Numbered from the stretch's first letter, positions 1 through 41,366 are shown. The stretch: 41,366 nucleotides of DNA from Thermoplasmata archaeon (GCA_021806235.1 JAJZXU010000030.1:1-41366), one strand, 5' to 3'. Numbers and translations: made by a program. Notes: a model not told the origin generated them from the letters alone.

Positions 1-102
1 TCTATAGAATACAACTCCAAGCATGCATTTAAGGTAATGAACGGATATTATAAATCCAGGGATGAGATAAGGGAAATGTTTCAGAAGAGGTATCCTTTAT
101 AA
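1..102 (+). CDS. C-terminal fragment of an unknown protein (runs off the left edge)
   Basis: Frame 1 is open from the first base to a TAA at 100-102 and gives 33 residues ending in EMFQKRYPL. The tail is basic and mixed in character. I do not recognise the family; a transposase end is possible but unsupported. The gene starts outside the window. No hairpin or T-run terminator is evident directly after it. Confidence 0.5.
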   Translation, partial: SIEYNSKHAFKVMNGYYKSRDEIREMFQKRYPL

Positions 103-325
103 ATACACAAAATTATGTACACGATCGGGTGGGCCACCACATGGGTGGAAATGCAGGGTATTAACAGATTAGAATTATTCTACGCCTATAAAATAATTGC
201 CATGCCTGTAAACCGGAAACCAGAAGAAAAAGGCACACGATGACACATTAACACTTACAGTTGCACCTGAATGGCCTAATAAAATAAATAAACATAGTAT
301 ATTAAGGTGAAATGATGATACGTAA

Positions 326-540
326 TTAAATTTTTATATATTTATTTTTTAATGTATTCATTGCATTATCTGCATAAACCCAGTAAAATCTTAAGTTTTT
401 GCTTATTTGATTATAATCATCAGGTTCTATAATTACCTTTATAATATTGCCTGACACATATTTTGTTCAATTTTAATCTCCCTTTTAATAAAGTGCTGTC
501 TGGAAAATCATTTAAAACAAATCTTTGACCTTAGCATTCC
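326..540 (-). pseudogene. Decayed reading frame, unknown family
   Basis: In this gap between the first fragment and the ATPase gene, the minus strand contains a protein-like stretch that ends at 326 with NTLKNKYIKI. Upstream it continues only after a change of frame near 465, with a stretch containing RFVLNDFPDS, and again breaks near 535. The composition (KVIIEPDDYNQ, FYWVYADNA) looks like real protein rather than random translation. No start codon or ribosome site fits. It is most likely the degraded 3' part of a gene. The rest of 103-700 shows only AT-rich DNA. Confidence 0.3.
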
Positions 541-707
541 CTCTTTTACACAATTTATTTTAATTTATAATGCATAAAAATATAAAAATTTATGCAGTAT
601 AGATAAATTAATGCACAACTTTCGTTATATAGCAATGACATATTCTTCCTATGGAGTTATATAGCATGTTCCTATGGCATTCGTACGTTTCATATTTTTA
701 CTATATA

Positions 708-1808
708 TTACTTCCTTCCCGACATAAACCTTAATTTCAGTAGAGGATCCTCGAAAGAATATTTATCCTCCGATTTTTTAATAAACCCATACTTTAAAAG
801 CTTTATTAGATGATTATTTAATATTGTTCCCGAGATATATCCTGTTTTCGCTGTAACATAGGATTTTATTGAGGACCAGTTATTAAGGCCTGATGCAATA
901 GCCTCCAGTATTGATATGTACCTGTCCCTGGAATTTAATATCAATTTGCCTATTTCTAAATCAATTAACTTTTTGCTGTATTCTATTACATTATTTATTG
1001 AGCTGTTATTATCTATTTTCCTGATTGCCCGGTTATAACCATAATATGTAAGCCACCCCGGAATGCCATCAAGGGTATTTACTGCACTGTTAATATCATC
1101 ATCATTTACCCTTATTTTTAATTCCCTGAAACCTTTTTTTAAAAAATTATATGATGTTTCCCTGTCAAAATGATCTAATTTAATATCGTTTAGCATTCTT
1201 CCAAATAGTGGGCTTTCCGGATTTTCAATATCGATAAAATCATCAAGCATGCCTATTTCACTTCCGGTTATTATTATATGCAAATTTTTTAAATTATCAT
1301 ATGCCCATGCAAGAATATTGCTGTATCTTCTGCCCCCATATTTTAAATACTGCGCCTCATCTACTGCAAGAATAAATATACTACTGGTTTTAAATGCAAT
1401 TTCATTTATTAATTCAAGTATATTATTTAATTTATATCTTCTTGATGTATCAATATTCATCTTAAAATTATTTATTTCAATGCCATTTATTCTGGAAATC
1501 ATATCGTTAAATAAAAATTTAAGTTTTTGCAGCAATTTAACGTTTTTTTTCAGTTCATTTAAAATTTTTATTGAAACCTCATTTTCCCGTATAGAGCCGG
1601 ATTCATTGAACAGTTCCCTGATGTCTATGATTATATACGGTGTTTCCAATGAATTTAGCACACTCTTCAATAAACTTGTTTTCCCTGTTCTTCTAATGCC
1701 ATATATAACCGTTAATGGCTCCTTAATAGAATTTTTCAATAAATTTATTTCCTTTTCCCGGCCGAATAAATCTTTAACGTCATCCTTTGGAGTTATATCA
1801 AACAACAT
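708..1808 (-). CDS. Archaeal AAA ATPase (ATPase_2-like) with C-terminal winged helix
   Basis: This 366-residue protein belongs by motif to the archaeal STAND/AAA ATPases often annotated as archaeal ATPase. An N-terminal DLFGREKEI box is followed by the Walker A motif GIRRTGKTS near residues 37-45, Walker B (ILAVDEAQ) near 145, and a sensor-like ITGSEIG near 180. The last 80 residues look like a winged helix (SSIKSYVTAKTGYISGTILN, then LLKYGFIKKS). The substrate is unknown; such proteins are common and poorly characterised in archaea. The ATG at 1806-1808 is preceded within 3 bases by two tandem palindromes that also contain a G-rich ribosome-site-like run. The gene stands alone on its strand. 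It differs from the two DUF4143-type ATPases later in the window, which have a nuclease-like C-terminus. Confidence 0.8.
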   Translation of the reverse strand: MLFDITPKDDVKDLFGREKEINLLKNSIKEPLTVIYGIRRTGKTSLLKSVLNSLETPYIIIDIRELFNESGSIRENEVSIKILNELKKNVKLLQKLKFLFNDMISRINGIEINNFKMNIDTSRRYKLNNILELINEIAFKTSSIFILAVDEAQYLKYGGRRYSNILAWAYDNLKNLHIIITGSEIGMLDDFIDIENPESPLFGRMLNDIKLDHFDRETSYNFLKKGFRELKIRVNDDDINSAVNTLDGIPGWLTYYGYNRAIRKIDNNSSINNVIEYSKKLIDLEIGKLILNSRDRYISILEAIASGLNNWSSIKSYVTAKTGYISGTILNNHLIKLLKYGFIKKSEDKYSFEDPLLKLRFMSGRK

Positions 1809-1810
1809 TA

Positions 1811-1847
1811 GTAATACCCCCTATTATTAAGTAATACCCCCTATTAC
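1811..1847 (-). promoter_or_regulatory. Tandem palindrome pair before the AAA ATPase gene
   Basis: Two copies of GTAATA-CCCCC-TATTAC/T lie at 1811-1827 and 1831-1847, exactly 20 bp apart. Each has 6-bp arms and a 5-base centre. The near copy ends 2 bases before the ATG, and on the coding strand its GGGGGT centre could serve as a ribosome site. A protein bound here would cover the start region and should block expression. Autoregulation by the ATPase winged helix is inference. Confidence 0.6.
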
Positions 1848-2147
1848 TTAAATTTACCCACTATATATTACAATAAATGTTGGAGATGGTTTAATGCATT
1901 TATTAAAAAGAATAAGTTAGAGTTATCAGATCAATTACAGGCAAACCTGTCAATCGTAAGATCGCTTTGCAGGGCAATAAATCAACGTGATTCAAACTGT
2001 ATGATAATTTAATCTGGCTATTGCATGTAAAATCCAATAAATGACTAAAAATAGCAGTTAATTAAAAAATTTAACATAATGAATTTGCCGTGTTTTCCAT
2101 TCATTACGCAGTAAAATTAATAAAAATTTGCAGGTATAAGCATTTTA
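1848..2147. other. Intergenic gap, about 300 bp
   Basis: The stretch separates the ATPase gene's promoter from the convergently placed end of the PH-like membrane gene. On the plus strand a frame without a start codon is open to a TAA at 2010-2012 (includes WFNAFIKKNKLELSDQ), possibly a gene remnant or chance. A small 5-bp hairpin, ACAGG-CAAA-CCTGT, lies at 1937-1950. Nothing else is supported. Confidence 0.3.
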
Positions 2148-2579
2148 TTAATTTGCCATCATTTTATTAATAAATTCTATTATAGTGCTGTATTCATTTC
2201 CTGCAAAAAAAGCCACTTTTTTGTTATTATATGTAATTTCTATAGAATTTGTATTGTTTACCTTATAATTGAGAATAAATACACTGCCCATCAACGCATA
2301 AAAAATGAATTGGAGAATGTTATTAAAAAATAATAAAGAAATTATTGATAGAGCAATTGTTATTATACCCCCATAAAACTGAATATAAAAGATTTTTGGC
2401 CTCCTTTTCTTAATGTGCTTTATATCATCATAATTTAATGATTCGTAATATTTATGAAAAAGTCTTGAAAATATTATTCTTTCATTTGTAAAATAAAACA
2501 GATTGTGTTTTATTACTATCTTTTCATCGGATTTCAATAATTGTTCTACATTATAATATTTATTTAGTGGATACTCCAT
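2148..2579 (-). CDS. Small membrane protein with PH-like domain
   Basis: This 143-residue protein starts with a soluble part containing LFYFTNERIIF and YESLNYDDIKHIKK. That is the pattern of a bacterial-type PH (bPH/YdbT-like) strand pair. Two close membrane segments follow near residues 68-102 (GGIITIALSIISLLFF and ILQFIFYALMGSVFIL), then a second beta-rich part (NSIEITYNNKKVAFFAG). It probably sits in the membrane with the PH halves in the cytoplasm. Function is unknown. The ATG at 2577-2579 has an AT-rich, leaderless-type upstream region. No operon partner is visible. The 14073 protein has a loosely similar arrangement. Confidence 0.6.
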   Translation of the reverse strand: MEYPLNKYYNVEQLLKSDEKIVIKHNLFYFTNERIIFSRLFHKYYESLNYDDIKHIKKRRPKIFYIQFYGGIITIALSIISLLFFNNILQFIFYALMGSVFILNYKVNNTNSIEITYNNKKVAFFAGNEYSTIIEFINKMMAN

Positions 2580-2746
2580 TAAATAGAAATAAAGCTATAC
2601 AATATATTTATTTCCATCCATTAAACCATGCTTCTTATTATGCCCTGTTATTAGATTCCTACCCTCTGGAATGGACACTCTCTGTAATCCATATGGAAAC
2701 TGGCATATGGATAAAAGAGCTAGAAAACTATGCATGAAACTACACG

Positions 2747-2766
2747 GCATGGCAAAAGTGCCATGC
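2747..2766 (-). terminator. Hairpin after the HEPN gene
   Basis: A perfect 8-bp stem, GCATGGCA-AAAG-TGCCATGC, lies directly after the stop codon of the HEPN gene. No T-run follows on the minus strand, so termination is plausible but not certain; it could also protect the mRNA end. Confidence 0.4.
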
Positions 2767-2767
2767 T

Positions 2768-3202
2768 TCACTTTTTAGCAGTACCTATCTCTTTTATCAC
2801 GTTTTTGCATAGGTTCAGTGCATCCCTGGAGGCTACAAGATATTTTAATGCGAGTGTTTTCAGTTCTTTCCTGTCTATATTGTAATTGAAAGTATAACCA
2901 CTGGTCTGCCTGCTCCTTAAAAGCTCTGGCAACAATGTTCTTACAATTCTTTTTACATCACTGTATTTTTCCTTGGGAATTTTTCTTGAAAGCAATGTAT
3001 TGTTTTCCATGATCTCTATTATATTGTGAATTTTTGGAGGTTCTACATCTACAGCAAGCATAACTGCTTTAAGGGCAATTTCAACTGCCATCTCCTCACT
3101 GTATAGGGCTGTGTTATAAATTCCTTTTCCCGCCATCGTATTTGCCGTTTCCAGCCAGCTTTCTGCGGTATCAATCGCTTCTTTTGCTATTTCTATTCCC
3201 AC
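2768..3202 (-). CDS. HEPN domain protein (toxin partner of MNT)
   Basis: The 144-residue, mostly helical protein has the HEPN pattern: AEDW-like AIDTAESWLETA at the start, then YNTALYSEEMAVEIALKAVM, a typical HEPN helix pair, and a final ALKYLVASRDALNLCKNVI helix. HEPN proteins paired with MNT nucleotidyltransferases are toxins, usually RNases with an R-x4-6-H motif. Here the expected place reads RSRQTSGYTF, with no clear histidine, so the RNase activity may be altered or lost. It overlaps the MNT gene by 10 bases and is surely co-transcribed from the same operator-bearing promoter. In studied MNT/HEPN pairs the MNT enzyme AMPylates the HEPN toxin. Confidence 0.8.
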   Translation of the reverse strand: MGIEIAKEAIDTAESWLETANTMAGKGIYNTALYSEEMAVEIALKAVMLAVDVEPPKIHNIIEIMENNTLLSRKIPKEKYSDVKRIVRTLLPELLRSRQTSGYTFNYNIDRKELKTLALKYLVASRDALNLCKNVIKEIGTAKK

Positions 3203-3771
3203 AATAGCATCTCCCCCGTTTTTGTATTTATCCGTTTATGTTTTATCCCTGCAATTCTGTCCAGGAATGAAAGGACAGCATCTCCACGCTGATAAAGGAC
3301 AACTCCATAATCAGCTATCTCAAAATATATAGGATTCAGTTTCTGTAAATCTATCCTACCTATTATAAGTGGATTTATATAAATAGATAATCCCCTCTTA
3401 ATTAATATGTCCTGGTAAGAGTCCACCTCACTTATCTTTTTATTGAGGAATTCTGTATACTTAATGAATTTTGAATCGGTTATCACCGCCAGATCTATAT
3501 CACTAAATTTTGTGAAATTACCCCTGGCAACTGAACCAAAAAGTATAACACCAAGAGTGTGCTTATTCTCGCTTATGCGGTTAATAAATTCCATTATATA
3601 ACTTCTTATATCCGGGTCTAATTTTGCAATTATGAGCTGTTTCCCAACTGTCTGTTTTATAACTTCTGTGAAAGAACTCCTTCTTTTAGTAGTAGCCTCT
3701 ATCAGGGCTTTTGCCTCTTTCAATTGCAGATAAGCCTCTTCTGTTAACAGAGTCTGCTTAAATTTTCCCAT
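3193..3771 (-). CDS. MNT nucleotidyltransferase with N-terminal VapB-like DNA-binding part
   Basis: Residues about 75-185 form a minimal nucleotidyltransferase with LFGSVARGNFTKFSDIDLAV, the GSx10DxD active-site motif. Before it, residues 1-50 (LLTEEAYLQLKEAKALI, SSFTEVIKQTVG) resemble VapB antitoxins of the DUF217 family; compare DAAYNRLKKFKRKNESFTDV in the VapB at 17993. The protein therefore looks like a fused DNA-binding antitoxin plus AMP-transferring MNT. The start is placed at the ATG of 3769-3771, giving 192 residues, because a TTTATATA box lies 28 bases upstream. A longer frame starting at 3792 would begin inside the promoter. The HEPN gene follows with a 10-base overlap. Confidence 0.8.
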   Translation of the reverse strand: MGKFKQTLLTEEAYLQLKEAKALIEATTKRRSSFTEVIKQTVGKQLIIAKLDPDIRSYIMEFINRISENKHTLGVILFGSVARGNFTKFSDIDLAVITDSKFIKYTEFLNKKISEVDSYQDILIKRGLSIYINPLIIGRIDLQKLNPIYFEIADYGVVLYQRGDAVLSFLDRIAGIKHKRINTKTGEMLLWE

Positions 3772-3799
3772 ATGTATGTATGTAATATACATATATAAA
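3772..3799 (-). promoter_or_regulatory. Promoter and operator of the MNT/HEPN pair
   Basis: On the coding strand a TTTATATA box (3792-3799) lies 28 bases before the ATG, typical of leaderless archaeal transcription. Between box and start sits the palindrome TATGTA-ATA-TACATA (3779-3793) embedded in a run of TATG repeats. It is a likely binding site for the VapB-like N-terminus of the MNT protein. Confidence 0.55.
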
Positions 3800-4448
3800 T
3801 TAATTCATAAAAAACAGTCAGTCGGTTCCGTGTACCTGGGTGGCAATTTATATCCAGTAAAAACTGGAAGTAATGGCACATGGCAATAAAAAGCAAAACC
3901 TATATTAGATTTGTGGATAAAATCATGTTTTGCCTCAAAATTCGGAATTTTCCCATTTTTATTCCATGGTAAAAAAGTCTCCTTTTATGATAAAAATGGG
4001 TTATTTATCTATATTCTTCCATTTTTATCTTCATCTATTCATTATTCTTAGATAGCTACCGCTATCCTACCTCTTTTTTTCATTTCCATCGTATACCATT
4101 TTCACCCATACCTATTACAGGGATTAAGACTCAGAAAGCATACACCTATGACTTCTCCATTGAGAAGAGAGTGCTTATCAGCTATATGAATCAGGGGAGA
4201 TTCATTTCATAGTCCAGAGGACAGTTTTTCTTGACTCCCCCCCCCTATACAGTCTGGTTCTATCCAGTTTAGTTCTTAGTATAGGTTATTTCTCATATAG
4301 CACTCATTACAGCAAAACAATAAAGTGAGGATGAAATCGTGTAGGAATAGCCATTTACCTATTCTGTATTTGAAAAATTATACAGGTATAATTCCACAAT
4401 AGGACACGAATTTACTTTTATCCATTGCAATTTTTTTTAAAGTCCCGG
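3800..4448. other. Gap of about 650 bp with a possible TnpB relic
   Basis: No intact gene is visible. On the plus strand a frame without a start codon is open to a TAG at 4210-4212 and reads ITGIKTQKAYTYDFSIEKR followed by LISYMNQGRFIS. This recalls the middle of archaeal IS605/IS1341-type TnpB proteins and may be a degraded copy; support is weak. A run of nine C lies at 4239-4247. A T-rich tract at 4020-4090 holds no recognisable signal. Confidence 0.3.
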
Positions 4449-4853
4449 TCAAAGGTTTTTAATCAAATTAATATATGTCCGGTATATTTTTAAGCCATCC
4501 TCTGTAATTGTGACAAACAGGCGTGGACCCTTTAATGTAAAGGCATTTTGAAACTTTATCAATTTGCCCTCTTCAAGTTTTGACAGGTTATTATTCAGGC
4601 TTCCCTTTCCACCACCAGTAAGGTTCAGCAGCTGGGTAAATGTTAACCTCTTATTTGTTGCCAGTGCCATAAGTATAAGGAGCCTCATTGAAGATTTCAG
4701 CAATGAATCCCTGAGGGCATCTGCAAGCTCAGATATAGATTCATTAATTGTATCAATATCTATTGCCGAATCTGATAATTGAGACTTTTCTGGTAGCCCG
4801 TTTATGGTGTTGCTGTTATTTATATAAATCACCACCCCTGTGATGGATAGCAT
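4449..4853 (-). CDS. Winged-helix regulator of the ABC transporter operon
   Basis: The C-terminal 90 residues form a winged helix: RLLILMALATNKRLTFTQLL, then LTGGGKGSLNNNLSKLEEGK, then a wing ending RLFVTITEDGLKIYRTYI. This is the HTH_34/MarR-like pattern seen next to archaeal ABC-2 transporters. The start is uncertain. An ATG at 4851-4853 overlaps the upstream gene by 38 bases, and GTG codons about 20 bases further in are alternatives; a frame from 4877 has no better support. The gene is the last of the operon 7030-4449 and probably controls it in response to the exported substrate, which is unknown. Confidence 0.75.
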   Translation of the reverse strand: MLSITGVVIYINNSNTINGLPEKSQLSDSAIDIDTINESISELADALRDSLLKSSMRLLILMALATNKRLTFTQLLNLTGGGKGSLNNNLSKLEEGKLIKFQNAFTLKGPRLFVTITEDGLKIYRTYINLIKNL

Positions 4854-5466
4854 ATATTCCGGCAGCAACCCATACAACTATTGTGGGGAACCAGCTTTCA
4901 AGGATGTATATGTTATTTTTAAATAAAAGCAGTGATATTGCAGTTAGAATGGAACTCATGGCATAGAATGATATTGCTACCTTGCCCTCAACCGGAATAT
5001 GCAGGAATGACAACTTCTGAAGCATGTATATGTAAAATATAATAAAAGCAAAGAATGGCAGAAGAAAATCAAATGTAACAAACCTGAACCTTACAGTTAG
5101 AATAATTGCCAACATAAACAGATAAATAAAAATAAGAATATCTCCAAGGTGTTTTGCTTTATTCAGTGAACTTCCATACAGTTTGATCAGGTCAATATTT
5201 TTCGATGCCCGGTAAAATATATTCTTTGTTATAAACATTGTAAATATTATGGAAACCAGTATGAGGATAGAGTAAAATAGATAATTTACTGTTATGTATC
5301 TGTTCATAATAAGCAGTGGAAAACCCGTCAGTATGGAAATTTCCACTGCCCAGACTATGTAGTATTTACCCCATGCTATTCCGAGCATTTTCTCATTGAA
5401 TTCTATTGATTTCTCTACTATATCCCTCGCATTTTCCCTTATACTGGAGATCTCATCCATATTCAT
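4816..5466 (-). CDS. Six-helix membrane protein of the ABC operon
   Basis: This 216-residue protein has a 30-residue charged N-terminus followed by about six membrane helices in pairs: VEISILTGFPLLIM, YLFYSILILVSIIFTMFI, ILIFIYLFMLAIILTV, FDFLLPFFAFIIFYIY, AISFYAMSSILTAISLLLF and WFPTIVVWVAAGIYAI. No catalytic motif is visible. Its ATG overlaps the TGA of the permease gene (ATGA), so the two are translationally coupled. It is likely an accessory or second membrane subunit of the transporter. Confidence 0.7.
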   Translation of the reverse strand: MNMDEISSIRENARDIVEKSIEFNEKMLGIAWGKYYIVWAVEISILTGFPLLIMNRYITVNYLFYSILILVSIIFTMFITKNIFYRASKNIDLIKLYGSSLNKAKHLGDILIFIYLFMLAIILTVRFRFVTFDFLLPFFAFIIFYIYMLQKLSFLHIPVEGKVAISFYAMSSILTAISLLLFKNNIYILESWFPTIVVWVAAGIYAIHHRGGDLYK

Positions 5467-6263
5467 ATCTGGCGTGCCCCCTCTATTGATCTTGGTTTAA
5501 TTCTGCTAATTATATACAATGAAAGTATAAATAGTATTATTATCCATACTGCCAGGGAAGATACGCTGTACTCCAGATTTATTACTGAACCTGTAAAATT
5601 CCCCAGCATAAAATGTATACCCTTCCCATAAAATGAGTATACCATGATATCTGCTATATCGTTGAATGGGCTTATATAAACTAATTTTTCAGGCAATGAG
5701 ATAAACAGCTGTGGAAAAGCAAGAAGATATGTTGCCATAAGCGGTATATATGCACCAAATGATATGTTTTTTAACCCTATATAATTGTTAATTACTACAA
5801 TCAGCACAATGGATAAAAGAAGCATAAAAACCGCCGAAGCTATGCCTGTGAGTATAGCGTATACGGGCAGTGCTGGAATTAAATGGTATCCGGACTTTAT
5901 ACCAAACATCAGCATAGCCATAAGCAGTATTATAATATTAAAGATTAAGCCAATAAAACATATGGATATAACAAAATCCATGATATACCTTGAGGGTTTT
6001 AATAGGGTATATCTAAAGGAATATGCAAGGGCAGAATTGCTATAGTATACGGAAAAACCTATGCTTGTTGCCAGGCTGCTTGTGGATATTAGCCCTATAA
6101 TGCCATACCAGACTGCAGCATTGTATAGTGATACTGAATAATTATTGCTTTTAAATCCAAACACGAATGCCCCCATGAAAAGCCAGAAGATCATAAACAC
6201 AATTCCCCACGACCATAACGTTTTATTTTTAAGCATCCTGATTGTTAATAATTTAATCATCAC
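5463..6263 (-). CDS. ABC-2 type permease
   Basis: The 266-residue protein has six predicted membrane helices, including LWSWGIVFMIFWLFMGAFVF, FVISICFIGLIFNIIILLMA, AILTGIASAVFMLLLSIVLI and VWIIILFILSLYIISRI. The order and spacing fit an ABC-2 exporter subunit. It follows the ATPase gene with a 4-base overlap. Translation could start at GTG 6261-6263 or at the ATG right after it (6258-6260), and the sequence GTGATG does not decide. The substrate is unknown; such archaeal exporters often move peptides, lipids or drugs. Confidence 0.75.
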   Translation of the reverse strand: MMIKLLTIRMLKNKTLWSWGIVFMIFWLFMGAFVFGFKSNNYSVSLYNAAVWYGIIGLISTSSLATSIGFSVYYSNSALAYSFRYTLLKPSRYIMDFVISICFIGLIFNIIILLMAMLMFGIKSGYHLIPALPVYAILTGIASAVFMLLLSIVLIVVINNYIGLKNISFGAYIPLMATYLLAFPQLFISLPEKLVYISPFNDIADIMVYSFYGKGIHFMLGNFTGSVINLEYSVSSLAVWIIILFILSLYIISRIKPRSIEGARQI

Positions 6264-7030
6264 AGGCCATCACCCGTTATATAGTCAAAACCCGGCAGGT
6301 CTATCAGCCTGATCTCACCATCATTCTCAGTGATGGAAAATGTATGCTTTCCGTTTTTAATATCCCAGAGGCTGTCATCATTCAATTCCTGGTTAAGATA
6401 TAATTTTTCAATCTGTGAGGTGGAGAATTCCGGAGACATGATACCATCAATTAGAAAATATAGCCCATAATTCTTCATCTGTTTCAGGATCTCAAACTCA
6501 TGTGTATTCATAATTATTTCTGCGTCCAGTTTATTAAACCATTCTAAAAGTTTTATTCTCCTGCCATAATCAATATTGTCAAAGGGTTCATCGAGCAAAA
6601 TTGTTCTGGCACCGCAGGAAAGTGCAAGTATATTGCATAAAAGTTTTTCCTGGCCCGTGCTAAGTTCATCAATATTCTTATCCAGAATTCCCTTCAGGTT
6701 GAATTCGTCCAGCACTGTATATACTGTTGAAACATCCTTTCCCTTCAGTTCCGAATAAATAGTTACTATATCCTTTACATTGCGTGTTAATCTATATATC
6801 TCCGGCAGATTAAAGGATGTGTTCACCATATTTCTAATAGAGCTACTTTCATTTCCATTTATTTCGCAGTTTCCAGTATAATCCACCAGTCCGAGCATAC
6901 CCTTTAACAGCATTGTTTTTCCAGCACCATTTGGCCCAATAATTACATTGTTTCCACCAAAACTCGCTGTAATATTATTTACCACGTATTTTTTCCCCAG
7001 TGCAATATTGAAATTTTTCAACTCAATCAT
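6260..7030 (-). CDS. ABC transporter ATPase subunit
   Basis: This 256-residue nucleotide-binding subunit shows Walker A GPNGAGKT near residue 33, signature LSTGQEKLL near 122, Walker B ARTILLDEPFD near 140, and the H-loop NTHEFE near 175. The signature is STGQ rather than SGGQ, which is common in ABC-2 type exporters. It is the first gene of a four-gene operon (ATPase, permease, second membrane protein, winged-helix regulator), all on the minus strand with overlapping ends. A TTTTATATG-like box lies about 20 bases before the ATG. Confidence 0.9.
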   Translation of the reverse strand: MIELKNFNIALGKKYVVNNITASFGGNNVIIGPNGAGKTMLLKGMLGLVDYTGNCEINGNESSSIRNMVNTSFNLPEIYRLTRNVKDIVTIYSELKGKDVSTVYTVLDEFNLKGILDKNIDELSTGQEKLLCNILALSCGARTILLDEPFDNIDYGRRIKLLEWFNKLDAEIIMNTHEFEILKQMKNYGLYFLIDGIMSPEFSTSQIEKLYLNQELNDDSLWDIKNGKHTFSITENDGEIRLIDLPGFDYITGDGL

Positions 7031-7181
7031 AATTATTGTATTGTTAAAACATATAAAATATGGAATTAAAGTTCAGGTTTTGAACTGCAAAATATATAGA
7101 TTCCGTTTTTTAATGCCGGTAAATTAAATAAAATATAATATTTATTATGGATTTAATTAAAGAAAAAATGTAAAAATAAAA

Positions 7182-7756
7182 TTATGGTGGTGCCAGAAGA
7201 TGCTGTGGAACTGCTTCAATTGCGGTAAAGGCCGCAAGCACAGAAGATACTATCAACCCGATCCAGAATATTACCAGTATAACCGTCCATAGTACAGAGG
7301 ATTTATCCTTTACTGGAAATTCGTCGTAAATTAGAGTTGCTGGAAATGTGAAAATTCCGGTTAATCCGAAAGCAATATACAGTCCAGGCATGGCTATTGG
7401 TGTTTTTGCCATTCCATCTATATACGCATTGGCACCATAATAAATGGCAATAATGCCAGAAAATAAGGCGACAATACCCACATACTGTAATTTCTGCCTT
7501 AATATTATAGCTATAGCCATTAACAGAATGTTGTAGCTGCCGGGCAGTGGCCATTTCATTTTACCATAGAGGGGCATTGTGATTATTATAACTCCAAACG
7601 CCAGAGTGGAAATGCCCCGGGTCTCAGGTTATTCTCGATATCCTTTGTGCCAGTTTTTTTATACTGGAAAAATACGAAGGCTGTCATATAAACGGCTATT
7701 ACCCCTACTGGAGAGAGAAGAAATAGCTCCAATGCAAGGTCATCAATAAAAGCCAT
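7182..7756 (-). pseudogene. DUF981-like membrane protein gene with one frameshift
   Basis: A good start (ATG 7754-7756 with ribosome site GAGGTGATAAA) begins MAFIDDLALELFLLSPVGVI and runs to about residue 48 (NNLRPG). There the frame is lost at a CCCGGGG run near 7620. In the next frame the protein continues directly (TLAFGVIIITMPLYGKMKW) to the stop at 7182. One extra G would join both parts into about 192 residues with five or so helices, the usual size of DUF981 proteins. The downstream half is an intact reading frame by itself (131 residues from 7577) but lacks its own ribosome site. It could be a real mutation or a sequencing error. Confidence 0.65.
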
Positions 7757-7809
7757 TTTATCACCTCTTATATATATTTTTTGCTAGCAAAAACTTTGTG
7801 TTGGGGAAA

Positions 7810-8502
7810 TTAATCCCGCTTTTTTCCTGAAAAAATGTATACAGTACCGAATGCTTTTTCCTCAAACATTTCAAGTTCAAGATATTTTTCAGCTATTTTT
7901 CTTACCTCAGAATTTAATGGTATTCTCTTATAAATATCATAAATAAATTTATAATCCGATGATTTTTCACCACCAAAAATAGCGAGATATGGCTGTACAT
8001 AATGCAGGTAAAAACCAGAAATAAACCGGTAAAACCTGTTGTCTGATTTTCCCATGGCTATTACACCAACGGAATTGCCTGCAACTCTGGTGAATTCCCT
8101 TATTACCATCTCAATATTATCTGCGGCATGAAGGGCAAAAGTACTTATTACCGCATCAAATGAGTTATCCTTAAATGGCAGATTATCAAATGATGCCAGA
8201 ACCATATCATTCTCAACAATAGAATTTCTTAACATGTTTTCAGAATAATCTGTCATAACTATATATGCCTCTGAAATTTTTTTTATAATAAATGACAGCT
8301 CACCCTTTCCACAGGCCGCATCCAGAATTTTTGATGGGTTGTGGTTTACAACTACCTGCTTTGCAATAAAGGTTCGCCATTTAATATCCTGGAAAAATGA
8401 TATATAGGCATTTGCACGATCATATCCAGCGGGAATTTTGTTATATATCTCATTTAGTTCCCTATCGGTGATTCCTGCAGCTTTTTTGAGGTTTTTGCCC
8501 AC
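7810..8502 (-). CDS. Class I SAM-dependent methyltransferase (UbiE/Methyltransf_11-like)
   Basis: This 230-residue protein has motif I ILDAACGKGELS near residue 60, acidic post-motif II (VMTDYSENML) and a Methyltransf_11 core NLPFKDNSFDAVISTFALHA. This is the small-molecule type of methyltransferase, related to UbiE/MenG. The substrate cannot be told from sequence. It starts with GTG at 8500-8502. The gene is divergent from the Trm112-like zinc-ribbon gene at 8600, and the 97-bp space between them must hold both promoters. Trm112-like proteins activate some methyltransferases, which makes a functional link possible. Confidence 0.75.
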   Translation of the reverse strand: MGKNLKKAAGITDRELNEIYNKIPAGYDRANAYISFFQDIKWRTFIAKQVVVNHNPSKILDAACGKGELSFIIKKISEAYIVMTDYSENMLRNSIVENDMVLASFDNLPFKDNSFDAVISTFALHAADNIEMVIREFTRVAGNSVGVIAMGKSDNRFYRFISGFYLHYVQPYLAIFGGEKSSDYKFIYDIYKRIPLNSEVRKIAEKYLELEMFEEKAFGTVYIFSGKKRD

Positions 8503-8599
8503 TATAATAATATAAATAAAAAATACTTAATACTTTCGATGTTTTGTAAACTTTTGATATTTTCATTAAATATTTATATTATAGAAGATTATAATTTAT

Positions 8600-8926
8600 A
8601 TGGAAACAGGCCTAAGGAATATTCTAAGGTGCCCTGTGTGTTTCAGTTCCAGCCTTCAGGTTATGTCATTTTCCGATGATGGAACAGCTGCACCGGGCAG
8701 TGAGGAGGATTATAAAATTATTGAACTGGATACTAGAGAAATATATAATGGCATTATTTTCTGTGCAAACTGCAAACATTGGTTTCCCATAATTAAAAAA
8801 ATTCCGGTGCTGCTTAATGATGAATCAGGTGATAGGAGCAGGGATGGGGAATTTTTAGAAAAATATGAACACACTATACCGAAAGAATTTCTGGATATAT
8901 ATCTAGCAAAAAATAAACAACCATAA
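8600..8926 (+). CDS. Trm112-like zinc-ribbon protein
   Basis: The 108-residue protein has two knuckles, CPVC near residue 11 and CANC near 55, around a linker, followed by WFPIIKKIPVLL. This is the Trm112/UPF0434 pattern (Trm112p family). Family members act as obligate partners that stabilise methyltransferases for tRNA, rRNA or release factors. A TATA-like AAATATTTATATTAT lies about 25 bases before the ATG, so the transcript is probably leaderless. Neighbours on both sides are methyltransferase genes (7810 minus, 9179 plus). Partnering is inference. Confidence 0.75.
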   Translation: METGLRNILRCPVCFSSSLQVMSFSDDGTAAPGSEEDYKIIELDTREIYNGIIFCANCKHWFPIIKKIPVLLNDESGDRSRDGEFLEKYEHTIPKEFLDIYLAKNKQP

Positions 8927-9178
8927 TAATCTATATCCTGTATTTTATTAATTCAGGCTATTACTATAAAAGACCTCTACACAGCAGTTTTTAATGCTTT
9001 ACTATAATATGGAATAATGGGTATTTTATATTTTTAGAATTAAAATAAATAAGTTGCTGCGCTGAAAAATGCCATACTGGGGAAAACTGGTATAATAACG
9101 TTAAATATGTTATACATCCTAACAGATATAATAATAGCTGGAGAAAAGTTTAATTATGGTTATTGTACTGAGTTTATC

Positions 9179-9805
9179 ATGTCTGATCCAGAGTTTGGGG
9201 TATACCATCACTCTACTAAAGAGCAGTCCGAAAACTTAAGAAAAACTGCGAAGGCAATGTTTGAAGAGGCTTTTAAAAAAATAGAGATTCCGGATGATGC
9301 TAAAATAAATATACTCGATGCCGGTGCTGGCTCTGGATTTCTTACATATATAACTGCTTCATATTTTCAGAATGCCCACATTACAGCTATTGACAGTTTT
9401 GCAGATGAATCATTGAAGGGAAATTCAGTGGATAGGATAAAAGAAAACCTGAAAACTCTGGGAATTTTGGACAGAGTAACAGTACTGGAAGAAGATCTCA
9501 GGACACCCATTAACACGGGCAGGATTTTTGATCTTGCCATATCGAACATTGTACTGCACAACCTTGGAAGAGCAAGGTTTTTGGCATATAGCAATATAGG
9601 CAAAACAATTAAATGCAAGGGTTATTTCCTTAATGCTGACGGTTTTATAAGGAAGAACATCTTTACAGATCCATTCAGAAAAGATATGGCCAGAATTGCC
9701 AGTTCATTCTCTCCAGATTTTGCTATGGAGCCCAGCTACCAGAGGAAAAAGTCAGCATGGAGATATATACTTGTTGGATTAAAAACATTATGTGTGGAAA
9801 AATAA
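9179..9805 (+). CDS. SAM-dependent methyltransferase
   Basis: Motif I is NILDAGAGSGFLTYI near residue 45, followed by ITAIDSFADESL and a motif IV-like DLAISNIVLHNL. It resembles Methyltransf_25/31 enzymes; the substrate is unknown. I place the start at ATG 9179-9181 (MSDPEFGVYHHS, 208 residues) because a GTTTAATTATGG box lies about 27 bases upstream. A longer frame from 9107 would add 24 hydrophobic residues and lacks a ribosome site. Together with the 7810 gene and the Trm112-like gene it forms a small methylation cluster. Confidence 0.7.
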   Translation: MSDPEFGVYHHSTKEQSENLRKTAKAMFEEAFKKIEIPDDAKINILDAGAGSGFLTYITASYFQNAHITAIDSFADESLKGNSVDRIKENLKTLGILDRVTVLEEDLRTPINTGRIFDLAISNIVLHNLGRARFLAYSNIGKTIKCKGYFLNADGFIRKNIFTDPFRKDMARIASSFSPDFAMEPSYQRKKSAWRYILVGLKTLCVEK

Positions 9806-10157
9806 ATAACTATGAGGAATACAGTAACTGCATAAATTTAAATAGAATCTATAGCCCAGTACATGTATTTTTATGCATAATATACAGGATCATATAGAAT
9901 AATTAGTCTAAGTTAAATTAGTCTAATTAGAATTAGAAAGTTATTTTAATCATAGAAACTACTTTCTTTATTATATTGTATGATGTTATCATGGAATCAA
10001 AAACAATAAGTGTGAAAAGTATACTAATACTGTGCATATGGAATGTCTTCAACAATGTATGGCTGTGCCCCATTTACCATTTAAGCACATCGACAGATAA
10101 CTTTCATGCATGACACATAAACCTGCATCGCCTGCACTTCCTTGATCAGATTAGAAA
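9806..10157. other. Gap of about 350 bp with a short direct repeat
   Basis: AATTAGTCTAA occurs twice, at 9901-9911 and 9916-9926, 15 bases apart. The repeat has no gene with a clear start just downstream, except a 40-codon frame at 9991-10113 that I do not accept as a gene. No other signal was found. Confidence 0.35.
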
Positions 10158-10190
10158 AAATGATGGCCATATTAATTATAGTATGGCCAT
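10158..10190 (-). terminator. Intrinsic-type terminator of the surface protein gene
   Basis: A perfect 9-bp stem, ATGGCCATA (10163-10171) with TATGGCCAT (10182-10190), sits at the stop codon of the surface protein gene. On the minus strand it is followed by a run of six T (10155-10160 region). This is the best hairpin-plus-T-run in the window. Confidence 0.65.
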
Positions 10191-12313
10191 TATCTCCTTC
10201 TCTTTCCCACCAGAAGCCCTAAAATAGCTATGACAGCTACTGCAACCACTGCTATGGCTACAATCTGAAGAGTGCCCAGTTTAAAGGGAGTTGCCGGAGC
10301 TACTGGAGCTGATGGCAGGGCAGATGGTGTATATGCCCAGTAGAGTGTTGGGTCCTTTGGGAGATTATATACATATAATATAACCGTAAAGTTTGAGGTA
10401 AAGGTTATGCTGAAATTCTTATCCCTTACATTGTTAATATATACAGAGCTGTTAAGTATCTCAGCAACTGTAACATTCTTCATGCTGTTATATGGTATCA
10501 TGACCGTTAATGTCCCGTTATTTGTGGCAGTGAAATTTACGGTTACTGAACCGTTTCCATTTATTACCTTTGCAATTGTAACGTTATATCCCGTGGCATT
10601 TGTTCCATTTGCTACCCTGCTTGATGTGTATTTTGGCTCCTTTACCAGAACAAAGTTCACAGTTTGTGATGTTGTTGCATTAATGCTTTTTGATATGGGG
10701 AAATAGCCAGGACTGTAAGCCGAGACCGTGTAATCACCTTTAGCAACTGATATGCTGTAGCTACCGTTTAATGGATTGACTGGGACAGGGTTTCCACCTA
10801 TAAATACAGATGATCCGAATGATGGGGTAACCTTACCTGAAATTGTTACAGAATTTGTTATTGCAGATAGTGTGATGTTCTGTGTTGTGGTTTTTCCGGA
10901 AGCTATAATAATTGTATAGGTTTTGCTCTGGTACCCTGAATGTGTTGCTGAAAGATAGTATTTACCAGGAGTCAGTGATATATTATATTTCCCATTTACT
11001 ACCGGTATGGACATGCCACTTAAAAGAAGTGTGGTTCCAGATGGGGAAACCGTGCCACTGAGATAGCCACTGCTTGCTACCATTGGGATGTTTGTACTGC
11101 TAAGTACCATATTTACACTTATGGAATAATTGTAGCCTTCCACTGACATACTGTAGGCCATGCCAAATTTCACCATGAGGCCGGAATATGCACCAACATA
11201 AATATTGAAACTCATATTATTTTCAGTTGCATTCTGCCCAGAAATCTCATAAGTTGAAAAAGTCCCGGCAGCTGTTGTAACTGTAACATTTTTAACACTG
11301 AAATGTGTAAAATCAAAGAATGCCGGAGCCTTCCCGTTTTTTAACATTAATAAACTTGTCGAATTTAAAGCCATGAAATTGCCCGTGTTAGTAAGGCTAG
11401 CAGTGTAGTTGCCTGATTGCCCAAAGAAATAAGAACTATTGCTGGAAGTAACATTAAAAGCGAAACTCCCATTTGACTCAACAGATGTAATTTTATATTG
11501 CGAGGTGATAAATGTTGTGGTCGTTCTCATGCCGGTGCTAAATGGGGGATGCCCTGAGATAGGGATGTTTGTAGAATTTGCTTTTAGATACAGGCTTGGT
11601 ACAGATATGTCAGAACTATTAACATATGCTTTAAGGACCAGTCCATTGTTGTATGAAAGATAAGACGTTAGATTTTCATATAGTTCAGTTGTATTAACCT
11701 TATCGGCCCTTACTGTTTTGCCGGATATGGTATAGTTTATGTTGCTATTAACAGTTGCACCGGACATCATAGGTGTATAATGGCCAGAATCCATAAAGTA
11801 CAGTGCATACGTAGAGAATGCTGGGAAACCATAATAATTAGAAATCCCTATCTGATAAGTGCTAGAAATTCCCGTTCCCGCAATAGTAGTATTATTTGCA
11901 TAGGTGGTTTCCTTAACGTCGCCTACAGTATTGGCATAATTTATGTAAGAAACGAATTTTACAGAATACGACGTTGCATTTTCTTTATATATAGAAACAT
12001 TGTATGTACCATTGTATGTACCGTTGTTGTAGCCATAAGAACTGTATGAACTGAAAGTGTAATTCACATAAGCTCCCTTAAAGAGCCATGAAGGCGTTAT
12101 TGATGATATATTAGTAGGTGGACTATTTGTTTTTACTGAACTAATATATGAATAATTAGTATATGCACCCTTGAAAAACCAGGGAGGAGAATTTGAAGAT
12201 GAGACCGATGGGGTAGATGCCCCTGAGGGGATAACCGGACCTACACTGGCAAACAACATTATCACTACCATTATAAACGCGAATAGAACAGAAACACTAT
12301 ATTTTTTTACCAT
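10190..12313 (-). CDS. Large exported, membrane-anchored surface protein with two carboxypeptidase-regulatory-like domains
   Basis: From the ATG at 12311-12313 the product has 707 residues. A signal peptide (VKKYSVSVLFAFIMVVIML) is followed by a duplicated motif: PPWFFKGAYTNYSY, then PSWLFKGAYVNYTF about 40 residues later. A long Ser/Thr/Asn/Tyr-rich ectodomain follows with dozens of N-x-S/T sites, as expected for a heavily glycosylated coat protein of an acidophile. Near residues 410-560 two tandem beta-sandwich repeats appear (GTVSPSGTTLLLSG with GKYYLSATHSGYQSKTY; GKVTPSFGSSVFIGG with GDYTVSAYSPGYFPISK), like CarboxypepD_reg/PEGA folds. The C-terminus has a membrane helix (IVAIAVVAVAVIAILGLLVG) and KRRR stop. 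A frame beginning at 12376 would place 21 extra residues before the signal and is unlikely. Function may be cell coat or substrate binding. Confidence 0.8.
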   Translation of the reverse strand: MVKKYSVSVLFAFIMVVIMLFASVGPVIPSGASTPSVSSSNSPPWFFKGAYTNYSYISSVKTNSPPTNISSITPSWLFKGAYVNYTFSSYSSYGYNNGTYNGTYNVSIYKENATSYSVKFVSYINYANTVGDVKETTYANNTTIAGTGISSTYQIGISNYYGFPAFSTYALYFMDSGHYTPMMSGATVNSNINYTISGKTVRADKVNTTELYENLTSYLSYNNGLVLKAYVNSSDISVPSLYLKANSTNIPISGHPPFSTGMRTTTTFITSQYKITSVESNGSFAFNVTSSNSSYFFGQSGNYTASLTNTGNFMALNSTSLLMLKNGKAPAFFDFTHFSVKNVTVTTAAGTFSTYEISGQNATENNMSFNIYVGAYSGLMVKFGMAYSMSVEGYNYSISVNMVLSSTNIPMVASSGYLSGTVSPSGTTLLLSGMSIPVVNGKYNISLTPGKYYLSATHSGYQSKTYTIIIASGKTTTQNITLSAITNSVTISGKVTPSFGSSVFIGGNPVPVNPLNGSYSISVAKGDYTVSAYSPGYFPISKSINATTSQTVNFVLVKEPKYTSSRVANGTNATGYNVTIAKVINGNGSVTVNFTATNNGTLTVMIPYNSMKNVTVAEILNSSVYINNVRDKNFSITFTSNFTVILYVYNLPKDPTLYWAYTPSALPSAPVAPATPFKLGTLQIVAIAVVAVAVIAILGLLVGKRRR

Positions 12314-12515
12314 GATTATATATTCACTGCGTAGTATTTTAAGTAATATGACACTTAAAGTGTTGTGTTGTGACACATCGCTGGAGAATTAGCATTATTT
12401 AATAGTTTTTACAGGTACACTTAGAAGAAAGCCCTGATATTTAATCAATAGACTATTAGGTACTGCATGGAAGGCACAGAGATCTGAATTATAATTATTC
12501 TGCAGGGCATCAGCC

Positions 12516-13457
12516 CTATTTTACGGGATAATCAATATATGGATTATTATATGAACTATGCCTGTATGTGACCATAACATCCTGGTCAAAATTTTTCATT
12601 TTTTCAGTAATGTCCTCCAGAACAAGGAAATTTTCTGTGTAAAATACAAATATTGAGAAATCTGCAAAATTCTTGTAAAGAATAAGCCTGTCATTTAAAG
12701 ATTTCAGTAGCAATATTCCAGGCAACCATTTGTGGACATCCCCCCTCAGTATAAAGCTGCTTATCAACATTCCACTGGCTTTGCTGGTGTCCAGAAAGAC
12801 CTCTTCATAAATTACCTTCTCCTTCAGAAGATGTTCTATCTTCCTTCTGAGTGTCCTTGATGGAATTTCAAGTTTTTTTGCAATTTTGTTTATATTAATC
12901 CTGAATGGATCCTGGTATATAACTTCATGTACAATTGTCATGTCTATCCCACTTAACTCAATGAGTTTTGTGCTGGAAGATGGCATGGCTTCAATGTCCT
13001 CTAACGGTACTTTTATTAAATTACTAATAATGTTTATTTTGTTCTTCAAATCAGCATCGTTCCGTGCGATTATAGAAATGCCTGTGATTCCTATTTCTTC
13101 CACAATATCGGAATATGGAGGCGTAGGGTTTAGGATGCGCAGTACAGCGAAAAGCACTCTCTCAACAAAGATAAGTTCCTTAAACCTGTCAATTATGGCT
13201 TGCTGGAGACTCCTCCCACTTCTTTTAAGGATATAATACCTGTTCCAGCACATATAACTATCATTTGCATAAAATTTAACACCTGTAATTATGCCGGACT
13301 GAAACATTTCTGCAATTCTGGATTTCACTACCGCTGGATGTACATGCAAATCCTTTGCTATGTGGTATACTGATGGCCTGCTTGCATACCTATCAGTGCC
13401 ACCATTTGGCCACTGGAATTTTCGAATAATATCAACAGATATTTTATCAAACAGCAT
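12516..13457 (-). CDS. Two-winged-helix DNA-binding regulator
   Basis: The 313-residue protein contains two helix-turn-helix units. The first is near residues 30-60 (SVYHIAKDLHVHPAVVKSRI) and the second near 195-225 (INKIAKKLEIPSRTLRRKIE), each followed by a wing-like strand and an alpha/beta half. The layout recalls duplicated Lrp/AsnC-like proteins known from Thermoplasmatales. It is transcribed in the same direction as the surface protein gene and lies 200 bases upstream of it, so regulation of that gene is possible. No effector-binding motif is recognised. Confidence 0.65.
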   Translation of the reverse strand: MLFDKISVDIIRKFQWPNGGTDRYASRPSVYHIAKDLHVHPAVVKSRIAEMFQSGIITGVKFYANDSYMCWNRYYILKRSGRSLQQAIIDRFKELIFVERVLFAVLRILNPTPPYSDIVEEIGITGISIIARNDADLKNKINIISNLIKVPLEDIEAMPSSSTKLIELSGIDMTIVHEVIYQDPFRININKIAKKLEIPSRTLRRKIEHLLKEKVIYEEVFLDTSKASGMLISSFILRGDVHKWLPGILLLKSLNDRLILYKNFADFSIFVFYTENFLVLEDITEKMKNFDQDVMVTYRHSSYNNPYIDYPVK

Positions 13458-13595
13458 TCTTTAATAACCCCTTCTTTTATAACTGTTCAGGATTTGTCGA
13501 TCTCCCGGGAATTTTCCTAAACTATAGGACCTGTTATCCGGCCCATATTCCATGTTTTCCCTATCATACTTTTAATTATTTTATATAGCTACTGA

Positions 13596-13877
13596 TCATG
13601 TACTGTATTCCCTATCAATATCCGTATATAGCCCACTGTATACAGTAGATCCCTGAGTGTCTGGGAACCTCAATATATTAGACATGACCAATGCATTACT
13701 CAATTCTGATAAACCATTTCTGGCACCTTCAAAGAATTGACCCCTCAATCTGTAATATACTGGTGATTCCGTGCCATATTTGCGGTGGTATTCTATAACT
13801 GTAATATCTGTATTAATGGCTCCTGCCATAATATTAAACTTCTCACACCACTCCTGTAATTTTTTATAATACCACAT
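13596..13877 (-). CDS. Small hypothetical protein
   Basis: A 93-residue reading frame begins with ATG (WYYKKLQEWCEKFNI) behind an AT-rich, TATA-like region. The composition is normal for a soluble protein, with motifs such as VIEYHRKYGTESPVYYRLRG that look evolved. I do not recognise a family. It could be a complete small protein or the remnant of a larger one. It has no close partner gene. Confidence 0.45.
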   Translation of the reverse strand: MWYYKKLQEWCEKFNIMAGAINTDITVIEYHRKYGTESPVYYRLRGQFFEGARNGLSELSNALVMSNILRFPDTQGSTVYSGLYTDIDREYST

Positions 13878-14072
13878 ATATATATAGGTAATAATATTCC
13901 ATAATATTTATATATTTCTTTATGCACGTATTACAATTTAAAGCAACCCACACGAGGGAGAATGATGTTATTCAACAAAAACCGGTAAATTACGTATTGT
14001 AGCAAGCATCATAAAAAAATAATAAATAAAGGTTAAACAAAAATTTATATATTTTTAACATTATACTTATAA

Positions 14073-14675
14073 GTGGATAATACATTGAACCTGTACAATA
14101 TTGAGGGCGAATTTAAACCATTGAAAAGGGTTTATAAACTGGCAAAAGATTCTGCAAATACAGGAATAATTGTTGTGCTAACCTCTACAATGATCCTGGC
14201 AATTAGTTTACCGGGGTCCGGATACTTTTCTATATATATGGCACTATACATTGTTTCGATTTTATCATATGTTATTCGATATTTATTTAATATAGAATAC
14301 ACATCAAAACTCAGGTATATAATTACAGATTCAGATGTCGACATTCTGCATAAAAATAAAATAATAGAATCAATACCATTATACACTGTGGAAAAACCTG
14401 TTATTATCAGGAAAACACCAAAAAATCAGAAGATGCAGGATAGTTTTTCCATATTTTTTATGCCGTATAATTTTCTGGATTTAAATGAAATAAAGGTGAA
14501 TAGGGCACAGGATAGGCATGAGCTATATAAATTATATAGGAAGAATAAGGATAAAAATTATGGAGATTATAATTTCAATAAAACCATAAGAAAAAGGTCA
14601 TTTAACTATCTTGATCGTGATACTGTAATTGATGTATTGAAGGTATATAATAAAAATAATAATATTCAGATTTAA
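14073..14675 (+). CDS. Membrane protein with two helices and PH-like domain
   Basis: This 200-residue protein has two membrane helices (GIIVVLTSTMILAISLPG and YFSIYMALYIVSILSYVI) near residues 32-70. A beta-rich part follows (KLRYIITDSDVDILHKNKI, SIPLYTVEKPVII) that resembles the bPH/YdbS-like domain, then a charged tail. It starts with GTG at 14073, about 25 bases after a TTTATATATTTTT box, so a leaderless transcript is likely. Function is unknown. Confidence 0.6.
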   Translation: MDNTLNLYNIEGEFKPLKRVYKLAKDSANTGIIVVLTSTMILAISLPGSGYFSIYMALYIVSILSYVIRYLFNIEYTSKLRYIITDSDVDILHKNKIIESIPLYTVEKPVIIRKTPKNQKMQDSFSIFFMPYNFLDLNEIKVNRAQDRHELYKLYRKNKDKNYGDYNFNKTIRKRSFNYLDRDTVIDVLKVYNKNNNIQI

Positions 14676-14776
14676 TTAACCGTTAAATGTTAAAAATAAA
14701 TATATAAAATATGGAAACACCGGAAAATCAATATTATAGGAAAGCTTTTATATAAATTTCATATCCATGCTATTAC

Positions 14777-15985
14777 ATGTCAAACAAATGGATAATTTTG
14801 CTGCCCTACTGGTTTCTATTATTCACAATAGGGTTTGGATGGTTTCTGCTTGCACCACTGGTACCTGCACTGGTAGGTTCATTCCACGTAAGTATCGGAT
14901 CGATATTAATTTTGATATCAGCATATGGTTATACTATGGTAATCTTCGGGCTATTGGCCGGATATATATCTGCAAAATTTACGGTTAAAACCGCAATTTA
15001 TGCTTCCGCAATAATATCCATTGCTGGATTAGTTGGCAGGGCTATTTCACAGAATTATACAACATTTCTTGTAACAGGCATAATTGCCGCAATAGCATAT
15101 CCTATGGCAATGGCACCGGTTGGCAGCATCGCCAAATCGCTATTCCCCGTGAAGTCAAATACTGTTATAGGCATAAGTGTTGGAATACTTTTCCTTGGCC
15201 TGGCATCCGGTTCATTTCTAGGGCCATATGCATTCGGTTCGTTTGGGCTGTCCGGTGCACTGTGGCTTACAGCAATCCTTTCAGTGGTTGCCGCGGTATT
15301 TGTTTTTACTGGCATAAAAGGGTATCCTGTATACTATAAGGGCAAATCATTAAAGGGTGTTTTCAGAGCCGGAATGTTAAAGAACTGGTATGTTGGCCTT
15401 GCCATATCCTCAATGTCTGTAATGTTCGGTTCAATAGGTTCAACTGTGTTACTGCTGCATAAAATTTCATTAAATTATGCACTGGCATACGGTGGTATTT
15501 TTGGTGGGCTTGTATTTCTTGGTTCAGCAATAGGTGCCATAATTATACCACCGGTTTTTGAGAGATATAAAATACTGCACAAAGGTTTTATAATTACCGG
15601 TACATTGATGTTTGTATCCATAGCTATTGTGGCCATAAGTTTATCATATTCGGTTTTAATAATAGTTATAGCTACAGGCTATTTCTTATTCGGCATATTC
15701 GGAAATGCATACTGGTCCATGGCAATGACATCCACAACAAATTATGTAAACGACCCCGCCCAGGCCGGATTTGCCACGTCTATGTACAGTGTGTTCACAA
15801 ATCTTGGGGTTGCATTTATACCGGTATTCCTGGGTGTGGATTTTGCATCATTATCAACCATAACTACGGGTGTTGCCATCGTGCTTGTGATTGAATTAAT
15901 TGCAATGGCACTATCACCATTATTAAAAATTGAAAGAAAATCTGAAAGTGGTAATGAAGGCACACATTATAATATAGGCCGGTAA
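14777..15985 (+). CDS. Major facilitator superfamily transporter
   Basis: The 402-residue protein has about 12 membrane helices and the Gly/Ala-rich texture of MFS carriers. The first helix region (FGWFLLAPLVPALVGSFHV) and loop 2-3 (GLLAGYISAKFTVKTAI) match the usual MFS pattern, in which the loop carries a G-x3-D/R-x-G-R-like motif, here degenerate. It ends in a short hydrophilic tail. A strong TTTTATATAAAT box lies about 28 bases before the ATG. The gene appears to be single, and the substrate cannot be inferred. Confidence 0.85.
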   Translation: MSNKWIILLPYWFLLFTIGFGWFLLAPLVPALVGSFHVSIGSILILISAYGYTMVIFGLLAGYISAKFTVKTAIYASAIISIAGLVGRAISQNYTTFLVTGIIAAIAYPMAMAPVGSIAKSLFPVKSNTVIGISVGILFLGLASGSFLGPYAFGSFGLSGALWLTAILSVVAAVFVFTGIKGYPVYYKGKSLKGVFRAGMLKNWYVGLAISSMSVMFGSIGSTVLLLHKISLNYALAYGGIFGGLVFLGSAIGAIIIPPVFERYKILHKGFIITGTLMFVSIAIVAISLSYSVLIIVIATGYFLFGIFGNAYWSMAMTSTTNYVNDPAQAGFATSMYSVFTNLGVAFIPVFLGVDFASLSTITTGVAIVLVIELIAMALSPLLKIERKSESGNEGTHYNIGR

Positions 15986-16126
15986 CATATTTCCATTCTT
16001 ACCTGAAATAACTTTAAATAATGTTTAAAATCAAAAATGTGTACAATAAAGGCAATATGCGGGAAACAACCTGCACTAAAATGAATGTTGTGGTATAATA
16101 ATATGGAAGTTGATATAAACAATAAT

Positions 16127-16540
16127 TCATAAAATATTGAGCCTATTTTCCTTAATTTTATTGATTAATTTTTTATCAGATGTGATTAATGGTATTGATA
16201 ATGTTATAGCTAAAAAAACATACGCCGCATCGTAAACTGTAATACCCATTTTTTTAGATACAGAAAAAGCACCTTTAACTATTTCATTAAAGTTATGAAT
16301 TTTCATTAAATTTAAAAATGAATAAGTTTTATCTATAATGATTTCACCGTCATCCACACTCATATCATTTCTTTGAATCCTCCTCCATACAGTATTGAAT
16401 GATTCATAGTACGTAAGGTCAATTACATGAAAATAATCAAATTTAGATATTCTATTTTCGATAATTTCGGTAGTACTATCTTTTAATAAAAGTGACATTA
16501 TGGCTGATGTGTCAAGAACTGCCTCTTTATTATCTGTCAC
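16127..16540 (-). CDS. vapC: PIN-domain toxin VapC
   Basis: This 137-residue protein carries the PIN acidic quartet: VLDTSAIM at residues 8-15, YYESFN near 44, ITVYDAAYVFLA near 100 and TSDKKL near 120. VapC toxins are ribonucleases, often cutting tRNA or rRNA, that are kept silent by VapB. The gene overlaps the vapB gene by 11 bases. All active-site residues are present, so this pair appears functional, unlike the vapC at 18226. Confidence 0.85.
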   Translation of the reverse strand: MTDNKEAVLDTSAIMSLLLKDSTTEIIENRISKFDYFHVIDLTYYESFNTVWRRIQRNDMSVDDGEIIIDKTYSFLNLMKIHNFNEIVKGAFSVSKKMGITVYDAAYVFLAITLSIPLITSDKKLINKIKENRLNIL

Positions 16541-16754
16541 GGTCGCCTCTTATTAATTTATACGAATCATCAAATATTCCATATTTTACTTCCATTTTAT
16601 TTCTATTATTATTTATATCATTTAATTTTTCCTTTATCTGTTCCTTTTTAATTAATAATTCAAGATATTTTCTCACCTCATTATTATAATTTATTTTATA
16701 TTCCTTCAGCCCCTTTTTTAATTCTTCCGATATTCTTATAGAAATAATATCCAT
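16530..16754 (-). CDS. vapB: Antitoxin VapB (ribbon-helix-helix type)
   Basis: The 74-residue protein begins with IISIRISEELKKGLKEY, the strand and first helix of an RHH DNA-binding domain. A charged helical tail follows (KYGIFDDSYKLIRGDRDR) that would wrap around the toxin. It is directly upstream of and overlaps vapC. A CTTTATATAATTTT box lies about 30 bases before the ATG, so expression is leaderless and probably self-repressed. Confidence 0.8.
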   Translation of the reverse strand: MDIISIRISEELKKGLKEYKINYNNEVRKYLELLIKKEQIKEKLNDINNNRNKMEVKYGIFDDSYKLIRGDRDR

Positions 16755-16949
16755 GTTTATTATATATTATAAAATTATATAAAGTTTTCTTTATTGTTTA
16801 CATCAACGTTTACCAATTTGTTTATTTAAATTCCGTTTTTATAATTTATTCCAACCGGTAAAATAAATGAAATATTCACTGTAATAAACCGTAAAGCATA
16901 GTTATATTCCCTGATTTTGGACGATAAATATGATGTATAAATATAAATT

Positions 16950-17612
16950 TTAAGATTTAGTAATCATCTTTGCAGCCAGCTGGAATAGCGATATTGAATG
17001 CATCCACACCCTTCCCGGCCCTCTCATTCTGGCAAAGAACAGGCCTTCACCTTCAAGCCCACCAAGAATCATGGTTTTCAATCCGCCTATTCTGGCAACA
17101 TTATATTCTATAGTATTATCAAAGGCCAGAACATGGCTCAACTCAACGTTTATTTCTTCACCGGGTTTAAGTTCTCTCTCAACAACCTGTCCATGCCCGT
17201 GCAGGAAAATTGATCCGTTTCCTGAAAAGTTCTCAAGGAAAAGACCTTCTCCTCCTAAAATTCCCTGCCACATGCCTGCAAATTTGCTTGAATAATTTAT
17301 TGATGAATCCATGCATAAAAATGCATTAAATTCTCCTATAATTCCATTGCCATCAAGGTCTATTTTCACAATTTTCCCGGGTAAAAATCCTGCGGATCCT
17401 ATTTCGCCAGGACCCTCAACCCTTAACAGAAATACAGCAGACCCGGCAAGCATGTGCGAAAACATTCCCTTGAGCCCACCTCCCCTTACATCAAGTTTCG
17501 ATACTGTGTCTTTATATATTAAATGCCCCGGTTCAATCAGTACAGATTCACCGCTGGATAAAACAGTTTTAAGGTACTGCACGTCTCCACCAATAATATC
17601 ATAGTTTACCAT
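16950..17612 (-). CDS. AIM24 / TIGR00266-family protein
   Basis: The 220-residue protein consists of Gly-rich beta repeats: GGGLKGMFSHMLAGSAVF, FAGMWQGILGGEGLFLENF, then LKTMILGGLEGEGLFFARM. This is the signature of the AIM24/DUF124 family (trimeric beta-barrel fold). Function in archaea is unknown; the mitochondrial AIM24 affects inner-membrane organisation. The ATG at 17610-17612 follows a TATA-like AATTTATATATCC box. The gene is alone on its strand, with no evident partner. Confidence 0.85.
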   Translation of the reverse strand: MVNYDIIGGDVQYLKTVLSSGESVLIEPGHLIYKDTVSKLDVRGGGLKGMFSHMLAGSAVFLLRVEGPGEIGSAGFLPGKIVKIDLDGNGIIGEFNAFLCMDSSINYSSKFAGMWQGILGGEGLFLENFSGNGSIFLHGHGQVVERELKPGEEINVELSHVLAFDNTIEYNVARIGGLKTMILGGLEGEGLFFARMRGPGRVWMHSISLFQLAAKMITKS

Positions 17613-17957
17613 AGTATGGTAAAAGGTAGGATATATAAATTACTTTTGCCGGTTATGGATTAAATTAATTGATAAAAAATTTCTACGTTATCCCCGGTCG
17701 AGCTCCTGTTTAAAGGTTACTTAACTATAGATCAAACTGCCAAGCCGGAAGTGAAATTAAACAGTAAGAAATTAAAATATATCATAAATGAGAAAAAGAA
17801 GGACAGATCAATCTCTAACCGGCCTTATACGGTTATGCACTAATATTTCAGGGCTATTTACTGATAGAACAACACGCCTCTGCCAGAGTTACCCGCATTT
17901 AATATAACTGAGCGATTTTATACCATTATTTCCTGGGAAAATGTAGTAGACGGAGAG
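17613..17957. other. Gap of about 345 bp
   Basis: Between the AIM24-like gene and vapB I see no open frame with a start, no tRNA-like fold and no clear repeat. It contains the promoter of the AIM24-like gene at its left edge (about 17625-17645). Confidence 0.4.
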
Positions 17958-17990
17958 GTTTATATAATACACACATATGTGTATTTAATA
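17958..17990 (+). promoter_or_regulatory. Promoter and operator of the second vapB
   Basis: A GTTTATATAATA box (17959-17970) lies about 30 bases before the ATG. Directly after it comes the perfect palindrome ACACATATGTGT (17971-17982), at the expected transcription start. This is where a VapB repressor would bind. Confidence 0.6.
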
Positions 17991-17992
17991 TT

Positions 17993-18229
17993 ATGGGAAG
18001 CAAGAATATTTCAATTTCGGACGCAGCATATAATCGGCTGAAGAAGTTTAAAAGAAAAAATGAGAGTTTCACTGACGTAATAAACAGGTTGACCAACAAC
18101 GCAAGCCTTCTTAATCTCAAGGGAACCCTTACCAACGATGAAACTAATTCAATCCTAAAAAATATAGAGGAATCAAGGAAAATGAGTAGGAAAAAGCATA
18201 TTGCCAGCGATGGGGAGTTAAAACAATAA
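17993..18229 (+). CDS. vapB: Antitoxin VapB (DUF217 family), now without an intact toxin
   Basis: The 78-residue protein reads ISISDAAYNRLKKFKRKNES followed by SFTDVINRLTNNASLLNLKG, typical of the VAPB_antitox (DUF217) family. The C-terminal half is charged and helical. The frame is intact, with a leaderless promoter. The toxin gene that follows overlaps its end but is cut after about 50 codons by an IS200/IS605 remnant, so this is a solitary antitoxin. It may still repress its operator or neutralise related toxins. Confidence 0.8.
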   Translation: MGSKNISISDAAYNRLKKFKRKNESFTDVINRLTNNASLLNLKGTLTNDETNSILKNIEESRKMSRKKHIASDGELKQ

Positions 18230-18432
18230 CGATCACGGACACATCATTCCTGATAGATATAATGAGAGGGGATGAATTGGCTATCAAGAAAGAGGAAGCA
18301 TTTGAAAGGGACAGAATTCATGTATCTACTACCACTGTAACTATCTTTGAACTATATGTGGGATTTAACCTTAGTACCCGGCAGGCGTTAAGGGTGGATT
18401 CAAGGTTCTGGATCTGTTCTTTATCCGGATAG
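18226..18432 (+). pseudogene. vapC: VapC toxin N-terminus, truncated by an IS element
   Basis: Right after vapB, overlapping its stop codon, a frame reads ITDTSFLIDIMRGDELAIKK, then VSTTTVTIFELYVGF, the first two active-site regions of a PIN-domain VapC. Near 18378 the sequence changes into the antisense of a TnpB start and the frame stops at 18430-18432. About 50 of an expected 130-140 residues remain, so the nuclease cannot form. No canonical start codon is visible at the proper place; an ATA or an upstream codon would be needed. Confidence 0.75.
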
Positions 18433-18942
18433 ATCCTGAACTTATATGCCTTTATCATATCCCCTTCTGACCCTCCACATATTTATTTATTATTTCTGAT
18501 GATACATTGCCATAGGTGGATACAAAATAGCTCCTTGTCCACAGGGTTGGCAGCTTACTCTTCAGTTCAGGGAACTCTAACCTGAGTAATCTTGATGTTC
18601 TGCCTTTTACCTTTGCGATTACACTGTTTGGTGCTATTGTTGGGTCTGTTTTGATGAAGAGGTGCACATGGTCTGGCATGGTTTCCAGTGCAATAATCTC
18701 CCAGTTATTTTCCTGTGCAACACCCATGATTATCTCCTTTAATCTAATTTCAATATTCCCTGTAATTAGCTTTCTTCTATATTTTGGGCACCAGACAAAA
18801 TGATAGTTCATGAAATGAATAGATGTGCTTGAACTGCTGTAGCCCTTTGGCATAATTATAGATATATATTTTTCATATATAATATAATCGGTTCGCTCTC
18901 ATCCCACCCGTAAATGGTGTAGGTTTTCTCGCTCACTGTGAT
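18378..18942 (-). mobile_element. Truncated IS200/IS605-family element (tnpA intact, tnpB only its start)
   Basis: This element matches the complete copy at 32511-34275. It has the same left-end sequence beyond tnpA (GGTTCGCTCTCATCCCACCC to CTCACTGTGATAAT, about 18889-18942), a full tnpA, and the first 27 codons of tnpB (18458 down to about 18378: MIKAYKFRIYPDKEQIQ). The remaining tnpB, the right end and part of vapC are gone, so a deletion from inside the element into vapC is likely. The left end borders the TATA box of the next operon. Confidence 0.8.
18455..18853 (-). CDS. tnpA: IS200/IS605 transposase TnpA (Y1, HUH type)
   Basis: The 132-residue protein starts MPKGYSSSSTSIHF and contains MNYHFVWCPKYRRKLI, the HUH motif in MPDHVHLFIK, and the catalytic tyrosine helix IINKYVEGQ near residue 125. 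These are the parts needed for single-strand DNA cleavage and rejoining. It is about 85-90 percent identical by eye to the copy at 33790. The element has lost its right end, so this copy could at most act on other copies. Confidence 0.85.
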   Translation of the reverse strand: MPKGYSSSSTSIHFMNYHFVWCPKYRRKLITGNIEIRLKEIIMGVAQENNWEIIALETMPDHVHLFIKTDPTIAPNSVIAKVKGRTSRLLRLEFPELKSKLPTLWTRSYFVSTYGNVSSEIINKYVEGQKGI

Positions 18943-18944
18943 AA

Positions 18945-18975
18945 TATTTATATATACCGAACCTGTATAATATAT
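18945..18975 (+). promoter_or_regulatory. Promoter of the flavoprotein/GlpD/lipid-kinase operon
   Basis: A TATTTATATATACC box at about 18945-18958 lies close to 27 bases before the GTG start at 18976, giving a leaderless transcript. The IS200/IS605 left end finishes right at this box, so everything upstream of the TATA box has been replaced by the insertion. Confidence 0.55.
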
Positions 18976-20478
18976 GTGAAAAAAATTCCAGTGCTCTATG
19001 GGTACAGCATTGACCGGGACTTCTCACGGGAATTTTCTTACATTGAGGATATTTTCGGGATAAAGTCTGAGGAGATATGGGACGGTACTATCGAAATGGA
19101 TGATAGGGAATACAGCAGTATACCGGATAGGGCTAGCAGCTATTTTGACAGGTCATATACCACTTTCGACCTGGAAAACAGGTTTATCCACTCAACAGGA
19201 AAATCTTCTGTTGAGGTTCTTAAATGGAGGCTTGGAATTAAACCATATATAGTTGATGCTGTCCTGGAGCCGGATTATTTTAATATATCTGATATAATAA
19301 AAAATCTGAAAAATTCTGGTTACAGGGCACTGATATATGGTGGCGGTACATCTGTTAACGGGTCATTTATCCTGGAAGACCCGGAAAAATTTGTATCTGT
19401 GGATACCTCCCGGTTAAGCAAAATAAAAATGAACGGGTCTATGGTTACTGCCGGTGCCGGGGTAAAGGGTGTAGAACTTGAGAATTACCTGAACACATAT
19501 GGGCTGACATGCGGGCAATTTCCAGAATCATTTATGTATTCCACAGTTGGTGGATGGATAGCCACAAAGGCAACAGGCCAGGAATCGAACCTGTATGGTG
19601 GAATTGAAGACATGGTGATATCCCTGAAGGCGGCAACATCCAGTGGCATATATAAGGATAATTGTGTACCCAGGGAATCAGCTGGCACACAGGCAAAATC
19701 AATTTTTACCGGAAGTGAGGGGAATTATGGAATTATAATGGAGGCAACGTTAAAGGCTTTCAAAATGCCAGCACAGCGGTATTATAAATCCTACATATTC
19801 AGGGATTTTATTTCCGGAATTGAGTATATACGATCGTTAAAAAATGTACCCACAGTACTGAGATTTTCTGATGCAACTGAAACTGAAATAGCTATAAAGA
19901 GCTCTGGTGACACATTACTAAAAAGGATTTTCTTAAACTACCTGAAGATAAGGCATGCTGATAGTGGATGCATTATGGTAATTGTCAACAATGACAGCAA
20001 ACCCGGGGATAAAGTGGAAAATGCCATTTATACCGGTAAATATCCTGCAATCCAGTGGTTCAGGGATAGATATTCCAGGCCAGGACTTGCCAATATTCTA
20101 TGGAAACATGGATATATCCCGGATACACTTGAAACATCTGCAGCATGGGATAACCTCAAACCACTGTACGAGAGCACCATTGCAATTTTTAATTCTATAA
20201 AAACAGAGCTAAAATTCTCCGGCATAATCATGGCGCATATCTCACATGTATACCTGACCGGTGCATGCATATATTTTACCATAATAATCAGATCGGACAA
20301 ACCCATGGAGCACCTGATTGAAATAAGGCATAAAATGGTAAATAATTTCCTGAAAAACCACGCAGCGATTACAGACCACCATGGAATTGGCACACTATTC
20401 AGGGAATATTTAAGTGAGGAGGAGCTATCACTCCAGTCCAGGCTATATGATCCGGTTTTTTCGAGGTGGTATACATAG
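18976..20478 (+). CDS. FAD-linked oxidase resembling alkyl-dihydroxyacetonephosphate synthase (AGPS)
   Basis: This 500-residue protein has the p-cresol-methylhydroxylase-type FAD domain: YGGGTSVNG near 120, then PESFMYSTVGGWIATKATG and LYGGIEDM near 185-210, and VPRESAGT with TGSEGNYGII near 230-250. These lines match AGPS (GGxTSV, STVGGWV, PRxSxG, GSEGxxG) better than D-lactate or glycolate oxidases. The C-terminal part keeps DHHGIG, corresponding to the HHHG active-site region of AGPS. The protein is shorter than human AGPS and ends soon after this motif. AGPS makes ether lipids from acyl-DHAP in bacteria and eukaryotes, whereas archaea normally use glycerol-1-phosphate, so the real substrate is open. 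The start is a leaderless GTG. It overlaps the GlpD-like gene by 13 bases. Confidence 0.75.
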   Translation: MKKIPVLYGYSIDRDFSREFSYIEDIFGIKSEEIWDGTIEMDDREYSSIPDRASSYFDRSYTTFDLENRFIHSTGKSSVEVLKWRLGIKPYIVDAVLEPDYFNISDIIKNLKNSGYRALIYGGGTSVNGSFILEDPEKFVSVDTSRLSKIKMNGSMVTAGAGVKGVELENYLNTYGLTCGQFPESFMYSTVGGWIATKATGQESNLYGGIEDMVISLKAATSSGIYKDNCVPRESAGTQAKSIFTGSEGNYGIIMEATLKAFKMPAQRYYKSYIFRDFISGIEYIRSLKNVPTVLRFSDATETEIAIKSSGDTLLKRIFLNYLKIRHADSGCIMVIVNNDSKPGDKVENAIYTGKYPAIQWFRDRYSRPGLANILWKHGYIPDTLETSAAWDNLKPLYESTIAIFNSIKTELKFSGIIMAHISHVYLTGACIYFTIIIRSDKPMEHLIEIRHKMVNNFLKNHAAITDHHGIGTLFREYLSEEELSLQSRLYDPVFSRWYT

Positions 20479-21815
20479 ATTTTGAATTTTCAAGGCATAC
20501 AAGAAATAATATTCTCAGGGATATTGATGGGTCAAAATTTGACGTTGCCATTATCGGTGGTGGAATTACAGGTGCAGGCATAGCGAACATACTTGCAGAG
20601 AATGGAATAAACACAATTCTCATTGACCAGAATGACTTTGCCTCGGGTACCAGTTCCGGATCCTCGAAACTTATCCATGGCGGATTGCGGTATCTCCAGC
20701 AGGGAAGGATTTTAGAGGTTTACCGCCTGTTAAAGGAAAGAAATTATCTGCTCAAAAATACGGATATAGTTAAAAAACTAAACTTCCGCATACTTACAGG
20801 AAAAAATATGTGGAATCCATACGAGATCGGGTTAGGATTATTTTTATATAATATTATGTCAGGTTCTTTACATTTGCCGCACTTTGTAAAAAATAATGGC
20901 GAATACAAATATGGCACCTCCGGGTATTTTAACTACTATGATGGTGTAACTATCGATTCGGAACTTGTAATATATAATATTGTATCAGCCTTCAGGCACG
21001 GTGCGGTATGCCTTAATTATTGCAAACTTGTAAGTGTATCAAAACATAGTGGAAATTACAGCCTTGAGATTGAAAATGTTATCACCGGGAAGAATTTTAA
21101 CGTTTATTCATTTATTGTGGTAAATGCCGCAGGCCCATGGGGCAATGCAGTGTCAGACATACTTGGTGCCGGCACAGTTAAGAATTTTCATCTGAGCCGC
21201 GGGGTACATATCGTATTTCCATCCGAACTGTGGAATGACCAGAACGCCGTTGTTGTGAAGTCCGCAGTTGATGGGAGGCAGCTATTCATAATACCTGCTG
21301 GAAAGGTTGTGTATACCGGAACCACTGATAATTTTGTGGATGCACCCGATAGCTTTTCCGTACCGGAGGCGGATATTAAATACCTGATTAATAGCATCAA
21401 ACCCTTATTTCCACAATTCACAGAGGATAAAATAATTTATTCCTTCGCAGGCATCCGTGTACTCATTGGCAGTGGCAGCAACCCGGGTAAAATAACACGT
21501 GATTTCAGTATTGGCGAATCTGATAGAATTATTACTGTTCTTGGTGGAAAGATTACAGACCATAGAATTGCAGCAAGGAAAACCGCAAAAATAGTAGGAA
21601 ATTTAATGGGCAAAAAACTGAAAATAAAAAATATGCCATATATTGATTATTCAAGGAATAAGGAGAATATAATGGATAATATTTTAAGGTATGAATGCCC
21701 CGTAAAAATGGAGGATGTAATACGCAGGCGGATTGCTGTGAGCATATACGATCCGGTGCAACTTCCGGCAATGATAAACAGGCTTGCTGATACATTTGGG
21801 GGTGAATTAATATAA
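20466..21815 (+). CDS. glpD: FAD-dependent glycerol-3-phosphate dehydrogenase, GlpD-like
   Basis: The 449-residue protein carries the FAD-binding GxGxxG motif AIIGGGITGAGIANILAENG near residue 28, the GlpD hallmark ASGTSSGSSKLIHGGLRYLQ near 60-80, VVNAAGPWGN near 219, and the second FAD contact VLGGKITDHRIAA near 360. GlpD oxidises glycerol-3-phosphate to DHAP and passes electrons to membrane quinones. The start GTG at 20466 lies inside the end of the AGPS-like gene, and the lipid-kinase gene begins 2 bases after its stop. DHAP is the common metabolite linking it to its AGPS-like neighbour. Confidence 0.85.
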   Translation: MVYIDFEFSRHTRNNILRDIDGSKFDVAIIGGGITGAGIANILAENGINTILIDQNDFASGTSSGSSKLIHGGLRYLQQGRILEVYRLLKERNYLLKNTDIVKKLNFRILTGKNMWNPYEIGLGLFLYNIMSGSLHLPHFVKNNGEYKYGTSGYFNYYDGVTIDSELVIYNIVSAFRHGAVCLNYCKLVSVSKHSGNYSLEIENVITGKNFNVYSFIVVNAAGPWGNAVSDILGAGTVKNFHLSRGVHIVFPSELWNDQNAVVVKSAVDGRQLFIIPAGKVVYTGTTDNFVDAPDSFSVPEADIKYLINSIKPLFPQFTEDKIIYSFAGIRVLIGSGSNPGKITRDFSIGESDRIITVLGGKITDHRIAARKTAKIVGNLMGKKLKIKNMPYIDYSRNKENIMDNILRYECPVKMEDVIRRRIAVSIYDPVQLPAMINRLADTFGGELI

Positions 21816-21817
21816 GG

Positions 21818-22684
21818 GTGCATATCATTGTAAATAAATATGCCGGGAAAGGAAACGGGGAACAGGCAATGAATAAAATAAAAGCGATGCTAACAGGTGT
21901 TGATGTTTCCTCGTCATTTACAGAGAAGACTCCTGATGCCCTTATAAAATACATAAAAGAAAATCAGGATATAACCTATCTTATTGCCATAGGTGGTGAT
22001 GGTACACTGAACCAGTGTGCCCGGGCCATTGCCTGGAGCAATATTGTACTTATACCATTTCCTGCCGGAACTGGAACGGATTTTGTCAGAACTGCAGGGA
22101 AATTATCACCAGAAATGATTATGGATGTTATTAAAAATAATAATTTCCGTTACTGTGACCTTGGTGAAATTACCTCAGACATATATTCCGGATTTTTTAT
22201 AAATATTATGGAGGCGGGGATGGGGGGAGCAGTTATGAAACGTGTGAATTCAAGCAGTGCAAGGAGTGGATTGACCATATCATCTTCCATATTAAGGGAG
22301 GTATTAAAGGGCAATAAATACCACCTTCTTATGAAATCAGAAGAAGGGGATTACAGTGGGGATATTATGGATGTGGTTATTGCAAATGGCCAGTACTACG
22401 GCAAGGGAATCCACATATCCCCGGAATCAATACTGGATGATGGTTTCCTGGATGTACACATTATTAAACACATGCCACGCCTTGAAACGCTATCAAAACT
22501 GAGAATGTTAAGAAATGGAACATATATAAGGGATAAAAACGTGATTAACCTTAAAACACGTGAAGTATCCATCGATTCTGATGGCCCTGTAGAGATAGAC
22601 GGCGAAAGTTTCGATCCAGGGAAAATGAAAATAAAGGTGTGCCACAATGCATTGAAAATTTTTAACCAGGTTTTCAAACCCTGA
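21818..22684 (+). CDS. Diacylglycerol/lipid kinase-like protein (DAGK_cat)
   Basis: The 288-residue protein shows the DAGK catalytic signature AIGGDGTLNQCA near residue 55, FPAGTGTDFVR near 87 and ANGQYYGKGIHISPESILDD near 190-210. These are the three conserved blocks of the DgkB/YegS/sphingosine kinase fold. It phosphorylates a lipid or a glycerol-like alcohol using ATP; the exact substrate is unknown. Start is GTG at 21818, 2 bases after the glpD stop, so it is the last gene of a compact operon on glycerolipid-type chemistry. Confidence 0.8.
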   Translation: MHIIVNKYAGKGNGEQAMNKIKAMLTGVDVSSSFTEKTPDALIKYIKENQDITYLIAIGGDGTLNQCARAIAWSNIVLIPFPAGTGTDFVRTAGKLSPEMIMDVIKNNNFRYCDLGEITSDIYSGFFINIMEAGMGGAVMKRVNSSSARSGLTISSSILREVLKGNKYHLLMKSEEGDYSGDIMDVVIANGQYYGKGIHISPESILDDGFLDVHIIKHMPRLETLSKLRMLRNGTYIRDKNVINLKTREVSIDSDGPVEIDGESFDPGKMKIKVCHNALKIFNQVFKP

Positions 22685-22896
22685 TGGAAATATTAAGAAT
22701 TCCTTAGAACTTACAATCTTTTCCGGTGCTTCTTTTTCTTCCAATTCTATGGAATTAAGGTTTGAACTGTAGTTCTTGAAAAAATTATTCATTCAATTAA
22801 TATCCAGTACTCACTGTCATATAAGTGTCAGAAGTTATAAGATCTTAATAACATACTTATGGGAATCTTTATATATCATATCATATTATATTATAT
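22685..22896 (+). promoter_or_regulatory. Intergenic region with the promoter of the exported protein gene
   Basis: A CTTTATATATCATATC box lies at about 22867-22882, near 28 bases before the ATG at 22897. The rest of the 212-bp space shows nothing certain. Confidence 0.45.
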
Positions 22897-24135
22897 ATGA
22901 AAAAATTAGTGGTGATTGTTATAACGTTGATAGTAATAGTATCTGGATTTGCATCTGTTTTATATGTAAGTAATGGCATAAACAATAAAAATGGTGATAA
23001 CCATAATAACGCACCATATTATATTAAAAATGGCAATGGAACTGCAATGGCCACAGGATCATATCCTGCAGGCATGCCCTTATCCCAGAAATCATCCCTG
23101 CATAACTTTGCAGTGTTCTCCTATAACAGGTATGGCAGGAATGCTAATTCAAGCACACTTAACCACCTTCAGTATACTTCGGACCTTAATTTCATGCAGT
23201 GGTATGGATTAAATTACTATTTAATTCCCGCCGGGCACAGGGGAATAACCAGGGCCAATGCCTCAGCACTTGTTGGAATGTGGGAAAGGAGTAGCCAGTC
23301 TGCAAGAAAATCCGTAAATGCAGTTGTGCAGTATGAAATGAACCAGCATTCAACAAAAAATAAGATCAATGCAATGTCTATTGCAGAACACCATGAGGGT
23401 ACATTGATGTCAGAGAAAACCATAAGCTATAATAACCATACGGCAGCTCTGCTAACCTACAGTTATTCAAAAAACAACCAGACCATAATGTACAATCTGG
23501 TTAAATATGATGGAAAGTTTATACTTGCAGATCCTACATTCAGTCTTAACTCATTCACCATACACTGGGGATGGGATGGCATTATATCGGGAACAAGCTA
23601 TAATTTATATTTAAATTTCTATAACTACAACAACGCAAATGCCTTTAAGAAGTTTATTGGGTCAGGATTGACTATAGCAGCAATTATAAGTGATATTATA
23701 GACGGTGCATTCTGGATTGCACTGGGCATCGCTACTGCTGGCCTCTCTGTTGCCATCAGTACTATTGCTGGTGCGCTTTCTGGGGTAATTGCTGGGGTTG
23801 TTGGGGATTTAGCTGGGACAACATCTCCAACTAACATATACCATAACATAAATACACTATTCAAAAATGAAGAGGGCTATTCTGGAGACTTCAGGTTAGT
23901 TTTTACTGCCAATTTATGGGAGGGGGGACTACTTCCAGAGTTTGCTGTATGGGGCAGAATCAATCCTGGCAATTCATTGTTTGAGGTGTTTCGTTCATTT
24001 CAGTATTTAACATCACAGGAAGCAGATAGTTTTGTTACAAACTACTATAATATCCTGACAAAGGAATATGGGACAAACAAGGATAATTACATAAGTTCCC
24101 CTTCAGTATGGAAAAACTGGTTAAGTGATTATTAG
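22897..24135 (+). CDS. Exported protein with a Gly/Ala-rich membrane-active-looking segment (putative toxin)
   Basis: This 412-residue protein has an N-terminal signal or anchor (KKLVVIVITLIVIVSGFASV), an extracellular region rich in Asn, Tyr and Ser with several N-x-S/T sites, and then, near residues 255-306, a hydrophobic stretch with regularly spaced glycines: FWIALGIATAGLSVAISTIA and GALSGVIAGVVGDLAG. A polar C-terminal region follows. Such a buried glycine-zipper segment inside a secreted protein resembles pore-forming toxins and membrane-active bacteriocins, but I know no family member. The downstream genes, 8 bases away and with ribosome sites, are tandem copies of one small membrane protein, as expected for immunity proteins. 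An enzyme or adhesin role is not excluded. Confidence 0.6.
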   Translation: MKKLVVIVITLIVIVSGFASVLYVSNGINNKNGDNHNNAPYYIKNGNGTAMATGSYPAGMPLSQKSSLHNFAVFSYNRYGRNANSSTLNHLQYTSDLNFMQWYGLNYYLIPAGHRGITRANASALVGMWERSSQSARKSVNAVVQYEMNQHSTKNKINAMSIAEHHEGTLMSEKTISYNNHTAALLTYSYSKNNQTIMYNLVKYDGKFILADPTFSLNSFTIHWGWDGIISGTSYNLYLNFYNYNNANAFKKFIGSGLTIAAIISDIIDGAFWIALGIATAGLSVAISTIAGALSGVIAGVVGDLAGTTSPTNIYHNINTLFKNEEGYSGDFRLVFTANLWEGGLLPEFAVWGRINPGNSLFEVFRSFQYLTSQEADSFVTNYYNILTKEYGTNKDNYISSPSVWKNWLSDY

Positions 24136-24143
24136 GTGATGAA

Positions 24144-24599
24144 ATGGAAAAAACTACAACCATTACCTTTTTTTTAATCTTTGTTTATATAATCTTTATT
24201 TTTTTCTATGTTCTACTTGCTATCCCTCTCGTTATATTTTTTTATTTTCTTCTAGTCACGCAACTTGAAATAGAAAAACGGTTGTTATATAAAATATCTT
24301 TAATTCCATTGCCTTTTGCAATAATTACTATGATAATGTTTATTGATGCCATGATGTATGGTTACATTCCAGTGCATTCTTATAATGGCTTCCACCCGGC
24401 AATAGGTGTTTATATTGTTCTATCCGCATCAATATATTTCATTTTATTTGGTTTTATGCTTGCGATTTTTAGAAAACAAATTTTACAGCATATTAAGGAA
24501 ATGTATTCCCTAACTGATGAAGGTACAAAAGTGTTCACTGAGCATCTTCATTCTAAGAAAAGGAAGAAAGAAATTATTGAAAAGTATAAAGTGAGATAA
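24144..24599 (+). CDS. Small four-helix membrane protein, tandem copy 1 (possible immunity protein)
   Basis: The 151-residue protein starts MEKTTTITFFLIFVYI behind the ribosome site AGGTGATGAA. It has four membrane helices, a conserved central loop (YGYIPVHSYNGFHPAIGVYI) and a charged cytoplasmic tail (KEMYSLTDEG, HSKKRKKEIIEKYKVR). The same layout and loop recur in the next two genes. It begins 8 bases after the exported protein gene, so it is in its operon. I do not recognise the family. Confidence 0.65.
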   Translation: MEKTTTITFFLIFVYIIFIFFYVLLAIPLVIFFYFLLVTQLEIEKRLLYKISLIPLPFAIITMIMFIDAMMYGYIPVHSYNGFHPAIGVYIVLSASIYFILFGFMLAIFRKQILQHIKEMYSLTDEGTKVFTEHLHSKKRKKEIIEKYKVR

Positions 24600-24611
24600 T
24601 TAGGTGATAAA

Positions 24612-25056
24612 ATGGAAAGGGTGATGTATTATTAGTTATTTTTTTCCCTTTATTGATTATTTGTTTTATGCAGTTATGATTGCTATTATTATATTTCTTT
24701 TCCTTCTTGAAATCAGGCAGGCTGAAATAGAAAAGAAACTGTTATATAAAATGCTCGTAATTCCCATATCCCTGGAAATAATCGCTATGATATTCTTTAT
24801 TGATGGCATGGTAGATGGTTATCTTCCAACATACGAATATAATGGTTTCTACCCCGCAATAGGTTTTTATATTGTTGTGTCCGCGTCAATATATGGGCTT
24901 TCGTTTGCTTTAATGACACTGGTTTTTAACAAACAAATTGTGCGGCATGTTAAGGAAAAGCATTCCCTGACGGATGAGGGTGCAAGGCTATTGGCTAACC
25001 ATACTTATACCAAGAGACAAAAGGAAGAAATTATTGAAAATTATAAAAGGCGATAA
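24612..25056 (+). pseudogene. Small membrane protein, tandem copy 2, frameshifted near its start
   Basis: A ribosome site (TAGGTGATAAA) and ATG at 24612 are in the same place as in the other copies, but the frame reads MERVMYY and stops at 24633-24635. The family sequence continues in another frame (LFYAVMIAIIIFLFLLEI, then GYLPTYEYNGFYPAIGFYI) to the stop at 25054-25056. One base change in length near 24622-24630 explains this. A shortened product could still start at TTG 24661 (131 residues), but this lacks a ribosome site. The body and tail are well preserved, so the damage is recent. Confidence 0.6.
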
Positions 25057-25057
25057 A

Positions 25058-25528
25058 ATGGAAAAAACTACAATTCTCTTCTATACTTTCTTCTGTATTT
25101 TAATCTTCATGTTCTTTGCTTTTTTCTATATCCTACCTATTATCCCTCTCTTTATATTTTTTTGTTTTTTTATGGTTAGGCAGGAGGAAATCGAGAATAA
25201 ATTGTTATATAAAACATCTTTAATTCCATTGCCTTTTGGAATAATTACTTTGATAATTCTTATTGCTGCCATGGTGGATGGTTATCTTCCAGCATATGCT
25301 TATAATGGCTTCCACCCGGCAATAGATTTTTATATTGTTCTATCCTTGTCAGTATATAGTCTTTTATTTGCTTTGATAAATCTGATTTTTATTAAACAAA
25401 TTGTGCGGCATGTTAAGGAAAAGTATTCCCTGACAGACGAGGGTGCGATGGTGTTCCTCCGGGACATTCATACCAAGAGACAAAAGGAAGAAATTATTGA
25501 AGCATATAAAAGAGATAATTACCGGTGA
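25058..25528 (+). CDS. Small four-helix membrane protein, tandem copy 3
   Basis: The 156-residue protein starts MEKTTILFYTFFCILIFM at the ATG of 25058-25060, one base after the stop of copy 2, with GGCGATAAA as a weak ribosome site. It repeats the family loop (DGYLPAYAYNGFHPAIDFYI) and the tail (KEKYSLTDEGAMVF, TKRQKEEIIEAYKR). A longer frame from 24974 would overlap copy 2 and is rejected because the family start MEKTT fits. Helices differ more than loop and tail, suggesting selection on the latter. Confidence 0.65.
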   Translation: MEKTTILFYTFFCILIFMFFAFFYILPIIPLFIFFCFFMVRQEEIENKLLYKTSLIPLPFGIITLIILIAAMVDGYLPAYAYNGFHPAIDFYIVLSLSVYSLLFALINLIFIKQIVRHVKEKYSLTDEGAMVFLRDIHTKRQKEEIIEAYKRDNYR

Positions 25529-25532
25529 TAAA

Positions 25533-25562
25533 ATGGAAGAGATGATATGTTTCCGAGTATAG
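25533..25562 (+). pseudogene. Remnant of a fourth tandem copy (start only)
   Basis: After copy 3 the same ribosome site and start recur (CCGGTGATAAAATGGAAGAG), then the frame MEEMICFRV stops at 25560-25562. The sequence after it no longer resembles the family. It marks an earlier longer array that has lost its end. Confidence 0.5.
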
Positions 25563-25923
25563 GGACCTCCAGGGGGTGTCACTTTGCATGGCACTTCAAT
25601 ACATATACCAATATTAATTCATAAAGTCACATCATTTCTCAAAACACTGGAAACTGTTCTGTAAGACATGCATAGAGTCTGTACAGCACCTATACCGATC
25701 ACTGGCATTAGAAATACAGTGTCTTTCTGCAACGTATAATGTGTGATTTACGCATTTTCCGGTATAATTTTTCCTGCACCATTATCATAGCCATTAGCAT
25801 TAATAGTGTTAAAAATTTTAAAGTTAAGGGACAATACTTTTTCATTTACATCTTTAATTTATAATAGTTGATTCTTACACCTTAATTTTTTATTGATAGG
25901 AAGTGTTACTAAAATGTTTCACA
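25563..25923. other. Gap of about 360 bp with a possible gene remnant
   Basis: On the minus strand 25619-25730 a frame without a start reads FLMPVIGIGAVQTLCMSYR then TVSSVLRNDVTL and stop, perhaps the end of a lost gene. A GC-richer patch, CCTCCAGGGGGTGTCAC, lies at 25567-25583. Nothing else can be supported. Confidence 0.25.
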
Positions 25924-25947
25924 TTGTTTATCAATTATGATAAACAA
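25924..25947 (+). promoter_or_regulatory. Operator-like palindrome before the AbiEi gene
   Basis: TTGTTTATCA-ATTA-TGATAAACAA is a perfect inverted repeat with 10-bp arms, about 40 bases before the ATG at 25988 and just upstream of the TATA-like AATATTAATATACAG. AbiEi antitoxins of bacteria repress their operon by binding inverted repeats in the promoter, so this is the likely operator. Confidence 0.65.
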
Positions 25948-25987
25948 CAATACATAATATTAATATACAGAATTAAAATAAAGCTAT

Positions 25988-26578
25988 ATGAATACTATCA
26001 GCCTGTTAGAAATATTAAAAAATGATTATAAAGGGGTATTCAGAACATACGATATTAGATTAATTGAGAACAGCAATATAAAATATTCATCTCTGGTTGC
26101 AAATCGCCTGTTAAAGCATGGATATATCAGGAGAATTGGGCGTAACAGATTTTATATTGACGGTACAGATATATTCACAGTAGCCTCTAATATTATAGAG
26201 CCATCTTATATAGGCATATCCTCAGCGTTCCTTTATTATAATATGGTAACACAGCTGTATAATACAATATATGTGATATCATCAAAAAGGCATAAGGATG
26301 TAGATATAATGGGATACAGAATTAAATTTATAACACTGAAGAATACCAGAATATTCGGATATCATATAGATAGAAATACATATGTCAGCATATCCGATCC
26401 TGAGAAGGCCATAGTTGATGCGGTATATCTGAAAAATCCGGGTATAGCATATATAAAGGAGGCACTTTTCACCGGCATTGAAAATAAACTTATAGACAAA
26501 AATAAACTGTTATCGTATGCCGAAGAAATGCATTCTCCGGTGGCATATAAGACCATAATATCATTGCTGGAAAGGTGA
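25988..26578 (+). CDS. AbiEi-like antitoxin (type IV TA) with N-terminal winged helix
   Basis: The 196-residue protein begins with a helix-turn-helix (FRTYDIRLIENSNIKYSSL, VANRLLKHGYIRRIGRNRFY), followed by the AbiEi body with YIGISSAFLYYNMVTQ, TLKNTRIFGYHIDRNTYVSI and SDPEKAIVDAVYL. AbiEi represses the operon and antagonises the nucleotidyltransferase toxin AbiEii encoded downstream. Its stop is 4 bases before the toxin start. The frame is intact even though the toxin gene is destroyed. Confidence 0.8.
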   Translation: MNTISLLEILKNDYKGVFRTYDIRLIENSNIKYSSLVANRLLKHGYIRRIGRNRFYIDGTDIFTVASNIIEPSYIGISSAFLYYNMVTQLYNTIYVISSKRHKDVDIMGYRIKFITLKNTRIFGYHIDRNTYVSISDPEKAIVDAVYLKNPGIAYIKEALFTGIENKLIDKNKLLSYAEEMHSPVAYKTIISLLER

Positions 26579-26640
26579 TACAGTGAAGTATACAGAAATT
26601 AATAAATGGAAAAACTATATGAATGCTCTGGGATTTAAAA

Positions 26641-28054
26641 TTTGTACTTGTATAGCTAGCCTCCCCTGTTTTTCACAGACCCTGATGGCTGGTCTGCTGT
26701 AATGCTGAACCGAAAAGTATTTTCATGGGGAAATACTAGTCCCGCATGGTGCTTCCTACTGAGACAAACTCCGATGATTACATCAGGGAACTGGAATGTA
26801 CAGTTGAGAAACAGTCCATGGAGATACTGTCCCTGAAAGAACACAACACGGCACTATCAACTGAGAATGAATCCCTGAAGAAGAAACTCCTCCTGTACGA
26901 AAATCCGCACACACCTCCTTCAAGGCAGATGTACCCGCCGAAGATCACGAATCCTCCAGGCAGGAGAGGTGCTCCCATAGGTCATAGGGGTGCAACCCGC
27001 ACACTGGATCAACCGGATCAGGTCATCCCCGTCACAGCGGATACGTGCCCGAAATGCAATCATACTCTCGGAACTCCCATACGAACGGAGAAGAGGACCG
27101 TATTCGACATTCCGCCACCACAGAAGATAGTGGTGACGGAATACGATGTTGATGTTTACAGGTGCAATAACTGCGGATCAGAGGTGAAGGCGAAGCATAA
27201 GGATCTCCCGCAGAAGGGTGACATGGGCATCTACCTCCTGAACTACATAACAATGCTGAAGTACAATCTCCGCGGTGTCATCAGGAGAGTGCAGGAATTC
27301 CTCATGGTGAACAACAATCTCGATCTCAGCGTGAAGGGCATCAATGACGCTCTCCTGAGAGTTGGCGATGCTTCAAGGAAAGAGTATGATGCCATAAGGG
27401 ATCGTATCAGCCACTCCAGATGGGTGCACATTGACGAGACCGGATTCCATGTGGATGGAAAGAAATACTGGCTCTGGTCATTCAGATCCGCTGACAGCGA
27501 TATACTCATCGTGATCACAGACTCAAGGGGCAGGGACGTTGTGAAGGAAACCATGGGCGATGACTTCCATGGTCCTGTGGTAGTGGACGGCTGGAAGGCA
27601 TATTCCTACCTTACCATAATACAGAGGTGCTGGGCTCATCTTATCAGGGAAGTGGATGCATTCAAGCTCTCAGAAAACGGAAGACTTGGAGAAGAGGAAG
27701 TCCGTGAAGACTTCCTTTGATGCCAGAATGGAGGAACTTGTCAGGAAATATGTTCCATATCCGGAACTCCACAAGCCCGTTGAGTACATAAGAAACGGCC
27801 CCGGTTCATGGTTCACCTGTCTTCTTTACAAGGGCATGGAACCGACCAATAATCTTGCCGAGCAGGCAATAAGGGAACATGTCGTGATCAGGAAGATTAT
27901 CGGAACGTTCCGTTCTGAAGAGGGATCACAGAACTACCAGTATATTTCCTCACTGCTGGCAACATGGAGACTGAAAGGGATGAATATGTTCACCGAGATG
28001 GACAGGGTGTTGAGAAAAGAACTGTGCGGTTACGGGTAGCTATACAAGTACAAA
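26641..28054 (+). mobile_element. IS66-family element (single-gene, ISBst12-like), defective
   Basis: Perfect 18-bp terminal inverted repeats, TTTGTACTTGTATAGCTA (26641-26658) and TAGCTATACAAGTACAAA (28037-28054), bound a 1414-bp element with one tnpC-type gene. The eight bases on each side (ATTTAAAA and ATAAATAT) are not a duplication, although IS66 makes 8-bp ones, so the flanks were rearranged. The element is clearly richer in G+C than its surroundings, which suggests a foreign origin. Confidence 0.85.
26746..28039 (+). pseudogene. IS66 transposase gene, broken by a frameshift and internal loss
   Basis: The first part (from 26746) has a coiled N-terminus, a zinc ribbon (CPKC at about 103 and CNNC at about 142), the DDE aspartates in WVHIDETGFHVDGKKYW and VVVDGWKAY, and stops at 27718-27720 after CWAHLIREVDAF. 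The second part, in another frame (to 28039), carries the catalytic glutamate region NNLAEQAIREHVVIRKI. Between these points intact IS66 proteins have some 50 more residues, so there is a deletion plus frameshift near 27660-27720. The element cannot move by itself. Confidence 0.8.
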
Positions 28055-28252
28055 ATAAATATTGAGGTGGCTGATAATAAACTTAAAAGATATACAGAAA
28101 TTAATGGATATAATGCGGATATATTTATTGAAAAAATCAATGCAATAGAATCTATATGGGATAAAGAAATGAATAACCTGCTCAACATTTCAATAGATTT
28201 TAAGGATGTTAAAAATACCGTAATTAATTGTATGAAAAGTTCATTGAAATAA

Positions 28253-28650
28253 TATTTACACATTTTTGCAGTTTAAACACTTAAGCATTTTATTTATACA
28301 CAACATAATAAGTATTGCCGCATACTTACTATCACCCATATAGCATAGTGTCCTAATGGCTTCATTCTCCACGCTTCATAGAAAGAACTGTTTTGCAACC
28401 ACCCTTACAACCCCCTTCAGGTCAGGAAAATACTGGTTGTGCAACCTCAATTTTTTCGAAGTTGCCCATTAGATAACCTGTATAATTCTCCATTTCATCT
28501 ATTATTTAAGATAAGAATAAAGAATTTCTAAATCACGAATTGGCATATGGCCGTTAATACGGGAAAATGCAGGGAATATTGAAAATAGAACGGAAAACAG
28601 CTTGGACAATAAAATCCGAAGGAAATAGAAGATGTAACAAAAATTGGCAA
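28253..28650. other. Gap of about 400 bp with degraded coding-like DNA
   Basis: On the minus strand, near 28375-28470, a frame without start reads LRLHNQYFPDLKGVVRVV then AKQFFL and stop. It looks like a small protein remnant of unknown family. No promoter, terminator or repeat is convincing. Confidence 0.25.
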
Positions 28651-30003
28651 TTATGGTGTGCTTTCATTGCCAGCGTAATCCACGATATAACTATATGAAT
28701 TTATAAGCCAGTCATATAATCTTACAAATTTAATTTTAATGCCATCATAGGTTTCATCCATATTAATATTAGAATTTATAATAATTCCATATCCAGTTTT
28801 GAATTTCTCCGAAAATTTTATCATTCCAGTTACTTCCCTGTTAATATTATTCTCATCAATTATATAGCTCGCCTGTACAGGAATTATAATATCCTTAATT
28901 TTCACTATAAAATCTATTTCATGATTATTATCCCTATAATAATATATTTCCAGAAACGGAATAACGTTTTTTAATCTTATAAATTCCTGTGCAACAGTAT
29001 TCTCTATAAATTTACCCTTATTTTCCATAAAATTATATCCAAAGTAATATGAAAACGCACTGTCAATAGAATAAACCTTTCTTGGGCTATTTTCCTGTTC
29101 CTTTAATGAATATGAGAATTTATTCGTAAAAAATATCAGACCAGTCGATTCTATGTATTCACTGTATCTCTGAATGGATTTTAATGGCAGCAACAACGTA
29201 TTTTTTACGGATTTATATATTCTATTATATGTTATTAAAGATGAAATATTTGTTAAATAATATTTGATTAAAAACCTTAATTTATCGCCATCCCTTATTT
29301 TATACCTATCCATTATATCCTTTAATATAATAGTATCAAAATAGCTTTTTATTAATTCCTGGTGTATATCCTGATGCAATGTCGGTGCCGGCATGCCACC
29401 ATATTTAATATATAATTCTAAGTATTTCAATATATTTTCAAGATTAATGCCTGTATCTTTTCTGTTTTCTATTATTATGTTATTAAATGCCAGATATTCT
29501 AAAAATGATAATGGTGTTACGTTAATGTTTACACTTCTGCCTGATAGCAATGTTGAGAATTCAGAGCTTAATAATTTTGATGATGATCCGGTAATTACGA
29601 ATTTTGCTTTTTCTGAATATGTCCTCACGAATTTCTCCCAGCCTGGTAATTCCTGTGCCTCATCCATTATTATTATGGTATTTTCAGTTTTTTTAATCAG
29701 TTTTGTATATGCATTATATATGCTATCAAGTGTTTTGATATTGTTATCAAGCCGTTCATCATCAAAATTTATAATTAATATGTCTTCGGGATTGTAACCA
29801 TTCTGTATAAATAATGAAGCAACCTGTATAGAAATAAAGGATTTGCCCGATCTGCGGATTCCGCTTTCTGTTACTACATTTATGCCATTCAATAATTTAA
29901 TTATTTTATTAACATAAAATGGCCTTAATATGCCTGTATCAATTTTTTTCCCCCAGAAGTTATAACCGGATAAAATATTGATATATTCCTCATCTGAAAT
30001 CAT
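28651..30003 (-). CDS. AAA_14 / DUF4143 ATPase with nuclease-like C-terminus
   Basis: This 450-residue protein has Walker A GIRRSGKSF near residue 48, a Walker B IIIMDEAQELPGW near 110, the sensor ITGSSSKLL near 137, and the DUF4143 linker LSGRSVNINVTPLSFLEYL. The C-terminal part has HEIDFIVKIKDIIIPVQASY near 375, the motif layout of a PD-(D/E)XK-like fold. Such ATPases are abundant in archaea and of unknown role. The ATG at 30001-30003 is leaderless, 30 bases from a TTTATATA box that is flanked by two identical palindromes. The gene is a distant paralogue of 34822. Confidence 0.85.
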   Translation of the reverse strand: MISDEEYINILSGYNFWGKKIDTGILRPFYVNKIIKLLNGINVVTESGIRRSGKSFISIQVASLFIQNGYNPEDILIINFDDERLDNNIKTLDSIYNAYTKLIKKTENTIIIMDEAQELPGWEKFVRTYSEKAKFVITGSSSKLLSSEFSTLLSGRSVNINVTPLSFLEYLAFNNIIIENRKDTGINLENILKYLELYIKYGGMPAPTLHQDIHQELIKSYFDTIILKDIMDRYKIRDGDKLRFLIKYYLTNISSLITYNRIYKSVKNTLLLPLKSIQRYSEYIESTGLIFFTNKFSYSLKEQENSPRKVYSIDSAFSYYFGYNFMENKGKFIENTVAQEFIRLKNVIPFLEIYYYRDNNHEIDFIVKIKDIIIPVQASYIIDENNINREVTGMIKFSEKFKTGYGIIINSNINMDETYDGIKIKFVRLYDWLINSYSYIVDYAGNESTP

Positions 30004-30054
30004 TATGTCATATAAGACATAGTTTTATATAAATATTGTGTCATATAAGACATA
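30004..30054 (-). promoter_or_regulatory. TATA box flanked by two identical palindromes (ATPase 2)
   Basis: The string TGTCATATAAGACATA occurs at 30006-30021 and 30039-30054, centres exactly 33 bp apart. Each is an inverted repeat (TGTC and GACA around six bases; the near one extends to TATGTC/GACATA). The coding-strand TATA box TTTATATA (30026-30033) sits between them. The near copy ends next to the ATG, so a bound protein would cover the transcription start. Confidence 0.7.
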
Positions 30055-30139
30055 ATATTAAAATTATTTAGGATATTAATTTAAAATAAATAAAATAATT
30101 GAAAAGATATTATTTTATACCATGAAATAATTCAACCGC

Positions 30140-31588
30140 ATGCAAAAAATTGAACCAGTACCGGTAACAGTTGCCTATGGTGATGGCATAGGGCCTGAAA
30201 TCATGCAGGCTACCCTGGATATTTTGATGGCTGCAGGGGCAAAGCTGAAAATAGAGAAAATCACCATTGGTGAAGAAATCTACAGGAAAGGCATCACCTC
30301 AGGAATTGAGCCCTCTGCCTGGGATTCCCTAAGAAAAACTAAAGTCTTCCTGAAGGCACCGATTACAACCCCTGAGGGTGGAGGGTTCAAGAGCCTTAAT
30401 GTAACCATTAGAAAAACCATGGGCCTGTTTGCAAATGTAAGGCCATGCCTCTCTTATTCGCCATACATAAAGAGTAAACACGAGGGGATGGATATTGTCA
30501 TAGTGCGGGAAAATGAGGAAGACCTCTATGGAGGTATTGAGCACCAGCAAACTGATGAGGTTATGCAGTGCCTTAAACTTATTACTGTGCCAGGATCAGA
30601 GAGAATAGTGCGCTATGCCTTTGAGTATGCCAGAAGATACGGACGCAAGAAAGTTACCTGCTTCACAAAAGATAACATAATGAAACTGACGGACGGCACT
30701 TTTCATAAAGTATTTGATGAGGTTGCATCTGAATACCCGGATATCAAAAATGAACACTGGATTGTTGATATTGGTGCAGCAAAAATGGCTGATTCACCAA
30801 CACAGTTTGATGTGATTGTCATGCCCAACCTATACGGTGATATTTTATCTGACGTAGCTGCAGAAATCGCAGGTTCTGTCGGCATCGCTGGAAGTGCAAA
30901 CATAGGCGATAAAATTGCGATGTTTGAAGCAATACACGGTTCGGCTCCAAGAAGGGCTGGACAGAACCTTGCAAACCCCTCGGGGCTGCTCCTGGCTGCA
31001 GTACAGATGCTTGTCCATATTGGGCAGGGAGAAGTGGCTGCGAAGGTACATAATGCATGGTTGAAGACCATTGAAGATGGAATACACACATACGACATAT
31101 ATGACCCGGAAATTTCAACAAAAAAGGTTGGAACCAGGGAGTTTGCGGAGGCAGTTAAGAATAACCTTGGATCACTTCCCACAAAATTTAAACCTGTAGA
31201 GTACCCATCACAGTCTGAACCGATCAGGGTATCTTTAAAAACACGTGCCCCAAGAGAAAAGGTGCTTGTAGGTGTGGATGTCTTTATTGATTGGGACGGC
31301 AGCGCAGAAGATCTCGGGAGAAGACTGGAAGAGATTTCTGGAACAGATTATAAACTGGAAATGATAACCAACAGGGGCACAAAAGTTTACCCACACGGTT
31401 TCCCAGAGACCTTCTGCGTGGATCACTGGAGGTGCAGATTCAAATTTGTTAAACCCGATGAAAAGCCCTATGATCATATGTTATCCCTTTTATCCAGACT
31501 TGTCAAAAATGAACTTCCACCAATAAAGACCGAGGGTCTCTATTATTTCGAGGGTAAGCCCGGATACTCCCTGGGACAGGGGGAATAA
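30140..31588 (+). CDS. icd: Isocitrate dehydrogenase with bacterial-type C-terminal extension
   Basis: The 482-residue enzyme carries the beta-decarboxylating dehydrogenase fold: YGDGIGPEIM at 13, substrate-binding SLNVTIRKTMGLFANVRP near 85-105, VRENEEDLYGG near 120, and the metal-binding MPNLYGDILSDVAAEIAG near 233. The cofactor region reads IHGSAPRRAGQNLANPSG; arginines rather than Asp-Ile at the discriminating position favour NADP. A C-terminal domain of about 140 residues (VLVGVDVFIDWDG to the end) is typical for Thermus/Rickettsia-like IDHs of about 480 residues. The enzyme belongs to the TCA cycle. The gene is richer in G+C than its neighbours, suggesting transfer from bacteria. A TATTTTATACC box lies about 27 bases before the ATG. 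Confidence 0.9.
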   Translation: MQKIEPVPVTVAYGDGIGPEIMQATLDILMAAGAKLKIEKITIGEEIYRKGITSGIEPSAWDSLRKTKVFLKAPITTPEGGGFKSLNVTIRKTMGLFANVRPCLSYSPYIKSKHEGMDIVIVRENEEDLYGGIEHQQTDEVMQCLKLITVPGSERIVRYAFEYARRYGRKKVTCFTKDNIMKLTDGTFHKVFDEVASEYPDIKNEHWIVDIGAAKMADSPTQFDVIVMPNLYGDILSDVAAEIAGSVGIAGSANIGDKIAMFEAIHGSAPRRAGQNLANPSGLLLAAVQMLVHIGQGEVAAKVHNAWLKTIEDGIHTYDIYDPEISTKKVGTREFAEAVKNNLGSLPTKFKPVEYPSQSEPIRVSLKTRAPREKVLVGVDVFIDWDGSAEDLGRRLEEISGTDYKLEMITNRGTKVYPHGFPETFCVDHWRCRFKFVKPDEKPYDHMLSLLSRLVKNELPPIKTEGLYYFEGKPGYSLGQGE

Positions 31589-31600
31589 GGCATGAACCTG

Positions 31601-31616
31601 CGGGATCAATATCCCG
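31601..31616 (+). terminator. Hairpin after isocitrate dehydrogenase
   Basis: CGGGAT-CAAT-ATCCCG forms a 6-bp GC-rich stem 13 bases after the stop codon. No T-run follows, so a terminator function is only possible. Confidence 0.35.
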
Positions 31617-31721
31617 GAAATTGTGGACTAAGAGGGTTAAAATTGAAAGTGAGGTTATTATTATAAACTGGATATGATGGAAAATAATTAATGTTTAAGT
31701 TGATAAACTCATTCAAGAACT

Positions 31722-32531
31722 ATGAATGTAATAGGATTTGACATCGGGGGAACAAACACAACGGTTACCATTGCGGGATATAATAACAACATGGTAAGGA
31801 TATTCAGCTCATATAAATTTAAAACCTGCAAAAATTACCGGGATGAAATTGAAGCCGCCGGAAATTTTATAGAGAGTGGAATAAAAAATTATAATGCAGA
31901 AATTATTGGAATAAGCATTGGTGGTCCAGTAGATATGGGTCACGGCATAATCATAAATCCACCACATCTGCCGGGATACTGGAATATTAATTTAAGGGAG
32001 GTAATGGAAAAGAAATTCAATATCAGGGTTAATATTGTGCACGATGCATTATCTTCAGCGTTTGCAGAATATAAATGGGGCAACGGCAGAAACTCAAAAA
32101 ATATGGTTTTTATGACCTTTGGCACTGGCTTTGGTACGGGTTTTATTATCAATGGAAAACCGTATTATAACGATAAACACACTGAACTTGGGTATAATAG
32201 AATATCCACCGGGTCAAAATTGAATTATGATTATGTATGCAGTGGTTCCGGGTTAAATGATATGATTAAAAAATACGGTGAGGGAAAAGCAATTAAAAAA
32301 TCCTTAAATTATCTATCATATATATTATCATTTTTATCAAACACATTAGGTCTGGATAAAGCTGTTATAGGCGGTGTTTTCACGTATAGATATGATGAAT
32401 TTTATCCATACGTTATAAAACAATTCAAAAAATTATCGTTAAATAATATGGATATAATACCATCGATGTTCGGCAAAGATATTGGGTTATATTCATCTAT
32501 AGCGGCATGTGTGACATCCTCCCACGACTAA
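31722..32531 (+). CDS. ROK-family sugar kinase, C-terminus altered by an IS element
   Basis: This 269-residue protein has the ROK/ASKHA blocks: GFDIGGTNTTVTIAG at 5, GISIGGPVDMGHG near 67, HDALSSAFAEYKWG near 108 and FGTGFGTGFIING near 131. The classical zinc site (CxCGxxGCxE) of bacterial ROK proteins is absent, as in some archaeal members. It probably phosphorylates glucose or a related sugar. The normal sequence ends around SIAAC at about 32510; the last residues (VTSSHD) and the stop codon come from the right end of the IS605 element. Only about 10-20 residues seem lost, so activity may remain. Confidence 0.8.
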   Translation: MNVIGFDIGGTNTTVTIAGYNNNMVRIFSSYKFKTCKNYRDEIEAAGNFIESGIKNYNAEIIGISIGGPVDMGHGIIINPPHLPGYWNINLREVMEKKFNIRVNIVHDALSSAFAEYKWGNGRNSKNMVFMTFGTGFGTGFIINGKPYYNDKHTELGYNRISTGSKLNYDYVCSGSGLNDMIKKYGEGKAIKKSLNYLSYILSFLSNTLGLDKAVIGGVFTYRYDEFYPYVIKQFKKLSLNNMDIIPSMFGKDIGLYSSIAACVTSSHD

Positions 32532-32650
32532 AGCCATGGGCTTCCTGTTTCTACGACGGGAGTTGCCCTTGCGGGTAGAGCTCCAATCTCCTCAAGCGTA
32601 AATTCGGGAGTGCCCCTCCCTACTTTCTTAAAGTGTTTCTGTAAATATAC
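32511..32650 (-). ncRNA. Predicted omega-RNA (reRNA) of the TnpB at the right end of the element
   Basis: TnpB nucleases use an RNA made from the 3' part of tnpB and the right end of their element, with the guide lying just outside. Here the right end contains the hairpin around GGAAGCCCATGGCTTTAG and GTCGTGGGAGGATGTCAC on the minus strand. The tnpB frame runs through it, ending in ALPARATPVVETGSPWL. The guide would be the adjacent chromosomal sequence of the ROK gene (minus strand ACATGCCGCTATAGATGAAT). Extent is approximate. Confidence 0.5.
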
Positions 32651-33793
32651 GTATGCATACAGGAATAATAATAAGCCCCTATTTTTTATATTTATAGCTG
32701 CATTCTCATCCCTATCGATAGTGAGTTCACATGCATTGCATTTGTATATACGATCTGAAAGCTTTAAGTCTTTTTTTATATTTCCACATTTAGAGCACAT
32801 TTTAGATGTATTCCCTGGATCAACCTGTAAAACAACCTTACCGGCACTTTCAGCCCTGTAGGTTGTTTTCCTTATGATATCATACCAGGAAGCATCTGCT
32901 ATGCTCTTTGCTAAATGATGGTTCCTTACCATTCCCTGTATATTCAGTGCCTCAAAAACTATTAGGTTTCCACTGGAAGCTATATTCCTGGACAATTTAT
33001 TTGAGTAATCATCCCTCTGCCTTACTGTCTTTCTGTAAACCCTTGATAGCCTCCGGTTGGCTTTTTTCCAGTTTTTGGAGTACTTCTTTTTCCTTGACAG
33101 GTTTCGATTTGCCCTGACCAATCTCTCCTCTGATTTCCTGAAGTATTGAGGTGCCTCTGTGTGCTCTCCATTGCTGTCTGTTATAAGTGACTTTAATCCT
33201 ACATCATAACCCGCGGGATTCATATCTTCGTTGAGTATTGAAAAGTGATCCTCAACAGTCTGTTCCTTATCAGGATCACCAGCTATAATAACTGCATACC
33301 ATTCACCTGCACCGTTTCTCTTAAATGTAAGTGTTCTTATCCTGCCATCTACAGGGCGGTGCATGAACATTCTTATCTCACCAATCTTTGATGCCAATAT
33401 ATGACCATTCTCAAGTATTTTAAATCCGGACTGTGGATAGGTGATTGAATTATACCTCTTCCTTGATTTAAATCTTGGGAAGCCTGCCTTTATATTCCTG
33501 CCATTTTTCTTCTTATCTACTCTTCTATAAAAGTTATCGTATGCCTTATCAAGCCTCACCGGGACTTCCTGTATTACCTGTGAATGGATGTTATTGAATT
33601 CTGGAAATGCTTTCTTTACCTCAGGTATTTCATTTACCTGGGAATAACGGGTTACCTTCCTTCCCATTCTGTATGCGTATATTCTCTGCTGAAGCATGGC
33701 GTTATACAGCTCACGGCATGCGTTAAGGGTGGATTCAAGGTTCTGGATCTGCTCTTTATCCGGATAGATCCTGAACTTATACGCTTTTATCAT
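32528..33793 (-). CDS. tnpB: RNA-guided nuclease TnpB
   Basis: From the ATG at 33791-33793 (MIKAYKFRIYPDKEQI) the protein has 421 residues. RuvC-like residues appear in order: GYDVGLKSLITDS (Asp), LIVFEALNIQGM (Glu) and TIDRDENAAINI (Asp). A zinc ribbon lies between the last two (CSKCGNIKKDL and YKCNACEL). All catalytic residues are present, so an active nuclease is likely. Its start codon overlaps the tnpA stop (ATGA). A frame from 33874 would run back into tnpA and is rejected. Confidence 0.9.
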   Translation of the reverse strand: MIKAYKFRIYPDKEQIQNLESTLNACRELYNAMLQQRIYAYRMGRKVTRYSQVNEIPEVKKAFPEFNNIHSQVIQEVPVRLDKAYDNFYRRVDKKKNGRNIKAGFPRFKSRKRYNSITYPQSGFKILENGHILASKIGEIRMFMHRPVDGRIRTLTFKRNGAGEWYAVIIAGDPDKEQTVEDHFSILNEDMNPAGYDVGLKSLITDSNGEHTEAPQYFRKSEERLVRANRNLSRKKKYSKNWKKANRRLSRVYRKTVRQRDDYSNKLSRNIASSGNLIVFEALNIQGMVRNHHLAKSIADASWYDIIRKTTYRAESAGKVVLQVDPGNTSKMCSKCGNIKKDLKLSDRIYKCNACELTIDRDENAAINIKNRGLLLFLYAYVYLQKHFKKVGRGTPEFTLEEIGALPARATPVVETGSPWL

Positions 33794-34185
33794 ATCCCCT
33801 TCTGTTCCTCCACGTATTTCTTGATAGTATCTAATGAAACATGACGGGTGGACACAAAATAACTCCTTGTCCACAGGGTTGGCAGCTTTCTCTTCAGTTC
33901 AGGGAACTCTAACCTGAGTAATCTTGATGTTCTGCCCTTTATTTTCGCAATCACCCTGTTTGGTGCTATTGTTGGGTCTGCTTTGGTGAAGAGGTGCACA
34001 TGGTCTGGCATGGTTTCCAGTGCTATGACCTCCCGGTTATTTTCCCGTACAATATCCCCTATTATCTCTTTCAGCCTCAGTTCAATGTCTGGAGTGATGA
34101 TTTTTCTTCTATATTTTGGGCACCAGACAAAATGATAGTTCATGAAATGAACCGATGTGTTTGAACTGCTGTAACCCTTTGGCAT
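33790..34185 (-). CDS. tnpA: IS200/IS605 transposase TnpA (Y1, HUH type)
   Basis: The protein has 131 residues from MPKGYSSSNTSVHF at 34183-34185. It has the HUH motif in MPDHVHLFTK and catalytic tyrosine in IKKYVEEQ. A longer frame from 34266 would start in the left-end hairpin and is not supported by comparison with the copy at 18455, which begins at the same methionine. It is followed by tnpB with overlapping ATGA. This copy with both ends present is the one able to transpose. Confidence 0.88.
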   Translation of the reverse strand: MPKGYSSSNTSVHFMNYHFVWCPKYRRKIITPDIELRLKEIIGDIVRENNREVIALETMPDHVHLFTKADPTIAPNRVIAKIKGRTSRLLRLEFPELKRKLPTLWTRSYFVSTRHVSLDTIKKYVEEQKGI

Positions 34186-34392
34186 AATTGTAGATATATT
34201 TTTCATATATAATATAATCGGTTCGCTCTCATCCCACCCATAAATGGTGTGGGTTTTCTCGCTCACTGTGATAATTTAATAACAGTGCAAATAACATGTA
34301 TTAACCCTAAAGATTTTTATTTTTAATTATTAAAATATTCAGTACGTAATTTTTATTGATATAACGGTATTATCATACGCAATTAAAAAAAC

Positions 34393-34441
34393 GTTTCTTA
34401 TAGGAAACGTAATTAATATATTTTCGTTTCCTGAGCGAAAC
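34393..34441 (+). promoter_or_regulatory. Orphan pair of palindromes with a TATA box (33-bp geometry)
   Basis: GTTTC-TTATAG-GAAAC (34393-34408, extendable to ACGTTTC/GAAACGT) and GTTTC-CTGAGC-GAAAC (34426-34441) lie exactly 33 bp apart with TTAATATATTTT between them. The arms are the same as in the pair before the ATPase at 34822. The codon expected as start (34445-34447, 3 bases after the near palindrome) is ATT. The arrangement looks like the duplicated promoter of a related module that lost its gene start. Confidence 0.65.
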
Positions 34442-34693
34442 ATTATTAGAGTATGTCCCTGTATTCCATCCGGTTCAAAATTTGAGCTATATTCTTTCAC
34501 CATAAACTATTTTGGATCAAACATTAAAGCCGTTGATAATATCAACCTGATATTGAAACTCAGAAATGATTATTGCTGTTTGCCTTATCATGCCTGTGGA
34601 ATTTCACTAATTAGGGGTAATATTCCATCCTATTCCGGTAAGTTCAGGCACAATAAAAATCCCCAGCATGAGCGTAATAGCTATTTCCAGTGA
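34442..34693 (+). pseudogene. Start-less open frame behind the orphan promoter
   Basis: From ATT 34442 (or ATT 34445) a frame runs 83 codons without stop to TGA 34691-34693. It includes SGSKFELYSFTINYFGSN, INLILKLRNDYCCLPYHACG and ISLIRGNIPSYSGKFRHNKN. In DNA this AT-rich such a length is uncommon by chance. There is no ATG, GTG or TTG near the beginning. It does not resemble the ATPase that follows. It may be a gene fragment placed under this promoter, or a gene using a rare start. Function is unknown. Confidence 0.35.
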
Positions 34694-34769
34694 AATGTAT
34701 GCTATTTATTGTTGAAAAATAGAATGAGTACCATGTTAAATAGCCTTTAATGTTGAATTTTTATATTAT

Positions 34770-34818
34770 GTTTCCATTAAGAAACAAAAATATATAAATA
34801 ACGTTTCCTTAAAGAAAC
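34770..34818 (+). promoter_or_regulatory. TATA box flanked by two palindromes (ATPase 3)
   Basis: GTTTC-CATTAA-GAAAC (34770-34785) and GTTTC-CTTAAA-GAAAC (34803-34818) lie exactly 33 bp apart, with AAATATATAAATA between them. The ATG at 34822 starts 3 bases after the near copy. Geometry equals that at 30004-30054, with a different palindrome sequence. Confidence 0.7.
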
Positions 34819-34821
34819 ATA

Positions 34822-36135
34822 ATGATAAATAAGGATGCCATCAGACGGGCTATATCAGAATTTATAACTATGGATTTGCCGGATTCCATAGATCGTGATA
34901 TTGATATAGATTTGTCTGTGAATAAAATTACTGTAATAGCAGGTATTCGCAGATCCGGAAAAACCTATGAAATTTTCAATATTATGAAGCATCTACTGGA
35001 TGCCGGAATACCAAGAGGAAATATATTATACACAAATTTTGAGGATGAACGTTTTATAGGATTCGGTGCCGGAGATTTTGATTATATTATGGATACGTTT
35101 GAACTGTTAAGTGATATAAATAAAAATCATGATACATACCTTTTTTTCGATGAAATTCAGAATGTTATTGATTGGGATCGTGCCATACGCAGATTGTATG
35201 ATACGGGAAAATATAGAATATTTTTAACGGGTTCGTCGTCAAAACTGTTGAGCACGGAAATATCAACATCACTGGCCGGAAGGAATTTAACATATATTAT
35301 GTATCCATTTTCCTTTAAGGAATTTTTAATGGCAAAAAAATTTAATCCGGATAAATTGCACATATATTCTGATGCCGGCAGGCTAAAAAAATATGCCATG
35401 GAATATATCTTATATGGCGGATTCCCTGAAATTGTATATACAGACAGCACCAGTACCAAGAAAAGGATTATATTATCATATTATGATACAATTATATTCC
35501 GGGATATATCCGGAAGGTATAACATATCTGATATAAATATGCTGAAATTAATAATAGGTTACGCCATAAATTCCTACTCTTCTGAATTCAGTTCCACAAA
35601 ACTGTATAACTATTTAAAATCTATAAATGTAAGCATCAGCAAGAAAACTATCAATAATTATATTCAATATGCGGAAAATGCCTTTTTTGTTTCCATGAAC
35701 CAAAAATTTTCAAATAGTTATAAAAAAATGCATCAAACCAGGAAAAAATTATATTTAATCGATAATAGCTTTTCCCTGCTTTATAAAAAATCAGATGATG
35801 ATGGCAAGCTGCTTGAAAATTCGGTGTATATACAGTTGCTGCGCATTAAGGAGAGATATAATAATATGGATATTTTTTATTATCATAATGGCTGTGAAAT
35901 TGATTTTATCGTTACAGAGGATTATAATCTGTTTATGGCAGTGCAGGTATGCTATGATTTAAACATGAACAACCTTGATAGAGAGGTTAAGCCATTAAAG
36001 AAATTCCTTGATAAATATAATTTAAAAAGTGGAATAATTATAACTATGAATGATAACAATATAAACATTGAAGATAATAGGATAAAAATAGTAAATTTTT
36101 ACCGGTGGATGCTGGATGATATTACCGGCGGATAA
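34822..36135 (+). CDS. AAA_14 / DUF4143 ATPase with nuclease-like C-terminus
   Basis: The 437-residue protein has Walker A AGIRRSGKTYEI near residue 40, TNFEDERFIG near 73, Walker B YLFFDEIQNVIDW near 110, the sensor FLTGSSSKLLSTEIS near 137 and the DUF4143 part LAGRNLTYIMYPFSFKEFL. The C-terminus has CEIDFIVTEDYNLFMAVQVC, the layout of a PD-(D/E)XK fold. It is a paralogue of the protein at 28651 (about one third identical by eye). The start is leaderless. A protein binding the flanking palindromes would overlap the start site; whether it is the ATPase is unknown. Confidence 0.85.
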   Translation: MINKDAIRRAISEFITMDLPDSIDRDIDIDLSVNKITVIAGIRRSGKTYEIFNIMKHLLDAGIPRGNILYTNFEDERFIGFGAGDFDYIMDTFELLSDINKNHDTYLFFDEIQNVIDWDRAIRRLYDTGKYRIFLTGSSSKLLSTEISTSLAGRNLTYIMYPFSFKEFLMAKKFNPDKLHIYSDAGRLKKYAMEYILYGGFPEIVYTDSTSTKKRIILSYYDTIIFRDISGRYNISDINMLKLIIGYAINSYSSEFSSTKLYNYLKSINVSISKKTINNYIQYAENAFFVSMNQKFSNSYKKMHQTRKKLYLIDNSFSLLYKKSDDDGKLLENSVYIQLLRIKERYNNMDIFYYHNGCEIDFIVTEDYNLFMAVQVCYDLNMNNLDREVKPLKKFLDKYNLKSGIIITMNDNNINIEDNRIKIVNFYRWMLDDITGG

Positions 36136-36230
36136 TAAAGAATGGGATTAAATGTTTTCATGATTTAACCCGCTTTACCATATTTCTGTATTTGATATAT
36201 AAATCATTATAGATATTAGAATCACCATAA

Positions 36231-36400
36231 CCGAAGTGGACATTGTCAACTTTTAGTTGATACTGTGACACTGATAGAAAGGCCGGATCAACTTTCCCTT
36301 GCAGGAGTTAGTTAAATTGCTATTCTCCATCATTCTGCGAGGATAGTGATTGTGGGAGTTTATAGAAATCAACTAAAATGCGACAATGCCCCGAAGTGGA
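36231..36400. mobile_element. Small MITE-like element with inverted ends and a 10-bp direct repeat
   Basis: CATTGTCAACTTTTAGTTGA (36241-36260) is matched in inverted form by ATCAACTAAAATGCGACAAT (36368-36387), 21 bp with three mismatches. Outside, CCGAAGTGGA occurs on both sides (36231-36240 and 36391-36400), as expected for a target duplication. The element of about 150 bp has no coding capacity. It sits next to the hicB promoter. Confidence 0.65.
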
Positions 36401-36404
36401 AAAG

Positions 36405-36433
36405 TTTATATTTATTATTCTACTGCAAAATTA
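36405..36433 (+). promoter_or_regulatory. Promoter of hicBA
   Basis: A GTTTATATTTATT box (36405-36417) lies close to 28 bases before the ATG at 36434. The MITE ends right upstream, so the native region above the TATA box is displaced by about 160 bases. Confidence 0.5.
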
Positions 36434-36649
36434 ATGAGATTTACCGTAATCCTAGAAAAAGATGAAAATGAAGTATATATAGCTACAGTACCGGCTCTAC
36501 CAGGCTGCATATCAGATGGTAACACAGTGGAAGAGGCTATGGCAAATATAAAGGAAGCTATCCAGGGATTTATAGATGACATGATTGCAGATGGAGAGGC
36601 TATTCCCCATGACATAGATATCATTGGAAATGTTGAATTAAATGCCTAA
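36434..36649 (+). CDS. hicB: HicB antitoxin
   Basis: The 71-residue protein reads MRFTVILEKDENEVYIATVP, ALPGCISDGNTVEEAMANIK and EAIQGFIDDMI, the complete partially degraded RNase-H-like HicB fold. No separate DNA-binding domain is attached, so it is a short form. I place the start at ATG 36434-36436, matching the family start and the leaderless promoter; a frame from 36386 would begin inside the MITE. The hicA gene overlaps its end by 8 bases. Confidence 0.85.
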   Translation: MRFTVILEKDENEVYIATVPALPGCISDGNTVEEAMANIKEAIQGFIDDMIADGEAIPHDIDIIGNVELNA

Positions 36650-36863
36650 ACTTCCGTCTGTCTCCGGTAAAGACACCATGAAAGCTCTTTCTAAAATTGG
36701 ATTCGAATTCAGGAGACAGGTTGGAAGTCACATCATATTGAAACGTGAGAAGGATGGAAAGAGAGTGGCAATTCCTAACCATGATGAATTGCCCAAAGGT
36801 ACACTGAGAGCGATAATCCGGCAATGCGATCTTACTGTAGAAGAATTCGTTAAATTGTTATAA
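36642..36863 (+). CDS. hicA: HicA mRNA-interferase toxin
   Basis: The 73-residue protein shows the HicA pattern: LPSVSGKDTMKALSKIGFEF, then RRQVGSHIILKREKDGKRVA with the catalytic histidine in GSH, IPNHDELPKGTLRAIIRQ and a final helix. It is a small double-stranded-RNA-binding-like RNase that cuts mRNA. The order antitoxin then toxin is opposite to the classical hicAB of E. coli but common elsewhere. All key residues are present, so the pair looks functional. Confidence 0.88.
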   Translation: MPKLPSVSGKDTMKALSKIGFEFRRQVGSHIILKREKDGKRVAIPNHDELPKGTLRAIIRQCDLTVEEFVKLL

Positions 36864-37101
36864 ATTGTAGCAACCACTTAACTTTTATGAAACAAGATTG
36901 ATTATTCTTATAAAGTCTTCTGAAGGCTTTTAACCATAATAATATGTCCTGCTCGGCATAACCATTGCTGTAATAAATTTTAGCTTGAGTTTCTGAAGCA
37001 CATTATCGTGGGATAGTTTATGGAACTATAATTTTACAATGTCTGTATTAATTTTCTACCCTAAAGTGTTAGTATGCTGTTTATTATCTTTCCCAGGTAA
37101 T

Positions 37102-38067
37102 TCATAATTCCACTATGGTTTTCAGGTATTTTTCATACTCCTTATTCTTCAGGTATGAGTCTAAATTATCAATGCCTATGTTCTTTTCAAGAAATGGCTT
37201 CAGCCTGTTTCTATATTTTTTTATAATTTTAATGGCATCGTTGAATGTATTGCTGTACCTGAATATCCCATGAACAGTGATTTCATTTGATGAAATATAT
37301 AGAGGGTTTAGCCCGGATGTGTTGCCCATGCCTATTAAAAACAGGTCACCACCTTTTCCGGTTTTGTTCTGTGCAAATTCTGTGGCCATTCCACTGCATT
37401 CAAAAACCGTATCATATTTATCATGTATTTCATCATTTAAAAATGCCGCAAATCCACATTTTCTTGCATATTTTATTTTATCCATATTTATATCACATAA
37501 TGTTACATTCGACCCGTGTGCCTCCGCAGAAAATGCTGTCAATATACCCACAGAACCGGATCCGACAATCAACACATTATTTTCCGGCCCGATCCCTGCC
37601 TTTCCCGTGGCATATACGCCTACCGACATAGGTTCAGACAGGCCTGCCTCATTAGTTGTTAAACCACCGGCTCTGTAAACAAATTCTTCAGGATATATAA
37701 TATATTCCCTGAGAGAACCGTCTACAGGTGGGGTTGCAAAAAATTTAATGTCCGGGCATAGATTGTACCTGCCAGTTTTACAGTATTTACATTTTTCACA
37801 TGGCAATCCCGGTTCTATCGCAACTATATCGCCTTTCCTGATATTATTGCCATTGCTTTCAGTTATGCCTGCCGTTTCATGTCCCAGTATCATGGGTTTT
37901 TCCAGAACAAAATCACCGATACGGCCATGAAGATAATAATGGACATCAGATCCACAGATGCCCACTGATTTAACCCTTATTTTAATAAAGCCTTCGGGTA
38001 TATCATCTGTATCATCAATATCCTTGATTTTTATAACTCCGGGAGATTCCAGAAAAACGCCTTTCAT
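37102..38067 (-). CDS. Zinc-dependent polyol (sorbitol/xylitol-type) dehydrogenase, MDR family
   Basis: This 321-residue medium-chain dehydrogenase has catalytic zinc ligands in GICGSDVHYYLHG and ILGHETAG, structural zinc cysteines in CEKCKYCKTGRYNLC, and the sorbitol-dehydrogenase mark IKFFATPPVDGSLREYI. The nucleotide-binding motif is VLIVGSGSVGILTAFSA near 164. It should oxidise a polyol or sugar with NAD(P). It is somewhat shorter than the usual 345 residues, mainly in the nucleotide domain. It is a single gene, with no sugar operon around it. Confidence 0.85.
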   Translation of the reverse strand: MKGVFLESPGVIKIKDIDDTDDIPEGFIKIRVKSVGICGSDVHYYLHGRIGDFVLEKPMILGHETAGITESNGNNIRKGDIVAIEPGLPCEKCKYCKTGRYNLCPDIKFFATPPVDGSLREYIIYPEEFVYRAGGLTTNEAGLSEPMSVGVYATGKAGIGPENNVLIVGSGSVGILTAFSAEAHGSNVTLCDINMDKIKYARKCGFAAFLNDEIHDKYDTVFECSGMATEFAQNKTGKGGDLFLIGMGNTSGLNPLYISSNEITVHGIFRYSNTFNDAIKIIKKYRNRLKPFLEKNIGIDNLDSYLKNKEYEKYLKTIVEL

Positions 38068-38222
38068 TACCTGATATTATAGGATGACTGTTAATTAATT
38101 TTTTTATTATAAAGATAAAATAGATTATCTGATACAGTATGGAAACCATTACATTGAAAATAAACCGTATAAATAAAATAGTTTACGATTATAGGTATTA
38201 TCTTCTATAATTTTACAGATAT

Positions 38223-40094
38223 TTACTTATAAATCATAGATTTTACAAATTCCTCTGTATCTTTGTCCACAAAATAAACAAAAACGCCGTATCTTGCACG
38301 CGTAAGCAATGTCCTGTATATATTTCTTACATGTTCTGTAAAGTTCCTGTCTCTTTTTATTATAGGATCTGCTGAATTTTCAGATTTTCCTACAAATTTC
38401 TGCTTACTGTTATCATAAACAAAATCATTTCCCCATATAAGACCTATATAATCAAACTCAAATCCCTGAATTGTATATATACTCCCCACCTGATACACGC
38501 ACTCCGGATCAATCGGCCATAAATACCATTTTGATGTTTTTGGCCTTGATGTGAATTTTATATTTGTATCCTTTAATTCCCATGTTGCCCTGAAATTTCC
38601 TATTATAATATCGTCCTTTAATGTGCCATCATTACTGGGGTCACTCCATGGCCAGCAGAATCCTGTAACCATCCTGGCAGAGTTGGGGTTTTTATTATTT
38701 AAGCCAATTATTTTATCTCTGAGTTTCTCAGGACTATCCATTATTTCAAACTGCATTTTATCGACAGGTGTTAATATTTTATTCTGTGTATCTCTTACCT
38801 CCAGCAGATTATCAATCCAGTTAAGGTATCCATCAGAACCACCACAACGAAATTCCGTTTTTAGTTCATATTTGTATACATTTGCGTTATATTTTTTCGC
38901 TGTGTTCTCGATCATGCTGATAGTACCAACTTCCTGTGGCCTTACTACCTGATATTCATCTATAAAAAATACCGAAACTTTTGCAACGTTTATTAATTCT
39001 TCGATCTGTGGTATAGTTGATCTTTTTTCTTTTTTTGTAAATCTGTTATTGCTTGATATTCTTAACCTATGTGCCTCATCTGCTATTAACACATCGATTT
39101 CGTTGTTTTTTGTGTTACTGAATGAATTAAAATATGTAAAAAGATTTTTAGCTCTTGAACCCACAATTTTTTGCAGAGAGGATGTAAAAGATTTTGAACC
39201 CGTTGCATGATATACCTTTAACCCCTGTGATAGAAGCTCCGCCATTGCATTCAATGCTATTACAGATTTTCCGGTTCCAGGGCCACCTGATACAATTATA
39301 ACTGCCTTATTCTTTAATTTTGATGCTTTTTTAGCATTGCTTATTACTGTATTGTTTGCTGTGATTTGATCATCAAGCAGTGTGAAAATTTTCTGATTTT
39401 CCAGTATTTTGGAGGTATATTCCACAAGTTTTTTTGATGGTTTTATATTACTGTGCGTAAACCTGGAGAATACATCTAATGAGTTTCCATTTGCCAGCCT
39501 GTCCTTCAAATAAGTGCCAAGTTTTGTGAAATCATTTTTTGTAAATAATGGAAATTTCAATAGTAAATCATCAAAATAGTTATCCAGAAGTGAATCTGAA
39601 GAATAATTATGGCAATAGGCACATCCATATAAATTTATACCGTTACTGAAAATATCCATGAAATCCTTCAGGTAATAATAATATCCAGAGATCTGTTCCG
39701 ACGGGTGTGGTTCTTCTCTTTCGGCACCACCTACATATGTTAATACATTGCCATTTATATCATCACCTGTATAGATTAAATTAACATTACTCCATTGCTT
39801 TAATTCCATTACAATTACATTTTTTGAATTATCTACCCCACTCCCAAAAAATATACAGTCTATTCTCCCTGAACTGTAAGGCAATTCATATTCTATCATT
39901 ATCCACACATCAAGTAGGTTATTTGCAGATAATTCATTTTTAACAAACTGCAGGGAATTGATCCATGCAGTTACCTCACCTGATGAGGGTTTACGCCTAT
40001 AGTAGTTTAGAAAATTAGTGAATAACTGGGTAGAAATGCTGTTATTATTCACATCATCTATAAAATTTTTTGAGGAATTTTTATACAAAAACAT
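38223..40094 (-). CDS. DUF2075-type helicase with N-terminal nuclease-like domain (candidate defence protein)
   Basis: The protein has about 623 residues. Residues 70-110 contain YSSGRIDCIFFGS and NVIVMELKQWS, the D...ExK pattern of PD-(D/E)XK nucleases. A superfamily 1 helicase follows: Walker A VSGGPGTGKSVIALN near 270, Walker B VLIADEAHRL near 345, FFIDEYQVVRP near 380, TIQGFEFDYIGLIWG near 555, and TLLTRARYGVFVYF. This is the DUF2075 arrangement, related to Schlafen-group helicases. The start ATG at 40092-40094 is preferred, 27 bases after ATATATTTAAA; a frame starting at 40109 adds five residues. It is a single gene. A role in DNA restriction or repair is inferred only. Confidence 0.8.
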   Translation of the reverse strand: MFLYKNSSKNFIDDVNNNSISTQLFTNFLNYYRRKPSSGEVTAWINSLQFVKNELSANNLLDVWIMIEYELPYSSGRIDCIFFGSGVDNSKNVIVMELKQWSNVNLIYTGDDINGNVLTYVGGAEREEPHPSEQISGYYYYLKDFMDIFSNGINLYGCAYCHNYSSDSLLDNYFDDLLLKFPLFTKNDFTKLGTYLKDRLANGNSLDVFSRFTHSNIKPSKKLVEYTSKILENQKIFTLLDDQITANNTVISNAKKASKLKNKAVIIVSGGPGTGKSVIALNAMAELLSQGLKVYHATGSKSFTSSLQKIVGSRAKNLFTYFNSFSNTKNNEIDVLIADEAHRLRISSNNRFTKKEKRSTIPQIEELINVAKVSVFFIDEYQVVRPQEVGTISMIENTAKKYNANVYKYELKTEFRCGGSDGYLNWIDNLLEVRDTQNKILTPVDKMQFEIMDSPEKLRDKIIGLNNKNPNSARMVTGFCWPWSDPSNDGTLKDDIIIGNFRATWELKDTNIKFTSRPKTSKWYLWPIDPECVYQVGSIYTIQGFEFDYIGLIWGNDFVYDNSKQKFVGKSENSADPIIKRDRNFTEHVRNIYRTLLTRARYGVFVYFVDKDTEEFVKSMIYK

Positions 40095-40303
40095 ATCATA
40101 TATAATCATAATTTAAATATATTTTTTTCTATTAAGATGATATATTTGATAATAAACAACCAATCTTAGTTATTTTATTCGGGTAAACATTTAATGATTA
40201 AATATACTATTTTATGAATGCAGCCACCCACTGTTGATAATTTAATATGTGATAGATTTATAAATTAAAGAAATTATAATAAATATAACATACATAAACT
40301 AAT

Positions 40304-40708
40304 ATGAAGGCAGATAGCAACCTAACATGGAACACATGGAAAAAATTGTTCATAAAAGGCAGAACACCGGCAACATACTTTATCATACCTATAATTATAA
40401 TTTTTATTTATTACATGTTCCTCTACAGATTAGATTTACAGTTTATGGTATATTCATTCACCGGTTCGCTGGTATCATATGCAGTTTTAACCGATCAGGT
40501 AGCGCATTTATTAACGGTTAACAGTTACGCCGATTATAAAAATATATCACAGAAACATTATGTAATACTATTTTTTAGGCTCAGGGAGCACGATCAGTAT
40601 GGTATGATAATAGTGTTTGTTATGGCAATTCTACTGCGTATATATTTTATAATTCCATTTATTGCCATTATAATGTATTTAATGTACCATGCAAGATTTT
40701 ACCATTAA
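40304..40708 (+). CDS. Small membrane protein
   Basis: The 134-residue protein has a short basic N-terminus, one helix pair (YFIIPIIIIFIYYMFLY and FMVYSFTGSLVSYAVL), a polar loop, then a second pair (YGMIIVFVMAILLRIYFIIPF). No motif is recognised. An AT-rich TATA-like region lies before the ATG. Its divergent neighbour is the nuclease-helicase gene; no link is evident. Confidence 0.55.
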   Translation: MKADSNLTWNTWKKLFIKGRTPATYFIIPIIIIFIYYMFLYRLDLQFMVYSFTGSLVSYAVLTDQVAHLLTVNSYADYKNISQKHYVILFFRLREHDQYGMIIVFVMAILLRIYFIIPFIAIIMYLMYHARFYH

Positions 40709-40781
40709 GAAATATTGATATTAAAAAATAATATAAACCTTTAATAAAATTTAATTTTAATTATATCTTCTAGGTGCGATA

Positions 40782-41192
40782 TTAAAACATATTGTCATCG
40801 TCCTTCTCTTTCATTCCATAACTAACAGAATCGGATAATTTGGTGTATGCAACTATTATAAGTATGCCTGGAATTAAGCCATCAAAGAGTAACTCCAGTA
40901 TTCCAAGTATTAGTGCATTTGATTTTGCTTCCTCAATTTTATCATCTATAATTTTTTTATATAATAGAAAATAATTCAGGAATATCCATAAAATGCTGAA
41001 AATAAAACCGATGCCCAGTATACCCACACCGAATAATAAGGGGGGAAAAGGTGAAGGTGATATAACTGTTCCTGCGCCGAAAGGAAATACAGCAAAGAAT
41101 GAAAAAAATAGCATACCTATAACTAAAAACACCGTCTGAATGACTATAGCAGCAAAAATTAAAGATTTCGCTGATGATGAATAACTATCCAT
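40782..41192 (-). CDS. Small membrane protein with four helices
   Basis: From ATG 41190-41192 (MDSYSSSAKSLIFAAIVI) the protein has 136 residues. It has membrane segments AAIVIQTVFLVIGMLFFSFF, PLLFGVGILGIGFIFSILWI, NYFLLYKKI and ILELLFDGLIPGILIIVAY, and an acidic end (KEKDDDNMF). The spacing resembles DUF4064/DUF5362-like proteins, but assignment is weak. A frame from 41213 would add seven residues upstream of the fitting start. Confidence 0.55.
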   Translation of the reverse strand: MDSYSSSAKSLIFAAIVIQTVFLVIGMLFFSFFAVFPFGAGTVISPSPFPPLLFGVGILGIGFIFSILWIFLNYFLLYKKIIDDKIEEAKSNALILGILELLFDGLIPGILIIVAYTKLSDSVSYGMKEKDDDNMF

Positions 41193-41213
41193 TTTACATA
41201 ATCTAATACACAA

Positions 41214-41366
41214 TATTTAATTGTTTCTATATATAAACTATAGAGTTTTTCTAATAACCTCCACAGTATAATAAAAAATAATAATTTCTGCAAATAATCC
41301 TTTAACATGCCACATTTCACGTATTCCCATGATAAAAATATTTATATAGGTGTACGCGATCAATTT
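41214..41366 (+). promoter_or_regulatory. Right edge, possible promoter of a gene beyond the window
   Basis: A strong AAATATTTATATAGG box lies at about 41336-41350 on the plus strand. A leaderless gene could begin within or just after the last bases of the window. No coding sequence is visible before the edge. Confidence 0.35.

Follow-up and report, generated by a model that had tools for sequence, protein, structure and literature searches.

The window analysed here is a 41,366-nucleotide stretch of DNA from a Thermoplasmata archaeon (GCA_021806235.1, JAJZXU010000030.1:1-41366). Its plus strand carries an operon of three genes, which encode an AGPS-family flavoprotein, i.e. an alkyl-DHAP synthase homologue, of 500 aa (18976..20478), a GlpD-type FAD-dependent glycerol-3-phosphate dehydrogenase of 449 aa (20466..21815) and a DAGK/YegS-family lipid kinase of 288 aa (21818..22684). 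All three start with GTG. An earlier note, made from the sequence alone, had described a fused, overlapping operon; the tight spacing stands, with genes 1 and 2 overlapping by 13 bases and genes 2 and 3 separated by a 2-base gap, but the ORFs are distinct and the fusion does not. A 34-bp promoter block on the same strand (18942..18975) abuts the first GTG and includes the TATA-like box TTTATATATA at 18947-18956, which places the box 20-29 bp upstream of the flavoprotein start codon. The block differs by one mismatch from its counterpart in a sister genome, and the DNA farther upstream, which in the window contains an IS200-type transposase gene on the minus strand (18455-18853), is unrelated between the two. 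Because the block with its TATA-like box is kept in the sister genome and ends at the GTG, leaderless transcription of the operon, as the note had called it, is plausible on the evidence of the DNA sequence. The host is an acid-loving archaeon, and the conserved three-gene operon is common to it and many of its relatives. Its closest named record is a Thermoplasmata MAG, the sister genome, which has a 91% identical protein, and the host genome encodes the archaeal G1P dehydrogenase; both agree with the archaeal origin that the note had proposed.

The flavoprotein combines FAD_binding_4 and FAD-oxidase_C domains and is a member of the AGPS family by sequence, fold, phylogeny and catalytic residues. 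In phmmer searches of the PDB its best match is Dictyostelium AGPS (2uuu; E 6e-50 over residues 53-473), followed by mammalian AGPS at 5e-40, whereas glycolate oxidase reaches only 1e-7. The AlphaFold model (pLDDT 88.5), when used as a Foldseek query, retrieves AGPS in all of the top 37 chains, with lactate dehydrogenases appearing thereafter (E 2e-37 versus 1.5e-24). In an IQ-TREE phylogeny of 46 sequences, the Thermoplasmatales flavoproteins form one clade (100/100) inside a group with eukaryotic and bacterial AGPS, and the lactate and glycolate oxidases form a separate clade (100/100) that includes the host's own paralogue, L082. A ferredoxin-like CxxCxxC protein is encoded directly downstream of this paralogue, and its PDB matches are LctD and glycolate oxidase. 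Grouping with lactate or glycolate dehydrogenases had been named beforehand as the outcome that refutes an AGPS assignment; the position of the flavoprotein was checked accordingly, and it falls in the AGPS clade instead.

The alignment extends this picture to individual residues, numbered here after guinea-pig AGPS unless stated. None of the 25 archaeal rows deviates at R419, Y578, H616 or H617, and neither do the bacterial and eukaryotic rows; the oxidases carry Glu, His and Glu at the R419, Y578 and H616 positions; T309 is kept in the flavoprotein as well. Judging by their titles, solved AGPS structures carry their mutations at R419 and Y578. These positions correspond to Dictyostelium R352 and Y508, which along with R447 have been reported to be important in that enzyme (PMC3509576). 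Arg515, the equivalent of R447, is not kept in the archaeal clade of the alignment, where A, G, S or Y takes its place, and R368, an Arg that is invariant in this clade, lies one helix turn upstream of that position. R515 is present in a related Thermoplasmatota family and in the actinobacterial trio proteins described below. The H615 position is Asp in the window flavoprotein and three relatives, and the H300 position is N, Q or F in most of the archaeal flavoproteins. The hallmarks of GlcD/LDHD, namely the H-x-GDGN-x-H motif, the E-H-G-[IV]-G loop and Glu at the R419 position, are absent from the window flavoprotein and present in the host paralogue. Tree, fold and residues thus rule out a lactate or glycolate oxidase identity, and the AGPS assignment of the earlier note holds in the PDB sequence and fold searches, in the tree and at R419, Y578, H616 and H617.

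Gene 2 belongs to the DAO/GlpD family, matches PDB 3da1 across residues 8-378 (E 4e-46) and scores 227 bits with the NCBIfam GlpD model, below the equivalog cut-off of 360. It is the single GlpD-like gene of the window genome (E <= 1e-25). GlpD-type enzymes oxidise glycerol-3-phosphate (G3P), and gene 2 is a candidate for the enzyme that oxidises (alkyl-)G3P at its sn-2 hydroxyl. Gene 3 encodes DAGK_cat and YegS_C domains with GGDGT, DDGFLDV and IDGE motifs, and is a candidate (alkyl)glycerol kinase. Family membership and the 3da1 match on the one hand, and the two domains and the GGDGT motif on the other, bear out the GlpD-like and lipid-kinase-like labels first given to these genes.

A survey of 61 genomes of relatives comprises 32 with an AGPS orthologue and 29 without. 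The lipid kinase is present in all 32 of the former and in two of the latter (Fisher p 3e-15, from counts that ignore shared ancestry). Both exceptions, G004 and G009, carry a mutator-family (PF00872) transposase at the position occupied by AGPS and GlpD in relatives, and in these two genomes only the kinase motif reads DGDGT in place of GGDGT. We read their kinase as a decaying remnant, which implies that the kinase would serve the trio. GlpD occurs alongside AGPS in 30 of the 32 genomes. At 16 of the 32 loci AGPS and GlpD are joined in the same way (-56 to +4 bp), and at 11 others the kinase follows AGPS directly, which argues against a chance assembly of the trio.

At a threshold of E <= 1e-40, AGPS was detected in 45 of 390 genomes of the phylum. 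A second Thermoplasmatota family (L105-L107, L116) has the identical order AGPS-GlpD-DAGK, and further families (L108-L119) have operons in which an AGPS-like gene is combined with GlpC, GlpA, an FAD oxidoreductase, DUF1667 and GlpK. The latter type again combines a kinase, an FAD-dependent G3P dehydrogenase and an AGPS-like flavoprotein, but with a glycerol kinase in place of the lipid kinase. AGPS-like genes are also accompanied by FGGY kinases in Enterococcus and Vibrio. Streptomyces fungicidicus and Tsukamurella have a GlpD-TetR-AGPS-DAGK arrangement that is the same as Rv2249c (glpD1)-Rv2250c (regulator)-Rv2251 (flavoprotein)-Rv2252 (diacylglycerol kinase) of M. tuberculosis and BCG; all four of these genes show about the same increase in an expression table for BCG (PMC4564863). 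The three enzyme families are those of the archaeal operon, whereas the bacterial GlpD is longer and lies on the opposite strand with the TetR regulator, and the bacterial flavoproteins keep R515. No pathway is assigned to Rv2249c-Rv2252 in the literature that we found. In the tree, DAGK-type trios cluster with true AGPS, while the GlpK-operon type and a Microbacterium GlpK/GlpD operon form a separate outer clade; the kinase type thus tracks the AGPS subtype, which is what one would expect of a kinase that prepares the flavoenzyme's substrate. The wide distribution of the trio in Thermoplasmatota, like its gene-by-gene description in actinobacteria, had been missed by the earlier note.

On balance, the operon probably serves to break down 1-O-alkylglycerol ether lipids scavenged from other organisms, and is predicted to operate without oxygen or pterin. 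The DAGK-family kinase would use ATP to phosphorylate a monoalkylglycerol at its free primary hydroxyl, yielding alkyl-G3P, and the GlpD-type flavoenzyme would oxidise the C2 hydroxyl to give alkyl-DHAP, with the respiratory chain taking up the electrons. The AGPS homologue, as the candidate ether-cleaving enzyme, would run from the alkyl-DHAP side, forming the usual flavin-DHAP adduct, which has been proposed for the forward AGPS reaction (PMC3509576), and expelling the long-chain alcohol. Water is assumed to replace the alcohol and would free DHAP into central metabolism; Fe-ADH and ALDH would go on to oxidise the alcohol. The kinase, GlpD and AGPS steps are deduced from the protein families and gene context, and we likewise infer the direction, the substrates and the role of water as acceptor. 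As a free C2 hydroxyl is required, bacterial or eukaryotic 1-O-alkyl lipids that have been deacylated would be the likely food, and intact archaeol and GDGT would be excluded unless the C2 ether is opened first.

Recurrent neighbours of the trio in relatives include an SCP2-type lipid carrier, Fe-ADH, ALDH, a 2-hydroxyacid dehydrogenase, a ThDP decarboxylase and a phosphoesterase or phospholipase-C-like protein, described as secreted, with an N-terminal hydrophobic segment; one lineage adds sphingosine-1-phosphate lyase (PDB E 1e-143) and aldehyde:ferredoxin oxidoreductase. The SCP2, ADH, ALDH, phospholipase-C-like and sphingosine-1-phosphate lyase genes point to catabolism. The window genome has its SCP2-Fe-ADH-ALDH set away from the trio, on another contig, with CoA-transferase and acyl-CoA dehydrogenase genes nearby.

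Several observations weigh against the proposal. The known AGPS works in the forward direction, and its reversal with water is what we infer; R515/R447 is replaced in the archaeal clade, H300 is mostly substituted and the window protein has Asp for H615. The Fe-ADH, SCP2 and ALDH genes are separated from the trio here and are present in some AGPS-negative relatives, the window genome has a GlpK, and the co-occurrence counts take no account of shared ancestry.

Other explanations differ in substrate or in direction. It is unlikely that the AGPS homologue is an eliminating flavoenzyme for another DHAP or glycerol ether or ester, such as a small glycerol ether or a head-group remnant. The divergence at R515 and H300 would suit such a role, as would the FGGY kinases that accompany related AGPS-like genes in Enterococcus and Vibrio and the GlpK/GlpA that do so in other Thermoplasmatota; however, the archaeal clade has a lipid-kinase family and not sugar kinases as its partner, it clusters with true AGPS, and the nearby SCP2 and alcohol and aldehyde dehydrogenases suggest lipids. 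Distinctly unlikely is the turnover of archaeal ether lipids, the host's own or its neighbours', through the same chemistry acting on lyso-archaeol-type glycerol monoethers, which are conceivable substrates because alkyl-DHAP has no stereocentre. Archaeal lipids are abundant in the habitat and the chemistry should need nothing beyond a terminal phosphate and a C2 hydroxyl that is free, yet archaeol and GDGT offer no such hydroxyl prior to cleavage of the C2 ether, and GlpD is G3P-specific as far as is known. The 61 genomes also contain no PhyH-type phytanoyl hydroxylase, and a PhyH route in which archaeal chains undergo phytanic-acid alpha-oxidation was rejected for this reason.

Improbable, too, is the synthesis of a bacterial/eukaryotic-type alkyl glycerolipid by the archaeon itself, with AGPS producing alkyl-DHAP and GlpD serving as a reductase. 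In animals AGPS does act as a synthase, in Myxococcus a link between AGPS and alkenyl ethers has been made, and its core residues are conserved in the archaeal proteins. Against this, the glycerol-phosphate acyltransferase family PF01553 was found in none of 31 genomes, in a search whose control was positive in 10 bacteria, so the acyl-DHAP needed by the synthase is not made via the known route, and the archaeal G1P dehydrogenase is present in 31 of the 31 genomes checked. Canonical alkyl-lipid synthesis is unlikely on both counts. Moreover, the lipid kinase would be superfluous in that direction, the neighbouring genes are degradative, and the kinase and a GlpD-type dehydrogenase, which oxidises G3P, make sense mainly in an oxidative pathway. 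Of the two options offered by the earlier note, salvage of alkylglycerols is therefore favoured and the making of an unusual ether lipid disfavoured. Very improbable is ordinary glycerol/G3P catabolism, in which GlpD takes GlpK-derived G3P with AGPS and the lipid kinase as mere passengers: the window genome does have a GlpK, and its sole GlpD-like gene is gene 2, but 20 of the 32 AGPS genomes lack GlpK, so that GlpD there is not supplied by glycerol kinase and a plain glycerol operon was rejected, and AGPS and the kinase co-occur in 32 of 32 genomes, with the trio conserved in distant lineages. In the window genome GlpD may additionally serve plain glycerol, given the GlpK there.

How does the proposed breakdown of alkylglycerols relate to known systems? 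Neither the gene families nor the arrangement seen in actinobacteria is new, and AGPS matches in archaeal MAGs have been noted and called surprising (PMC11868695). The archaeal protein resembles AGPS/ADPS (mammalian 4bby, Dictyostelium 2uuu) over its full length in sequence and fold, with R419, T309, Y578, H616 and H617 kept, but is 22-24% identical and shorter (500 aa compared with 658 in guinea pig), has an invariant Arg one turn away from the replaced R515 and, in the window, Asp for H615, and is partnered by a kinase and GlpD without an acyltransferase. Alkylglycerol monooxygenase (AGMO) has the same net purpose, breakage of 1-O-alkyl glycerol ethers, and is described as the sole enzyme known to degrade alkylglycerols (PMC7911779), but it is an unrelated, tetrahydrobiopterin-dependent monooxygenase. 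Our partial literature search found no AGPS-based ether-degradation pathway, nor any pathway for this module.

If the proposal is correct, a reversed AGPS would provide a second, oxygen-independent route of alkylglycerol breakdown besides AGMO. More tentatively, and with a chance that we put a little short of even, AGPS-based degradation of ether lipids independent of oxygen and pterin may be common to Thermoplasmatota and actinobacteria, including M. tuberculosis, with archaeal AGPS reflecting catabolism and not ancestral synthesis. Archaeal AGPS homologues tend to be taken as ether-lipid synthesis genes, and AGPS has been counted among the ether/ester lipid enzymes of LUCA (PMC11383801); both inferences would be weakened and need revision if the copies in archaea serve to break down scavenged lipids. 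The catabolic reading also gives the mycobacterial Rv2249c-Rv2252 genes a testable function.

On another contig of the window genome (L068), genes for a 2-hydroxyacid dehydrogenase, a benzoylformate-decarboxylase-like ThDP enzyme, SCP2, Fe-ADH and ALDH lie in tandem (5382-11680), a set that looks like a chain-shortening, alpha-oxidation-like system of which PhyH is not part. A CoA-transferase III and an acyl-CoA dehydrogenase are encoded close by, and in relatives the same set repeatedly adjoins the AGPS trio. This archaeal contig also has peptidoglycan-directed genes, for a beta-lactamase-like enzyme (PF13354), a D-Ala-D-Ala carboxypeptidase (S13) and an NlpC/P60 protein (L068, 2500-5040); their presence suggests that bacteria serve as food or are fought.

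A clear sphingosine-1-phosphate lyase (PDB E 1e-143) is encoded near AGPS-DAGK in a relative's locus (L061, 18065-19432) and in further relatives; sphingolipid synthesis is not known for the archaea that bear it. Elsewhere, in other Thermoplasmatota families (L108-L119), GlpC-GlpA-FAD oxidoreductase-DUF1667-GlpK operons enclose an AGPS-like gene.

In genomes G004 and G009, a mutator-family transposase occupies the site of the relatives' AGPS-GlpD (L069, 6632-8944; L127, 5161-7473), and DGDGT replaces GGDGT in the orphan kinase. In the window, an IS200-type TnpA (18455-18853, minus strand) lies immediately upstream of the trio's promoter, at a position where the sister genome carries unrelated DNA; an IS200/IS605-type element encodes an RNA-guided TnpB (32528-33874, minus strand).

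At 24144-25528, three small proteins encoded in tandem fall into one cluster; two of them were checked and gave no Pfam match. They follow a protein of 412 aa whose similarity to SLATT is weak. The isocitrate dehydrogenase at 30140-31588 matches TIGR02924 (ICDH_alpha), scoring 707 bits against a cut-off of 561, and is possibly a transfer from bacteria; a Schlafen group 3 helicase-like protein is encoded at 38223-40109 (minus strand).
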